A stretch of DNA of 64,000 nt from Bacteroidales bacterium. GTDB taxonomy: Bacteria; Bacteroidota; Bacteroidia; Bacteroidales; GCA-2748055. Positions 1 through 64,000 of this stretch are shown here, piece by piece (within the stretch, counting starts at the first letter, position 1; each line of letters opens with the position of its first letter). The stretch is from positions 1 through 64,000 of the forward strand of contig JAFGWU010000095.1 of the NCBI GenBank assembly GCA_016936975.1, given 5' to 3'. Under the pieces are notes generated by a model that saw only the letters and a list, made by a program, of their open reading frames with translations, was not told where the DNA came from and did no database searches. The translations under genes and the position numbers were made by a program.

Positions 1-2574
1 GGCGTCAAACTGTCACCCGGCGGTTCCTGGACATTTGTCTTTTCCGGCGAGCTTGATTTCTCCATACTTCCTGATGGAACCGGTTACATGGCATTTGTAT
101 ATGAATGTACCGATGCTAATGCGGGGACATGGGAGATCGATAATATACTGTATACCGGCTACCCGGTTGGAGGTTCGGATGCTACGGTTACATCTGCCGT
201 TTATACAGTGGATGATGCGGCAGAAACCATCACGGGGGTCCTTTATAAGAGCAGTCTGGAGGATTTTGAAGCAAACCTGGTTCCCGCCTTAGGTGCTTCT
301 TTCGAAGTGTATGAAGCAGACGGAACCACTGTTGCCACAGACATCCAGTCGGGCTACAAGGTGCTGGTTACCGCAGGGGACGGGACCACTACCAAAACAT
401 ATACCGTTACCGTGGACGACAGCCTGCCCGGCGGACTCTTCTTCTCGGAGTATATCGAGGGAAGCAGTAATAATAAGGCACTGGAGATCTACAATCCCAA
501 CGACGTGGCAGTCAGGCTGGATTATTATCAAATAGCCCAGGCCAGTAATGGCGGCGGATGGCAGTATTACCATACTTTCCCGGCTGGAACGGTTCTGGAA
601 CCCGGCGAGGTATGGGTTATGATAACCGATCAAACCAGTACGGAGCTTTTTGATCCGGCAGAAGCCGACGAAGTGCTTTCATACCCGAGCGTGGTTCACC
701 ATAACGGGAATGATGCCAGGGGATTGATTATTGTAACTTCTGTTGACACCACCCTGGTGGATGTGATCGGTGTTCCCGATGTAAATCCGGGAACAGCATG
801 GGATGTGGCTGGTGTTACCAATGCCACTGCAGAACATACCCTGGTCAGGAAAAACTTTATCCTGGAAGGGACAGACGACTGGGCACTGAGTGCCGGTACG
901 GATGCGGCCAATTCCCAGTGGTTTGTCTATGAACAGAATTTCTTTGACAGCCTGGGTAATCATACTTATTCTTCCTTTGTGCCTTCGGATGATGCCACGG
1001 TTTCATCTTCCGTTTATATCGTGAACGACGAGCTTGGTACCATTACGGATGTACTGGCCTCGGAGGACCTGGAAACCTTCAGGGCAAACCTGGTTCCTGC
1101 TGCAGGAGCATCATTTGAGGTTTATGAGGCTGACGGAACCACCGTCGCGACGGATCTGCAAAGTGACTACCAGGTTATTGTCACTGCAGAGGACGGACTG
1201 ACAACGAAGGTTTATGTCATCACGAAACTGCCTCTGAGCACCGACGCTACCGTAAGCTCATTGGTTTACACTGTTGATGATGGTGCCGGGACTATTACCG
1301 GGGTTCTCTACAAAAGCAGCCTGGCTGCATTTGAAGCCAACCTGATGCCTGCTGACGGCGCATCCTTTGTTGTTTACCAGTCTGACGGTACAACGGCTGC
1401 CACGGATATCCAGACCGGATATAAAGTGGTTGTCACAGCCGAGGATGGGTCCACAACCAAAACCTATACGGTGACTGTGGAAGACAGTATGCCGGAAGGG
1501 CTGTTCTTCTCGGAATATATTGAGGGAAGCAGCAATAATAAGGCATTGGAGGTTTACAATCCGAACGAAAATCCCGTACGGCTCGATTACTATCAGATTG
1601 CCCAATCGGTCAATGGCACCGGCTGGCAGTATTACCATATCTTCCCCGCAGGGGCGGTGCTGGAGGCCGGAGATGTATGGGTTATCATAACCGATCAAAC
1701 CGATCCGGGTCTGTTTGCCCATACCGGCGCCGATGAGATTCTTTCCTATCCAAGCGTTGTCCATCACAACGGGGATGATGCACGGGGATTGATCATTGTG
1801 ACCTCTGAAGACACAACGCTGGTGGATCTGATTGGTGATCCGGATGTCGATCCGGGTACAGGATGGGATGTTGCCGGAGTTGCCAGCGCAACTGCCGAAC
1901 ACACCCTGGTCAGAAAACCTACTGTAATTGAAGGGAATACCGACTGGACTGCAGCAGCAGGGACGAGTGCCGATAATTCGGAGTGGTTTGTCCTGGAACA
2001 AAATGTATTTGACAGCCTTGGAGCCCATTTGATGACAGGTCCGGAATTGTCGCACGATGCCACCATCAGTGATCTGCTTGTGAACGGCACATCGATCCCG
2101 GGATTCACACCCGCACAGCTGACCTATTATTACACCCTCGAGGCAGGGACCACCGAGCTGCCGGTTGTTACAGCAGTTACCAATGATGAGAATGCGGAAG
2201 TAACAGTCAGCGGACCGGTCAATCTCGACGGTACCGAGGCAGAGCGTACCGCCACGGTATTGATTACTGCCGAGGATGGGGAAACCACAAAGACCTATTA
2301 CGTGGTGTTTGATGTGGCGATTGGTATTGATAACAGTCGTGCCGGTCAGATAATGATCTACCCGGTTCCGGCAATGGATTACCTGAACATCAGCAATACG
2401 CATTCAGCGGAATCCGTCAGCATCCTCAATATTACCGGTTCGGTGGTTAAAATGGTTAAGCTTTCGGGCGAGCCATCCGTAAGGCTTGATATCCATAACC
2501 TGAACAGCGGGGTCTATTTTCTCGAAATCAAAACGAACGGTACAGTTAAAGTACGCAGATTCGTTAAGGACTAA
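1..2574 (+). CDS. Secreted multidomain LTD-repeat protein with T9SS C-terminal sorting domain (5' end outside window)
   Basis: Frame 1 is open from base 1 (GVKLSPGGSWTFVFSGELDFSILPDGTGYMAFVY...), so the listed ATG at 88 is internal. Two LTD copies (LFFSEYIEGSSNNKALE.YNP), three DATVSS.VYTVDD...TTKTYTVTV units, and C-terminal IMIYPVPAMDYLNI...GVYFLEIKTNGTVKVRRFVKD. Confidence 0.85.
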   Translation, partial: GVKLSPGGSWTFVFSGELDFSILPDGTGYMAFVYECTDANAGTWEIDNILYTGYPVGGSDATVTSAVYTVDDAAETITGVLYKSSLEDFEANLVPALGASFEVYEADGTTVATDIQSGYKVLVTAGDGTTTKTYTVTVDDSLPGGLFFSEYIEGSSNNKALEIYNPNDVAVRLDYYQIAQASNGGGWQYYHTFPAGTVLEPGEVWVMITDQTSTELFDPAEADEVLSYPSVVHHNGNDARGLIIVTSVDTTLVDVIGVPDVNPGTAWDVAGVTNATAEHTLVRKNFILEGTDDWALSAGTDAANSQWFVYEQNFFDSLGNHTYSSFVPSDDATVSSSVYIVNDELGTITDVLASEDLETFRANLVPAAGASFEVYEADGTTVATDLQSDYQVIVTAEDGLTTKVYVITKLPLSTDATVSSLVYTVDDGAGTITGVLYKSSLAAFEANLMPADGASFVVYQSDGTTAATDIQTGYKVVVTAEDGSTTKTYTVTVEDSMPEGLFFSEYIEGSSNNKALEVYNPNENPVRLDYYQIAQSVNGTGWQYYHIFPAGAVLEAGDVWVIITDQTDPGLFAHTGADEILSYPSVVHHNGDDARGLIIVTSEDTTLVDLIGDPDVDPGTGWDVAGVASATAEHTLVRKPTVIEGNTDWTAAAGTSADNSEWFVLEQNVFDSLGAHLMTGPELSHDATISDLLVNGTSIPGFTPAQLTYYYTLEAGTTELPVVTAVTNDENAEVTVSGPVNLDGTEAERTATVLITAEDGETTKTYYVVFDVAIGIDNSRAGQIMIYPVPAMDYLNISNTHSAESVSILNITGSVVKMVKLSGEPSVRLDIHNLNSGVYFLEIKTNGTVKVRRFVKD

Positions 2575-2594
2575 GATAACAGATCATTTCAAAA

Positions 2595-2631
2595 AAGAAA
2601 AGCAGGGCGTTAAGGCGCCCTGACTTTTCTT
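2595..2631 (+). terminator. Rho-independent (possibly bidirectional) terminator
   Basis: AAGAAAAG-CAGGGCG-TTAAGG-CGCCCTG-A-CTTTTCTT: 7-bp GC stem extended by an 8-bp A/T stem, about 20 bp after the stop codon. Confidence 0.75.
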
Positions 2632-2724
2632 ATATCGTGATGTGAACCAGATAGGATGCGCTCCTGCTTAACCGGGATGCGGTAATCATCCATTTAGAAG
2701 AACCTGATAACAATTAACAGAAAA

Positions 2725-3753
2725 ATGAAAAGAATACTATTTTTGGCCGTGGCGGCCTTTTCCGGTTTAACCCTTTTTGCGCAGGATTGCAGTGACCTCT
2801 TTATTTCCGAGTATATCGAGGGAACCGGGAACAACAAGGGATTGGAGTTCTATAATCCCACCGCAGAGATCATCAACCTTAATGCATATTATGTTGCCAG
2901 GTACAGCAATGGCAATAACAGTTTTGAGTCGGGAGGGATCACACAGCTTCAGGGTTTCATTCAGCCTTATTCCACACATATCCTGGTGAACGGACAGACC
3001 ACTTCCACAGAGACCTCTCCGGCCTGTGACCCGGCTCTTCAGGAACTGGCGCAGCAGCTTGATCATGATTACCCGGCTCCGACCTACATGAATGGCAATG
3101 ATGCCATCGCCCTGTTTAAGGATCCGGTCGGACAGGGCAATCTGGCTGATTTTATCGTGCTCGACCTGTTCGGGATTATCGGGGGAGGTATGCAGCCGGA
3201 TGATGAAGGATGGGCCTCCTTCACGGATACCTGGGTTTACAAAAATATTTACGAGAATAACCAGATCGTGGACAGGGACAGTGTGTACATACAGTACTAT
3301 ATTGTTCCGGAAGGATATTACTGGCTTCCCTGGTCTGCAAACCACTCCCTCGTCCGTAAACATACCGTGAAAGAGGGCGTTAAGACCAATCCCAGTCCCG
3401 AGTTTGTGATTACGCAGGAATGGGATACCATACCGGGCGGGGCCAATCAGTGGGACTCGCTTGGCGCCCATTACTGTGACTGTGAGTTTGCTACAGCGGT
3501 TGAGAATTCAGGGGCAATGCAGAAAGCAGATATTTATCCGAATCCTGTGAGCAATGATTTCTATATCAAGACCCCGGAACCCTTTTATGAGGTGGTTCTG
3601 CTGGATGCTTCCGCAAGGGTCATCTTCAGGAAAAGATATGGTGCCGGAAAAACAGAAGAGATGATACGGGTTCATGATCCGGCTCCGGGGATTTATGTCC
3701 TGAAGATCCTTACGGGTAATGGGATGATAACAGAAAAGGTCCTGATGAATTAG
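2725..3753 (+). CDS. Secreted LTD-domain protein with T9SS sorting domain
   Basis: Signal peptide MKRILFLAVAAFSGLTLFAQ; LFISEYIEGTGNNKGLEFYNPTAE; C-terminal ADIYPNPVSNDFYI...GIYVLKILTGNGMITEKVLMN. Confidence 0.85.
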   Translation: MKRILFLAVAAFSGLTLFAQDCSDLFISEYIEGTGNNKGLEFYNPTAEIINLNAYYVARYSNGNNSFESGGITQLQGFIQPYSTHILVNGQTTSTETSPACDPALQELAQQLDHDYPAPTYMNGNDAIALFKDPVGQGNLADFIVLDLFGIIGGGMQPDDEGWASFTDTWVYKNIYENNQIVDRDSVYIQYYIVPEGYYWLPWSANHSLVRKHTVKEGVKTNPSPEFVITQEWDTIPGGANQWDSLGAHYCDCEFATAVENSGAMQKADIYPNPVSNDFYIKTPEPFYEVVLLDASARVIFRKRYGAGKTEEMIRVHDPAPGIYVLKILTGNGMITEKVLMN

Positions 3754-3824
3754 GAACCTGACTAACATAACCGGGTCAGGGAAACCGGTATCCGGAAAGC
3801 GGAAATCAACAGTAACATAGCTTT

Positions 3825-6596
3825 ATGATAAAAAGACGAATATTAATTCTCCTTTCAGCATTGTGGATCAGTGCGGCTGCACTGGCCCAGCAGGGGCGGA
3901 TTACCGGTATGGTGATCGATGATATTACCGGGGAGGCTCTCATCGGAGCCAACATCGTTTATGAACCCGGAAAGGGAACGGTTTCGGACCTGGAAGGAAA
4001 ATTTGAGCTAACGGTGCCCCGGGGAGCATATACATTGCAGGTCTCCTATGTGGGATACGGGACAGAAACAAGGGAGTTACAGGTTTCGGACCGGATCCTG
4101 GTCCTGGAGTTCAGGCTGAAGTCACTGACCATTGACGAAGTGGTTATTACTGCAGATGTGGCACGTTCCAGGGAAACGCCGGTTGCCTTTACAAATATTA
4201 CCCCGGCGCGGATTGAGGAAGAGCTGGCCGGACGGGATATTCCCCTTATACTGAATACAACGCCCGGTGTATATGCCACGCAGCAGGGGGGTGGAGACGG
4301 GGATGCCCGCATCACCATCCGCGGATTCGATCAGCGGAACCTCGCCGTGATGATTGACGGGATCCCTGTGAATGATATGGAGAACGGATGGGTTTACTGG
4401 TCCAACTGGTTCGGGCTGGATGCCGTACAACGAACCATGCAGGTGCAACGCGGACTGGGTGCCTCACAGCTGGCCCTGCCCTCCGTAGGCGGGACCATAA
4501 ACATTCTCACCATCGGGATCGAAAGCGATATGCGTACTTCTGTGAAACAGGAGGTCGACAGTCAGGGGAAGATCCGTACCTCGTTCGGATTTACAAGCGG
4601 AAAATTGCCCAACGGATGGGGAATCACACTGGCCGGATCCTATAAACGCGGTAATGGGTGGGTGGATAACACCTACTCGGAAGGATGGTTTTACTATGCG
4701 AAGGTTGATAAGAGGATGCATAATCACCTTCTGACCCTTACAGCCATGGGAGCACCCCAGATGCACGACCACCGTTCCTATACCAGGCCCATATCTGCCT
4801 ATGATACGGTGTATGCTAAAAAGCTGGGGATCGATATTGATGAACTGAAGGAGGCTAATCCCAGCTATAATATTTACGGCAAAGGTGTCCAATATAACCA
4901 GCACTGGGGTTACCTGAAAAGGGACCGGTTCAATCCGGATGCGGAAGAGGAGGTTCTGGCCGAACGTTCCAACCAGTATCATAAGCCGCAGTTCACACTC
5001 CGTGATTTCTGGACCATCAGTGACAAACTGAATGTTTCCAACAACCTCTATCTCTCCATCGGTAAGGGGGGAGGCGACCGTCCCATTTCAAGCATCAAGG
5101 ACTCCCAGCTATTTCATGATCCCGATGACCCCCATTACGGTCAGATTAACTGGCAGTCCATTTACAACGCCAATTGCAAGCCGCAGCCCCCTTTCAACAC
5201 GCTTCCGATCAATCCGATCTACAGCGATTCCCTGCTCGTATCGAGCAATTATATGACCCGTCAGCATAACGAACATTACTGGTACGGACTGCTTTCCAAA
5301 GTGAATTATAACATCAGTTCCCGCTTTGACATCAGCGGTGGACTGGATCTGAGATCCTACAAAGGCATCCATTTTACAACTGTCAGGGACCTTCTGGGCG
5401 GCGATTATGCCGTTGACAAATATGATAAAAGGATCGATTATGTGGCCAATCTTGAAGCCGCCATGAAATTCGTCGGAGACACAGTCGACTATTATTATGA
5501 CGGACTGGTGCGCTGGGGCGGGGTGTTTGTCCAGGGAGAATACAAAACGGGAAAGATATCGACCTTCCTGAACCTTACCACGGCTGTCAGCGGTTACAAC
5601 AAAATCGATTACTTCAACCGCGCGGAATCCGGATGGATCTATAAGCAGGGTTTTACGGTCAAATCCGGGCTGAATTATAATCTGACCCAGCATTCCAACC
5701 TGTTCATCAACCTTGGTTATCTCTCCAGGGTCAGGGCCTACCGTTATTTTTACCGGGGCTATACCACCAATTTTGCGGAAGAACTGGATAATGAACTGAT
5801 CAAGGCAATTGAAGCGGGTTATACCTACGGGTCGCCCGTGTTCTCCCTGTTCTTAAATGCTTATTACACCCGCTGGGAGAATAAGCCAACAAACAGGATT
5901 TATTCCACATACAATCTTCAGCCGGGCGATCCCGGGTATGTTCCGGATGATCCTGAGTCGAACAGTGACAAACGTGTCTATGCCGATATTCCGGGTATGA
6001 ACGCACGTCATATGGGTGTCGAACTCGACATGGTGTACAAGGCTCTTCATAACCTGGAGATCCAGGGAATGGCATCGGTCGGGGACTGGATATGGGACTC
6101 CTATGTTGAGAATCTGCAGTTTTATCTTGATGAGGGGAATAATCCTGCGGTCAACAAGGAGGTAGACTTTGATGCCCGTGGCATTCATGTGGGGGATGCC
6201 GCACAGGTCCAGATCGGATCGAGTGTGCGGTATGAGCCATTCAAAGGCTTTTACATGAATGTGCGGCAAACCTATTTTACAAAGTACTACTCCAATTTTA
6301 CCCCTGAAGCAACCACTGATCCTGAAGGTAATGTGCATGACTCCTGGCAGATGCCGGCTTTCAACCTGTTTGACCTGCACAGCGGTTACCATTTCAGGAT
6401 CAAGCCGGTTAAAAAGGTACGGTTTGACATCAGGTTCTCCATGCTGAATCTGCTGAATACAAAATATATCTGGGATGCCACCAATAACGACTCCTACAGT
6501 CCCTATTCCGGATTCCAGACCTTTGATGCCCGTTCGGCAACGGTATTCTTCGGATTGGGAAGAAGATTTACAGTATCATTAAAGATGACATTTTAA
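3825..6596 (+). CDS. TonB-dependent receptor with N-terminal carboxypeptidase-like regulatory domain
   Basis: GRITGMVIDDITGEALIGANIVYEPGKGTVSDLEGKFEL; plug DARITIRGFDQRNLAVMIDGIPVNDMENG; C-terminal aromatic beta-strand (GLGRRFTVSLKMTF). Confidence 0.92.
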   Translation: MIKRRILILLSALWISAAALAQQGRITGMVIDDITGEALIGANIVYEPGKGTVSDLEGKFELTVPRGAYTLQVSYVGYGTETRELQVSDRILVLEFRLKSLTIDEVVITADVARSRETPVAFTNITPARIEEELAGRDIPLILNTTPGVYATQQGGGDGDARITIRGFDQRNLAVMIDGIPVNDMENGWVYWSNWFGLDAVQRTMQVQRGLGASQLALPSVGGTINILTIGIESDMRTSVKQEVDSQGKIRTSFGFTSGKLPNGWGITLAGSYKRGNGWVDNTYSEGWFYYAKVDKRMHNHLLTLTAMGAPQMHDHRSYTRPISAYDTVYAKKLGIDIDELKEANPSYNIYGKGVQYNQHWGYLKRDRFNPDAEEEVLAERSNQYHKPQFTLRDFWTISDKLNVSNNLYLSIGKGGGDRPISSIKDSQLFHDPDDPHYGQINWQSIYNANCKPQPPFNTLPINPIYSDSLLVSSNYMTRQHNEHYWYGLLSKVNYNISSRFDISGGLDLRSYKGIHFTTVRDLLGGDYAVDKYDKRIDYVANLEAAMKFVGDTVDYYYDGLVRWGGVFVQGEYKTGKISTFLNLTTAVSGYNKIDYFNRAESGWIYKQGFTVKSGLNYNLTQHSNLFINLGYLSRVRAYRYFYRGYTTNFAEELDNELIKAIEAGYTYGSPVFSLFLNAYYTRWENKPTNRIYSTYNLQPGDPGYVPDDPESNSDKRVYADIPGMNARHMGVELDMVYKALHNLEIQGMASVGDWIWDSYVENLQFYLDEGNNPAVNKEVDFDARGIHVGDAAQVQIGSSVRYEPFKGFYMNVRQTYFTKYYSNFTPEATTDPEGNVHDSWQMPAFNLFDLHSGYHFRIKPVKKVRFDIRFSMLNLLNTKYIWDATNNDSYSPYSGFQTFDARSATVFFGLGRRFTVSLKMTF

Positions 6597-6625
6597 AAGA
6601 CATTTATAGCAAAAACAAGAACAGA

Positions 6626-9124
6626 ATGAAAAGAATATTTCTATTGGTTTCAATCCTGGCCGTAACCCTGTCAGTAAGGGCACAGGTCATCTCAATCCAT
6701 GATGCAAAAGTTTCCGGGGCAGGTGCATCTGTAACTGTATCCGGTGTGGTTTTAAACGGAGCTGAGCTCGGGATCATACGATATATCCAGGACGAGACAG
6801 GAGGGCTGGCCATTTATGACGGAACCAAAATGGCAGGGATTGAACGTGGCGACAGCATCACGGTTTCCGGCATGCTGGTCGACTACAATAATCTGTTGGA
6901 GATGCAGCCGGTTGCGAATGTGGTTGTTGAAAAGAAAAATGTTGATCTTCCTGTCCCGGTTCTGCTTACTCCTTCCCAGCTGGGAGAAGCCTATGAGGGA
7001 ATGCTGATCCGTATTAATAATGCCGTTTTTGATGATTCGGGAAATGCATTTGAAGCCAAGAAGAATTACGGATTCACAGCCAATGGAGAGTCCGGGGAGG
7101 TACGTATCTCAGATGATGCATCCCCTTTTGTCGGACAGGTCGTTCCATCGAGTGAGGTGATTATCGTGGGGATCCTTTCCCAGTTTTATGATATTTACCA
7201 GGTACTGGTAAGGGGCACGGACGATATCCGTTCTTCAAGCAGGATCAATTTTCTGACCCCGCCGGTACTGAAGGACCTCTCCACATCCGGATTTACGATT
7301 GAATGGGATACCGACTCGACCGGCACAACAGAAATGTTTTACGGCCATACGGATGAACTTGAACTCGGTCAGTTAACCCTGCCGGGAACAGGAAAGCAGC
7401 ACAGCATCACCATTTCAGGAGCGAATCCCTCAGAACTTTATTATATCAAGCCATTCTCGGTGCGAGGAGAAGATACGGCTCATATTTTTACACAGGTTTA
7501 CATCACCCAATCGGTTTCAACCGGGGAAATGAAAGCGTATTTCAATAAACCGGTCGATAACAGTGTATCCATGGGAACCGATGCGGTATACCTTGATCAT
7601 GCCATCGACGACACGTTGATCGCTTATATCAACCGTGCGGAGGAGTCGATCGATTTCACCATTTACAATTTCAATAACGAAGGGATCTCCAATATTTCCG
7701 CGGCGCTCAACAATGCCCATAACAGGGGCGTGGTGGTCAGGGTGGTTTATGATATCAACCAGAGCAATTTCGGGACCGATGAACTGGTCGGCGGAATCGG
7801 AAAGATGGCCAGTCCGGTCAGCAACTATCCCGATTACGGGATCATGCACAATAAGTTCGTGGTTTTCGATGCACTTTCCGATGATCCCGACAAAGCCTTT
7901 GTCTGGACCGGGGCCACCAACTTCACGGACGGACAGATCAATGTGGATCCGAACAATGTAATCATTATCCAGGATAAGAGCCTGGCCATTGCCTACCGTC
8001 TTGAGTTTAATGAGATGTTCGGATCAGAAGGGGCACAGCCCGATCCGGCAAAATCGAGATTCGGTCCGGATAAGCTTGACAATACTCCCCATGAGTTTTT
8101 TATCGGCGGGAAACGGGTGGAATGTTATTTCAGTCCCTCGGATCCAACCCATAAAAATATCCTGAAAACCATTCGGTCGGCCAACACAGACCTGTCTATC
8201 GCTACGATGCTGATCACGAAAACGGACCTGGGCTATGCCATCAGGGATGTGAAGGAGGCCGGAGTGTTATCGGGGGTTCTCGTGAACGATATCGAATCGT
8301 GTAATGAGATTGTTGTAAACACCCTGAGGAACTCACTTGCAGAGAATTTCAGGGTAAGCGGTGAGCCGGGAATCATGCACCATAAATACATGATTGTGGA
8401 CCAGTCGGATGCGGCTTCCGATCCAATCCTTCTGACCGGCTGCCATAACTGGAGTGCATCGGCCGAAGAACGGAACGATGAGAACACCCTCATTATCCAT
8501 GATCAGACCCTCGCCAATATCTATTACCAGGAGTTTACCAACCGTTTTAAATATGGACGGATGCTTGTGGATGCACCCGGGTGCAGTCCCGATTTTGTGA
8601 CCATGAACGGAGGATCAGCATTCAGGTATGATGTCCTGTACAATGACGATATCCCGGGACCGGTCGCCCTGGAGATCACCCGGCAGCCGGCCAATGGTAC
8701 AGCTGTAGTGGAATCGGATATGACCATTACTTACCGCCCGAACAGCGGATTCAACAAGGATCTCGACACGGTATTCTATAAGGTGTGCATGGAATCGAAT
8801 CTCAATATATGTGATTCAAGCATAATGGTCGTTTATGTGAATCTGCCCGTTTCAGTTTTTGAGCAGGAATATAGAAATGGCTTTCCTATTTTCCCCAATC
8901 CAACAGGAGGACTGCTGTATATCCCTGGTTTTGCACGTTTGAAACCCATATTATTGACGGTAACGGATATGACGGGGAGAACAGTGATTCACGAATCAGG
9001 ATTCAATGATGCCGGGAAAGATTACATTCTTGATCTGGGTGAATTGACGGGTGGTATTTATTATTTAACGATTGAAACGGAAAGCGGGAACCGGATGGTT
9101 CATCCGGTTGTGCTTCAGAAATAG
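6626..9124 (+). CDS. Secreted phospholipase-D-superfamily nuclease/phosphodiesterase with N-terminal OB-fold-like (DUF5689/YhcR-like) region and T9SS sorting domain
   Basis: Two HKD motifs (MHNKFVVFD...TGATNFTDG and HHKYMIVD...LLTGCHNWSASAEERNDEN); signal peptide; C-terminal FPIFPNPTGGLLYI...GGIYYLTIETESGNRMVHPVVLQK. Confidence 0.88.
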   Translation: MKRIFLLVSILAVTLSVRAQVISIHDAKVSGAGASVTVSGVVLNGAELGIIRYIQDETGGLAIYDGTKMAGIERGDSITVSGMLVDYNNLLEMQPVANVVVEKKNVDLPVPVLLTPSQLGEAYEGMLIRINNAVFDDSGNAFEAKKNYGFTANGESGEVRISDDASPFVGQVVPSSEVIIVGILSQFYDIYQVLVRGTDDIRSSSRINFLTPPVLKDLSTSGFTIEWDTDSTGTTEMFYGHTDELELGQLTLPGTGKQHSITISGANPSELYYIKPFSVRGEDTAHIFTQVYITQSVSTGEMKAYFNKPVDNSVSMGTDAVYLDHAIDDTLIAYINRAEESIDFTIYNFNNEGISNISAALNNAHNRGVVVRVVYDINQSNFGTDELVGGIGKMASPVSNYPDYGIMHNKFVVFDALSDDPDKAFVWTGATNFTDGQINVDPNNVIIIQDKSLAIAYRLEFNEMFGSEGAQPDPAKSRFGPDKLDNTPHEFFIGGKRVECYFSPSDPTHKNILKTIRSANTDLSIATMLITKTDLGYAIRDVKEAGVLSGVLVNDIESCNEIVVNTLRNSLAENFRVSGEPGIMHHKYMIVDQSDAASDPILLTGCHNWSASAEERNDENTLIIHDQTLANIYYQEFTNRFKYGRMLVDAPGCSPDFVTMNGGSAFRYDVLYNDDIPGPVALEITRQPANGTAVVESDMTITYRPNSGFNKDLDTVFYKVCMESNLNICDSSIMVVYVNLPVSVFEQEYRNGFPIFPNPTGGLLYIPGFARLKPILLTVTDMTGRTVIHESGFNDAGKDYILDLGELTGGIYYLTIETESGNRMVHPVVLQK

Positions 9125-9130
9125 GAAAAC

Positions 9131-10450
9131 ATGGGGTTCGGATTGCGTTGGTTTCTTTCCGGCATCATTGTCTCATGCTGCTTATCAGTCCTGTTTGCTC
9201 AACCGGAGGGTTATTATGATCCGGCAGTCGGCAAATCGGGAGAGGAGTTGAAGTCGATTCTGCATGAGATCATTGATGATCACAATGCCCTTTCCTACGC
9301 TGCATTGTGGGGCGCCCTTATCGATACCGATGAAGACCCTGCGGATCCGGACCGGTTCCTGCTCATTTATACCGGGAGATCATTGCTGAAAACCCAGGTT
9401 TATCCCGACTGGAACAGGGAACATGTTTGGGCCAAGTCGCATGGCGGATTTGACAATGATCCGCCGGCGGGAACAGATCTCCATCATATCAAGCCCTCTG
9501 ATGTTTCTGTCAATGGGGATCGGGGGAACAAGGATTTTGATTTCTGCAGTACAACAGGCACAAGGCACAGTGAAGCTGTGGATTGCTATTATACCTCTTA
9601 TGTATGGGAGCCCGGAGACAACATAAAGGGGGATGTGGCGAGGATGATGTTGTACATGGCAGTCCGCTACAACGGTGATGTTGCGGGAGAACCCGACCTG
9701 GAACTGAGGGAGGATATCCCGACTTCGGGGCCCTACTTCGGAAGATTGTCATCGCTCCTTGCATGGCATAAAATGGATCCGCCCGATGCTTTTGAAATCA
9801 GGAGGAACAACCGAATCCATGAAGCCTACCAGGGTAACCGGAACCCATTTATCGACCATCCTGAATATGCGGAGCTCATATGGCCGGGAACGATGGGACA
9901 GGATACCATTCGCCCTGTCATTGACAGTCTTTCCATTATCAATGAATCATTGATCACCGTTTACTACAGCGAGGATGTGGTTCCTGAAACTTCCCTGCTG
10001 GAAGAGAATTATTCCATAGATAATGGGGCGTTCATAAATGACATTGCGCATCATGGGGTGAGTTTCTCATCGGTGGATCTTTCAGTGAGCAATCTCTTTT
10101 CAGGCAGTTACACATTGTCCGTTAAGGATATCTCAGATTACCACGGAAACCTGCTGGAACCTGTCATGATACCCTTCCAGGTTCAGACCGCTCCCGTGGA
10201 AATGCAATATGGACCAAAGAGTGCAGTTTACCCGAATCCGGCCGGTGACTTTCTGATAGTGAAAGCCTGTTCGGGGAACCATAAGGGGACACTTACCGTT
10301 ATGTCAGCTTCGGGGATCGTGTTCAATTCGCAGTTCCTTCCCGGGGAGTTCCGGCTCGATTTAAGCATGCTGCCCGAAGGGATCTATTTTATCCGCCTGG
10401 CCTGCCATACAGGGTCCTCCCGGCTGGAGCGGTTCATCATACAGAAATAG
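9131..10450 (+). CDS. Secreted endonuclease I family (EndA/NucM-like) nuclease with T9SS sorting domain
   Basis: WNREHVWAKSHGGFDNDPPAGTDLHHIKPSDVSVNGDRGNKDFDF (beta-beta-alpha metal motif); C-terminal SAVYPNPAGDFLIV...GIYFIRLACHTGSSRLERFIIQK. Confidence 0.92.
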   Translation: MGFGLRWFLSGIIVSCCLSVLFAQPEGYYDPAVGKSGEELKSILHEIIDDHNALSYAALWGALIDTDEDPADPDRFLLIYTGRSLLKTQVYPDWNREHVWAKSHGGFDNDPPAGTDLHHIKPSDVSVNGDRGNKDFDFCSTTGTRHSEAVDCYYTSYVWEPGDNIKGDVARMMLYMAVRYNGDVAGEPDLELREDIPTSGPYFGRLSSLLAWHKMDPPDAFEIRRNNRIHEAYQGNRNPFIDHPEYAELIWPGTMGQDTIRPVIDSLSIINESLITVYYSEDVVPETSLLEENYSIDNGAFINDIAHHGVSFSSVDLSVSNLFSGSYTLSVKDISDYHGNLLEPVMIPFQVQTAPVEMQYGPKSAVYPNPAGDFLIVKACSGNHKGTLTVMSASGIVFNSQFLPGEFRLDLSMLPEGIYFIRLACHTGSSRLERFIIQK

Positions 10451-10531
10451 CAGTTTCCCGGAAATAAATGTAACCGATTTGCGTTTATAACGTTAAATGA
10501 AACATGAATTTAACCTTTAATATTGTGCACT

Positions 10532-11356
10532 ATGAAATTAAGCAGCAAGTTTAAAAATTATGGGGTCATACCGATAGCTGTTATACTGATTCTACTGGGA
10601 ACGGCCTGTGAGCAGGAACCGGAAAAACCCGTACTTCCCCCGTTATCAAGCATTGTTATGGATTTTTCAGACTTTGATCAGCAACCGGCTCAGAACAAGG
10701 GTGCAGTACCGACCTATCGCAACTTCATCTATGCCTACTCCAACGTTTTCTTCTGGAACACGTTTGTAACAATAAGCCTTTCGCTGCCGGTTACCGCCTA
10801 TTCCTATGCCCTGGAACAGGATGCAGTCTACCTGGGAGATAACAGCTGGCAATGGTCATTCGATTTTCCATGGGCCCAGCATTATTACACCGCTACCCTT
10901 ACATCGGTGCGAATGAATAACGAAGAGTTTTCCGTTGCCATGAATATAAACCTGAAGGATCAGTCCGGCGAAGGGTTCACCTGGCTGGATGGAGTGGTCA
11001 GGTTCGATCACACACATGCTGAATGGAACCTTTATAAGAATGTTGAAGGGACATCGGTAAAGGTGCTTGAGGTTGACTGTAATATGAACTTTGAGACAGA
11101 GGAAGGGGATATGAGGTACACATATGTAGAACCGGATGAGAAGGAAACAGGGAGCTATATTTACTTCGAACTGTTTACTCCGGATTCTGATGTTTATGAT
11201 GCAAGCTATGAAATCTCCCTCTCAGGAGGTGATATTTTTATTGAATGGAACCGGACATCCAAGGCAGGCCGCGTCATGAGCACGGGTTATTTTGAAGATG
11301 AATTATGGCATTGCTGGGATGCGAACCTGATGGATGTGGCGTGTGGATTAGATTAG
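10532..11356 (+). CDS. Hypothetical lipoprotein, no recognised family
   Basis: Signal-like VIPIAVILILLGTACEQEPEKP with candidate lipidated Cys; start at ATG 10532 preferred over the upstream TTG at 10523. Confidence 0.65.
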   Translation: MKLSSKFKNYGVIPIAVILILLGTACEQEPEKPVLPPLSSIVMDFSDFDQQPAQNKGAVPTYRNFIYAYSNVFFWNTFVTISLSLPVTAYSYALEQDAVYLGDNSWQWSFDFPWAQHYYTATLTSVRMNNEEFSVAMNINLKDQSGEGFTWLDGVVRFDHTHAEWNLYKNVEGTSVKVLEVDCNMNFETEEGDMRYTYVEPDEKETGSYIYFELFTPDSDVYDASYEISLSGGDIFIEWNRTSKAGRVMSTGYFEDELWHCWDANLMDVACGLD

Positions 11357-11440
11357 CTCTTTAGGTTACAGCTGGCAGCTCACAGGAAGACGATACCTGA
11401 TACGGCGAATAGATCAAGGGTTAACGGCAGAAAATAATCT

Positions 11441-14062
11441 TCATCTTCCGATTCTATAGGAGAACTTCACCAGGAAGATATTGTGCGGATGAATATCCCA
11501 AATATTCCTGAAATCGTCCTGAAAATCCAGGATGCCGTAATTTTCGTATCCTTCCCGCGTTTGCGACCATACCAGGTATAGATAAGATCCGGGACGGTAT
11601 TCCCAACGGAATACCATGTTTGAAAGAAATTCCCTGACATTGAAATCGGGCACGCTGAAGGTATAAGATAATCCGCTTTCCGGTTCATTGATGAGGTAGG
11701 TGTCCCCGGAATCGTTCAGGGTGATCTCGCCGGGGCCGTAAAGCCTGAATCTGTCCGTAAAATCTTCCGCGAGGGGTTCGGTGATTATTTTGAAATCAGA
11801 GTATCTGCCGGTGGCGATAAACGGCTGGCCCCAGTACTGAAGGGTCAGTTCCGGAGTCAGGATCAGGTTGATCCTGAGAGAGAGCGCCAACGTTTTCCGC
11901 TCAATGGAACCAAAAATATAGCGGTCATTTTCTCCTGAATGATATTGCATCACATATTGCAGTTCGCTGTATGCATGATTGAATCCCGGCTCTATAGAAA
12001 AATCCAGGTTGCTGAAAGGCTTATATTCCAATTCGAGTTCAGCACTGTGTCCCTTTCCTGAATTATTCAGACCTCTGTTGTATGAGTATGATAGTTCGGT
12101 GGTGAACTTATTACGGGAATTGGAACCGGCATAGCTCCAGAAATTCAGGTTGCCGGGCCATAGCATGGAGGGCCCCCCTCTGAGTACAAAGTTGGATCGT
12201 ACATCGGATTCGAAATTAACTCCAAGTCCTGTTTCCCAAAAATTTTTAAAGTCTGCATGGCCCTCAAAATTTCCTCCGTAATATTCAAAATGTCCTCCAA
12301 AATCATAACCGGTCCACTGGCCAATATTGAGGCTCATGGAGCGGAACACGCTGAAAGGTTCGGTAAAGTTGTATCCCATCCACAATATCTCGATGATCTC
12401 GCCGTACTCCGAGGCATAACCGATATCGTTCAGTTCCAGCCCCGGGCTTTTGAAATTCAGGAATCCCAGGAAATTGAAATGGCCGCTTATTCTGGAGAAC
12501 TGCATGGTTCCGCCGTAGCCCGACAGGGAATTCCGGCTTGAATCGAGGGTGACATAATCAGCATCGGGTCTCTGGTAGTATTTGCCGGGTGACAGCTGCG
12601 TTCTCAGGATGGACTCCTCGCTTCCCCTGACATGGCTGAAACAGGTGCTCAGCTTAAGGCTGTAATTCCGGTTCAGGAAGTACTGCTGGAAATCCAATCC
12701 CCCGGAATAGGCTCCTGAATGCAGATATTCGAGGTGCTCTTCATCAGTAAACCGGTTGACAGTGGTTGCCATGCCTCCCAGGATGGTATTTCCATTGTTG
12801 ATCTCCCTGATAACTCTTCCGGCGAAATAGTTTGTGAGGGGTTCGACAGTCTCAAAACGCCTTTCCCCGTTAAGGTCTATTTCCGCCTTTTCCCTGGAGG
12901 TGATACTCTCCAGTATTCCGACAGATAAACCATTCCCGGTTTTGCCGCTTAGCTTGGCCGCACCGATAATATTGGTAAAGGCGGGAACATCTGCATATTC
13001 ATTTTCAGTAAGCTCCGGGTAATGATGCGGATTCCTGCCAATCCGCCTGGAATAAAACAGGTTGTCCATGTTGTGAATGGCCAGATCATATTCGAAGATG
13101 CTTCTGCCTTCAATGAAAAAGGGTCTTTTCTCATCATAGAAGGTTTCAAATGCTGTGAGGTTTACCACGGAGGGATCGGCTTCAACCTGCCCGAAATCGG
13201 GATTCAGGGTCATATCCAGGGTGAAATTATTGGTTACACCGATTTTGGCATCCAGTCCGGCGTTGGTATTTAAATCCCTGCCGGATTCCCGGAACGGATC
13301 TCCCCCGTTTTTCTCAAATGTTTCGAGGCCTGTCACTATGTAAGGAGTCAGGTCGGCCTGTTTACGGGGATTGATGCCCTTCAGACCATTCAGCTCCCCG
13401 AGGAAGTGCACCCAGCCGGGCGATTCCCGGGAGATGGGCTGCCAGAGTGATAACTCACTGTTCCGGAAAACTTCACGGGCCGCCTGGAATCCCCATATCC
13501 CGTCACTGTTTTTATCAAAACGTAACTGGCTGAACGGGATCTTTGCCTCCAGGGTCCATCCTTTATCATCGGTCTGAGTCTCAACCCACCAGATGGGATC
13601 CCATGTCTCATCCTCATTCTCCCCGTCATTTGTCATCAGGATATCCATTTTTGAGCCGGCTACACTGGCAAAGAAGGTAAAAGCGGTCCGCAGGTCATGA
13701 TAACTGTCGAACTGGAAGGCCATCATATCCCCGTCCATGTCATCGCGACGGGTCAGGCGGCTGACGATACTGTCGGGGTAAGGATCGAAAGCCCTCATTC
13801 CGACATACATGTAATCCTGATCAAAAATTATTTTGAATTGTGTTGAGAGAGTGGCGGGACGGTCATCATAAGGTTCGTGCATCATAAAATCACCGGCCCA
13901 TTCTGCAGCGCTCCAGGCCTCATCGGTCAGCCAGCCGTCAATTTCCGGGGGAATGGTTATTTCAACAGCAGTGCAGTATCTTTTTTTATAGATTGAATCT
14001 GCCTGTCCGGAAACGGAATAAAAAAAACCACCAAACACCAATAACAATATCAGTCTTTTCAT
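11441..14062 (-). CDS. DUF5916 protein: CBM9-like N-terminal domain plus outer-membrane beta-barrel-like C-terminus
   Basis: EITIPPEIDGWLTDEAWSAAEW...; TLNPDFGQVEADPSVVNLTAFETFYDEKRPFFIEG; terminal strand FLVKFSYRIGR. Confidence 0.88.
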   Translation of the reverse strand: MKRLILLLVFGGFFYSVSGQADSIYKKRYCTAVEITIPPEIDGWLTDEAWSAAEWAGDFMMHEPYDDRPATLSTQFKIIFDQDYMYVGMRAFDPYPDSIVSRLTRRDDMDGDMMAFQFDSYHDLRTAFTFFASVAGSKMDILMTNDGENEDETWDPIWWVETQTDDKGWTLEAKIPFSQLRFDKNSDGIWGFQAAREVFRNSELSLWQPISRESPGWVHFLGELNGLKGINPRKQADLTPYIVTGLETFEKNGGDPFRESGRDLNTNAGLDAKIGVTNNFTLDMTLNPDFGQVEADPSVVNLTAFETFYDEKRPFFIEGRSIFEYDLAIHNMDNLFYSRRIGRNPHHYPELTENEYADVPAFTNIIGAAKLSGKTGNGLSVGILESITSREKAEIDLNGERRFETVEPLTNYFAGRVIREINNGNTILGGMATTVNRFTDEEHLEYLHSGAYSGGLDFQQYFLNRNYSLKLSTCFSHVRGSEESILRTQLSPGKYYQRPDADYVTLDSSRNSLSGYGGTMQFSRISGHFNFLGFLNFKSPGLELNDIGYASEYGEIIEILWMGYNFTEPFSVFRSMSLNIGQWTGYDFGGHFEYYGGNFEGHADFKNFWETGLGVNFESDVRSNFVLRGGPSMLWPGNLNFWSYAGSNSRNKFTTELSYSYNRGLNNSGKGHSAELELEYKPFSNLDFSIEPGFNHAYSELQYVMQYHSGENDRYIFGSIERKTLALSLRINLILTPELTLQYWGQPFIATGRYSDFKIITEPLAEDFTDRFRLYGPGEITLNDSGDTYLINEPESGLSYTFSVPDFNVREFLSNMVFRWEYRPGSYLYLVWSQTREGYENYGILDFQDDFRNIWDIHPHNIFLVKFSYRIGR

Positions 14063-14112
14063 GGAAATATTGTTACCAGGTCCAAGTGGTTGTGCAATAT
14101 AAAAATAAATTA

Positions 14113-15453
14113 TTACTTCAGATGATGATCCGCAATAAATTTATCGATCAGCTCCTTCAGGTCAGGGGATCCTATCTCCTGGAGGTCGTAATAAACCCGG
14201 GTTGTCGGCTTGTTGATTTTAATCAGCCTGTTCAGATCGATAGGGGTTCCTATCACCACCGCGTCGCAATCGGTATTGTTGATTGTGGTTTCAAGATCCT
14301 TGAGCTGTTCTTCACCGTATCCCATCGCAGGCAGGAGGGTTCCGATGCCGGGATAGATCTTAAATGTCTCGGTTAATTTTCCGACGGTATAGGGTCGGGG
14401 ATCCACCAGTTCCGACGCTCCGAACTTGCGGGCGGCAACAATACCTGCCCCGATCTTCATTTCACCGTGCGTCAGGGTGGGACCATCCTCAATTACCAGA
14501 ACCCGTTTGCCTTTGATCACCGATGGATTGTCCACTTTAATAGGAGATGCCCCGTCAATCACCACTGCATCAGGGTTAACAGCCTCAATGCTTTCCCTCA
14601 CTGTCTGAATCCCTTCGGGTGAAGCGCTGTCGATTTTATTAATGACCACTGCATCGGCCATTCTCAGGACCACCTCTCCCGGATAGTAGGTAAGTTCGTG
14701 ACCAGCGCGGTGGGGATCGGTCACGGCTATGGTCAGGTCCGGCTCGTAAAACGGGAAATCGTTATTGCCTCCATCCCAGAGGATGACATCGCAACCATCG
14801 GGATCAACCTCAGCCTCACGGAGAATGGCTTCATAATCCACTCCGGCGTAAATAACATTTCCCCTTACGACATGGGGTTCATACTCCTCCATTTCTTCAA
14901 TGGTGCATTGATGCCGTGCAAGGTCTTCAATGGTGGCAAACCGCTGAACCTTCTGTGCCACCAGGTCCCCGTATGGCATCGGGTGCCTTATGGCGACCAC
15001 CCTCAATCCTTTTTCCATCAGAATTTCAATGATCCGTCGTGAGGTCTGGCTCTTTCCGCACCCGGTGCGGACGGCACATACCGCGATCAGAGGCTTTCTG
15101 CTTTTTATCATGGTTTGTTTGGTCCCCAGCAGTATGAAGTCGGCCCCGGCAGTATTGACAATGGCACTTTTATTCATCACCTTCTGGTAGGGCAGATCAC
15201 TGTAAGAGAAGACACAGATATCCACGTTCAGTTTTTTTATCAGGACGGGTAACTCCTCCTCCGAAAAAATTGGTATACCATCGGGATAGTAACTGCCTGC
15301 CAGCTCGGCCGGGTATTTTCTGCCATCAATATCGGGTATCTGGGCCGCTGTAAAAGCAACCACCCGGTATTGATCATTGTCTCTGAAACAGGTATTGAAA
15401 TTGTGAAAATCACGTCCGGCAGCACCGATGATAATAACATTCTTTCGTTCCAT
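14113..15453 (-). CDS. Cyclic 2,3-diphosphoglycerate synthetase-like P-loop NTPase/GTPase
   Basis: MERKNVIIIGAAGRDFHNFN; P-loop AVRTGCGKSQTSRR; VINKIDSASPEG; overall resemblance to bacterial cDPGS-like proteins. Confidence 0.82.
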   Translation of the reverse strand: MERKNVIIIGAAGRDFHNFNTCFRDNDQYRVVAFTAAQIPDIDGRKYPAELAGSYYPDGIPIFSEEELPVLIKKLNVDICVFSYSDLPYQKVMNKSAIVNTAGADFILLGTKQTMIKSRKPLIAVCAVRTGCGKSQTSRRIIEILMEKGLRVVAIRHPMPYGDLVAQKVQRFATIEDLARHQCTIEEMEEYEPHVVRGNVIYAGVDYEAILREAEVDPDGCDVILWDGGNNDFPFYEPDLTIAVTDPHRAGHELTYYPGEVVLRMADAVVINKIDSASPEGIQTVRESIEAVNPDAVVIDGASPIKVDNPSVIKGKRVLVIEDGPTLTHGEMKIGAGIVAARKFGASELVDPRPYTVGKLTETFKIYPGIGTLLPAMGYGEEQLKDLETTINNTDCDAVVIGTPIDLNRLIKINKPTTRVYYDLQEIGSPDLKELIDKFIADHHLK

Positions 15454-15709
15454 AAATATTGCTGTTAAGTTTTTAAGTAAGATTTACAAATTTAATTTTT
15501 TCGCTCGCAGGTTTGACACGATATGCTTTATAATAGGTTTTTGGTGAAAATTATATTAATAAATTGTTAGTCAAGATAATGTCTCGTAATTTTACGGATA
15601 CGAAACATATTTTTGCTATTTTCGGGATCGATGCGAAACATGAGCAACCACCCCGACGTAGTATAATTGAGTATTTTATTTCCATATTTATAATGTTTGA
15701 AAGGGCAGG

Positions 15710-16327
15710 ATGAATTTTCTGGCACATTCATATCTTTCCGGTACCAATGAGGAGATCCTGATCGGTAACTTTATTGGCGATTATATTAAGGGTAAGAATT
15801 ATGTGAATTACCCGGAGATGATCAAAAAAGGGATCCTCATGCACCGGGATATTGATACATTTACAGATTATCATGCGATTACAAGGCGGTCGCGGATGCG
15901 GGTCATTGAGAAATACCATAAATATTCCGGCATCATTATCGATATTTTTTATGACCATTTCCTGGCCAGTCAGTTTGAGAAGTATTCCAACATGTCGCTG
16001 GAGGAATATGTCCATTTCGCCTACATCATCCTGAAGCGCAACTACAAAATTCTGCCCATCTCTATAAAATACTGGTTTCCGACATTTCTTGAAAATAACT
16101 GGATGATGGCCTATAAAACGGTGGAGGGTATAGAACGGGTGCTGGAAAGGATGTCAGCCAATACGACGCTTCCTGATCATGCTTCCTATGCTGTTCAGGT
16201 ACTGAGAAACGATTATGAGGACTTCCGGGAAGATTTTGAGGAATTTTTTCCTTTGATCATCCGGTTTCTCGAAGAGAAGTACGATATAGATATTTCCGGG
16301 CAGAGGTATGATTATGCTGCCGGTTAG
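15710..16327 (+). CDS. ACP phosphodiesterase-like (AcpH/DUF479) protein
   Basis: MNFLAHSYLSGTNEEILIGNFIGDYIKGK; LMHRDIDTFTDYH; IIDIFYDHFLA. Confidence 0.88.
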   Translation: MNFLAHSYLSGTNEEILIGNFIGDYIKGKNYVNYPEMIKKGILMHRDIDTFTDYHAITRRSRMRVIEKYHKYSGIIIDIFYDHFLASQFEKYSNMSLEEYVHFAYIILKRNYKILPISIKYWFPTFLENNWMMAYKTVEGIERVLERMSANTTLPDHASYAVQVLRNDYEDFREDFEEFFPLIIRFLEEKYDIDISGQRYDYAAG

Positions 16328-17676
16328 GCAGATTGTTTTTCAGCCTCCTGAAGTTTTTTCCCGGGCAGTTTATCGATTTTCAAAAGTTTATTATACTCTT
16401 TCTCAAAGAAGAACTGATTTTCTCCGAAAGCCGGTTTAAGATCACTCAACCAGATGGCGGAGGGGTTATATTCGGCAAAGAAGGGGTTCCCGACCCATTC
16501 GGGAATTCTGCCCTGCAGGAAGTTAAGAACAAAAACCTTTTCTCCTTTCACATCGGCCACCCCCTGCACCTGGATCTTACCCGGTCCGGATGACATGCTG
16601 GGCCCCCTGACGGTACGGCATATTCCGCTGACCTGGTTGTAGGCGTTCTTAAAGGTTTTCCAGGCCTCTTCGAGGGTGACGCTGAAATAGGCCTGTGCTC
16701 CGGTATTCCTGGCAATAAACATGTAATAGGGAATCATTCCGAGGTCCACCTGCTGTTTCCACATCGTAGCCCACACATCGGCATCATCATTAATATGCCT
16801 GAGAATGGGGGATTGGGTACGGATCTGTGCCCCGGTACCACGGATTCTGAACACGGCCTCTTCAACTGCGCCGGTTGAAAGCTCCTGGTAGTGGTTGAAG
16901 TGAGCCATAAGGGCAAGATTCATTCCCTGATCGGCCACTTTTTCAAACAGTTTCAGAATCTCTTCCGAGTCCGGATCACTGATAAAACGATATGGCCAGA
17001 AAGTGAGTGCTTTTGTGCCGATCCGAATGGTTTTTATATTCGGCAGATCGGCACTAATAACGGCATCGATATATTTGCCCAGAATCGATGCATTCATTAC
17101 CATGGGGTCTCCGCCGGTTATCAGGATATCGGTTATTTCTCGGTTCTGTTTCAGATAGCGGATCATGAGCTCTGTTTGTTTCATTGCGAATTTCAGCTCG
17201 CTCATCCCCGTGAACTGGGGCCATCTGAAACAAAAGGTGCAGTAGGCATGACAGGTTTGTCCCTGGGAGGGGAAGAATAGCATGGTCTCCCTGTATTTGT
17301 GCTGAATCCCGGTCAATCTCTGGCCATTCAAAACGGGAACATTATGTTCCAGCTGTCCTGCAGGATGAGGATTCAGGCGTAAACGGATCTTATTGACGAA
17401 TTGCAGAAGGTCCGATTTATCGGTTCCCTTTTGTATCATTTCGGAAAGTCGATCATAATGTTTCTTTTCCAGCATCTCCTTTTGCGGAAAATTTAGTATG
17501 AACATCGGATCATTCTCAAAAGCGTTCCAGTTAATCAGTTCATTAACCACATAGTTATTGGTTTTAAATGGAAGCACGCTCGAAACCACTTCGATGGCAT
17601 GGATCCGGTCCTTTCCGAGTTTTTTAATTTTTGGGATCTTCAGATAGTTATGCCTTGTGTATGCTTGATACTTCAT
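16324..17676 (-). CDS. KamA-family radical SAM protein (lysine 2,3-aminomutase-like)
   Basis: CHAYCTFCFRWPQF (CxxxCxxC); ITDILITGGDPMVM; candidate PLP-lysine loop MSSGPGKIQVQGV. Confidence 0.88.
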   Translation of the reverse strand: MKYQAYTRHNYLKIPKIKKLGKDRIHAIEVVSSVLPFKTNNYVVNELINWNAFENDPMFILNFPQKEMLEKKHYDRLSEMIQKGTDKSDLLQFVNKIRLRLNPHPAGQLEHNVPVLNGQRLTGIQHKYRETMLFFPSQGQTCHAYCTFCFRWPQFTGMSELKFAMKQTELMIRYLKQNREITDILITGGDPMVMNASILGKYIDAVISADLPNIKTIRIGTKALTFWPYRFISDPDSEEILKLFEKVADQGMNLALMAHFNHYQELSTGAVEEAVFRIRGTGAQIRTQSPILRHINDDADVWATMWKQQVDLGMIPYYMFIARNTGAQAYFSVTLEEAWKTFKNAYNQVSGICRTVRGPSMSSGPGKIQVQGVADVKGEKVFVLNFLQGRIPEWVGNPFFAEYNPSAIWLSDLKPAFGENQFFFEKEYNKLLKIDKLPGKKLQEAEKQSA

Positions 17677-17768
17677 AACAACTCCTTATACTATTTTATG
17701 ATTTACGGATGCCGGAATAACAAATATACAAAATTTCAGGCACTTATGAAAGAAAACCGGCAGATTGG

Positions 17769-19196
17769 CTAGCCGAGGAGTTCTAACCGGCTGGCATCCA
17801 GACGAAGGAAGATGAATAAAAAAATTGTAAATCCCCAAAGCGAAGAACCTCCGTAACTGAAAAACGGCAGGGGGATCCCCACCACAGGAAACAGTCCGAT
17901 GGTCATTCCGATGTTGATGACAAAATGAACAAACAGCACGGAGAGGAGACCATACCCGAAGATCCGGCTGAAGGATGAGCGCTGTCGCTCGGCCAGTTTT
18001 ATCAGGCGCAGTAGGAGAAAGATATAGAGAAGAACAACAAAGGCGGTTCCGAGAAAACCCCACTCCTCGCCGACCGTGCAAAATATGAAATCGGTACTCT
18101 GTTCGGGCACGAAATGGAGCTTGGTCTGGGTCCCCTCGAGGAATCCTTTTCCCGAAAAGCCTCCCGAACCGATTGCTATCTTGGATTGATTGACGTTGTA
18201 ACCCACTCCCCTGGGGTCGTTCTCAAGTCCGAGGGTAACATAGATGCGATGCTGCTGGTGCTCCTTCAGAATATGATTCATACCGTAATCGACAGATATT
18301 ACAAAGAAAATGCCGATTAAGGCCCCGGCCAAAAGCTTCAGGTTGCGCTTCTGTCTCCTGTAAAGGATCTTCACTGCAAGGATTACCGCTAACGGTATTA
18401 CGGTGGCCAGACCGATCCGGAAGTAGTCAAATTCCAGTTTCAGAAAGTGATTGATTGCAAAAAGGACCAGGAATAAGCTGACCAGAGTAAAGAAAATTCT
18501 CAGGGTATCTTTCAGGGAGCGGCTTATCAGATAGTAAACGAACAGAGTGATCCCCGCAATTCCTGCAATAATGATGAATTTGTCAAGAATGAGGGTAAGA
18601 ATGAAAAGGATGATTAAACCGCCCATGAGCATCATCGTGTTGGCAGAGAAACCTTCCCTGAATAATACGAATACGAATGTGAAAAAGACCAGGGAAGTAC
18701 CCATATCGGGCTGGAGCAGGATCAATGCTGCAGGCAAAAGAATGATAAATCCTGCCTTCATCAGGTCGCTGAATTTTTTCACCATAAATCCATGTGAACT
18801 GAGGATACGGGCAAGGGCAAGGGCGGTAAACGGTTTCGCAAATTCAGAGGGTTGAAGCTGCAAACCTCCAAGAACGAACCAGCTGCGAGCTCCGTTTATC
18901 TCCTTCCCGAAAACCAGGACTCCTGTCAGGATCAGTATGATGATACCATACAGGATGTAAGCGAAAAGGGAATAAAACTTGGCGTCAATGATGAGGATGA
19001 CCAGGGCGAGTAACAGGGAGGCGCCGATCCAGAGAAGTTGCTTTCCATACCGCATTGAAAAATCGAAAACAGAGCCTTCCACTTCCAGAAAATTCGCAGA
19101 ATAGATGTTCATCCATCCAAAAGCCACCATTACGACCCATATGAGGATGGTGAGCCAGTCGATATTTGCGTAAATGTTCTGTCGTGCGACAATCAT
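17769..19196 (-). CDS. rodA: Rod shape-determining protein RodA (SEDS glycosyltransferase)
   Basis: Multi-TM; LQLQPSEFAKPFTALALARIL; QSKIAIGSGGFSGKGFLEGTQTKLHFVPEQSTDFIFCTVGEEWGF; directly follows mrdA. Confidence 0.95.
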   Translation of the reverse strand: MIVARQNIYANIDWLTILIWVVMVAFGWMNIYSANFLEVEGSVFDFSMRYGKQLLWIGASLLLALVILIIDAKFYSLFAYILYGIIILILTGVLVFGKEINGARSWFVLGGLQLQPSEFAKPFTALALARILSSHGFMVKKFSDLMKAGFIILLPAALILLQPDMGTSLVFFTFVFVLFREGFSANTMMLMGGLIILFILTLILDKFIIIAGIAGITLFVYYLISRSLKDTLRIFFTLVSLFLVLFAINHFLKLEFDYFRIGLATVIPLAVILAVKILYRRQKRNLKLLAGALIGIFFVISVDYGMNHILKEHQQHRIYVTLGLENDPRGVGYNVNQSKIAIGSGGFSGKGFLEGTQTKLHFVPEQSTDFIFCTVGEEWGFLGTAFVVLLYIFLLLRLIKLAERQRSSFSRIFGYGLLSVLFVHFVINIGMTIGLFPVVGIPLPFFSYGGSSLWGFTIFLFIFLRLDASRLELLG

Positions 19197-21089
19197 CTAT
19201 TCCTGATCTATAATATTATCTCTCTCGTCTGTAATAGTATCCGATGCGGTTGTATCCGGTTCCGGAGTGACCTGCTGTGGTTGAACCTGCCCGAGGACCC
19301 AGCTCTCGTACCATTTCCGTTTCACCTCACCGGTTAAATATTTTTCAATCATCAGACTGGCGATCGGAGCGGCATAGGTGGTCCCGAATCCCTGGTTTTC
19401 GACGAAAACGGCGATGGCGATCCGGGGATTATCCCTGGGCGCAAACGCAATGAAAATAGAGTGATCATTGCCATGCGGATTCTCGGCCGTTCCTGTTTTC
19501 CCACAGACAACAATACTGTCGATTCGTGCATTCCTGGCTGTCGAACCCCTTCCCCCGTTTACAACCAGGTCCATCCCCTCTATGATTGGAATGAAATTGA
19601 CCGAGTCAATGGAAGTCCTGATTTTTGTGATATATTTTTCAGGAATCGATTCCTCATCTTCGATCTGTCTGATCAGATGGGGTATGATATAATATCCCCT
19701 GTTCGCAATGGCTGCAACAGCATTGGCCATCTGGAGCGGGGTCATTAAAAGCTCACCCTGCCCGATGGCAAGGGAACGGACGGTGAGGTAATTCCAGTGG
19801 TTCCTGCCATACAGATTGTCAAAATAATCCGATGTGGGTATGTTTCCTTTCAGTTCACTGGTTAATTCAATGCCGAGGGGCATTGTAAAGCCAAAAGAAA
19901 CCAGGTGTTCCCTCCAGTTATCATAGGCCTCAGCCGTGTTTGACATTTTAGGATCCTCAAGGATACGTTTCAGTACATTGATGAAATAAGTATTACAGGA
20001 GTTCTGAATCCCGGTTATCAGGTTCAGGGGAGAGTCGTGAAGGTGACAGGCTGTATGGATATTTCCGGCCCAGAATCCATATGAACAGTGAAATTCCGTG
20101 GAGGGACTGATCACTTTTTCCTGCAGTCCAATAACCCCCATTATTGTCTTGAAGGTGGATCCCGGCGGATATTGTGCCATGAGGGCCCTGTTGAACAGGG
20201 GGTTGAGGGTGTCGGCAGACAATTGTTTAAAACTTTCTCCAAGCCTTCTGCCAACAAGACTGTCGGGTGAATAATAGGGTGCACTGATCAGGGCCAGTAT
20301 CTCACCGCTCGGAGGTTCAATGGCCACAATGGAGCCGAGATAGGGTTTCATCAGTTTCTCACCATACTCCTGGAGATCGGAATCGAGTGTGATGGAAATG
20401 TTTTTCCCCACGGTGACAGGAACATCGTATTTCCCGTCCTGGTAAGAGTCTACGGTCTGGTTGTGCGCGTTTTTCAGGAATATGCTTTTCCCTTTCACAC
20501 CCCTCAGAAAGGATTCATAAGCCTTCTCGATTCCTGAGATTCCTATATAGTCTCCCATCTGGAAGTAAGGATCCTGATTCAGGACAGACTGGTCCACCTC
20601 TCCGACATATCCCAGGGCGTGGGCTGCGATAGATTTTTGGTAATTTCTCAAGGTTCGGGTTAGCACGTAAAACCCGGGATACTGGAACATCTTCTCCTGG
20701 AAAACCGCAGCCGTTTCATAGTCCACCTGCTTCATAAAGACCGATGGGACCCTCCGTGAATAGGATTTTGCGGTGTTTAATCTTTCCTTAACCTTTTCAG
20801 GTGTAAGACCGAGCATATTGCACAGACCGGTGGTATCGAATCCTTGTACCAGCATGGGGGTGACCATGATATCATAAGCGGCCTGGTTATAAACCATGAG
20901 CTTGCCGTTACGGTCATATATCAGCCCTCTGGCCGGATAGATAACGGTAACACTTTGCGAATTACTCTGGGCAAATGCTTCGTAGGATTTATCAATAACC
21001 TGGATATAGAATAACCGGCCGATGAATAGCACTCCAACCAGAATAACGGCAACCATAAACACATATTTACGCTCCGTGTAATGGTTCAT
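19197..21089 (-). CDS. mrdA: Penicillin-binding protein 2
   Basis: SxxK (PPGSTFKTIMG), SxN (NSCNTYFI), KTGTAENPHG; N-terminal TM; position in mre operon. Confidence 0.95.
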   Translation of the reverse strand: MNHYTERKYVFMVAVILVGVLFIGRLFYIQVIDKSYEAFAQSNSQSVTVIYPARGLIYDRNGKLMVYNQAAYDIMVTPMLVQGFDTTGLCNMLGLTPEKVKERLNTAKSYSRRVPSVFMKQVDYETAAVFQEKMFQYPGFYVLTRTLRNYQKSIAAHALGYVGEVDQSVLNQDPYFQMGDYIGISGIEKAYESFLRGVKGKSIFLKNAHNQTVDSYQDGKYDVPVTVGKNISITLDSDLQEYGEKLMKPYLGSIVAIEPPSGEILALISAPYYSPDSLVGRRLGESFKQLSADTLNPLFNRALMAQYPPGSTFKTIMGVIGLQEKVISPSTEFHCSYGFWAGNIHTACHLHDSPLNLITGIQNSCNTYFINVLKRILEDPKMSNTAEAYDNWREHLVSFGFTMPLGIELTSELKGNIPTSDYFDNLYGRNHWNYLTVRSLAIGQGELLMTPLQMANAVAAIANRGYYIIPHLIRQIEDEESIPEKYITKIRTSIDSVNFIPIIEGMDLVVNGGRGSTARNARIDSIVVCGKTGTAENPHGNDHSIFIAFAPRDNPRIAIAVFVENQGFGTTYAAPIASLMIEKYLTGEVKRKWYESWVLGQVQPQQVTPEPDTTASDTITDERDNIIDQE

Positions 21090-21593
21090 CTATTTTCTAA
21101 ATACAAAATACTGGCTCAATACGATAACAGAAACGGATAAAAGCGTACTTAAGATTATACGCAGAAAGGTAGAAAAAAATTCATTCAGGCTGAAGACTTC
21201 CAGGTAAAAGAGTATTAAATGATGTGCAAACACCATGATTACTGCATATTTCAGGAACCAGGTGAATCCGTAATAGAAAATCCTCGGAAAAGTGTCGGGT
21301 TCATAACCATCCCGTGGGCCAAAGAGCTTCAGCAGATAGGGCCTGATAAATGCCATGAAAACCGTGGCGGCCGTATGCATTCCGGGAGTATGTTCAAACA
21401 GGTCGATGCTGAATCCAAGCAAAAAACCGGCGATTAGCAGAAGCCAGCCCGGGGTTTCGAAAGGCATAAGGATTATGAAGAGAAGGTAAAAATAGGGGAT
21501 GAGATATCCGTTCAGCATGATATTGTCGAACAGAAGCACCTGCAGCAGGATTACCACAATGAACCGCACGATATTTCTGGCAATGATCCGCAT
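21090..21593 (-). CDS. mreD: Rod shape-determining protein MreD
   Basis: 167-aa multi-TM protein between mreC and mrdA. Confidence 0.88.
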   Translation of the reverse strand: MRIIARNIVRFIVVILLQVLLFDNIMLNGYLIPYFYLLFIILMPFETPGWLLLIAGFLLGFSIDLFEHTPGMHTAATVFMAFIRPYLLKLFGPRDGYEPDTFPRIFYYGFTWFLKYAVIMVFAHHLILFYLEVFSLNEFFSTFLRIILSTLLSVSVIVLSQYFVFRK

Positions 21594-22414
21594 TATCCCG
21601 TTATGTTCCTTTCCAGCTGTTTTTGCTCTTCACGGTAATAGTTCCGGATGACATTCACATGGAACAGATTCTGAAATGTGGTGAAGAGCCTGATGGTTAT
21701 ATCGTAGAAGTTACCTTTTTCAAGTGTGAAGGATTCGATGGTGCCGACAGGAATGCCCTCGGGGAATATGGCGGAAAAGCCGCTCGTCACGATCGTATCC
21801 CCTTTGTGAAGGCTTACATGATAAGGGATCTCCTGAAGTGAGGCAAGAACGGGAGAGTCACCTTCCCAGACAATGATGCCTGCATAATTATTGGACTTAA
21901 TTTTGGCACTTAATCTGAAATTCCTGTTTATGACCGGAATGACTGTGGAATAGTTTTTGGATGATTCCAGCACAATTCCAACCAGTCCCTGATCAGACAC
22001 CACGCCCATATCCTTAAAAACCCCATGCTTTTTTCCCCTGTTGAGGGTCAGGAAATTGTATTGTTTGAAGACACTGCTGTGCACTACGCGGGCCGGGACA
22101 TAGAAATAGGTATAATCCTCCCTGGTTTTCTTTCCTACAGACGCTGTATCGATCATCCGGGAGAACACCTCCAGTCTGTTCCTGAGCGTCCTGTTCTCAA
22201 GGACCAACGCTTCATTTACCTTTTTCAATGAGAGATACTCCCGGGCGTTCCCGACCCTGCTGTAGATGAAGCCCGACAGGTTCCTGTTGAAGTTATGGAT
22301 TCTGGATTGCTGAAAATAACTGCCATTCGCCAAAAGGATAACCGCCACTGTTTCCAGTATCAGAAACAGCAGCAGATAGGAATATTTTTTTATCAGATTA
22401 AGCAGTTTCTGCAT
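21593..22414 (-). CDS. mreC: Rod shape-determining protein MreC
   Basis: N-terminal TM and coiled-coil; FLTLNRGKKHGVFKDMGVVSDQGLVGIVLESSKNYSTVIPVIN; operon position. Confidence 0.93.
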   Translation of the reverse strand: MQKLLNLIKKYSYLLLFLILETVAVILLANGSYFQQSRIHNFNRNLSGFIYSRVGNAREYLSLKKVNEALVLENRTLRNRLEVFSRMIDTASVGKKTREDYTYFYVPARVVHSSVFKQYNFLTLNRGKKHGVFKDMGVVSDQGLVGIVLESSKNYSTVIPVINRNFRLSAKIKSNNYAGIIVWEGDSPVLASLQEIPYHVSLHKGDTIVTSGFSAIFPEGIPVGTIESFTLEKGNFYDITIRLFTTFQNLFHVNVIRNYYREEQKQLERNITG

Positions 22415-22434
22415 ACAGCATCAATCCGCCATGG

Positions 22435-23454
22435 TTATCGCATCAGGAATGGAAATTTATCAACGTTCTTAAGGGCAATGCCGGTGCCTCTTGCGACGGC
22501 CTGCAAAGGATCCTCCACAATATGAAACGGGATGGAAATCTTTTCCGAGAACCGTTTATCCAATCCCCTTAACAGGGCTCCCCCGCCGGTCAGATAAATA
22601 CCTTTACCAACAATATCAGCATACAGTTCAGGAGGTGTTTGCTCGAGCACTGAGAGGATCGCCGTTTCGATTTTTGAAATACTCTTATCCAGACAGTGGG
22701 CAATCTCCTGGTAGGAAACGGGTATCTCGATCGGAAGGGCTGTAATAAGGTTCGGACCCCGCACATAAAAATCCTGGGGGGGATTGTCGAGCTCGGGAAG
22801 TGCGGAACCGACCTGGATCTTGATCTCCTCGGCCGTTCGTTCGCCCACCTTGATGTTGTGCTGATGGCGCATGTAAGACTGGATGTCGCTGGTGAATCCA
22901 TCCCCGGCCACCCTGATGGACTGATTGCAGACAATGCCCCCGAGGGCCACGACGGCAATCTCGGTTGTGCCACCTCCGATATCAACCACCATGCAGCCGT
23001 CGGGAGACTCGACATCCAATCCGATTCCAATAGCTGCTGCCATCGGTTCATAAATCATGTAGACATCTCTTCCCCCGGCACGTTCCGATGAATCACGAAC
23101 CGCCCTGATTTCAACCTCCGTGCTCCCTGAGGGTATACAAACCACCATCTTAAGTGACGGGGTGAACAATCTGCGCTTGTTGTTAATCATCTTGATCATC
23201 CCCCGAATCATCATTTCCGCCGCGGTGAAATCGGCAATAACACCGTCCCTCAGCGGACGGATGGTTTTGATATTTTCGTGGGTCTTGCCATGCATCTGCA
23301 TGGCTTTTTCGCCGATCGCGATAAGTTTACCCGTGGAATGGTCAATGGCTACAATAGATGGTTCGAACACAACCACCTTATCGTTCTGTATAATGATGGT
23401 ATTGGCGGTACCCAGATCAATGGCCAGTTCCTGCTGGAATGAAAAAAATCCCAT
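22435..23454 (-). CDS. mreB: Rod shape-determining protein MreB (actin homolog)
   Basis: LAIDLGTANTIIIQ; RPLRDGVIADFTAAEMMIRGMI; VVDIGGGTTEIAVVALGGIV; GIYLTGGGALLRGLDKRF. Confidence 0.97.
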   Translation of the reverse strand: MGFFSFQQELAIDLGTANTIIIQNDKVVVFEPSIVAIDHSTGKLIAIGEKAMQMHGKTHENIKTIRPLRDGVIADFTAAEMMIRGMIKMINNKRRLFTPSLKMVVCIPSGSTEVEIRAVRDSSERAGGRDVYMIYEPMAAAIGIGLDVESPDGCMVVDIGGGTTEIAVVALGGIVCNQSIRVAGDGFTSDIQSYMRHQHNIKVGERTAEEIKIQVGSALPELDNPPQDFYVRGPNLITALPIEIPVSYQEIAHCLDKSISKIETAILSVLEQTPPELYADIVGKGIYLTGGGALLRGLDKRFSEKISIPFHIVEDPLQAVARGTGIALKNVDKFPFLMR

Positions 23455-23474
23455 TTCCCTATAGATTTATTGAA

Positions 23475-24998
23475 TTAATGTTTAAAATGCCTGATACCCG
23501 TGAAAACCATTGCCATATCATGCGTGTTACAGTAATCGATCGAATCCTTGTCCCGGACCGATCCCCCGGGCTGTATGACCGACCTTATACCGGCAGCGTA
23601 AGCGATTTCAACACTATCGCTGAACGGAAAGAAAGCATCCGATGCCATAACGGCCCCATTCAGATCGAACTTAAAATGTCTGGCTTTCTGGATGGCCTGC
23701 TTCAATGCGTCGATCCTGGAGGTCTGTCCAACGCCCGATGCAATAAGCTGTTCTCCTTTGACCAGGACAATGGCATTCGACTTGGTATGTTTCACTATTT
23801 TGTTGGCAAAGATAAGATCCCGGACCTCTTCAGGTGTCGGGACCTTTCTGGTAACGGTCTTAAGATGTTCCTCCAGTTCAATGGAGGTGTCCCTGTCCTG
23901 AACCAGAACACCGTTTAATACGGTGCGATAGGTTCTGGAAGGAAGCTCATTCTTTTTCTGGACCAGGATGATCCGGTTTTTCTTCTGCCGGAGCACTTCC
24001 AGTGCATCATCCTGAAAAGCAGGGGCTATGATCACTTCGAAGAAGATCTTATTGATCTCCTCTGCGGTCTCTTTATCAACGGTCCTATTGGTGATCAGGA
24101 CTCCCCCGAAAGCGGAAACCGGATCACCGGCAAGTGCATCGTTCCAGGCTTTCATCAGAGATTTCCTGGTTGCCAGCCCGCAGGCATTATTGTGTTTCAG
24201 GATAGCGAAGGTTGTGCCGCTGAATTCGTTTATCAGGCCGACTGCCGCATCGATATCAAGAAGGTTATTGTAAGAGATTTCCTTGCCATGGATTTGTTCA
24301 AACATGTCGTGTAATGCTCCGAAAAAGGTTCCCTGCTGATGGGGATTCTCTCCGTATCGGAGGGGTATCGATTCGGTTTCGCTGATTTTCAGGGCGCTGT
24401 TTTTGTTTCCGTCGAAGAAATTAAAAATTTGTGTATCGTAATGGGAAGAGACATTAAACGCTTCCCCGGCAAATTTCCTGCGTTCTTCCAGTGAAGATTC
24501 CCCTCCTTTTTTGTCGAGGATCTCAAGGAGGTCATCAAACTGGTTTCGCGAGGCAACTACCAGCACATCCCTGAAATTTTTTGCTGCGGCCCTGATCAGT
24601 GAAATACCGCCGATATCTATTTTCTCTATGATCTCCTGGTCACCGGCACCCGACCTGACGGTTTCCCCGAAAGGATAGAGATCCACAACGACCAGGTCGA
24701 ACAGGGGAATGGAATACTCCTCCAACTGCTCCATGTCGCTCTTTTCTTCCCTTCTGGCCAGAATTCCCCCGAAGATTTTTGGATGGAGGGTTTTAACCCT
24801 GCCCCCCAGAATGGAGGGATAGGAGGTAAGCTCCTCGACAGCTGTGACCGGAATGCCCAGGTCCTTAATATAATCGCATGTTCCCCCTGTTGAGAAAATC
24901 TCAACGTCATGCTTTTTCAGCATTTTCACCACCTGGTCGAGCCTGTCCTTATAATACACCGAAATGAGTGCTGACTTAATTTTTTTGTTATATGCCAT
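23475..24998 (-). CDS. purH: Bifunctional AICAR transformylase/IMP cyclohydrolase
   Basis: KKIKSALISVYYKDRLDQVVKMLKKHDVEIFSTGGTCDYIK; LGGRVKTLHPKIFGGILARR; PLRYGENPHQQGTFFG; ILKHNNACGLA; ORF opens at 25034 but ATG at 24998 (MAYNKKIKS) fits better. Confidence 0.95.
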   Translation of the reverse strand: MAYNKKIKSALISVYYKDRLDQVVKMLKKHDVEIFSTGGTCDYIKDLGIPVTAVEELTSYPSILGGRVKTLHPKIFGGILARREEKSDMEQLEEYSIPLFDLVVVDLYPFGETVRSGAGDQEIIEKIDIGGISLIRAAAKNFRDVLVVASRNQFDDLLEILDKKGGESSLEERRKFAGEAFNVSSHYDTQIFNFFDGNKNSALKISETESIPLRYGENPHQQGTFFGALHDMFEQIHGKEISYNNLLDIDAAVGLINEFSGTTFAILKHNNACGLATRKSLMKAWNDALAGDPVSAFGGVLITNRTVDKETAEEINKIFFEVIIAPAFQDDALEVLRQKKNRIILVQKKNELPSRTYRTVLNGVLVQDRDTSIELEEHLKTVTRKVPTPEEVRDLIFANKIVKHTKSNAIVLVKGEQLIASGVGQTSRIDALKQAIQKARHFKFDLNGAVMASDAFFPFSDSVEIAYAAGIRSVIQPGGSVRDKDSIDYCNTHDMAMVFTGIRHFKH

Positions 24999-25160
24999 AA
25001 AAGGGACTATCGATAAATTGTTTATACTTTTCAATAGACAGGAAGGCCGGCGAATGGGAAAAGAGATTATGCCATATGCAGAACATATCCTGTTTTTAAT
25101 TACTTTGCAAAAGAAATAGTTTCCTGCGAATTTACGAAACGGAAAGTCAATTATTTAACG

Positions 25161-26420
25161 ATGATTCTATTCAGACTTATATGGGAGAGTTTGATCATGG
25201 CTGTTAAGGCCGTTTCGGTTAACAGGCTCCGGGCGATCCTGTCACTGCTCGGGATTACTATCGGGATATTTGCCATCATCTCAGTTTTTACCATTGTTGA
25301 TTCGCTGGAATTAAATATCAGGGAGAGTGTAAATTCCCTTGGGAACACGGTTGTTTACATAGAAAAATGGCCATGGACCCCCGATGAGGGAGAAACCGAA
25401 TATCCCTGGTGGAAATATTTGAACCGGCCTCAGGTCACCTATGAGGAGTACGAATTCATAAAAAAGAACAGTAAGTTTGCAGATGGGGTTTGTTTTGTCG
25501 CAGCGACCGGGAGGGATATTTCCTATAAGAACAACCGGCTTGAGGGATCAAGTATTTTTGGGATATCGGAAGGATTTCAGGCCATCCGGTCATTTGAGAT
25601 CGAAAGCGGACGTTATTTCTCTCCTTTTGAAATGGACGGGGGCAGAAATTATGCAGTCATCGGGCACAGCATCAACAAGGAGCTTTTTAAAGGGGTGAAT
25701 CCGCTTGGAAAAACCATGGAGATGATGGGGCGCAAATTAACCGTGGTGGGTGTGATCAGGAAGGAGGGAAAGGGGACCTTTGGCAACTTCAACCTGGATG
25801 ATATGGTGTTGATCCCCCTGAATTATTTCCGGAATATCATAGACATTACCCGGCAGAATGCCAATCCCATGATCTGGGTGCAGGCCCGGTCCGGCATCAC
25901 GACGGATGTTTTGTCGGATGAGTTGCGTGTCATGATGCGGGGTCTGCGTCGTCAGAAACCTGCGGAAGAGGATTCTTTCGCACTGAACCAGACCAGTCTC
26001 ATTACGAATCAGCTCGATCAGCTCTTCGCGGTGCTTAAAGTGGCCGGGTTCTTTATCGGTATATTTTCCATCATCGTTGGCGGATTCGGGATTGCCAATA
26101 TTATGTTCGTTTCAGTGAAGGAGCGGACCCGTATTATTGGAATACAGAAAGCAACAGGAGCGAAAAATTATTTTATTCTGCTCCAGTTCCTGTTCGAATC
26201 GGTAATGCTTTCTCTTGGAGGCGGGATACTGGGACTGTTGCTTGTTTTTATCGGCGGAACGGTCATTAATCTTACCAGTGATTTCTCAATCTATCTTACC
26301 TTGAATAATATTCTTTTCGGGATCGGTATATCCTCCGTAATAGGAATTATCAGTGGTTTTGCGCCGGCATGGCAGGGGGCCCATATGAATCCTGTCGAGG
26401 CAATTAATACGGCATTCTAG
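25161..26420 (+). CDS. ABC transporter permease, MacB/FtsX type
   Basis: NRLRAILSLLGITIGIFAIISVFTIVDSL; MFVSVKERTRIIGIQKATGAKNYFILLQFLFESVMLSLGGGILG. Confidence 0.92.
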   Translation: MILFRLIWESLIMAVKAVSVNRLRAILSLLGITIGIFAIISVFTIVDSLELNIRESVNSLGNTVVYIEKWPWTPDEGETEYPWWKYLNRPQVTYEEYEFIKKNSKFADGVCFVAATGRDISYKNNRLEGSSIFGISEGFQAIRSFEIESGRYFSPFEMDGGRNYAVIGHSINKELFKGVNPLGKTMEMMGRKLTVVGVIRKEGKGTFGNFNLDDMVLIPLNYFRNIIDITRQNANPMIWVQARSGITTDVLSDELRVMMRGLRRQKPAEEDSFALNQTSLITNQLDQLFAVLKVAGFFIGIFSIIVGGFGIANIMFVSVKERTRIIGIQKATGAKNYFILLQFLFESVMLSLGGGILGLLLVFIGGTVINLTSDFSIYLTLNNILFGIGISSVIGIISGFAPAWQGAHMNPVEAINTAF

Positions 26421-27778
26421 ACGAACACCCCGTACAGCAATCTTCCCACCAGGAAATAGATGAACAGTCCCATGATATCGTTCGTGGTAGTGATGAATGG
26501 TCCTGTGGCAAGGGCCGGATCGAATTTCAGCCGGTTAAGCAGAAGCGGGATGAGCGTACCGAACAGGGCGGCAAAGATGATCACCGAAAAAAGGGAGAAG
26601 CTCACAGTAAATGTAAGCGCCATATTCTTGCTGACAAAGTAATTATAAAGGAACAGCAATCCCGACAGAATCAATCCGTTCATAAAAGCAACGGCCATTT
26701 CCTTAAGAAGCTTCCGCCCGGTGCTTTCAAGACCGAGGCTGTTGCTGGCTATACCCTGGACAATGATGGCCGACGACTGAATCCCTACATTTCCGGCCAT
26801 GGCTGCGATCAAAGGGATGAAAAATGCCATTTCAGGATTGATCTGAATATCCTCCTCGAATCTGCTGATGACCGCTGCGACAAAGATCCCCCCAATTAAC
26901 CCGATGATCAGCCAGGGCAATCTCGCCCGGGACAATCTGATGGGGGAGTCGGTTGTTTCAACATCCTGACTGATACCGGAGGCCATCTGGTAATCTTTTT
27001 CGGCTTCATCCCGTATAACATCGACCACGTCATCAATGGTGATCCGTCCCATCAGCCGTCCGATGGAATCCACAACAGGAAGGACCACCAGATCGTATTT
27101 TTCCATGATCTGGGCCACCTCCTCGGAGGATGTACTGGTCCGGACAGATTTGACGTCCGGATCGTATATATCCTTCACTTTTGTAGTGGAGGAGGCCAGC
27201 AGCAGGGCCTTCAGCGAAAGGATCCCGACCAGGATATTATCGTCATTCACCACATAGATGTAATATATCTCATCAAGGTCAATCGCCTGCTTTCGCATCT
27301 CCCTGATGCAGGTGGTAACTCCCCAGTTCTCATTGACACGGATGAGCTCCTTGGCCATCAATCCTCCCGCGGTGTTCTCGTCGTAACTCAGCAGGTCGAC
27401 GATATCCCCTGCCTGGTCCATGTCCTCGATGTGCAGGAGGACCTCCTGTTTTTTCTCTTCATCGAGATCCCCTATGACATCGGCAGCATCATCCGAATCC
27501 ATATGGTGGATGAACTGGGAAGCAATTACATCCGGGGGAAGGACCTTCAGGAAACGCTCCCGGTCATCCTCTTCCAGTTCAACAAGCACATCAGATGCTG
27601 TCTCGGGATCAAGAAGCAGAAAGAGGTACTTCGCCTCTTCAATATTGAGTTCTCCGTAAATTTCTGCAATATCAGCAGGGTGAAGATCCTGCATCATCTC
27701 CAGCGCGGAATTATCATCCCTGGACTCGATGAAATTCCTCAGTTCATCGACATATTCCCGGGTTAATTCAGTGTTCAT
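26417..27778 (-). CDS. mgtE: Magnesium transporter MgtE
   Basis: LHPADIAEI; CBS domains; AAMAGNVGIQSSAIIVQGIA; P.LLNRLKFDPALATGPFITTTNDIMGLFIYF. Confidence 0.95.
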   Translation of the reverse strand: MNTELTREYVDELRNFIESRDDNSALEMMQDLHPADIAEIYGELNIEEAKYLFLLLDPETASDVLVELEEDDRERFLKVLPPDVIASQFIHHMDSDDAADVIGDLDEEKKQEVLLHIEDMDQAGDIVDLLSYDENTAGGLMAKELIRVNENWGVTTCIREMRKQAIDLDEIYYIYVVNDDNILVGILSLKALLLASSTTKVKDIYDPDVKSVRTSTSSEEVAQIMEKYDLVVLPVVDSIGRLMGRITIDDVVDVIRDEAEKDYQMASGISQDVETTDSPIRLSRARLPWLIIGLIGGIFVAAVISRFEEDIQINPEMAFFIPLIAAMAGNVGIQSSAIIVQGIASNSLGLESTGRKLLKEMAVAFMNGLILSGLLFLYNYFVSKNMALTFTVSFSLFSVIIFAALFGTLIPLLLNRLKFDPALATGPFITTTNDIMGLFIYFLVGRLLYGVFV

Positions 27779-27789
27779 CAGATGTTGTT

Positions 27790-28578
27790 TTAAGAATTCA
27801 TTCCGGTTGCTGACCCTCCTGCATTCTGAATCAATTTTGCCAGTTCAACAAATTGTCCGACAGAGAGCTGTTCGGGGCGCAGGGATAACAACCCGCTATC
27901 GGGAACCAAATTTAATAATTTTGGCTTTAATGAGTTACGAATTGTCTTGCGACGTTGATTAAAACTTGTTTTTACGATTTCGAAAAACAGCCTTTCATCA
28001 CAATCCAGCTGAAACACCTGGTTTCTCTTTAGCCTGATAACTCCCGAATGAACTTTTGGAGGCGGGAAAAATGATCCGGGCCTGACAGAAAACAGGTACT
28101 CGATATCAAAATATGCCTGCAGAAGCACTGAGAGGATCCCATAATCGCGGCTGCCGGGAGGTGATGCCAGCCTTGCAGCAACCTCTTTTTGGAGCATGCA
28201 AACCACCCTGTTCACCCACTGACGGTGTTCCAGTATCCTGAAGAAGATCTGACTTGATATGTTATAGGGAAAATTTCCTATGATCCCGAAAGGTTCTTCG
28301 GAAATGGCATGCCAGTCGATCTTAAGGACATCCCCTTCTATCAGGTTGGCCGACAGGGCAGGATAATGGCCGGTAAGGTACGCGACCAATTCGGGATCAA
28401 TTTCCACAGGAACCAGGTGAATCTCCTTTTTGAGGAGGGACCTGGTCAGGATACCTTTTCCGGGACCGATCTCCATAATGACCTCTCCCGTCTGCGGATC
28501 CATCGCATCCACAATTTTTTCGGCGATTGCCGGTTCGGTAAGAAAATGTTGTCCGAACTTTTTCTTGGGATGGACCAT
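27790..28578 (-). CDS. rsmA: 16S rRNA (adenine1518-N6/adenine1519-N6) dimethyltransferase
   Basis: MVHPKKKFGQHFLTEPAIAEKIVDAM; MEIGPGKGILTRSLL; IIGNFPYNISSQIFFRIL; FNQRRKTIRNSL; start at 28578 preferred over 28602. Confidence 0.95.
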   Translation of the reverse strand: MVHPKKKFGQHFLTEPAIAEKIVDAMDPQTGEVIMEIGPGKGILTRSLLKKEIHLVPVEIDPELVAYLTGHYPALSANLIEGDVLKIDWHAISEEPFGIIGNFPYNISSQIFFRILEHRQWVNRVVCMLQKEVAARLASPPGSRDYGILSVLLQAYFDIEYLFSVRPGSFFPPPKVHSGVIRLKRNQVFQLDCDERLFFEIVKTSFNQRRKTIRNSLKPKLLNLVPDSGLLSLRPEQLSVGQFVELAKLIQNAGGSATGMNS

Positions 28579-28722
28579 AAGTTTCGAGAAATGACCACAC
28601 AAGATACGATTAAAAGTGATAATCTGCCGGCCGGGAAAGAATGTGAACCTGAAATAACTTTAAAAAACTCTTTTTTTACAGGATGATTTTGTCCAATTTT
28701 AGACAGCATTAACCTGACCGAT

Positions 28723-29205
28723 ATGAAAGCGATTCATAATCCCTTTGCCGGCATGGAGGGATATAATTGTTTCGGATGCAGTCCCGGAAACCCTTCCGGT
28801 TTGCGACTCCGCTTTTTTGAGGATGAGGATGAGATTGTCACCTTCTGGGAGCCGGAGGAGCAGTTCGAGGGATGGATGAACATCCTCCACGGCGGCATCC
28901 AGGCCACCCTGATCGATGAGATTGCCAGCTGGGTGGTGTTCGTGAAAACCAATACTGCGGGAGTCACTTTACGTTTGAACATTCGTTACAGGAAGCCGGT
29001 AAAAACAGGAGAGGGGACAATCAGTCTCAGGGCCGGCTTAAAAGGTGTAAAGAAGAATATCGCAGAGATCGGGGTGAAGCTGTTCGACAATTCCGGCCAG
29101 CTATGCTCGGAAGGTCTTGCAGAGTATTACCTTTTGCCTGAAGAGAAAGCCAGGGAAGCGCTGAAATTCCCGGGCAGGAATGCTTTCACGGGATCCGGGG
29201 ATTGA
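28723..29205 (+). CDS. PaaI-like hotdog-fold thioesterase
   Basis: NPFAGMEGYNCFGCSPGNPSGLRLRFFEDEDE; MNILHGGIQATLIDEIASWVVF. Confidence 0.88.
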   Translation: MKAIHNPFAGMEGYNCFGCSPGNPSGLRLRFFEDEDEIVTFWEPEEQFEGWMNILHGGIQATLIDEIASWVVFVKTNTAGVTLRLNIRYRKPVKTGEGTISLRAGLKGVKKNIAEIGVKLFDNSGQLCSEGLAEYYLLPEEKAREALKFPGRNAFTGSGD

Positions 29206-29238
29206 ATGATCTGCCGGACCGCACAGATGGGGACGATT

Positions 29239-30417
29239 ATGCAATACGATTTTGATAAAATAATTGACAGAAGGGGGACGGACAGTGTGAAGCATGATTT
29301 ACTGCATCCTGTCTTCGGTACGGAGAATGTGTTGCCGATGTGGGTTGCGGACATGGATTTCGAGGTGCCCGATTTTATCTGCTCCGCAATCCGAAAGCGG
29401 GCCGATCATCCCGTGTACGGCTACACCTTCCGGCCCAGACGGTTTTACGAGATTATAGCGGACTGGATGGGCAGAAGACACCAATGGGATGTCGATCCCG
29501 ACCGGATCAGCTTCAGTCCGGGTATCGTGCCGGCATTGAATCTTTCCGTTCTTGCCTTTACAAAGCCCGGGGACCGGATCGTGATTCAACCGCCTGTTTA
29601 TTTTCCTTTTTTTTCGGCAATCAGGGATCATGATCGGGAACTGGTCACCAATAACCTGGTTAACTCCGGCGGGACCTATTCCATGAACCTTAACCACCTT
29701 GAAGATCTGTTCAGGGAAGGGGCCAGGATGATGCTGTTCTGCCACCCCCACAATCCTGTCGGAAAAGTTTGGCAAAGGCATGAGTTGGAGAAGCTCGCGG
29801 AATTGTGCATTCGGTATGATGTCCTGGTCATCAGCGACGAGATCCATTCGGACCTCCTGCTTTTCGGTAACAGCCATATACCCTTTGCTTCCCTGGATGA
29901 AGCAATTGCCGCGAGGACCATAACCTGCATCGCTCCCAGTAAGACATTTAACCTGGCAGGACTGCACTCCTCTGCCCTGATCATTCCCGAACCTTCCCTG
30001 AAGGTTCGGTATGAACAGATGCTCGACAGGATGCACATCGGGGGAGGAAATCTCTTTGGCATGGTTGCCATGGAAGCTGCCTACACCTTCGGGGAGGAGT
30101 GGCTGACACAGCTCATCCACTATCTCGAAAAGAACGCCCTTTACCTGGTTGACATTCTTGGAAAAGAACTCCCGGACCTGATTGTCTCACCGATTGAAGC
30201 GACCTATCTTGCCTGGCTGGACCTTTCCTTCCTGAATATGGATGATGAAGGACTGAAAAAATTTATCATTGAAAAGGCGAGGCTGGGACTGAACGATGGT
30301 CCCATGTTCGGGCCCGGAGGCGAAGGACACCAGAGGATTAATATTGCAGTGCCCCGGAAGATTCTGGAAGAAGCTGCCAGCCGCCTTGTCAGGGCAGTCA
30401 AAGATTCGTATATTTAG
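29239..30417 (+). CDS. PatB/MalY-family PLP-dependent aminotransferase (C-S lyase-like)
   Basis: YDFDKIIDRRGTDSVKHD; LPMWVADMDFEVPDFI; CHPHNPVGKVW; VISDEIHSDLL; APSKTFNLAGLHSSALIIP; start at 29239 preferred over 29206. Confidence 0.92.
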   Translation: MQYDFDKIIDRRGTDSVKHDLLHPVFGTENVLPMWVADMDFEVPDFICSAIRKRADHPVYGYTFRPRRFYEIIADWMGRRHQWDVDPDRISFSPGIVPALNLSVLAFTKPGDRIVIQPPVYFPFFSAIRDHDRELVTNNLVNSGGTYSMNLNHLEDLFREGARMMLFCHPHNPVGKVWQRHELEKLAELCIRYDVLVISDEIHSDLLLFGNSHIPFASLDEAIAARTITCIAPSKTFNLAGLHSSALIIPEPSLKVRYEQMLDRMHIGGGNLFGMVAMEAAYTFGEEWLTQLIHYLEKNALYLVDILGKELPDLIVSPIEATYLAWLDLSFLNMDDEGLKKFIIEKARLGLNDGPMFGPGGEGHQRINIAVPRKILEEAASRLVRAVKDSYI

Positions 30418-30435
30418 CCGGAAAATCCCGGGATC

Positions 30436-31422
30436 ATGAAACAGAAACCTTTTCCTGCAGTGAAAAACGGTTTGCCCTATGCCATCCTGTTCCTGATTTT
30501 CCTGGTCATATTCCTGGATGAGTTCAGAACGGGACATGGGTTCATTATCTACCTGTCTGCTGCAGGGATGTTAACTTCACTGGTGGCGGCCGTGCTTTCG
30601 ATGGTCCGGTTTGAACGTTCCCGCAAATCCATTCTTAACCTGATCAAAGTGATGAACAGGGGGTATCTTCCTGCTCCCGACTCTCTTGAGATTCCCTTCA
30701 CCGGCGGCGAACTTGAAAAGGAGATGAAAAAATTTATCAGGAGCCAGCAGGAGCTTATTGATTATGCCAGGGCACTGGATAAGGGAAATTTTTCAGGGGA
30801 GCTTCAACCACTGGGAGATGATGATCAACTGCGTCGCTCCTTCATTTCCCTGGGCCGCAGGCTGGAGCAGAGCCGGATCGACAGGAATAAAAGGGAGGAG
30901 CAGGATGAGCAACGTGCCTGGATAGCCGGCGGTCAGGCACATTTTGGAAGCCTTCTGAGGGAGACAGAGGATAGTTATGAGAAGATGGCGGTTTCGTTAA
31001 TACGGGAGCTGGTGGATTATACGGTTGCCAGTGTCGGGGGATTGTTCCTGGTCGTACAGGATGAGAAAAACAGTGAAAAGATGCTTGATCTGATTGGAAG
31101 TTATGCTTTCGACCGGCAGAAGTTCATCAACAGGCAATTCCGGTTCGGAGAAGGACTGGTTGGCCGTGCCGCACTGGAAAAGGAACCCGTTTATATCACC
31201 GATGTTCCTGAGGATTATATCAAGATCCGCTCCGGATTGGGGGAACATAAACCGGCTTCCATCCTCATCCTCCCGATTATCCTCGACCAGGAGGTACTGG
31301 CCGTCCTGGAACTGGCATCCTTTGAACCATTCCCCGATTACCAGGTGGACTTTATCCGGTCGCTGAACGGACCCCTGGCCATCACCCTTTCCCGCATGCA
31401 GATCAATATCAGAAAAGAGTAG
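30436..31422 (+). CDS. Membrane-anchored GAF-domain protein
   Basis: Two N-terminal hydrophobic segments; GAF-like ...FGEGLVGRAALEKEPVYITDVPEDYIKIRSGLGEHKPASILILPIILDQEVLAVLELASFEPF. Confidence 0.8.
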   Translation: MKQKPFPAVKNGLPYAILFLIFLVIFLDEFRTGHGFIIYLSAAGMLTSLVAAVLSMVRFERSRKSILNLIKVMNRGYLPAPDSLEIPFTGGELEKEMKKFIRSQQELIDYARALDKGNFSGELQPLGDDDQLRRSFISLGRRLEQSRIDRNKREEQDEQRAWIAGGQAHFGSLLRETEDSYEKMAVSLIRELVDYTVASVGGLFLVVQDEKNSEKMLDLIGSYAFDRQKFINRQFRFGEGLVGRAALEKEPVYITDVPEDYIKIRSGLGEHKPASILILPIILDQEVLAVLELASFEPFPDYQVDFIRSLNGPLAITLSRMQINIRKE

Positions 31423-31423
31423 C

Positions 31424-31468
31424 TGTCATATTGACATCCTTTCCTTAAGATAATCTGTCATAATGACA
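31424..31468. promoter_or_regulatory. Two direct copies of a perfect palindrome upstream of hsp20
   Basis: TGTCA-TAT-TGACA at 31424-31436 and TGTCA-TAA-TGACA at 31456-31468, starts 32 bp apart, both extended as C...T. Confidence 0.7.
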
Positions 31469-31480
31469 TCAAATGGCAGG

Positions 31481-31496
31481 TGGTACACGGTTTGTT
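31481..31496 (+). promoter_or_regulatory. Possible sigma54-type -24/-12 element upstream of hsp20
   Basis: TGGTAC-acggt-TTGTT resembles TGGCAC-N5-TTGCW; conserved GG and G(C/T) are 12 bp apart. Confidence 0.35.
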
Positions 31497-31544
31497 ATCC
31501 TATGGCCGGAAACAAACATTAACTAAAATAAGGAGGATAGAACC

Positions 31545-31973
31545 ATGTTAGCAAGAATCAATAAGTCGTACGTTCCCGCTTACTGGGATGATTTTTTCAA
31601 TGATGATTTCCTGAGTGGATTCAGGACCAAAAATTACAGCCGTTCCCTGCCGTCGGTCAATATTATTGAAGAGGATGGTGAGTACCGTATAGAACTGGCA
31701 GCTCCGGGATTATCCAGGAAAGATATCAAGGTGGAACTGGATAATGATGTTCTGAAGATCTCCTATGACCATAAGGAGAACAAGGAGGAGAAAAAGAATA
31801 ATTACCTGAAACGCGAATTCTGCCATTCATCTTTCGAGCGCAGTTTTCAGTTGCCCGATCTGATCGACAGTGATAATATCAAAGCCAGTCAGGCCAATGG
31901 TATTCTGAGCATATCCCTTCCCAAGAAGAAAGAGGTGGTTACCAAAGTTCAGAAAAGTATTCAGATCTCTTAA
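31545..31973 (+). CDS. Hsp20/alpha-crystallin small heat shock protein
   Basis: VNIIEEDGEYRIELAAPGLSRKDIKVELDNDVLKIS; ANGILSISLPKKKE; strong RBS aaggagg upstream. Confidence 0.96.
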   Translation: MLARINKSYVPAYWDDFFNDDFLSGFRTKNYSRSLPSVNIIEEDGEYRIELAAPGLSRKDIKVELDNDVLKISYDHKENKEEKKNNYLKREFCHSSFERSFQLPDLIDSDNIKASQANGILSISLPKKKEVVTKVQKSIQIS

Positions 31974-31988
31974 TTTTCAGGAGGCGGT

Positions 31989-32948
31989 TTAAGAGGGGAT
32001 TGATTCAGAGGCCCGGGATGGTATTCCGGGCCTTTTTTTTATGTTAAATTGCATCTTTCCCATGGTCATGACGATGACTCCGAGAATGGTAATGATACCT
32101 CCGGTTATCTGAAGGGAGGTTGGAAGAATGGAAAGGTACATCATGGAGCCGATCAATACAAACAGGCTCCGGGTTGACTGAATGATCATGGTTCTGGAGG
32201 CTTCGATGTATTTCAGGGCCGAATACTGGGCCATTGCGGTCAGGAACGGTCCGAGCAGAGAGCCTGCTGCCATGTTGAACAGGGCGCGGCCCGGAACCGC
32301 AAGGCTCTCACTTCTGAGAATGATGGCAATCGTTGCCGCGGTAAAGATAAAAATGATCCGGTTGAGTGTCAGGATGCCCGGATGAATATCCTTAATCCTG
32401 CTTTTAGCCGTGATGATGCTGATGGAGGAGAAGACGGATGAGAGCAGGATCCATCCCGAACCGTGTCCGAAAAAATCCTTCAGGGAGGTGTCACGGGTAT
32501 AGGTTATCAGGATGACCCCTCCGATGGTGAGAATGATCCCGACGGCCTCGATGAGGTTAAACCGCTCTCCCAGGAACCGGATGCCAAGCAGCGTTACAAA
32601 AATGGGCGTGAGGTTTGAAAGAAAGGAGATAATGGTGGGATTTTCCGCAAGCTTTATGGCCAGGAAAAGCAGGGAAGCGGCCGAAAGCTCCAGGATCCCT
32701 ATGATCACAAGGCTTATATTCGATTTCCTGCTCAGCCTGGGAATTTTTTTTATCATCCCGGTGATGATCAGAAAGGGTAAGGTCCATAAAAGGGCAAAGG
32801 CAAACCAGTAGAACTGGAACTGGAAGTAATTCACTTCCAGAAGAGCTGCCTTTGAAAAGACATAAACATTGGCCATGCCCAGGGTGGCCAGGAACGCCAG
32901 GATAATGCCCTTAATGGTGGGGTGGAGGTTAAGCAGAAATTGTTTCAT
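31989..32948 (-). CDS. EamA/DMT-superfamily transporter
   Basis: Ten-TM hydrophobic pattern; ILELSAASLLFLAIKLAENPTIISFLSNLTPIFVTLLGIRFLGERFNLIEAVGIILTIGGVILI. Confidence 0.9.
   Translation of the reverse strand: MKQFLLNLHPTIKGIILAFLATLGMANVYVFSKAALLEVNYFQFQFYWFAFALLWTLPFLIITGMIKKIPRLSRKSNISLVIIGILELSAASLLFLAIKLAENPTIISFLSNLTPIFVTLLGIRFLGERFNLIEAVGIILTIGGVILITYTRDTSLKDFFGHGSGWILLSSVFSSISIITAKSRIKDIHPGILTLNRIIFIFTAATIAIILRSESLAVPGRALFNMAAGSLLGPFLTAMAQYSALKYIEASRTMIIQSTRSLFVLIGSMMYLSILPTSLQITGGIITILGVIVMTMGKMQFNIKKRPGIPSRASESIPS
32009..32040 (+). terminator. Rho-independent terminator of hsp20, within 3' coding end of the EamA gene
   Basis: AGGCCCGG-gatggtatt-CCGGGCCT followed by TTTTTTT. Confidence 0.88.
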
Positions 32949-33005
32949 ATGTAAAACCCGGACCTGAGATACATGGCTTTAAAACACAGAAACGAAGAAA
33001 TTGTT

Positions 33006-34346
33006 TTACAACTTCTTTTTTATTCGTTTGGTATCTTCCTCGAACCCTGGTTTTTCAAGCAGGGCGAACATGTTTTTCTTGTAGGCTTCTACGCCAGGCT
33101 GATCAAATGGATTGATGCCCAGAAGGTATCCGCTGATCCCGCATGCGTTCTCGAAAAAATAGATCAGCTGGCCCAGGAAATGTGCATTCAGTTCGGGGAT
33201 CCCGATGCGGATGTTGGGGACCCCTCCGTCGATATGGGCTATGGCTGTTCCGAGTTCCGCCATTTTGTTCACATGATCCATGTGCTTGCCGGCAAGATAA
33301 TTGAGCCTGTCGAGGTTTTTCCGGTCATGGGGAATGGTCACATCATGCTGTTGCCTATCCACGCTGATGACGGTTTCAAACAGGATACGCTCCCCTTCCT
33401 GGATATATTGCCCCATGGAGTGGAGATCGGTTGAATTATCCACTGCTGCCGGGAAAAGACCTCTCCCTTCCTTACCTTCGCTTTCACCGTAGAGCTGTTT
33501 CCACCATTCCGAGAAGAAATGAAGTTTGTTATGATAATTGACCAGGATTTCGATTTTCTTACCCGAGCGGTAGAGTGCATTTCTTATGACAGCGTACAGG
33601 GCTGCCGGATTTTTCATCATATCAATGCCGGGACTGCACATCCGGGCCATAACCCGGGCTCCCTTTACCAGCTGGTGTATATCGATGCCGCAAACGGCCA
33701 GGGGAACCAGTCCCACCGGGGTCAGAACGGAATATCTGCCCCCGACATTATCGGGGATCGCATAGGTCCTGTAACCCTCCTCAAAGGCCAACTGTCTGAG
33801 AGCACCTTTACTGCTGTCGGTTATAGCGATGATCCTTTCTGCAGCTTCCTGAAGGCCGACCTTCCCGACCAGATGGTCCTTGAGGATCCGGAAGGCCAGC
33901 GCCGGTTCTGTGGTGGTCCCCGATTTGGAGATCACTACGATGGAGTAGCTGTGGGTATCCAGGATGTCCAGTAGTTCATGCATATAGTCTTCCCCGATGT
34001 TGTGCCCGGCAAAGAGCATGAGCGGGGGCCCGCTTTTAAAAAGGTTTGAGAAATTATGCGTCAGGGCATCGTTCACAGCCTTTGCCCCGAGGTAGGAGCC
34101 GCCGATACCTACCACCACAAGGATTTCAGATTTCTTTCGCAGTTCGTCAGCATCCCTTTCGATCTCCGTTAGCTGTTCATCGGTAATTTCAGATGGAAGA
34201 TGAAGCCATCCCAGGAAATCATTTCCGGCACCCGTGCCATCGTACAGGGTTTTCTGGGCGATTTTGAATTCAGTTTCCATTTTGAGGAGATCCCTTTCCG
34301 GTATGAAAGGCAGAACCCTCCTGATGTCGAGACTTAAGTGGTCCAT
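33006..34346 (-). CDS. pgi: Glucose-6-phosphate isomerase
   Basis: [65 protein letters not shown] opens at 34424 but MDHLSLDI at 34346 is the plausible start. Confidence 0.95.
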
Positions 34347-34394
34347 TTTTTCAATCTGTATATTGCTCCTTAAAATTAAGGATTTATTATGAAC

Positions 34395-34420
34395 CCGGTA
34401 CGCCAAACAGGGCGTGCCGG
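34395..34420. other. Strong inverted repeat in divergent pgi/kamA-like intergenic region
   Basis: CCGGTACGCC-aaacag-GGCGTGCCGG: 10-bp stem with one T.G pair, 6-nt loop, no T-tract. Confidence 0.7.
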
Positions 34421-34470
34421 ACAATTAAATTTCATTCCTTAAGGATTTTTCATTATCTTATCCTGTAAAA

Positions 34471-36666
34471 ATGATGGTAATGAATGAAATAGAGAAACTC
34501 GACAAAATTGCAATCAATGTCCGGTCCCATAAACTGCTTAAAATACTGCTGAATGAGAATCCTGAACTTGAGGAGATTTTGCGGGGCTCGAAAAATGAAA
34601 CCGAGGTGGTTGTGGGGGTGCGGCACTGGATAGAGAAATCTTACAGGGAGCGGGAGGATGCGTTCCGGTATTACCATGCGGAGCATGCCGGCCGGGAACT
34701 GTTTGAGAAACTGGAATGGCGTGATTATGCGATCATCAGGATACTGGATTATATTGATCATGCCGGAAAGGAGTATCCCGATCTGAACCTGAGGGGGGAA
34801 ATTGCCGTGAGCAATCCGCTCCGGCTGTTATGGCTGGCTGTGAATAAGGGAACAGGGGGAGCCAGGCCCGATTTTTTCATTGATATGATCCAGCTGTTCC
34901 GCCAGCTGAGGGGTGAAACCAGCAGGCAGATTCCGGGCAGGGAGCTGGTCGAGGAGTGGATGGAACGGTATCCGTCAGGTCTCGATCCCCGGATCGTGCA
35001 GCTCAGGGCGGAGAATAAACTGCGGATCATCAGGATTCTTATCAACGGGATCGACAGCGGACAGATCAGCAGCAATAAATATTTTTTTGAGGAGAACGAA
35101 CCATTCCAGCAGAAGCTTGAGAAGGTTCAGCAGTGGTGGGAGGATCCGAAATTTCACCTGCACTTTGCCGTCCGGTCACCGGATTTGCTGAACGAGATGC
35201 TTGATTATTCGTTGGATCCCGAAACCATGAAGATTCTTAAGGAGGCCGAGAAAGCCGGGATCCCGTTCTTTGTGAACCCATACTATCTCTCCCTTCTGCA
35301 CGTCAGGGTTCCTTATTTTGCCATCGGCGCTGATCTGGCCATCCGATATTACATCATTTACAGCCGGCAACTGGTTGAGGAGTTCGGAAATATTGTGGCA
35401 TGGGAGAAAGAGGACAGGGTAGAACCGGGCAAGCCCAATGCCGCAGGGTGGATTCTTCCCTCTCATAATAACATTCACCGCCGCTATCCCGAAGTGGCCA
35501 TTCTCATTCCCGATTCCATGGGCCGGGCCTGCGGGGGACTCTGCTCTTCCTGTCAAAGGATGTATGATTTTCAGTCGGGAAGATTGAACTTTAACCTTGA
35601 CAAGTTATTACCGAACGAAAAATGGCCGGATAAGCTCAAGAGGCTGATGACCTATTTTGAGAACGATTCCCACCTGAGGGATATCCTGATTACCGGAGGG
35701 GATGCCTTCATGAGTTCAGACAGCACCATCCGGAATATTCTGGATGAGATCTATGAAATGGCGAAAAGAAAGCGCGAACGGAACAAAACGCTTCCCGCGG
35801 GCGAAAAGCTGTCTGAGATTGTGCGGGTGCGGTTCGGAACCCGTCTGCCCGTTTACCTGCCTCAGAGAATCAGCCTGAACCTGGCGGATATCCTCAGAGA
35901 CTTTAAAAACAGGGCTTCAGAAATAGGGATCCGCCAATTTGTGGTTCAAACCCATTTTATCTCTCCCATGGAGGTTACCCCCGAAGCAACTGCAGCTATC
36001 CAGAGACTGATTGATGCGGGTTGGATCATCACCAACCAGCTCGTCTTTACCGCAGCTGCCTCAAGAAGGGGGCACTCGGCCAAGCTCAGGAAGGTGCTGA
36101 ACGATATCGGCGTGCTCTGCTATTATACCTTCACCGTGAAGGGATATATGGAAAATAATTTCAGTTTTGCACCAAATGCCCGTGTGGTTCAGGAACAGCT
36201 TGAGGAGAAGGTCCTCGGGGAAGTCCCGGAATCGTATCATGAAACCCTCCGGACTTTTCCGGAGAAGGCCCATCTGATGGTCGAAAATATTGAGGCCCTC
36301 CGCCGGGAAACCGGACTGCCTTTCCTGTCTACCGACAGGAACGTGCTGAACCTTCCGGGGGTAGGAAAAAGCCTGACCTTCCGGGTAATTGGAATTACCC
36401 GGTACGGGAGAAGGATCCTGGAGTTTGATCATGACCAGACCCGCAGCCATAGCCCGATCATTCACAAAATGGGTAAGGTAATCGTGATCGAGTCCAAATC
36501 AATCCACGAGTATCTGAACCAGCTCGAGGAGATTGGCGAGGTGCGGGAGGATTACGAGGGATTGTTCGGGTATTCCCTGGGTCAGACCGAAAAAAGAATC
36601 CCGATTTATGAATATCCGGAATATGAGTATGAAATTAAAAATGAATTTACTAATCTTGAGGTCTGA
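34471..36666 (+). CDS. Large KamA-family radical SAM protein with about 300-aa N-terminal extension
   Basis: RACGGLCSSCQRMYDF (CxxxCxxC); LRDILITGGDAFM; FVVQTHFISPMEVTPEATAAIQRLIDAGWIITNQLVFTAAASRRG; NLPGVGKSLTFRVIG. Confidence 0.88.
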   Translation: MMVMNEIEKLDKIAINVRSHKLLKILLNENPELEEILRGSKNETEVVVGVRHWIEKSYREREDAFRYYHAEHAGRELFEKLEWRDYAIIRILDYIDHAGKEYPDLNLRGEIAVSNPLRLLWLAVNKGTGGARPDFFIDMIQLFRQLRGETSRQIPGRELVEEWMERYPSGLDPRIVQLRAENKLRIIRILINGIDSGQISSNKYFFEENEPFQQKLEKVQQWWEDPKFHLHFAVRSPDLLNEMLDYSLDPETMKILKEAEKAGIPFFVNPYYLSLLHVRVPYFAIGADLAIRYYIIYSRQLVEEFGNIVAWEKEDRVEPGKPNAAGWILPSHNNIHRRYPEVAILIPDSMGRACGGLCSSCQRMYDFQSGRLNFNLDKLLPNEKWPDKLKRLMTYFENDSHLRDILITGGDAFMSSDSTIRNILDEIYEMAKRKRERNKTLPAGEKLSEIVRVRFGTRLPVYLPQRISLNLADILRDFKNRASEIGIRQFVVQTHFISPMEVTPEATAAIQRLIDAGWIITNQLVFTAAASRRGHSAKLRKVLNDIGVLCYYTFTVKGYMENNFSFAPNARVVQEQLEEKVLGEVPESYHETLRTFPEKAHLMVENIEALRRETGLPFLSTDRNVLNLPGVGKSLTFRVIGITRYGRRILEFDHDQTRSHSPIIHKMGKVIVIESKSIHEYLNQLEEIGEVREDYEGLFGYSLGQTEKRIPIYEYPEYEYEIKNEFTNLEV

Positions 36667-36708
36667 TAAATAAACGGGGAGCAATACCCTTTTAATAGAT
36701 TTTCAAAT

Positions 36709-38358
36709 ATGCGGAATACCAGAATCCTCCTGCTTCTTACGGCTCTTCTCCCTTTGATCCTGCCGGATCTTTCCGGCCAGAAGCCGGGGCTGAACAGCAT
36801 CACCATTCCTGAACTGAATGCACATATATCGTTTCTTGCCTCGGATGAGTTGAAGGGACGCGAAACTGGTGAGCCGGGGTTGCAGATTGCGGCACGTTAC
36901 CTGGCAACGCAGGCTGTACTTACCGGATTGAAATCCCTTGATGAGGACGGGGATTATCTCCAGTATTACACCATTGTTAAAAAGGAATATGACCTGGATA
37001 AAAGCGCCGTAACCATTACCGGCCGGGATGGGAAAACCGATCGCCTGAAGGATGAATTTTTTCTGTTCCCCCGTACGGATGAAAAGAACATTCACCTGGA
37101 AGGGGAGGTGGTTTTCGCAGGTTACGGCATCCATGCTGAGGAACTTGGATACGATGATTTTAAAGACGTAGACATCAGGGACAAGATCGTGCTCATCATG
37201 ACCCGCTCTCCCATGGATGAGAAAGGGGAACGTTATAAACTGGATGATGCGAGGTGGCAATCAGAGGAAAATTTCCAGCATAAGGTCGCTTATATCTATT
37301 CCATGGGTGCACGTGCCATTCTGCGGGTTTATGATCCGAAATCGGGCATCCGGTCCATTTCAGACATTGATCCCCAGCTCTCGAATTACCTCCGGAGTTC
37401 CGTGGAGTTGAAAGAGGATATGGAATCCCGCCCGGAAAATCCGGATATGATGAAGATCATTCTGATCCACCGGCATATTGCGGATAAATTGCTCGAAGGG
37501 TCGGGAACCTACCTCCCGGAACTGCAGATGAAGATCGATAATGATCTGACGCCCCGCTCTTTCCTGATCAAGGATAAAAAGATTCAATTCGATTTGCATA
37601 TCGCAGAAAATGAAATTGCCGTACCCAATGTTTTCGCGATCATTGAAGGAAGAGACCCGGTTCTGAAGGAAGAGATGGTTCTTTACACGGCGCATATGGA
37701 CCATCTGGGCGATGCGGATGGAGGGAAGGCCATCTTTAACGGGGCGGATGATAACGCATCCGGCTCTGTGGCCCTGCTTGAAATCGCGGAAGCATTCATG
37801 AGCGGGCAGAGCAGGCCGGAACGAAGTGTGGGATTTCTCTGGATTTCCGGGTCGGAGTACGGACTGATGGGTTCCGATTATTATTCCCGTTATCCGGTTC
37901 ATAAGCTGGAGCGCACAGCGGCGGTGATCAATCTCGATATGATCGCGCGAAGCAGAACAGAAGCCGATAGTGCCGGACACCGTCATTTTAACCTGACCAT
38001 CGTCGGGAAAGATTCTGTACAGGTGATCGGAGGATTGCAGAGCAGCGTCCTGATGGATCTGAACAGGCAGGTCCTTGAGGAGATGAACATGACCGGTATA
38101 TATACCTATAACAGCCCGGATCACCCCGACCGGACCCTGTACAGGAGTGACCATTATAGTTTTATGAAGCGGGATATCCCTTCACTGTTCTATTCGACAG
38201 GCATACATCACGACTATCAGGCCACGGATGATGTGGTTGAAAACCTGGATTTCGAAACCTTTCTCAGGATGACGAGGCTCTCCTTCCTGGCAGGCTACAG
38301 GGTGGCCAATTTCAGGGGGCCGATTAAAGTGGACCATCCTTTCAGTGAATGGGAGTAA
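36709..38358 (+). CDS. M28-family zinc metallopeptidase, secreted
   Basis: Signal peptide; MVLYTAHMDHLGDADGGKAIFNGADDNASGSVALLEIAEAF; GFLWISGSEYGLMGSDYY; DIPSLFYSTGIHHDYQATDD. Confidence 0.92.
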   Translation: MRNTRILLLLTALLPLILPDLSGQKPGLNSITIPELNAHISFLASDELKGRETGEPGLQIAARYLATQAVLTGLKSLDEDGDYLQYYTIVKKEYDLDKSAVTITGRDGKTDRLKDEFFLFPRTDEKNIHLEGEVVFAGYGIHAEELGYDDFKDVDIRDKIVLIMTRSPMDEKGERYKLDDARWQSEENFQHKVAYIYSMGARAILRVYDPKSGIRSISDIDPQLSNYLRSSVELKEDMESRPENPDMMKIILIHRHIADKLLEGSGTYLPELQMKIDNDLTPRSFLIKDKKIQFDLHIAENEIAVPNVFAIIEGRDPVLKEEMVLYTAHMDHLGDADGGKAIFNGADDNASGSVALLEIAEAFMSGQSRPERSVGFLWISGSEYGLMGSDYYSRYPVHKLERTAAVINLDMIARSRTEADSAGHRHFNLTIVGKDSVQVIGGLQSSVLMDLNRQVLEEMNMTGIYTYNSPDHPDRTLYRSDHYSFMKRDIPSLFYSTGIHHDYQATDDVVENLDFETFLRMTRLSFLAGYRVANFRGPIKVDHPFSEWE

Positions 38359-38386
38359 TGGCTTTCCACGCTAAATTTATTAAAAC

Positions 38387-39157
38387 ATGAAACGAACAAG
38401 GAAGCACAAACTCGGGATCGTCCTGAGCGGCGGGGCCGCGAGAGGGTTTGCTCACCCGGGTGTGCTGAAGGCATTGCATGAATTTAACATGGAACCCGAA
38501 ATCATTGCAGGGGCCAGTGCCGGCGCCATAGCCGGAGGGTTCTATGCCGATGGCTATGAACCGGAAGAGATTCTCGAATTGTTCAAGGGAAAACGGTTCC
38601 TGGATCTGGCCCGTTTAAGAATGGGTAAGACAGGATTGCTCGAAGTGGAGGGACTGAGGAAACTGCTCAGGAAAAACATGAGGGCGAAGGATTTTGACGG
38701 CCTTAAAAAGGAGTTCGTGGTGTCTGTCACCAATTTCCGGACCGGGGAGGCGGAGTATCTCACGGAGGGCGATCTCGTGGAATCGATCATAGCCTCTTCC
38801 AGTATCCCCGTTCTCTTCACACCGGTAAAACTGAACGGTAAGCTTTACATTGACGGAGGGGTGGTTGATAATTTCCCGGTTGGTCCCATCAGGGAGAAAT
38901 GCAAAAAACTGGTAGGGGTTGCGGTTAATCCGATCGGGGAGGAGAAGGGTTCCGTCTCCATGATCTCCATGAGCGTGCGTGCGTTTCATCTCTCAATGGC
39001 GGCCGGTATGAAGTATAAAAGGGATGAGGTTGATATTTATATTGAACCGGAGAAGCTGAAAGATTTCTCGCTTCTGGATGTGAAAGCCGGTGACAAGATG
39101 TTTAAGATAGGCTATGAGGCAGCCCGGGAGGTTCTGTCGGGGAAATCATCACGTTAA
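38387..39157 (+). CDS. Patatin-like phospholipase
   Basis: LSGGAARGFAHPGVLKAL; GASAGAIAGG (GXSXG); YIDGGVVDNFPVGPI (DGG). Confidence 0.95.
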   Translation: MKRTRKHKLGIVLSGGAARGFAHPGVLKALHEFNMEPEIIAGASAGAIAGGFYADGYEPEEILELFKGKRFLDLARLRMGKTGLLEVEGLRKLLRKNMRAKDFDGLKKEFVVSVTNFRTGEAEYLTEGDLVESIIASSSIPVLFTPVKLNGKLYIDGGVVDNFPVGPIREKCKKLVGVAVNPIGEEKGSVSMISMSVRAFHLSMAAGMKYKRDEVDIYIEPEKLKDFSLLDVKAGDKMFKIGYEAAREVLSGKSSR

Positions 39158-39969
39158 TATATTTCCGGGACAAAGGTTTGTTCGTTAATCGGCGGCCTGA
39201 TGTATCCCTCCTTGTTGATGGGGGGCAGATCGATCTTTTTATGTTTGATGGGTTCGTAGGGAATCATGGAGAGAAGGTGATGAATGCAGTTCAGGCGGGC
39301 CCGTCGTTTATCATCCGCTTCCACCACCCACCAGGGTGATAGTCTGGTGTCGGTGTAGGCGAACATATCATCCTTTGCCCTGGAGTACTCCACCCATTTT
39401 GTGCGGGACTCTACATCCATTTCGCTTATTTTCCATCTTTTCAGCGGGTCCCCGATACGGTCTCTGAATCGCTTTTCCTGCTCCTCGTCGCTGACGGAGA
39501 ACCAGTATTTAATCAATATGATCCCGGAGTGAATCAGCATCTCTTCGAACCGGGGGCATGACCGGAGAAAATCCTGGTACTCCTCATCGGTGCAGAATCC
39601 CATGACCTTTTCCACGCCGGCCCTGTTGTACCAGCTCCGGTCGAACAGGACCATCTCACCGGCCGCCGGGAGGTGATCAACATAACGCTGGAAATACCAC
39701 TGTGTTTTTTCGCGTTCGGTAGGCACACCAAGAGCCACTACCCTGCAGATGCGGGGATTGAGCCGCTGGGTAATCCGTTTAATGACGCCTCCCTTTCCCG
39801 CGGCATCCCGTCCCTCGAAGAGCACCACCACACGGAGTCCTTTCTCTTTCACCCAGTCGTGGAGCTGAACCAGCTCGAACTGGAGCTTTTCCAGCTCACT
39901 GAAATAACCTTTCTTTTCGAGGGGTTCCTTTTTTCCGGAATTTTGATTCTTTTGCTTTTTGCCGGACAT
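39154..39969 (-). CDS. ppk2: Polyphosphate kinase 2 family protein
   Basis: VVVLFEGRDAAGKGGVIKRITQRLNPR; MVLFDRSWYNRAGVEKVMGFC; RARLNCIHHLLSMIPY. Confidence 0.95.
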   Translation of the reverse strand: MSGKKQKNQNSGKKEPLEKKGYFSELEKLQFELVQLHDWVKEKGLRVVVLFEGRDAAGKGGVIKRITQRLNPRICRVVALGVPTEREKTQWYFQRYVDHLPAAGEMVLFDRSWYNRAGVEKVMGFCTDEEYQDFLRSCPRFEEMLIHSGIILIKYWFSVSDEEQEKRFRDRIGDPLKRWKISEMDVESRTKWVEYSRAKDDMFAYTDTRLSPWWVVEADDKRRARLNCIHHLLSMIPYEPIKHKKIDLPPINKEGYIRPPINEQTFVPEIY

Positions 39970-39988
39970 ATCTTAAAGGGATTTGACG

Positions 39989-40951
39989 TTAGTGATTTAT
40001 CTGGTAGTCGAGTATTTCCGTCTCGGTGATACGGGCGTTCAGGATTTGGACATACTCCTTGGAATCTTTATTCCTGTATTTGCCCCATGCCGTCTGGGCC
40101 CACTCTTTGGCTTTGCCATAGTCGCCCAGGATCTCATATATCACCGCCAGGTTGTGTGCTGCTCGTCCCTGTATTCTCCTTTTCCCTGTCTCAACGGCCC
40201 GTTCAAGCGAAAGGATGGCCGCATCCCAGTCGTTCACCTCCATCATGCGGCCGCCTTCAGCAAGGTTTGCATCCCTCCGCGGCCTGTTGTAGTATATTCT
40301 TTCCACCCTGAACCACGACGGGAAGATCCGGTTGGCATAAACGCTTCCCGCCTGGTAGCTCGCTTCATAAACCGCCCGGTCCTGGGTTGTTAACCGCACA
40401 AGCACCCCTTCGATCGTCGATACAGGTTGTTTCCATCCGGCGTGGTGAAAATAGGCAAACTCATCCACAATCGCCTGGCTCTTCACATCATAGAGCCGGA
40501 ATCCGGCCTTAACCTCTGCCCTGTCGGAGAGCACCTGGAGATCGAAGAGTTCGAGCACCAGGAGGGCATCGGCACTGAAATCCCGCGCGAGGTTTACCGC
40601 TTCCGTCCAATCAAGGGGGACAGGAAATTCCATGCTGCTGCCGGGCCGCTCATTGACCAGGTTCGTCTTGATGACATTCAGGTTTCCCTGGTTGATCAAA
40701 CGGTCTGCCAGCCCGTCCATACAGACCCTGGAGGGGGAGCTGGTTTTACCGTCAACGACAGCCATCAGCCCTTTTTCCAGGAAGTTAACCACCTTATTGG
40801 TTGATACACTGCGGTCGAACAGGGCAATGGACTGGATATGGTCGGGCAGATCCACTGCAGCAGGAAATCTTGCGTCGAAATAGATGGTAGGGGCACTGCA
40901 GGTCACAAAAAGGATCAGCAGGAGTCCGGTTCGGGTTAATCTCTTTTTCAT
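39989..40951 (-). CDS. DUF6340-like lipoprotein with TPR-like C-terminus
   Basis: Lipobox-like ILFVTCSAPTIYF; GRAAHNLAVIYEILGDYGKAKEWAQTAWGKY; resemblance to Bacteroidota DUF6340 proteins. Confidence 0.75.
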   Translation of the reverse strand: MKKRLTRTGLLLILFVTCSAPTIYFDARFPAAVDLPDHIQSIALFDRSVSTNKVVNFLEKGLMAVVDGKTSSPSRVCMDGLADRLINQGNLNVIKTNLVNERPGSSMEFPVPLDWTEAVNLARDFSADALLVLELFDLQVLSDRAEVKAGFRLYDVKSQAIVDEFAYFHHAGWKQPVSTIEGVLVRLTTQDRAVYEASYQAGSVYANRIFPSWFRVERIYYNRPRRDANLAEGGRMMEVNDWDAAILSLERAVETGKRRIQGRAAHNLAVIYEILGDYGKAKEWAQTAWGKYRNKDSKEYVQILNARITETEILDYQINH

Positions 40952-41009
40952 GGTATGGGTTTTAGTTAAGGCATACCTGCCGAAACCGCCTCTTTCCCAT
41001 GGAAACCAA

Positions 41010-42578
41010 TCACTGTTTGAAGACAGAGGGATCGGTTACCCGTTCATCATTGATGAATGCGGCCACGAAAGCCTGGCTGTAACCGGCTTTCCTGCACCTG
41101 TTCTTAAATGCATCCGCCTCGCCCGCACTGGAAAATGCGCCGACGGTGTATCGGTAGGCTCCTTTATAATAATACTCAAAAGCCGGATAAATCCTGCCGT
41201 CGATGTTCACCCGGTAATTGGTTTTAGGTTTGGAACTGGAAACAATCTGAACCCTGAACACCACCGCCTCCTTATCCGCCTCCGGTTCGGCAGGGGTGGT
41301 TTCTGTCCGGGCGACCGGGGGTGTTACCTGTTCCTGCTTTACCGGCGTAGGTTCTGCTGCCTGCCTTGCGGTACTTACCTCCTCTGCCTTTCGGACAGGG
41401 ATTGCTTTCACGGTTTCGGTTTCTGCCGCCTTTTCTTTTTTCTCCTCCGTCACTTTTGCAGTGACCGTTGTTTCTGCAGGGAATTCCTTCTTTTCGTTTT
41501 CTCCAGACGGGATGCCGATCACGGTGACGGGTTCGTCGCCGGCGCCGGTCAGAAGATCACCGGACAGGCTGGAATATCTTTCCTGTGCGGAAAGGAAGAG
41601 GACGCCGGATAATTTTTCCGAACCTTCAGAGTGCATTCTGAATAGTCGTGAATCCAGCCCGCCGGGCCGGTTTATGACGGAGAAATATCCCGACCGGCCC
41701 GACCTGTCGAAGGTAATGGCTGCCTCGTCGTGCCGGGTGTTTATCGGTTCCATCAGGTTGACGGGCTTGCTCCACCCGTCTCCCTGGTACCTGCACATGT
41801 AAATATCCAGACCCCCGAAACCAGAGTGTCCGCCGGAAGAGAAATAGAGGTTGAAATCACTGTCAATAAACGGGTAAAGCTCGTCCTGTTTGGTGTTGAT
41901 CTCCTTCCCAAGGTTTACGGGATCGCTCCACTTGTTGCCGGAGTATCGGACCAGATAGAGATCATACCCGCCCAGTGATGACCGGCTGTCGGAGGCATAA
42001 ACCAGGAATGAGTTGTCGGGGGCGGCGGCGGGATGCATGTAGTTGTTGAATCCGGTGCAGAAGGGCAAAGTCTCTATGTCGGATGGATTCAACCGGAGCT
42101 GACCGGAGGAACGGTCTTCTTCAACCGGGATCATGAAAATTTTCCTGGTTGATGCAGTTCTTTCATCCCTGCCGGCGGCACTGTAATATAGGATCCTGTA
42201 ATCGCCGGTGAACGACATCTCCTCCGGCATCACCGGGAAGAGGTTATCTTCGACAAAGGTCCTGTTGCGGGAGGCATTCGGACTATCAGGATTGACCAGG
42301 AAGGTCCCGAACCGGCCGAATGAAATATGGTCCGGCAACATCTTCTGCCGGTATTTCGAATTAGAGAACAGAATGATATCATCCTTATAAAATTGCACGC
42401 CGTTTGCCGGTTCCATCAGAAAGAGATCCAGGGTGTCAATGACCACCGGATCATTATTGGCCCTTGGTTCATCCGGGGAGCGACCTCCCGGGATTGAACC
42501 GGCGAAAAGGTGCGGAACCATTGCCAGGTAACCCTGAAGGAGCACGAAAGCTATGATGATTGGATAGTTGGATTTCAT
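41010..42578 (-). CDS. PD40/WD40-like beta-propeller protein with C-terminal SPOR domain
   Basis: PAAAPDNSFLVYASDSRSSLGGYDLYLVRYSGNKWSDPVNLG; LYPFIDSDFNLYFSSGGHSGFGGLDIYMCRYQGDGWSKPVNL; T/E/V-rich linker; SPOR-like VFRVQIVSSSKPK...YRYTVGAFSSAGEADAFKNRCRKAGYSQAFVAAFIND. Confidence 0.85.
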   Translation of the reverse strand: MKSNYPIIIAFVLLQGYLAMVPHLFAGSIPGGRSPDEPRANNDPVVIDTLDLFLMEPANGVQFYKDDIILFSNSKYRQKMLPDHISFGRFGTFLVNPDSPNASRNRTFVEDNLFPVMPEEMSFTGDYRILYYSAAGRDERTASTRKIFMIPVEEDRSSGQLRLNPSDIETLPFCTGFNNYMHPAAAPDNSFLVYASDSRSSLGGYDLYLVRYSGNKWSDPVNLGKEINTKQDELYPFIDSDFNLYFSSGGHSGFGGLDIYMCRYQGDGWSKPVNLMEPINTRHDEAAITFDRSGRSGYFSVINRPGGLDSRLFRMHSEGSEKLSGVLFLSAQERYSSLSGDLLTGAGDEPVTVIGIPSGENEKKEFPAETTVTAKVTEEKKEKAAETETVKAIPVRKAEEVSTARQAAEPTPVKQEQVTPPVARTETTPAEPEADKEAVVFRVQIVSSSKPKTNYRVNIDGRIYPAFEYYYKGAYRYTVGAFSSAGEADAFKNRCRKAGYSQAFVAAFINDERVTDPSVFKQ

Positions 42579-42589
42579 AATGGTGCGAT

Positions 42590-43540
42590 TTACCAGTGCC
42601 TGTTTTTAATGAACATATTTTTATCCCCGCCCAGGTTCAATCCCAGTGATACCTCAATAATGATGTTGTCGGCGGTGAGAAATCCGGTCCGGGGAAATTC
42701 AATAAAGACCCCGGTAAAGAATCTTGGAAACTGATACTGCATGAAGAGGGAGAGATTGTCCCAATCCCTGAAACAGGTTCCCACAAAGAAGTTTCCCATA
42801 TACAGTTTCAGATAGGGAATGATATCCTTATAAAGCTCCGACAGGGTGGAGTCGGTGGCGCTGACCAGTATGGATGGCTCAAGAACAATGGCCTGTTTCC
42901 TGCTCAGAAGAAACTTATAACCTCCGTAAAAGTGATATTCCCTGGGCACATAGGTCTCATCGCCATAGGCGGTAACAGAATCATTGATCATCCCGAGGAG
43001 GTTGGTTGAAGAAAGTCCTGCAAAGGCAGTCGGCCCGTAATAATAGAGCCCGAAGTCTGCATTGGGGGTGAACGGTTTGAATCCCTCGGGAGGGGTTTCC
43101 CCATCCTCTTTATCGATATTGTAGGTTCCTCGTGCAGAAAGCCCAATGGAAAGAAAGGAGAGGTTCGTCCTGTTGAGGGGGATATGATATGAACCCGATA
43201 GGCCCATCCCGAGATTGCGGGAGGAGACCATGGGATCGTGCACGATATAGCCACCAACGCCAAAATTGCTGAACGGGATCTCTCCGGGGATGATGGCGGC
43301 TCCTGAGGCTTTGCCGGGCAGACGGCTGTTGTAGGTGAGCATCTGTGCCCCGGGGGAGCCGTTGACCCTCAGCATCAGGTTTATGTTTTTAAAATCCTTG
43401 CTGCCGGCAATGGCCGGATTAATAACCAGCGGCGCGTAAACGGGATAGGAAAACGGCTTGGACGGAATTTTCTGGCCGACCGATACCGAGCAGGCCAGCA
43501 TTCCGACCAGCATTATGGTTAACCTGTTGAGAAGCCTCAT
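42590..43540 (-). CDS. PorP/SprF family type IX secretion system membrane protein
   Basis: SYPVYAPLVINPAIAGSKDFKNINLMLRVN; GGYIVHDPMVSSRNLGMGLSGSYHIPLNRTN; ends in LSLGLNLGGDKNMFIKNRHW. Confidence 0.9.
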   Translation of the reverse strand: MRLLNRLTIMLVGMLACSVSVGQKIPSKPFSYPVYAPLVINPAIAGSKDFKNINLMLRVNGSPGAQMLTYNSRLPGKASGAAIIPGEIPFSNFGVGGYIVHDPMVSSRNLGMGLSGSYHIPLNRTNLSFLSIGLSARGTYNIDKEDGETPPEGFKPFTPNADFGLYYYGPTAFAGLSSTNLLGMINDSVTAYGDETYVPREYHFYGGYKFLLSRKQAIVLEPSILVSATDSTLSELYKDIIPYLKLYMGNFFVGTCFRDWDNLSLFMQYQFPRFFTGVFIEFPRTGFLTADNIIIEVSLGLNLGGDKNMFIKNRHW

Positions 43541-43636
43541 AAACCGGATGTTTCAAATGTTAAATAACGTACTCTTCTGGAAATAGTCAAATAAAAGTAC
43601 AAAAAAATCATATGATTTAATAAAAGGAGAAAATAG

Positions 43637-43667
43637 TTGACATTGGATTCCTGCTGCACTAACTTTG
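43637..43667 (+). promoter_or_regulatory. Bacteroidota primary-sigma promoter upstream of the TPR gene
   Basis: TTG (43637-43639), 20-bp spacer, TAACTTTG (43660-43667), matching the TTG / TAnnTTTG pattern. Confidence 0.7.
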
Positions 43668-43705
43668 ATTGTTCACTTATTATTAATTGTTAAACCAGCC
43701 CGATT

Positions 43706-44500
43706 ATGAAAAATGTCTCATTTTTAAAGGTTTTAATTCCGGCATGTTTTGTTCTCCTGACATGCTATTGTACCACCACGACAGAGGATAAGATCCCTGT
43801 TACCACTGAATCAGGGAAGGCCCTGGATTTATACAACCAGGCCCTGGTTGCCAGCGATGAAGTGTATGTTGGAAGGGCTATGGATCTTCTTGAAAAAGCC
43901 CTTGCGGAAGATCCGCAGTTCTTTATGGCTGCCTATTCCCTGGCAACGTTTAACCTCTATTTTGGTAACATGGAGGCCTTTCAGAAGAACGCACAGCAGG
44001 CTCTTTCAACAGAGTTGAAATTGAGCAAAGGAGAGAATTTAATGAAACAGGCACTGGAAAAGCTGGTCGAAGATCCGGATGCCGACGTCACCTCCATCGG
44101 AAGGGAACTGGTGGAAATGTATCCCGGCGATGATGCTGCCTATTTTCAGATGGCCCTGTTCCAGTGGCTCAACGAAGACTATGAAGGCGCAATAGATACC
44201 TATACAAAGGCCCTGGAAATAACAGAAAATGATGCCCCCATATACAACCTGATGGGCTATAACTATTTGCAGCAGGAACAGTTTGATAAAGCAGAAGAAG
44301 TTTTTAACAAATATATCGAGCTGGCTCCGGACCTCCCCAATGCTTATGATTCAAAAGGCGATTATTTCCTGGCGGTCGGGGATCTGAAAGCGGCTTATGA
44401 GAGCTTTATGAAAGCACTGGAGATCGATTCGCTGTTTACTACATCGCTGGAGAAAGCCGCAAAGGTGAAGCTGAAGCTCGATTCCATGGTTGTTGAATAA
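43706..44500 (+). CDS. TPR-repeat lipoprotein
   Basis: FVLLTCYCTTTTEDK; TPR-like repeats AAYFQMALFQWLNEDYEGAIDTYTKALEI, APIYNLMGYNYLQQEQFDKAEEVFNKYIELAPD, PNAYDSKGDYFLAVGDLKAAYESFMKALEI. Confidence 0.88.
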   Translation: MKNVSFLKVLIPACFVLLTCYCTTTTEDKIPVTTESGKALDLYNQALVASDEVYVGRAMDLLEKALAEDPQFFMAAYSLATFNLYFGNMEAFQKNAQQALSTELKLSKGENLMKQALEKLVEDPDADVTSIGRELVEMYPGDDAAYFQMALFQWLNEDYEGAIDTYTKALEITENDAPIYNLMGYNYLQQEQFDKAEEVFNKYIELAPDLPNAYDSKGDYFLAVGDLKAAYESFMKALEIDSLFTTSLEKAAKVKLKLDSMVVE

Positions 44501-44539
44501 TAAAATCTGACCGGAGAGCCGGGAAATGCGATCCGATAG

Positions 44540-44580
44540 CGACACAATGTTATAATGTAACGACACAATGTCTTAAAACA
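44540..44580. repeat. Direct repeat CGACACAATGT x2 (21-bp period)
   Basis: CGACACAATGT at 44540-44550 and 44561-44571; second copy forms GACA-CAA-TGTC. Confidence 0.7.
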
Positions 44581-44733
44581 TTTCGGAAGAGCGTTCTGAT
44601 GCTTACCGGTTCCCGGTTTCCGCCTTCGTTAAAACTTCGGCGGACGGTACAGGGTTCAGGGTCCTGATTCTTCATATAGCTGAGTAAACTGCTAAAATCG
44701 TTAATATTCCATGACAGGCATGGCGCGGTTGTC

Positions 44734-44802
44734 TATTGCCTGCTGCCTGCTGATTACTGCTTACTACTGCCTACTGCCTGCTGCTTACTGGTTCCTGCCT
44801 GT
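44734..44802. repeat. Degenerate 7-bp-phased array (consensus about TGCCTAC/TGCYTRC)
   Basis: tattgcc tgctgcc tgctgat tactgct tactac tgcctac tgcctgc tgcttac tggttcc tgcctgt; one unit is 6 bp. Overlaps the 3' end of the CDS at 44771-45769. Confidence 0.75.
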
Positions 44803-45769
44803 CTCCGGAAAGAAAAAATCCGGCGTTCTTAAAGAGATCGCTGAACAATCCTTCACGTGGTACTTCGAACCATGATTCGGGATTGATACTGCTGTGGAGT
44901 ATGGTTGCGTCGTCGGGCCGGATGAACGCCTCTACCTCCAGCGGCTGCATGTTGTCGCCTTCAAACGTAACCCGGTAATCCGGCGGGGATGCCATCTCCG
45001 GGTTATCCATGAAACTTGCACTTCTTTTCCTCGACACACTGTTCAGGTATGAGTCCATGGCAGCCGAGTCGGCCAGGATGCCGCCTACCATCCAGCCTTC
45101 ACCGGTTTTCTGGGCAATGAAACCAGAATCGGCGGGATAATCGAATACAATCCTGCTTAACCGGGACAGCACAAGCCGGGTAACGGTCTGATCACGCCAG
45201 CTGTTGAAGTCCCGGTTGAAGGTCATTGCGAGAAAACCCTGCACGGCATAAACTTCATCTTCATGGTAATTCCTGACGTAGGTGATCCCGGTCCCCCGGT
45301 TCTGCCCGTATCCCCCGTAAGGACTCTGCACCGGCTTGTAATCGAACCGGCCGATGACAAGGTCAAGCGTGGTTTTTTTACCTTCCTTCACGGTGAGGCG
45401 TGTACCCAGAGAATCGTTCACATGGAATCCGGACCATTTATCTTCAGTGCGGGCCACCAGCTGGTCGGTCTTCAGGTTGAGGAGCTCGGCAAAAGCACTT
45501 CTGAGAGCGGCCTCATCGACAGGAACGGTCTGCTGTCCGTTTGAAACCTTCCACTCTGTTCCTTCCTTTGTAAATACAAGCTCTTCTCCGCCTGCCGCAC
45601 TGTTTTGAACCAGGTGCACGCCGGTAAGGTTTGCGGTATCGATCTGCACGATGTCGGTATTCAGGGTCCGCCCGCTCTTTTTTATCCCCGTGAAACGGGT
45701 AATGACGAATATTCCCGCAAGGAGGAGCAGGACGATCAACAGGATCCGGTTATTGAATCTTCCACTCAT
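44771..45769 (-). CDS. DUF4340-domain protein
   Basis: N-terminal TM; GVHLVQNSAAGGEELVFTKEGTEWKVSNG...VDEAALRSAFAELLNLKTDQLVA; follows GldG-like gene. Confidence 0.85.
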   Translation of the reverse strand: MSGRFNNRILLIVLLLLAGIFVITRFTGIKKSGRTLNTDIVQIDTANLTGVHLVQNSAAGGEELVFTKEGTEWKVSNGQQTVPVDEAALRSAFAELLNLKTDQLVARTEDKWSGFHVNDSLGTRLTVKEGKKTTLDLVIGRFDYKPVQSPYGGYGQNRGTGITYVRNYHEDEVYAVQGFLAMTFNRDFNSWRDQTVTRLVLSRLSRIVFDYPADSGFIAQKTGEGWMVGGILADSAAMDSYLNSVSRKRSASFMDNPEMASPPDYRVTFEGDNMQPLEVEAFIRPDDATILHSSINPESWFEVPREGLFSDLFKNAGFFLSGDRQEPVSSRQ

Positions 45770-45787
45770 GATATTATTCGTTTTACA

Positions 45788-47293
45788 TTATACATAATTT
45801 GCTTCCATTCTGCGCACCCTCTGATTTTTCCGGTACTGGTAGCGAATGACCCCGTAAATCAGCACCAGGAGGATGGGAAGCAGGAAGTTGATCCATTTGA
45901 GCAGGGATCGTGTACTGTCTTCCATCTGCTTGATGGGCCTGGAGATGACGCCTTTTGTACGCAGCTCAATCAGCCCGGTATCGTCGCTGAGCCAGTCAAT
46001 ACTGTTCACCATCAGGTTCACGTTATCCGGGTTGATCTGCTGGTTGCCCGGATTGATGGGGAAATCTCCGTCGGAGATCACCACCATCCTGCTGTGTGCC
46101 GGGCCTGCCAGGGCTCCCTCCAGTGCGGCACCCAGAACCTGGTTGCTCAGAGGGAAGTCGCGCTGCATCCAGCGGCGCTGGTAATTAAAATATTGTGGAG
46201 AGGGGAGGGTTCCGGAATATTCCGAACTGAAAAGCAAGGGTGTATAGGTTATCGTGGAGTCTCCGCTGAAATCCATGGTGCTGGTAAACTGCAGGATCAC
46301 CTCGTCGATCCCCTGTGTGGCAGGATGATCGGCGAACTGACTGATCCGGGGGATATAGGGGATGGCCACGCTGGATATCTGGATGGCATTTCCCAGCTGC
46401 TGCTGCATGGTGGCGGAGACACAATTCATGTCCACCAGGAAGTTGTCGTTGATGGAGAGTCCCTTATGCCTGAGCCAACCTTCCAGTCCGGTATAGAGGC
46501 TACTGCCGTAACCGTTCTGAAGGTCGCCGCTCACGCGGTCAAGGGCCAGGAAAATGTTCCCGCCTGATGCGAGAAAAGCGTCGAGCCGGTCAAATACGTA
46601 GGCGGGGATGGTGTCGGTAGGTCTGATGATGGCCAGCGACCGGATGTAGGCAGGGATGGATGTGGAATCGGTAAGGGTTACATTTTCGATGGTGTACAGA
46701 ACGTTGAGCTCCTCCCGGGCCTGGGTCAGTTCATTCAGACTGGCTTCCCCATGCCCCTGAAGCAACCCGATGACGGGCTTATCCTGCACCGAGAGTTTCT
46801 TGATGGCGGTAGAAAGGGTGTATTCCATTGCCAGTCCGGGTTGTACAAGGGGAATGATTTCCTTCTGATCGCCCAGGCTCAGAACGGCGCCCATATAAGC
46901 GCGCTGCTGCTGCATCTGGTCTTTCTCCCGCACATTAATCATCACGGGCTGGATACCGTTCTGCATTGCTTCCCGCTCTATCTCCTCATCCTCATTCGGA
47001 CTGATGAACTCAAACACCACCATCTGCTTCGATAATTTGCCGTATTCGACAAGCATCTCCTGGAAATCGTTTTTCGTTTTGATCAGCTGTGCAGGGATAT
47101 CTTTGCTGAAATAAGCCTTTACCGTGACAGGTTCATCGAGGTTCTTCAGAATCTCCCTGGTTGCATCGCTCAGGGTGTATTGCCTGTTCTCGGTCAGGTC
47201 GACACGGAAAAAGAACTGCTCCGAGAGGAAATTAACCAGGACAATGATGGCCACGAACAAAAGGATGGTTATGGATATGTTACTGGTTTTCAT
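45788..47293 (-). CDS. gldG: GldG-like ABC transporter substrate-binding protein
   Basis: FFRVDLTENRQYTLSDATREILKNLDEPVTVKAYFS; KPVIGLLQGHGEASLNEL; FLASGGNIFLALDRV; C-terminal TM. Confidence 0.88.
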   Translation of the reverse strand: MKTSNISITILLFVAIIVLVNFLSEQFFFRVDLTENRQYTLSDATREILKNLDEPVTVKAYFSKDIPAQLIKTKNDFQEMLVEYGKLSKQMVVFEFISPNEDEEIEREAMQNGIQPVMINVREKDQMQQQRAYMGAVLSLGDQKEIIPLVQPGLAMEYTLSTAIKKLSVQDKPVIGLLQGHGEASLNELTQAREELNVLYTIENVTLTDSTSIPAYIRSLAIIRPTDTIPAYVFDRLDAFLASGGNIFLALDRVSGDLQNGYGSSLYTGLEGWLRHKGLSINDNFLVDMNCVSATMQQQLGNAIQISSVAIPYIPRISQFADHPATQGIDEVILQFTSTMDFSGDSTITYTPLLFSSEYSGTLPSPQYFNYQRRWMQRDFPLSNQVLGAALEGALAGPAHSRMVVISDGDFPINPGNQQINPDNVNLMVNSIDWLSDDTGLIELRTKGVISRPIKQMEDSTRSLLKWINFLLPILLVLIYGVIRYQYRKNQRVRRMEANYV

Positions 47294-47307
47294 GGTTAAA
47301 TTCTTAG

Positions 47308-48033
47308 TTAATTCGACAATTTCCTTTTTGAGAGCGTCGTCTCGGTCAGGAACAATCCAAGAATGATGATGGAAAGAAAGTAGACCAGGTCCCCGCTGTC
47401 GAGCACACCGCGGGTGATGCTTTCAAAATGCGTCTGCATGCTCAGGTAGCTGAACATCTGCCCGGCAAATCCCGTGAAGCTCGTTGAGAGGAGTCCGAAC
47501 AGCAGATGGAAAAAGAGTCCTATAAACAGGGCGGTCATGTATGCGACAATCTGGTTCTTTGTGATGCTGCTGGCCCATAGACCTACGCTGATATAGGCGC
47601 CGCTCATGAGCAGGAGCCCCAGGTATCCGGAGATGACCGCTCCGAGGTCCATGTTCCCGATACTGCTGATGGTAATCACGTAGGGCAGGGTGAACAGGAG
47701 GGCCACCAGGATAAGGATGAAGGTCGAAAGGAACTTCCCGATCACGACCTCCCTGTCTGTCACGGCCTTGGTCAGCAGGAGCTCAACGGTTCCCGACCGG
47801 ATCTCCTCCGCGAGAAGCCGCATGGTGAGCGCCGGGATAAAAAAGAAAAGCGTCCAGTAGGCGATGCTGAAGAAGGCCCTCAGGCTGGCCTGACCGACCA
47901 TGAACACGTCCGCTCCGAACAGCCAGGTAAAGAATCCGCTGATACCAAGGAACAGGACGAGCATGATGTACGCGATCAGCGAATCGAAAAAGGCCTGGAA
48001 CTCACGTTTGATTAATATCCGTATGGTATTCAT
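47308..48033 (-). CDS. gldF: GldF-like ABC-2 permease
   Basis: IKREFQAFFDSLIAYIMLVLFLGISGFFTW; TMRLLAEEIRSGTVELLLTKAVTDREVVIGKFLST. Confidence 0.88.
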   Translation of the reverse strand: MNTIRILIKREFQAFFDSLIAYIMLVLFLGISGFFTWLFGADVFMVGQASLRAFFSIAYWTLFFFIPALTMRLLAEEIRSGTVELLLTKAVTDREVVIGKFLSTFILILVALLFTLPYVITISSIGNMDLGAVISGYLGLLLMSGAYISVGLWASSITKNQIVAYMTALFIGLFFHLLFGLLSTSFTGFAGQMFSYLSMQTHFESITRGVLDSGDLVYFLSIIILGLFLTETTLSKRKLSN

Positions 48034-48052
48034 AACAGTTGTATTTTCAGGT

Positions 48053-48982
48053 TCAATGGGTGGTTAATTCTCTAAAGATATCCTCAAGCTTGGTCTCAAA
48101 GGGGATCATCTCGGTGAGGGTCCAGTGATTTGTCACGCACAGGTTGAAGATATCCTTTGCACTATGGGAATCAGATGCGCTGTGCACCTCAAACCGATCC
48201 TGGTGCCGGTCGAGGAAACCTGCCTGGCTGACCGACGGAAGATCACGGAGGGCTTTGATGATGTCGTTGGGATCCCCGTCCTCGATTCGGATATTCAGTA
48301 TTTCCTTGCCGGTGGCCTGTTTGCGGAGGTTCTCCGAGGTCCCGTCTGCCACGATCTTTCCGCGGTTGATGATCAGGATGCGGTCGCAGGTCGCTTCCAC
48401 CTCGGGAAGGATATGGGTGCTCAAGATCACGGTTTTTTCCCTGCCCAGCTCCCGTATCAGCTTCCTGATCTCCACAATCTGGTTGGGATCCAAACCGGAG
48501 GTCGGTTCATCCAGGATCAGGATCTCAGGGTCGTGGATTAGCGCCTGGGCCAGACCGACCCGCTGCTTATATCCTTTCGACAGTTCCCCGATCTTTTTGT
48601 GCTTCTCGGCATTCAGTCCGGTTACCCTGATCATCTCCACAACCCTCGACTGGATATGTTCTTTAGGGATTCCCTGGAGCCCTCCCACGAATTCCAGGTA
48701 ATCGATGACCGGCATGTCGTGGTAAAGAGGGTTGTTTTCCGGCAGGTACCCGATGTGCCTTTTGATCTCATCGGGAAAATTCCTCATATCCTTACCTCCG
48801 ATGGTGATGGTTCCCTCGTTGGGAAGGATGAAGTTGGTGATCATGCGCACGGTGGTTGTTTTCCCGGCCCCGTTCGGTCCCAGGAAACCGAGGATTTCCC
48901 CGGTCTTTACCTCGAAAGAGATGTCGTCGACGGCCCTCTGCCCACCATACTTTTTCGTCAGGTTTTCAATTCTGATATCCAT
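48053..48982 (-). CDS. gldA: GldA-like ABC transporter ATP-binding protein
   Basis: Walker A GPNGAGKTT; LSKGYKQRVGLAQALIHDPEILILDEPTSGLDPNQ. Confidence 0.93.
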   Translation of the reverse strand: MDIRIENLTKKYGGQRAVDDISFEVKTGEILGFLGPNGAGKTTTVRMITNFILPNEGTITIGGKDMRNFPDEIKRHIGYLPENNPLYHDMPVIDYLEFVGGLQGIPKEHIQSRVVEMIRVTGLNAEKHKKIGELSKGYKQRVGLAQALIHDPEILILDEPTSGLDPNQIVEIRKLIRELGREKTVILSTHILPEVEATCDRILIINRGKIVADGTSENLRKQATGKEILNIRIEDGDPNDIIKALRDLPSVSQAGFLDRHQDRFEVHSASDSHSAKDIFNLCVTNHWTLTEMIPFETKLEDIFRELTTH

Positions 48983-49285
48983 TTCTTATGAGAAATATGA
49001 TGTTATGGTTTTCCGGCAGGCAACAAACCCCACAGGGTTCCTGCCGGTCTGATTCAATTATATCGAAAGCATTGAAACCAGTAAAATGAAAAAGTCCATT
49101 GTTTTGGTTCTCAGATTCGACCACAAAAATATAATTCTTTCAAAAAGGAGAAAAAAGAGAAAAAAATTTTAAGGAAAATTAACAATTAACAGCGCCACGC
49201 AATGCTTTGCGCGGCTACATCGGGTTCCCGAAATAATTCTTAAATCTTAATTCGTTAATCGGGTTTCCGTCTCCACGCCGGGAAT

Positions 49286-52200
49286 TTATCTGTTGATCAT
49301 CATTTTCCTCGTAAGCACGGCGGTCTGCTCCCGGTTCCGGATGGTCATTCTGTAGAAGTAGATTCCGCCGGCCAGCGGTTCACCCGACTGCCCGGTCCCG
49401 TTCCACGAAACCACGTGCGATCCTTCCGGCAAATGACCGTTGGTCAGGGTACAGACTTTCTGCCCGACAAGGTTATAGACGGAGATTTCAACGAATGCCT
49501 CCTGTGGCAGTTTGAAGCGAATATAAGTCAGGTCAGAGAAAGGATTGGGGTAGTTCTGCCCGAGCTGATACGGATCAGCCGCGGCAATCTTTCCGCTGAC
49601 CACGGTTGTGATGGTATCATCCCTTCCGGGTGATCCCCCGATCTCAAATGAAGCGCGCCAGAGGTAGGGATTGTTCTGATCGCCTGAGGGATTCCTGTTG
49701 ACCGGTACCAGTGAATAACCCGTTCCATCCGCTTCCAGGGGCCATGGTGCCCGGTCGTTATACCGAAGGGTACAGAGGGTATCACCGTCCGGACCGGCCA
49801 GGATAATCCATTCTCCGCCATTATCCAGGCTGCCGCTGTATTCACCGGAGGGAGGGAAACCGTAGTGGGACGAAAATCCCTTTTCATCCGAGGCAAGGAC
49901 GATGAATTCCCCGCCCCTGAATGCTGTTTCCGGAGGGAATTTAAAATCGATACCATCGATGAACTTCGCACCTCCGATATCGAGTGTGGCGCTCCCGGTA
50001 TTCTTTAGTTCGATGAATTCAAGATCTCCTTCATCAATGGTATCCGCCGGTAACGGGTGGTAATGCACCTCGGTGATTTTTATTGTATAAAGGTCCTCGG
50101 GAATCATAAAGAACCGGTTATTCAGGGCGCTCCAGTTTCCATCCAGGAAGGTCCGGGCCATGATCCGGGATGAACTATCCAGCTGGATGGGCTCCCCGTA
50201 CATCAAGGCCTCCGGGGAGATGCCCGTCTGAAGCTCTTCGCTTCCTCTGAGTACCGCACTGATAATGAAATCGGAGCTGGAGGTTTTGGTGTTCAGTCCC
50301 TGTATGGTCAGCAGGTTGTCTCCCTCTGTCAGGCGGTCGATATAGCCGGAGATATCAAAATTTTCGGCTGCCGCAGCTTCATGTGAACCCGTGGCGGCCG
50401 AGTTCCATACGCAATTTGCAGGGGCATTTGCACCAGCCACTCTTGTTCCATTAAGATAGGCGGCAAAGCCGTCATCGTAATGCACCGCCAGCGAGAGACC
50501 CTTTATTCTGTTCAGCTGATCAGCGGTGACCGGGAATGGAATACGGATGTAGCAGGAGGTATTTGGCTCCACGCCGTCATCGTGCATGTCGTTTCCCACG
50601 TCCAGGGAGATCAGATTCTCATAACCGGTATTCTTTTCATAACCGACGCCCCCCGGTGCTCCGCTGCAGACCTGCCAGGCATTGTCGTTGTAACCAGGGT
50701 CACTCAGCCAGGTCGCACCGATATCGGATTTCGGAACCAGGGCCTTTTTTCCGGCGTCCGCAGCAACCAGCAGGATTTCATCATTGTTGCCCTGGTCGGG
50801 CCAGAGCGCCGGATCTGTACCATCGGTGGTGTAATAGATCATCCCCCCGGCAGAGCTCATGGTTAATCGGTCGCCCCTGAAGATTTTTTCTCCTGTAAAG
50901 GGTTCATTGTTGATGTAAAAGAGGGGCGCATCCAGTTCAGGGAAGAGCCCGTTTGTGCGGAGCTGGTCAATCAGTGTCGCGGTGCGGGCCGGAAAATAGG
51001 TATTGAACAAAAAGTTCTGCTGGGCCAGCCAGTGGTTCTCCACTGTATAGAGTTCATACGGACCGGACTGCCACGAATGCACATCGCGCCGGTAATCGCC
51101 CCACCGGGAAGATTCAAGGGGTAAAGCCGGTTCAACCTGGTTCTTCCTGATGTCCCATCTTTCCCGAACCGATTCCGGGGTGAGGGGGCCTCCCTGGTAA
51201 CAGAACTTCTGGACCCGGTCGGCAAACAACCGTTTGAACTGATCGTTCTGCCTGAGTTGCTGGAAGAGCCGGCTGGGACAATCGGCATTGTTCTCGTTGA
51301 CCACATTATGGTTCAGCGCTTCCAGCACATGTTCGGCATCCCAGCAGAGGAAAATGAATCCTTTCCCGGGATTGACCCGGTTTCTGATTGCGGCCCAGTT
51401 GTGGTGGTCCCAGTCGGTGTTCCCCCCGTACATATTGAGCAACATATAATCGGCGATGCTCACCACATCCACCATACTATTCAGAGTCGGATCGGGGGTC
51501 CCGTCGGGCCTGTTCCCCTGTATGCGCTGGTAGTTTTCATCGGACGACAGACCGGCATTGGCCAGGTCCATCAGCTGGTCCCATGCGTTGATGCTCCCGT
51601 CTACCACCTCCTGGTAATCCTTGATGACATCAAACTCTTCCGCACTTCCGACAAGGTATGATTCGGCAAAATCGCTGTTGAGCCTTTCCGAAATGGTGTA
51701 GATTCCCCAGTACATTCCGTTGATGAACAGGTGGGCATATACGGAGTTACTGGCCAGGTGGCCCATTTCCCGGTGGGTATCCTTGGTCCATGTATCTCGA
51801 AGGTATTGCGAGCGTGCTCTTTGATCGCTTTCCTGGTGGGTCCAGGTATTATTGAATCCGCCCCGTAATATCAGGGAATTAAAACTGGAGTCGCATTCGC
51901 TGCCAAGCAGGGCATACCTGAGCCTTGAGGGTCCGTATTCTTTTCTGAAGGAGAGCCTGAACGAATGCTTCGGATTCTTTTCCGGTCTCCTGGATTCTCC
52001 GCCGTGGATCTCCATACCGCAATTGACCTGGAGGGAAACGGTTCCGTCACGATTGAAAAATTCCACGGATGCCGGTCGTTCCCAGCCGCGCCCGGTATCG
52101 TTTTCTCCCGGAGCCGGGTACATATAGATGCCTCCGGTTTCGGGATCGGTTGAGAAGTTGAAGAAATGACCCGGATCCGAAATCAGAGAGACGACCGTCA

Positions 52201-53137
52201 GGGATTTCAATCCTTCAATGGCTGATGCGGCAAACGATGAGCTGGTCATCAGTTCGGGGTCCATCTCATAGTCGGCAGGAGCCCTTCCTTCAGAATAGGT
52301 CCACGGGCCCCACTCCACCGGGTACCCTTCCGGATTATTGGGCTGACGGATTACATCCTCCGGAAAGATATAGGATTGTGTGGCCACAGGGCCTGAGATA
52401 CCGTTCTCGTTGATGGCGACGGCCCTGACAATGGCCGTGGTCTGAACCGTTAAAGGTTCGGTATATAATGTCCCGTGTGTTTCACCGGGAAGGGTGCCGT
52501 CGGTGGTAAAGTAGATCGACCCTCCTCCGGCGGCGGATAATTCAAGTTGAAAGGGAGCCTCAAAGAAATTGTGCGGAACGGAAAACACAGGCGGGGGGAC
52601 CTGTATGCCTGTCCGGAGGTTCTCTGTTCCCGGGGTCGGGATGCTGAAGAATGTATAACCGGTGTCGATATAGCCGTAGGAAATATCGGCTTCCTGGGGT
52701 GGGAAGGCCGGGTTGAATTCGGAAACCGCTACACCGCCCGTATTGAAAAGCCCAAGGTATTCACCGTCGCCGCTTACCTGGAAATTGGTGTGCAGCTTTC
52801 CCAGGGGATCTGTCCGGTCCTTGCCAGAGGCAAATATGAGCAGGTGTTTCTGCGGCTGAATATAGAGGGCCGGAAGAGCCCATTTGCCCGGGCGATCCAT
52901 CTCATCCGAAAGGGTCCAGCCGGCCAGCGAAACCGGTTCCGGCCGGGGATTGTACAATTCGATCCAGTCTGAAAAGTCGCCATCCTCGTCGGTGAGGGTG
53001 CTTTCATTCAGAGCCATAAATTCATTGATGCGTATCTCAACCGATTGTGCCCCGAGAGAGTAACCTGACAGCAGGACTGCCATCAAGACAACACATAATC
53101 TATATTTGCAGAGAGAACGGCTGAAGATTCTGTTCAT
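49286..53137 (-). CDS. CotH-kinase/LTD multidomain secreted protein with chitobiase-type C-terminal-like repeats and T9SS sorting domain
   Basis: LTD RINEFMALNESTLTDEDGDFSDWIELYNPRPEPVSLAGWTLSDE; CotH-like PKHSFRLSFRKEYGPSRLRYALLGS...FIFLCWDAEHVLE; second LTD ITEVHYHPLPADTIDEGDLEFIELKN; C-terminal LGQNYPNPFSDLTYIRFKLPQ...RKMMINR. Confidence 0.92.
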   Translation of the reverse strand: MNRIFSRSLCKYRLCVVLMAVLLSGYSLGAQSVEIRINEFMALNESTLTDEDGDFSDWIELYNPRPEPVSLAGWTLSDEMDRPGKWALPALYIQPQKHLLIFASGKDRTDPLGKLHTNFQVSGDGEYLGLFNTGGVAVSEFNPAFPPQEADISYGYIDTGYTFFSIPTPGTENLRTGIQVPPPVFSVPHNFFEAPFQLELSAAGGGSIYFTTDGTLPGETHGTLYTEPLTVQTTAIVRAVAINENGISGPVATQSYIFPEDVIRQPNNPEGYPVEWGPWTYSEGRAPADYEMDPELMTSSSFAASAIEGLKSLTVVSLISDPGHFFNFSTDPETGGIYMYPAPGENDTGRGWERPASVEFFNRDGTVSLQVNCGMEIHGGESRRPEKNPKHSFRLSFRKEYGPSRLRYALLGSECDSSFNSLILRGGFNNTWTHQESDQRARSQYLRDTWTKDTHREMGHLASNSVYAHLFINGMYWGIYTISERLNSDFAESYLVGSAEEFDVIKDYQEVVDGSINAWDQLMDLANAGLSSDENYQRIQGNRPDGTPDPTLNSMVDVVSIADYMLLNMYGGNTDWDHHNWAAIRNRVNPGKGFIFLCWDAEHVLEALNHNVVNENNADCPSRLFQQLRQNDQFKRLFADRVQKFCYQGGPLTPESVRERWDIRKNQVEPALPLESSRWGDYRRDVHSWQSGPYELYTVENHWLAQQNFLFNTYFPARTATLIDQLRTNGLFPELDAPLFYINNEPFTGEKIFRGDRLTMSSAGGMIYYTTDGTDPALWPDQGNNDEILLVAADAGKKALVPKSDIGATWLSDPGYNDNAWQVCSGAPGGVGYEKNTGYENLISLDVGNDMHDDGVEPNTSCYIRIPFPVTADQLNRIKGLSLAVHYDDGFAAYLNGTRVAGANAPANCVWNSAATGSHEAAAAENFDISGYIDRLTEGDNLLTIQGLNTKTSSSDFIISAVLRGSEELQTGISPEALMYGEPIQLDSSSRIMARTFLDGNWSALNNRFFMIPEDLYTIKITEVHYHPLPADTIDEGDLEFIELKNTGSATLDIGGAKFIDGIDFKFPPETAFRGGEFIVLASDEKGFSSHYGFPPSGEYSGSLDNGGEWIILAGPDGDTLCTLRYNDRAPWPLEADGTGYSLVPVNRNPSGDQNNPYLWRASFEIGGSPGRDDTITTVVSGKIAAADPYQLGQNYPNPFSDLTYIRFKLPQEAFVEISVYNLVGQKVCTLTNGHLPEGSHVVSWNGTGQSGEPLAGGIYFYRMTIRNREQTAVLTRKMMINR

Positions 53138-53164
53138 TTTGTAAAGATAGCAATCCGGAATAAC

Positions 53165-54661
53165 CTATCCGGGCAGTTTAATGATTTTAACATTGGGGAG
53201 CCTGTCGGTGCCGGCGGGCAGATCCCCTCTGTCGTTTATAAGGAGGGTATACCCCGAGCCGGTTAATCCTTCAAGCACCTGCCTGCCGGGAAGGTCCGGA
53301 TAAGCTGTACAGTTAACATAAAACATCGTTTCAACCGGATGATCCGCATTAAAAACAATGACTTTAGACCGATCGTCTATTGACCGGTTCAACGCTTTTA
53401 ATTCCTTAACCCACTCCGGATGGCGTTCCCTTTGCTGAAAGGGTTTGATCCGTTCGACAGAATACCTTACCGGCAGGATCAACAGGAGCGCCATGACCGG
53501 CCAGGTCAACCATTGATGGCCGATTCTTTGCCGGTAATAATACACATAATGGAAGAATAGTGCCGTTATGATGAATATGGCCGGAGCGGTAAACAGGGTA
53601 TACGCCTGCATTTTTGTTGCGGCGAATGAGAAAAACAGGAACGGGACCAGGAACCATATGGTGATTAATAATCTCCTGTAGTTTCTCCATTTTTTAAAGG
53701 ATTTCCACAGAAACCAGATCACGGGCAGGTAGACCAGTTCCCCGAAGATGATCCTGAGTTTGTTGAAATGATAGAAAAACGATCCGCCCTGTTCATCCAG
53801 CACCCCGGTCAGATGCTTAAAATTATAACTGCTTTCCCACCGGGCTTCCTGAGGAAAGGCTTTATGGATGTAAAGCTGCCAGGGCAGGAACACGGCCGTG
53901 GTCACGATGCAGAGCAATACAAACTGGAGGATGGTTTGCTTCAGGCTGAATTTTTTTGAATCGAGGACCAGCAAAAGCCATATCGGAAGCACAATCAGGG
54001 CCGGAAGCCATTTCGACAGAATCGCGATCCCAATGCTGATCCCGCAAAAAATATTATATACCGGTTTTTCAGTCTGCATAAACCGGATCCCCAGGAAGAC
54101 GGCCAACTGGATAAAAAAAAGGAAGAACACATCGATGTGGTCGGTGGCCACCCGTCCGGCCGTGAGCTCAATGATCAGTCCGTGGATGGCATACAGAAAT
54201 GCCGCAATGAATCCGACCCTGCTGTTGAAAAGATATCTGCCGATGGCAAAGGTGATCCAGATTCCAAGGGTTGAAAGAAGAATGGAGGGCAGGCGGAGGG
54301 CAATCTCATTGATCCCGAGGACCGACATGCTCAGGGCCATGGTCCAGAGGGGGAACGGCTGTTTATGCACCCAGATGTGATTGGCCGCCCAGTTCTTATA
54401 GTTATAGGGTAATACGGGATCCTCATAAAGGGTTGGCCTGAACGGATGTTCGATCATATTTTTGGCCACCAGGGCATGATACCGTTCATCCCACTCATGA
54501 AGATAGAGATCGGTTGCGGCATAGAACCGGAGAAAAAGTCCGCAGATCATCAGGAAGATAACTGCGGACAGTGTTTTATGATTTTTGAATTGCCGGCAGG
54601 CAAGGGTGAATCCGCCCAGGGATAAAATAATCGTTACAATTCCGAAGATTTGATTCTCCAT
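53165..54661 (-). CDS. GT39/ArnT-like multi-TM glycosyltransferase
   Basis: LHEWDERYHALVAKNMIEHPFRPTLYEDP; KQPFPLWTMALSMSVLGINEIALRLPSILLSTLGIWITFAIGRYLFNSRVGFIAAFLYA. Confidence 0.88.
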   Translation of the reverse strand: MENQIFGIVTIILSLGGFTLACRQFKNHKTLSAVIFLMICGLFLRFYAATDLYLHEWDERYHALVAKNMIEHPFRPTLYEDPVLPYNYKNWAANHIWVHKQPFPLWTMALSMSVLGINEIALRLPSILLSTLGIWITFAIGRYLFNSRVGFIAAFLYAIHGLIIELTAGRVATDHIDVFFLFFIQLAVFLGIRFMQTEKPVYNIFCGISIGIAILSKWLPALIVLPIWLLLVLDSKKFSLKQTILQFVLLCIVTTAVFLPWQLYIHKAFPQEARWESSYNFKHLTGVLDEQGGSFFYHFNKLRIIFGELVYLPVIWFLWKSFKKWRNYRRLLITIWFLVPFLFFSFAATKMQAYTLFTAPAIFIITALFFHYVYYYRQRIGHQWLTWPVMALLLILPVRYSVERIKPFQQRERHPEWVKELKALNRSIDDRSKVIVFNADHPVETMFYVNCTAYPDLPGRQVLEGLTGSGYTLLINDRGDLPAGTDRLPNVKIIKLPG

Positions 54662-54689
54662 GCACCCGGTTCATTGCGGAGGCCGGTTC

Positions 54690-55160
54690 TCAGTCGAGCC
54701 TTACGTATTTCTCAATGCGATAATTGTCCGTATCGACGTTCCATTCATCATCCACCGGCCAGGTCTGGGTCAGTGTATCATTACTTACCTCTACCAGCAT
54801 TTTTACCTCCTGTCCGACATAATCGGCCCCGACATGATATTGAATCATTTCAGTATAATGATTTCCTTCCAGCGTATATGTGCCGCACCCGTAATTTTCG
54901 TAATGGATCGAGTCTACATCAAAATATCCGACAAAGATAAAATGGCTCTCCGACCACATTTTCATATCCTTACCGGTTACATCTCCCGGGAATTCCAAGC
55001 TTGTTTCGGCATTTGATACCGATTTGGCGTAAATTAGGTCCCAGGCACCTTCAACAGGATTTTCCTCTGTCTGGTTACAGCTCAGGGGTAAAAAGAACAA
55101 CAGGAAGAGAAGCAGAATAGAACTAACGGCTCTTAATGCAGGTTTGGTGTTTGTTTTCAT
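54690..55160 (-). CDS. Small lipocalin-like lipoprotein
   Basis: Lipobox LFFLPLSCNQTEENPVEGAWDLIYAKS; YTLEGNHYTEMIQYH. Confidence 0.7.
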   Translation of the reverse strand: MKTNTKPALRAVSSILLLFLLFFLPLSCNQTEENPVEGAWDLIYAKSVSNAETSLEFPGDVTGKDMKMWSESHFIFVGYFDVDSIHYENYGCGTYTLEGNHYTEMIQYHVGADYVGQEVKMLVEVSNDTLTQTWPVDDEWNVDTDNYRIEKYVRLD

Positions 55161-55334
55161 AGAAATTTTGATTTTAGGGGTTTAAATGAAGAAAGGTACG
55201 ATTTTTATTCGTGAGACTCAAATTTCAGGGGCGGGGTGAACTGAAATTTGTAAGTTGAACAATCCCGGTCCCGCTAAATCAGGAGAGGGTAAGATACCTT
55301 GCCGCCTGCATCGCATTCGAATTGTGATAAATAG

Positions 55335-55366
55335 TTGACTTTAGGTTTTTTGTTTCTTACCTTTAC
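55335..55366 (+). promoter_or_regulatory. Bacteroidota-type promoter upstream of DUF5916 gene
   Basis: TTG (55335-55337), 20-bp spacer, TACCTTTA (55358-55365); shares AAATAGTTGAC with the 43.6-kb promoter. Confidence 0.5.
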
Positions 55367-55394
55367 TTACAAACCCTAAATTGCCTTTTACAGT

Positions 55395-57647
55395 ATGCCA
55401 AGATCTGAATGTTACCCCATTCAAAGAAGGGCGAATATTGCATTAATTTCAGCCATTCTTTTAACAGTTTCACAGCTCCTGGCTCAGGAGCCTCTTATTA
55501 TCCCAAAAATGACCCTCGATCCCGAGCTCGACGGAAATCTGTCTGAACCTGCCTGGGATGATCTGACTGCCATCCCGTTGGTAATGCATAGTCCCGTTGC
55601 AGGAAATGTTCCGACGGAACGAAGCGAATTTAAACTGGGTTATACGGATCAGTATTTCTATTTTGCGGCTTACAATTACGATTCTGAACCGGACAAAATC
55701 CAGTCTACCAGTAAGAAACGCGATGAGATGAATCTGAATAATGATTTCTGCGCGATTTCGCTCGATACCTATTCCGACCATGAAAATGCGCTCTCTTTCT
55801 GTACCAATCCTGCGGGCGCGCGCCTGGATATGCAGATCATGAACGACGGGAAAGGGGCGTGGCCCGTAAACGAGGATTGGAATGCCATATGGGAAGTGGA
55901 GATCCGGGAAAACGAAAAAGGCTGGTTTGCGGAATTCAGGATACCCCTTTCCACACTGCGATACCAGGTGATTGACGGAAAAGTTGAAATGGGACTGTCC
56001 GTTTTCAGGTACGTGGCAAGATACAGTGAGGCCTATGTCTATCCGGCAATTTCAAACAAATGGGGATTCTGGAGTTTTGTTAAGGTATCCCAATTTCAAC
56101 CGGTCGAAATCCATGATATTAAATCCATCAATCCGATCCTGTTCTCCCCTTACCTGCTGGGTGGTTTCCAGCAATCTTTCATACAGAATGATGCGGGAAA
56201 TGATTACGAAGCCAAGCGTACATGGAAACGTACGGCCGGCATGGATATCAAGTACGGGCTCGCAAAAAATGTGACCCTTGATCTGACTGTAAACACTGAT
56301 TTTGCGCAGGTTGAAGCGGATAATCAGGAGATCAACCTCACACGGTATTCTCTTTTTTTTCCGGAGAAGCGGCAGTTTTTTATGGAAAGAGCCAATGTAT
56401 TTGATTTTAATTTCGGGGAGGAGGGACAACTTTTTTACAGCCGGAGGATCGGGCTGTTTGAGGGGCAGTCGGTACCTATATGGGGCGGAGGAAGACTAAC
56501 CGGGAGGGCGGGGAAATGGGACCTGGGGCTGATGAGCCTGCAGACCGGTTTCCTTGAAGGCAATTCAGGCCGGATCCTTGAAACCGCAAACCATTCTGTC
56601 ATCCGGACAAGAAGACAGGTGGCGCTGAACAAAAATTCATATCTCGGTTTCATGGGCACATCAAAAATTGAAAGATACGGAATTTATAACCTGGGCTATG
56701 GATTCGATGCCATCCTGAATCTGAAAGGAGATACCTACCTGAAAATCGCCTGGGCACAAACGGCTGATTCGGATTCCCCGAACAAAATGTTTTCCCTGGA
56801 TCCTTCGAGGTACCTGGTTTTCCTGGAAAGGAGAAATTATAAGGGATTTTCATACGGTCTCAGTTATGAACGATCCGGTAGATCCTATAATCCTGAGATG
56901 GGATTTGAGTTCAGACAGGACTTTACCAGGTTTGGGCAAACAGTGTCCTATGGAATCGTTCCCGACGAGGATTCCTGGCAGACAAGGTCTCAGTTTTCCC
57001 TGGATGGCGAGTACTATTTCCGAAATGGTGATGGCAGCCTGGAAACAATAAACCTGAGTCCTTCCTATTATTTCAGCTCAAGAAAAAACACGGAGCTTAT
57101 GATAGTAATACCTTTCAAATATGATGATGTCCTTTACAGTTTTGACCTGTCAGATGAGATTACGATCGCAGAAGGTCAATACAGGAACATCGGCATTAAC
57201 GGCAGTTATTCCACCTCAGCAGAAAAAAGGCTTATTACCACTTTGGGTGCATACAGCGGCAAGTATTATGGGGGATGGCGCAATTCGGCATCGGTTTCTC
57301 CTTCACTCAGTATCGGGAGCTCTTGGCGCCTTTCACTGTCATATTATTTCTACAGAATTGACTTTTCAGAACCGGAGCAGGTTTACCGGTCCCACCTGAT
57401 GCGCTTCCGGGTCTGGTACATGTTCAGCACAAAATTGTCGGCAATGGGTTTCGTTCAGTACAACAGCCTGAATCAGAAATTCTATGTAAACCTCAGGTTC
57501 AGATACAATCCCAGGGAAGGCAATGATCTTTACATTGTGTACAACGATCTCCTGAATACAGGAAGAGATGATTTTACCCCGGAATTGCCCTTTTCCGATA
57601 AACGAATCATCATGATTAAATATACCCATACCTTCAGGGTCAGGTAA
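55395..57647 (+). CDS. DUF5916 protein: CBM9-like N-terminal domain plus outer-membrane beta-barrel-like C-terminus
   Basis: LDPELDGNLSEPAWDDLTAI; TVNTDFAQVEADNQEINLTRYSLFFPEKRQFFMERANVF; terminal strand IIMIKYTHTFRVR. Confidence 0.88.
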   Translation: MPRSECYPIQRRANIALISAILLTVSQLLAQEPLIIPKMTLDPELDGNLSEPAWDDLTAIPLVMHSPVAGNVPTERSEFKLGYTDQYFYFAAYNYDSEPDKIQSTSKKRDEMNLNNDFCAISLDTYSDHENALSFCTNPAGARLDMQIMNDGKGAWPVNEDWNAIWEVEIRENEKGWFAEFRIPLSTLRYQVIDGKVEMGLSVFRYVARYSEAYVYPAISNKWGFWSFVKVSQFQPVEIHDIKSINPILFSPYLLGGFQQSFIQNDAGNDYEAKRTWKRTAGMDIKYGLAKNVTLDLTVNTDFAQVEADNQEINLTRYSLFFPEKRQFFMERANVFDFNFGEEGQLFYSRRIGLFEGQSVPIWGGGRLTGRAGKWDLGLMSLQTGFLEGNSGRILETANHSVIRTRRQVALNKNSYLGFMGTSKIERYGIYNLGYGFDAILNLKGDTYLKIAWAQTADSDSPNKMFSLDPSRYLVFLERRNYKGFSYGLSYERSGRSYNPEMGFEFRQDFTRFGQTVSYGIVPDEDSWQTRSQFSLDGEYYFRNGDGSLETINLSPSYYFSSRKNTELMIVIPFKYDDVLYSFDLSDEITIAEGQYRNIGINGSYSTSAEKRLITTLGAYSGKYYGGWRNSASVSPSLSIGSSWRLSLSYYFYRIDFSEPEQVYRSHLMRFRVWYMFSTKLSAMGFVQYNSLNQKFYVNLRFRYNPREGNDLYIVYNDLLNTGRDDFTPELPFSDKRIIMIKYTHTFRVR

Positions 57648-57745
57648 TGCCGGGGTGATTATCAGGTTGAAAACGCACCCGTTTGAATGCAGGAAAGATC
57701 CGGGGGACCGGGATGTTCCTTATTGCAGGATGCTGTAGAAATGTA

Positions 57746-59209
57746 TCATTCGGTGTACAAAGCAATCACATTTGCTATGGCCTCCTGGCATACCGGGCAG
57801 AAATAGCCGGCCCGGGTGAACATGATGCAGTTGATGGAGGGCCTGTACATGCCGGTTGACATATATCCGGCACCCTCGAAGGCCCCGACCTCCCCTGCAT
57901 ACGCACTGTTCTCAAGAAACGCCTGCATCTCTTTATCTCTTCTTGAGCTTTCCGAATTGTATTGTTCCACGGCTGCTTCAATCTCTTCCTCGGGGGCCCC
58001 GTTTTTTTTGAGCGATGCAATGTGATCATTCAATCCGGCCCTTTTTGACTGCCATTCCAGGTCGAGACTGTCATACTCTGACTTGTTCCATGGTGTGGGA
58101 ATGGGGATCCCGGGCGTGAGCAGATGCTTCCATTTCAGGTTCTCCGGATCCGGTAAAGCGGTGATATTGGGTTCCGCCGGTTCGTAGCCTGCCGGGTAAA
58201 AATCGTTGTAGGCGGTTGAGGAGGTGTAATATTCATCGGCAAGACCGGCGAAGGAGTGTCCGAATTCATGTAGAAAAAGATAGCTGCTGTTTAAATTATC
58301 CGAGGTGAAAACTGCATAGAAATTATAGATGCCCCCGCCGCCGTACCGGCTGTGATTGACCATGATCACCAGCGCATCATAGGGAACATGTCCCGCGATA
58401 TCCCTCAGCGACTTATTATCTTCAGTTAAAACATAACGTTCGGAACCCATGGTGTTGAAAGTGGCGGAAATCGCCGTCTGTTTATCAATGCCCGCCCTCG
58501 GTTCATCGATACCGCTGTCGGACGAAGGTTTGAGCACCCCGCGGAAATTGAATTGATTCCTGTGTGTTGTATAAGGCTCGGTCTGAAAAAAGAGATCAGT
58601 AAACCGTTCCAGGTCATCCCTGAATTTTTGTTCCTCCTCTGCCGTGTAGCCTTCCCCGATGATGGCAATGTCCATCTTCACATCCGGATCGCCATTGTCG
58701 AGACTGGTATAGATCCGCACATCCGGATCTTTTGGACCCTCCGGTATCAGCTCCGGTTCGATTTCCGTTCGGAATATTTCATGAAGCTGTCCTGTTTTAT
58801 CCCGTTTATCCAGTGCGAAAATGATGACTGATTCCGGAAAAGGAATGATTGCGGACTCATGAAACTGTTTGACGGTTCCTTCAATGGCAGGGGTGGTCAG
58901 CTGGTATTCCTTGAAATAGCTGTCGAATCCCCGGGAGTAAATCAGTTTTCCGGATGATTTATCATAAATCTTATAACAATAGGTCCCGTAATTAAGCGGG
59001 TCCTCCAGGTGTATCCTGCTGCCGGCCCAATCTTCATACTGAAAGACGGCATCAATCTCTAAGGTTTCCGAAACTGCGTCACCGGTATGAAAATAATCGA
59101 TACGCAGGGTGCCATCGGTAAAATACCGGTCAAAGGAGGTGCTGTCCTGCTGGTTACAGGATATGAAGAGTGACAGGCAGGCGATCAGGATGATCAGTAT
59201 CTTTTTCAT
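57746..59209 (-). CDS. M64-family (IgA peptidase M64) metallopeptidase, lipoprotein
   Basis: Lipobox LSLFISCNQQD; DIAIIGEGYTAEEEQKFRDDLERF; YLFLHEFGHSFAGLADEYYTS (HExxH-type zinc site). Confidence 0.92.
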   Translation of the reverse strand: MKKILIILIACLSLFISCNQQDSTSFDRYFTDGTLRIDYFHTGDAVSETLEIDAVFQYEDWAGSRIHLEDPLNYGTYCYKIYDKSSGKLIYSRGFDSYFKEYQLTTPAIEGTVKQFHESAIIPFPESVIIFALDKRDKTGQLHEIFRTEIEPELIPEGPKDPDVRIYTSLDNGDPDVKMDIAIIGEGYTAEEEQKFRDDLERFTDLFFQTEPYTTHRNQFNFRGVLKPSSDSGIDEPRAGIDKQTAISATFNTMGSERYVLTEDNKSLRDIAGHVPYDALVIMVNHSRYGGGGIYNFYAVFTSDNLNSSYLFLHEFGHSFAGLADEYYTSSTAYNDFYPAGYEPAEPNITALPDPENLKWKHLLTPGIPIPTPWNKSEYDSLDLEWQSKRAGLNDHIASLKKNGAPEEEIEAAVEQYNSESSRRDKEMQAFLENSAYAGEVGAFEGAGYMSTGMYRPSINCIMFTRAGYFCPVCQEAIANVIALYTE

Positions 59210-59311
59210 CTATAAGTCATTTAAGAAATTTATAGAACAGCCGCTGGATAATCAGTCCGCAGTATCAGTATACTTTTTGCCGAGCCCCTTTCAGCTTTGC
59301 TGTAAGATGGT

Positions 59312-60958
59312 TCATTCCAGGGGCAGGAACCAATTGTTCCGGTCCATCAGTTTACTGCGTAGTGCTTCCTGCATTCCAGGATCATATTTTGCCGATACCC
59401 GGTCGGCCAGACAGGCCGGGTCGCTTCTCCGGTCGGCGATCCGCATCAGGTCCTGAAAGCGGTTGCCCTCGAAGGCCGTCTCCAGGGCCAGCTCCTCAAG
59501 AATCTTCGTTTCCACATATTCAATAGAGTCTTCCAAAGTCGGCAGGTTGGGGATTTTGAAGTCGGGGGAAAAATAGATCAACCCGCAGCCACGCGAATGC
59601 ACACCGATGTTCCGGTCGAACAGCGGATCGCTGAAGTCCAGGTAATCAATCAGTGTGGAATCAGTCAGGCTGACAAACTTTTCGCGGGCCGGCGTGATGG
59701 AATCAATCAGAAAGGTGCGTTCGTTCATCCCGTTTTTCAGCACGGCAAATGCCGTATTCGGCTTTCCTGCACGGTTGATCGCTTCGGCGAACCGGAGATA
59801 AAGCAGGCCAGACCTGTAGATATGAATCGCTTTTGAGGTAGGAGTCGACATGTTCAGGTACTTGCCGATCATCCCCTCCTGCAACGCCTCATCCGGTTCC
59901 GCAAACGGATTGTAGCCCTCAACCAACCCCTGGTACACGGAACTCATTTTACGGAGATCCCCCGGGTTGACCGTTGAGGAACTGTGATAATAGAGCTGAT
60001 TATCCCAGTGATCCAGGGCAATAATGGAGGGGGCTATTTCAAAAGCATACACCAGGGAATCCAGTCCGGATCCCTGTCCGTACTCGGTTGAACCGGCAAT
60101 CATAGTAATCTTTTCCTCATCACCGCTGTTCAGGTCGAATATGTCGGACCAGAGTGGCCGATAGTCCGTAAAAACACCGTTGATGACATTCCAGACCGAC
60201 CGGTAACTGTCGGTAACCAGGTGGCCGCCGAGCAGCATGAGATCGTGGTATTCCCGTGCAGCTTTCTCATACGATCCCATCCACAGATAAAGTTCACCGA
60301 GCAGAAGCCTGACAGGGAAGAAGAGGTTTTCGGAGGTGAGGTCCTGACCCAGGGAGATGGGTTCCACGGGAGGAATAATTTTCAGGGGTTCAAGCTCCTG
60401 GATTAAAACGGGGGCCAGTTCGTAAATGGAGTATTCCGGGAAGCTGTTATCGCTGTCCTCAATATAGAGGAGGGGTTCTTCAAAATAAATGACTTTCCCG
60501 TAATTAAGGGCAACCTGCATGCAGGTCCAGGCCCGGAAAGCCTTTGCAGCAGCATACTCCCTGTACATGATTTTTTCTGCATTCGATACGATGGAGGTAT
60601 CGATGTTCCGGATCACATAATTACAGTTATTAATGATCGTGTAGTAGTCTGAAGGCCGGTTGTAGGGATTGTCGGCTGAAATGGTGAAATTGGAGATCTC
60701 TCTCAGATCGGAACCGGCCACTTCCGTGACACGCATCAGGTCACCCCTCAGTTCCCCCAGCAGGACGTACCTTTCAGCAATCTTTTCCAACTGCGAGGTG
60801 ATTCCGATGATGGAGTATCCAATCTCATCGGGAGAGTCGAGCTTATGGTTTTCCGGGAGGACCAGCTGGTCGCTGTCCACCTCCAGTAGCTTCTCACAAC
60901 CGGTGCCCAGAATCGAGAGAATTAAAAATCCGGATAATATGCTTCTTACTTTAACCAT
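59312..60958 (-). CDS. RagB/SusD-family nutrient-binding lipoprotein
   Basis: LSILGTGCEKLLEVDSDQLVLPENHKLDSPDEIGYSIIGI; NPYNRPSDYYTIINNCNYVIRNIDTS; YREYAAAKAFRAWTCMQVALNYGKVIYF. Confidence 0.92.
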   Translation of the reverse strand: MVKVRSILSGFLILSILGTGCEKLLEVDSDQLVLPENHKLDSPDEIGYSIIGITSQLEKIAERYVLLGELRGDLMRVTEVAGSDLREISNFTISADNPYNRPSDYYTIINNCNYVIRNIDTSIVSNAEKIMYREYAAAKAFRAWTCMQVALNYGKVIYFEEPLLYIEDSDNSFPEYSIYELAPVLIQELEPLKIIPPVEPISLGQDLTSENLFFPVRLLLGELYLWMGSYEKAAREYHDLMLLGGHLVTDSYRSVWNVINGVFTDYRPLWSDIFDLNSGDEEKITMIAGSTEYGQGSGLDSLVYAFEIAPSIIALDHWDNQLYYHSSSTVNPGDLRKMSSVYQGLVEGYNPFAEPDEALQEGMIGKYLNMSTPTSKAIHIYRSGLLYLRFAEAINRAGKPNTAFAVLKNGMNERTFLIDSITPAREKFVSLTDSTLIDYLDFSDPLFDRNIGVHSRGCGLIYFSPDFKIPNLPTLEDSIEYVETKILEELALETAFEGNRFQDLMRIADRRSDPACLADRVSAKYDPGMQEALRSKLMDRNNWFLPLE

Positions 60959-61033
60959 TGTTTCAAATTATTATAATGACCTGAATTCATTTATAAAACT
61001 AAAGCTCTTTTAACGGTTCCTTAAAGAAGGCTT

Positions 61034-64000
61034 TTACAGGTTCATCCTGATACCAAAAAAATAACTTCTGCTGAGCGGTAGCAATCCCGCATCAATCCCC
61101 TGGTACAGGACCGAATTATTGATTGAGACCTCGGGATCGCGTCCAAGGTAGTTTGTCCATGTCCAGAGATTGTTTGCAGCAATCCAGATGGTGAGTCCTT
61201 CGATAATCTCCCCGGTATATGGGATGGTATAACTCAGCGAAAGCGATTTGAACCTCAGATAGGATCCGTCTTCGATCCACCGGTCGGAAAAGCGGGCGTT
61301 TCCCATGGGATCCCCATAAACCGCTTCAGGCTGATCGGTCAGCTGTCCCTCGGTCCTCCACCGCGACAGAACGGCAATGGTCTGGTTGGTAAAATCTTTA
61401 CCGCTCTCCAAAGTTCTTCGATGATAGTTATAAACGTCATTTCCGTAAGAGTAGGTAAAACGGGCCTCCAGTAAAAAGTTCCTGTACCGGGTCCGGCTCA
61501 TGAAAGAACCGTAAAGATCAGGATTGGGATCGCCGATGATCTGTTTATCCCGTTCGTCAATGATGCCGTCCTCCGTAAGATCATCAAAAAAGAGATCCCC
61601 GGGACCAAAGGAGAGGGGATTCCCTTCTGCATCGACCATGATGAGATCAGCCGCTTCCGCCTGGGCTTCATCGGCCAGGATCCCCCTGGTTTTAAAACCC
61701 CAGAATACACCGGCGGGATACCCCTCCGCGGTCAATATCTCCGCATCGTATATCTGTAGGATCCGATCGGTAGCCGGAGCGGTCAGTATCCTGTTTTTGT
61801 AATGCCCGGCAATTACGCCTACTTCCCATTGCAGATTGGAATAATTCACAATCTTTGCCGATGCGGACGCCTCAAAACCGGTGTTTGAAAGAGCACCCCC
61901 GTTTTTCCAGAAATAACCGCTCCCGGTCAGAACCGGCAGTTCTTCTAGGTACAGAAGATCGGTTGTCCGGTCGATGAAAAAATCGGCGCTCACCGAAAGG
62001 TAATCGTTCAGGAGGCTGGCATCCAGTCCCAGGTTGAACCTGGCGGTTTTTTCCCATTGAATCCCTGAATTCCCTATGTTCCCGAGGATTATCCCGTTGG
62101 CCCGGTCCATATACTGAATGGAGGTAAAATAGTAGGACCATGCATAGGGATCGATATCATCGTTGCCGGACAGACCAAAGCTGGTTCTCACTTTCAGGTG
62201 GTTGACAAAAGCGGCCGATTGAAAAAATTGTTCCGAGGATGCCAGCCAGCCCAGGCCAATTGAAGGAAAAATTCCCCAGCTTCGGTTGAAGAGCTGAATC
62301 CCGCCCTGAGTCTCCCGGCCGAAACGGGACGACCCGTCCATCGAAATGGTTGCAGTGGCAAAGTACCGGTTATTGAAGGCATAATCAATTTGTGCGTAAT
62401 TTGAGATGCTTTTCGTAGCGTTGTTGAATCCCTCCGTCTTCTTAAATTCCAGTTCGTTCAGGAGATTCCGCTTCTGGTCCGTCCCGGAATTATGGCCTTC
62501 AGCATAATCTCCCTCAGAGTAGCAGGATAAATACCGCCATCCCGCTATCACGTTGATCCGGTGAAAGCCGGTAAGATTTTTGGTATAATGCAGACGGGTA
62601 TCATCAAATATCGAAATGCTCCTCATCTGGAGGCTCCTGAAGACATTTTCCGATACTCCCAATCCCGGGAGGAAACGGTCCGCCACTCCAACCATGGGAT
62701 TGAAATAGGTCTCCTTCATCTTGTCAAGACTGTAATCGAATTGTGAACTGACAGAGAGGGAGGGTGTGATGACAAAAACCGGTTTGGCTCCGAGGTTAAG
62801 ACGGTAATGCTTATTGGTGTTCAGAGAGTTCTCAATGATGGCTGTGGGATTGCCCACCCCGAATATATCGCTGTCCTCAAAATCGGTGGTCAGTGTTCCT
62901 GAGGGCGTATAGGAGTATGGAGAAAGGAATGGGGCCTTTATGGCTGCCAGGTAAGTAGGAGAGGTGTAAAAATTGGCACCGTCGTCAAGCAGAACCCTGT
63001 CGATATTTGCAAATCCGAGATTGATCCCCATCAGCAAAAAATCGGCCATCCTGAAATCTCCGTTAAAACGCATGTTGAGGCGCTGGAGATCAGTATTTTT
63101 TACCACTCCCTTGTTCCCGAAATATCCCAGTGAGAAAGAGTAGAGTGCCTTATCATCTCCCCCGGTTACCCCGATGTTATAGCTTTGGGAGTAGCCCGTT
63201 CTGTATACTTCATTATCCCAGTCGGTCGCATTGTGATAGCTTTCATAACCTGTTAATGCCGGGTTATCCTGAAGGAAGGGAAGTGCGTTGATTTGCTGTG
63301 TGGTATAATCGGAGGAACCGAGAAGTTCGGTGGTATAGATGCGGAATTGATCCCCGTCCATCATGGGAAGTGAGGCGGGCCTTTCAGTAACACCGCCCAG
63401 GGCGTTGACCACGATACGGGTTGCGAAATCACTGGCCCTTCTGGTGTTGATCACAATTATTCCGTTACTGCCCTTGCTTCCATAAAGTGAGGTGGCATCT
63501 TTCAGGATGGTGACGTTCTCTATATCATTCAGGTCAATATCAGCCAGGGCGTTCGGGAAATATCCGTCGTGGGTGGTATACCGGTCGTAGTTGCTGTCCC
63601 AGATGACGCCATCGACCACGAAAAGGGGCTGGGCATTCCGGTAGATTGAGTGATAGCCCCTGATAAAAAGGGATGAACCGACCCCGTTCAGGGCAGAGTG
63701 GGAAATGGCCCGTACCGCTCCTCCCAGCCCGGATTGAATATCTGCATCAACCGTGGTGTTCAGGGGCCTTTCGATACGACTCAGAACACTTGCAGAACCC
63801 GTATGGAAGGAAGATCTGACCGGACCGGTGGGGACACTGATTTCGTCATACCGGCCGGTAAAAAAATCGGGATACAGTTCAACGACCAGGGAATCACGTC
63901 GTCCTCTTACCGGTATTTCCCTCCGGTTGTAATCAAAAGCAGAAACCAGCAGTAAATCACTGGTGGAGGATATCCTGATCCGGAATGAACCCTTTTCATC
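61034..64000 (-). CDS. SusC/RagA-family TonB-linked outer membrane protein (5' end outside window)
   Basis: Open beyond the listed GTG at 63619 to 64000 (plug ...SSLFIRGYHSIYRNAQPLFVVDGVIWD); NDIENVTILKDATSLYGSKGSNGIIVINTRR; C-terminal SRSYFFGIRMNL. Confidence 0.93.
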   Translation of the reverse strand, partial: DEKGSFRIRISSTSDLLLVSAFDYNRREIPVRGRRDSLVVELYPDFFTGRYDEISVPTGPVRSSFHTGSASVLSRIERPLNTTVDADIQSGLGGAVRAISHSALNGVGSSLFIRGYHSIYRNAQPLFVVDGVIWDSNYDRYTTHDGYFPNALADIDLNDIENVTILKDATSLYGSKGSNGIIVINTRRASDFATRIVVNALGGVTERPASLPMMDGDQFRIYTTELLGSSDYTTQQINALPFLQDNPALTGYESYHNATDWDNEVYRTGYSQSYNIGVTGGDDKALYSFSLGYFGNKGVVKNTDLQRLNMRFNGDFRMADFLLMGINLGFANIDRVLLDDGANFYTSPTYLAAIKAPFLSPYSYTPSGTLTTDFEDSDIFGVGNPTAIIENSLNTNKHYRLNLGAKPVFVITPSLSVSSQFDYSLDKMKETYFNPMVGVADRFLPGLGVSENVFRSLQMRSISIFDDTRLHYTKNLTGFHRINVIAGWRYLSCYSEGDYAEGHNSGTDQKRNLLNELEFKKTEGFNNATKSISNYAQIDYAFNNRYFATATISMDGSSRFGRETQGGIQLFNRSWGIFPSIGLGWLASSEQFFQSAAFVNHLKVRTSFGLSGNDDIDPYAWSYYFTSIQYMDRANGIILGNIGNSGIQWEKTARFNLGLDASLLNDYLSVSADFFIDRTTDLLYLEELPVLTGSGYFWKNGGALSNTGFEASASAKIVNYSNLQWEVGVIAGHYKNRILTAPATDRILQIYDAEILTAEGYPAGVFWGFKTRGILADEAQAEAADLIMVDAEGNPLSFGPGDLFFDDLTEDGIIDERDKQIIGDPNPDLYGSFMSRTRYRNFLLEARFTYSYGNDVYNYHRRTLESGKDFTNQTIAVLSRWRTEGQLTDQPEAVYGDPMGNARFSDRWIEDGSYLRFKSLSLSYTIPYTGEIIEGLTIWIAANNLWTWTNYLGRDPEVSINNSVLYQGIDAGLLPLSRSYFFGIRMNL

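Follow-up and report, generated by a model that had tools for sequence, protein, structure and literature searches.

Extracellular DNA represents a large pool of phosphorus and nitrogen. The principle of the utilization locus, in which TonB-dependent import is combined with secreted enzymes, is already known; what appears to be new here is a locus in which an LTD protein, a TonB-dependent receptor (TBDR) and a secreted nuclease are encoded together. The SusCD polysaccharide utilization loci (PULs) resemble it in that an outer membrane TonB-dependent importer is encoded along with a surface binding protein and a secreted depolymerase. In contrast to PULs, none of the six proteins encoded at the present locus matches SusD, carbohydrate-active or glycoside hydrolase enzymes are missing, the enzymes are nucleases exported by the T9SS, and the receptor stands apart from the other TBDRs of its genome. 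PUS and the PHO regulon of F. johnsoniae share with the locus the (here proposed) TBDT-linked scavenging of organic phosphorus and the secretion of LTD and Endonuclease I domains, joined there in one protein (PMC8115612). Two such LTD + Endonuclease I proteins, Fjoh_4721 and Fjoh_4723, are induced by phosphate depletion, and EndA1 and EndA2 belong to the PHO regulon, where they are listed as orphan genes without a receptor (PMC8115612). PUS, however, consist of PusCD pairs and periplasmic phosphatases, whereas the present locus contains no SusD-like protein. Because no SusD is encoded, the locus is neither a PUL nor a PUS by their defining features.

A different kind of relative is found in Riemerella anatipestifer, a bacterium without type IV pili, in which natural transformation depends both on RA0C_RS04915, an outer membrane protein that has a carboxypeptidase-regulatory domain, and on RA0C_RS04920, the DUF5689/DUF5017 partner encoded downstream, each of them being essential (PMC8459023). 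In this pair, as in our locus, a TBDR is encoded directly upstream of a DUF5689 protein, and such receptors share a superclade with the receptor described here; the pair differs in having neither an LTD protein nor a nuclease domain, in its separate receptor clade and in its known role in transformation. ExeM and NucH join LTD and OB-like regions to a secreted nuclease, but the present locus lacks their endonuclease/exonuclease/phosphatase domain and splits the functions over separate proteins. Finally, the putative DNA-degradation loci of Ca. Izemoplasmatales also co-locate nuclease, LTD and nucleoside salvage genes, but they belong to another phylum, comprise other genes and include no TonB receptor or T9SS (PMC8289736). 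The same work describes Bacteroidota, Lutibacter included, as degraders of sediment DNA (PMC8289736). A search of the open-access journal literature returned no paper describing an LTD-TBDR-nuclease locus.

Organization of the locus

The locus lies at the left end of the window, the stretch of 64,000 nucleotides that was analyzed, whose first base is base 1 of contig C41 in a Bacteroidota genome of 3.48 Mb that is 89.9% complete. An earlier note, made from the sequence of the window, had described six genes on the + strand, and all six open reading frames (g1 to g6) are present at the given place, in the order LTD protein, LTD protein, TBDR, DUF5689/PLD protein, Endonuclease I and lipoprotein:

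1..2574, + strand: g1, surface protein lacking its 5' end; LTD twice, cadherin-like domain, T9SS tail (Pfam; homologues in its own family)
2603..2622, + strand: terminator-like hairpin in the g1/g2 intergenic region (8 pairs, 6 of them G-C, ahead of a T-rich tail)
2725..3753, + strand: g2, LTD domain and T9SS tail, opening the conserved core of three genes (Pfam; relatives; structure model)
3825..6596, + strand: g3, TBDR (CarbopepD_reg_2 and Plug) of the LTD/nuclease-linked clade (Pfam; tree)
6626..9124, + strand: g4, DUF5689 (OB-like), two PLDc_2 domains, an Ig-like domain (Big_9) and a T9SS tail (Pfam; motifs)
9131..10450, + strand: g5, Endonuclease I with a T9SS tail, without an OB domain (Pfam; 1oup; motifs)
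10532..11356, + strand: g6, lipoprotein with no Pfam family (own-family homologues in the same place)

Since the window begins at contig base 1, the 5' end of g1 is missing. The genes are separated by 150 bp (g1-g2), 71 bp (g2-g3), 29 bp (g3-g4), 6 bp (g4-g5) and 72 bp (g5-g6). Domains were assigned to g1 through g6 from Pfam matches above the family cut-offs. Por_Secre_tail, the C-terminal sorting domain of T9SS substrates, exceeds its cut-off in g1, g2, g4 and g5, in agreement with the four T9SS-type C-termini described earlier. Pfam likewise bears out the two LTD proteins (LTD in g1 and g2) and the two nucleases of unrelated folds (PLDc_2 in g4, Endonuclease_1 in g5), and the terminator reported between genes 1 and 2 corresponds to the hairpin at 2603-2622. 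The start of g6 had been placed at a TTG at 10523 and has been revised, the ATG at 10532 being more likely.

Conservation of a three-gene core

Loci were picked by TBDR similarity alone, and their neighbors were not used in the choice. The sample consisted of 60 neighborhoods from a receptor search of the genomes of the class, 80 named loci from the receptor alignment and 40 from the family and order, with gene orders derived from reading-frame calls and phmmer searches with the domains of the window. Counts for the clade refer to 143 non-redundant receptors, with evaluable loci as denominators, and comparisons within the window's own genome were targeted searches of that genome.

Within the clade of the receptor, 132 of 136 loci have an LTD gene immediately before that of the TBDR and in the same orientation, and 120 of 129 have a neighboring gene for a secreted nuclease, with median gaps of 53 bp and 20 bp, respectively. 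Both are present in 115 of 124 clade loci; the nuclease went undetected in nine. Outgroup TBDRs showed an LTD neighbor in 0/31 and a nuclease in 1/31, while for the 11 other TBDRs of the window's genome no neighbor is an LTD, nuclease or DUF5689 gene. A chance cluster is ruled out by this recurrence together with the two control receptor sets, the outgroup and own-genome TBDRs. Carriers of the gene set include Bacteroidales, Flavobacteriales, Saprospiraceae, Salinivirgaceae, Crocinitomicaceae and others, and the gene order is near-fixed across Bacteroidia. The earlier note had proposed a search for conserved synteny and had named absence of recurrence as the main ground for abandoning its reading; since the LTD/TBDR/nuclease set recurs across Bacteroidia, that objection fails. 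The conserved core is restricted to the LTD protein, the TBDR and a nuclease (g2, g3 and the nuclease gene), while g1, g6 and the stand-alone g5 are family-level additions of the window's own family. The gene set is conserved, and so far unnamed, in Bacteroidota.

LTD proteins, nucleases and lipoprotein

The LTD repeats of g1 lie at about residues 140-330 and 490-690. Homologues of g1 are encoded upstream in nine loci of its own family (L190, L191, L193-L197, L201 and L202), and its intact relatives carry additional CBM_4_9 and Big_5 domains. Among g2-type relatives encoded directly upstream of the TBDR, LTD is present in 109/109 and a T9SS tail in 108/109. In the structure model of g2 (pLDDT 91.5), the C-terminal domain resembles T9SS sorting domains of known structure. 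This was the only meaningful match of the fold search, which linked the LTD part to no DNA-binding protein of known structure. Comparison with NCBIfam placed g1 and g2 nearest to the LTD part of ExeM, far below the family cut-off (88.8 bits for g1 against the ExeM profile, cut-off 1300). Charge was considered as a sign of DNA binding and found to give no support, as the proteins are neutral to acidic (pI 4.5 for g2, median pI 6.4 for the TBDRs of the clade, which are not basic). The LTD domains may bind DNA, and g2 is proposed to act as a nucleic acid capture or partner protein.

Both HKD motifs of g4 are intact (HNKFVVFD at residue 408 and HHKYMIVD at 585). Its DUF5689 part lies near the OB region of ExeM and NucH in NCBIfam, with scores far below the cut-offs (22.7 bits for g4 against the NucH profile, cut-off 300). 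The protein is predicted to be a secreted nuclease or phosphodiesterase. G5, the single Endonuclease_1 gene product of the genome, scores 138 bits against Endonuclease I (PF04231, cut-off 25), aligns with the solved Endonuclease I 1oup and retains the catalytic motifs NREHVW (residue 95), DLHH (116) and NGDRGN (128); similar stand-alone Endonuclease I proteins are found in L192, L195 and L196. The lipoprotein signal of g6 reads LLGTAC followed by EQEPE, placing acidic residues past the lipobox cysteine, and the protein is probably surface-exposed. Homologues of g6 occupy the same place in L192, L194, L195 and L196, and none turned up outside the window's own family.

Exchange of nucleases and neighboring nucleotidases

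PLD and Endonuclease I, whose folds are unrelated, both fill the same slot beside the receptor: the 113 loci with a single type divide into 63 with Endonuclease I and 50 with PLD, and six loci of the non-redundant set, the window included, contain both. About 14 changes between PLD and Endonuclease I map to the TBDR tree, a number that weakly supported branches of this FastTree phylogeny may inflate. All 57 sampled nucleases carry a T9SS tail and exactly one nuclease type (29 PLD and 28 Endonuclease I), and the two HKD motifs (HxKx4D) are kept in 50/50 PLD proteins. As two folds alternate in one slot, the conserved trait is probably nucleic acid cleavage; the common denominator of the slot would be phosphodiester cleavage. 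The presence of Endonuclease I in the slot makes nucleic acid the likely substrate, with the sequences being compatible with DNA and RNA alike.

The lack of an adjacent nucleotidase had been listed as a weak point of the scavenging hypothesis. This holds for the window, as the sole 5_nucleotid_C gene of its genome is located on contig C71 and none adjoins the locus, but not for its relatives, in which a split 5'-nucleotidase is present. Immediately behind the nuclease gene, eight loci (L079, L147, L150, L154, L157, L161, L166 and L176) encode a 5'-nucleotidase C-terminal domain (5_nucleotid_C), followed in seven of the eight by a calcineurin-like metallophosphoesterase, the other half of the split enzyme. 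One of the eight, L147, belongs to the culturable Brumimicrobium oceani. The split pair lies divergently upstream in L046 and L047, which belong to another subclade; the nuclease of L059 is followed by a gene of the PF01663 phosphodiesterase/nucleotide-pyrophosphatase family; and in the outgroup locus L228 genes for Endonuclease I and a complete 5'-nucleotidase precede that of the receptor. These neighbors support nucleotide salvage. Their adjacency is phylogenetically clustered and may reflect only two or a few independent events.

Other neighbors were also recorded. In 10 loci, a gene for a 150-aa lipoprotein separates those of the receptor and the nuclease. A dihydroorotase/glycosyltransferase block beside 16-19 loci was judged to be an ordinary housekeeping neighbor because neither its side nor its orientation is constant.

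Relatives of the receptor

The tree unites the LTD-linked receptors, g3 included, in a single clade (SH-aLRT 98). Together with the outgroup and the transformation-type receptors they join at SH-aLRT 99 against the other TBDRs of the window's genome, among which branches are long. A DUF5689 search in genomes of other families retrieved loci in which a TBDR gene immediately precedes that of a DUF5689 protein (L230-L235) and DUF5017 is only weakly supported. The receptors of these loci score 167-269 bits with the HMM of the LTD-linked clade, compared with at most 65 for the other own-genome TBDRs. We infer that DUF5689-paired TBDRs are the nearest receptors with a described function, tied to RA0C_RS04915 by gene architecture and not by sequence. 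In a profile comparison, the DUF5017 lipoproteins encoded downstream of the outgroup receptors showed no similarity to the DUF5689 region, and the outgroup loci are therefore not simply the transformation pair.

The main alternative is that the locus is an outer membrane DNA-uptake gate for transformation, whereby the receptor would import long DNA, the secreted nuclease would make entry ends and ComEC would carry single strands on into the cytoplasm. G3 is encoded directly upstream of the DUF5689-bearing g4, as in the transformation pair, and g4 is the only DUF5689 gene of a genome that also contains ComEC elsewhere. TBDRs upstream of DUF5689 are the nearest outside kin of g3's superclade, and the pilus-less Riemerella requires both RA0C_RS04915 and its DUF5689/DUF5017 partner (PMC8459023). 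However, the transformation-type TBDRs (DUF5689/DUF5017-paired) form a clade of their own outside the LTD-linked one, the tie to RA0C_RS04915 is architectural, and phmmer found no ComEC homologue near the loci in any fetched neighborhood. Moreover, DNA meant for transformation would be degraded by a pair of secreted nucleases, and the 5'-nucleotidase neighbors point to salvage. We consider a transformation gate unlikely.

A second alternative holds that the nucleases serve solely to remove extracellular DNA of biofilm matrix, phage or competitor origin and that the receptor imports some other helper, for instance a metal ion that the nucleases need or a small product. TBDRs import mostly metals, B12 or glycans, the T9SS tails put all of the enzymes outside the cell, and the closest folds to the g3 model (pLDDT 81) are PqqU and siderophore receptors. 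These fold matches are generic for TBDRs, with at most 15% identity to the solved siderophore, haem, B12 and PQQ receptors, and assignment of g3 as a siderophore, B12, haem or glycan receptor was rejected, as fold and sequence searches gave generic TBDR similarity only. The earlier note had counted clustering of the receptor with a well-characterized siderophore or glycan clade as a refutation; g3 proved to lie apart from the genome's other TBDRs. A near-fixed coupling of receptor, LTD protein and nuclease across orders is hard to explain with unrelated cargo, which makes simple clearance a somewhat poorer explanation still than a transformation gate.

Nucleic acid utilization as a possible function

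The explanation we favor, with a confidence slightly better than even, is that of a nucleic acid utilization locus: secreted capture and cutting, TonB import and periplasmic dephosphorylation. The T9SS would export the LTD protein(s) and the two nucleases to the cell surface, where the LTD and OB-like DUF5689 domains would hold extracellular DNA (or RNA) and the PLD and Endonuclease I domains would cut the held nucleic acid. The TBDR would then pull the fragments through the outer membrane with TonB energy, and a periplasmic 5'-nucleotidase or phosphatase would free phosphate and nucleosides. The import of oligonucleotides or fragments as the cargo of the receptor, like the nutritional purpose, is what we infer from these arrangements. 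The DNA-scavenging hypothesis of the earlier note thus survives in part: recurrence and the coupling to nucleases speak for it, the service of the sister receptor type in transformation rather than feeding speaks against it, and the alternating nuclease folds and a core smaller than six genes go beyond what the note had seen.

That the PLD protein is instead a phospholipase, and the locus a scavenger of phospholipid head groups or of organic phosphate in general, is improbable: PLD/HKD domains do include phospholipases, the sequence matches of the g4 PLD part include mitochondrial cardiolipin hydrolase and PF01663-type genes lie beside related receptors, but in half of the loci the slot is taken by Endonuclease I, a family of dedicated nucleases, the best NCBIfam match of the PLD part is the nuclease NucT (far below cut-off), and the OB-like DUF5689 region resembles ExeM and NucH nucleases.

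Nucleic acid utilization and transformation may also be related. It is conceivable, although we would put it at somewhat less than even, that the TBDR superclade imports nucleic acid itself, as oligonucleotides or DNA, with one branch serving nutrition in concert with LTD proteins and secreted nucleases and another serving transformation in place of an absent type IV pilus/secretin route. A nuclease-linked receptor akin to the Riemerella transformation type is one testable candidate for uptake in both DNA feeding and recombination. Bacteroidota are leading degraders of sediment DNA, and the locus is a candidate route by which the fragments pass the outer membrane. Candidate DNA foragers can be spotted in metagenomes by the three-gene signature, whose conservation suggests that environmental DNA is a food for these bacteria, or is at least taken up, in the manner of sugars.

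Variation in nuclease and accessory genes

Two or three nucleases stand in tandem in the window and in some of the relatives' loci, which were collected by similarity of the TonB-dependent receptor (TBDR) alone. The combinations are PLD with Endonuclease I, or three copies of Endonuclease I (L112, L116, L129 and the window), and this tandem arrangement suggests that the enzymes cut in a complementary fashion.

Within the LTD-linked clade, whose core order is LTD gene, TBDR and secreted nuclease, the subclade of L120, L126 and L156 lacks the LTD gene. L120 and L126 retain only a short type IX secretion (T9SS) protein resembling DUF5689, without a nuclease domain, and the L156 receptor lies at a contig end. 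The locus is reduced or altered in this subclade.

Ten loci, all from a single subclade (L070, L071, L072, L073, L075, L087, L090, L164, L165 and L175), encode a short lipoprotein of about 150 aa, placed either between receptor and nuclease or directly 3' of the receptor. A search with a representative sequence matched no Pfam family.

Other genes of the window and outgroup receptors

Further genes of the window outside the receptor operon:

11441-14062, − strand (opposite to the operon), DUF5916/CBM9 protein
49286-53137, − strand, LTD/CotH kinase protein of 1283 aa, with two LTD domains and a CotH kinase domain
55395-57647, second DUF5916 protein

Relatives from the window's own family (L192, L194 and L195) likewise keep the DUF5916/CBM9 gene beside the operon. 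The 1283-aa protein, one of roughly ten LTD gene products in this genome, has a weak T9SS-type C-terminus and is unrelated to the receptor operon.

In the neighbouring clade of outgroup receptors (about 850 aa; L210, L211, L220 and L221), the gene after the receptor encodes a DUF5017 lipoprotein some 620 aa long, and a PF01663 phosphodiesterase-family gene adjoins these genes in L220, L224 and L225. These loci possibly represent another type of organic-phosphorus locus.
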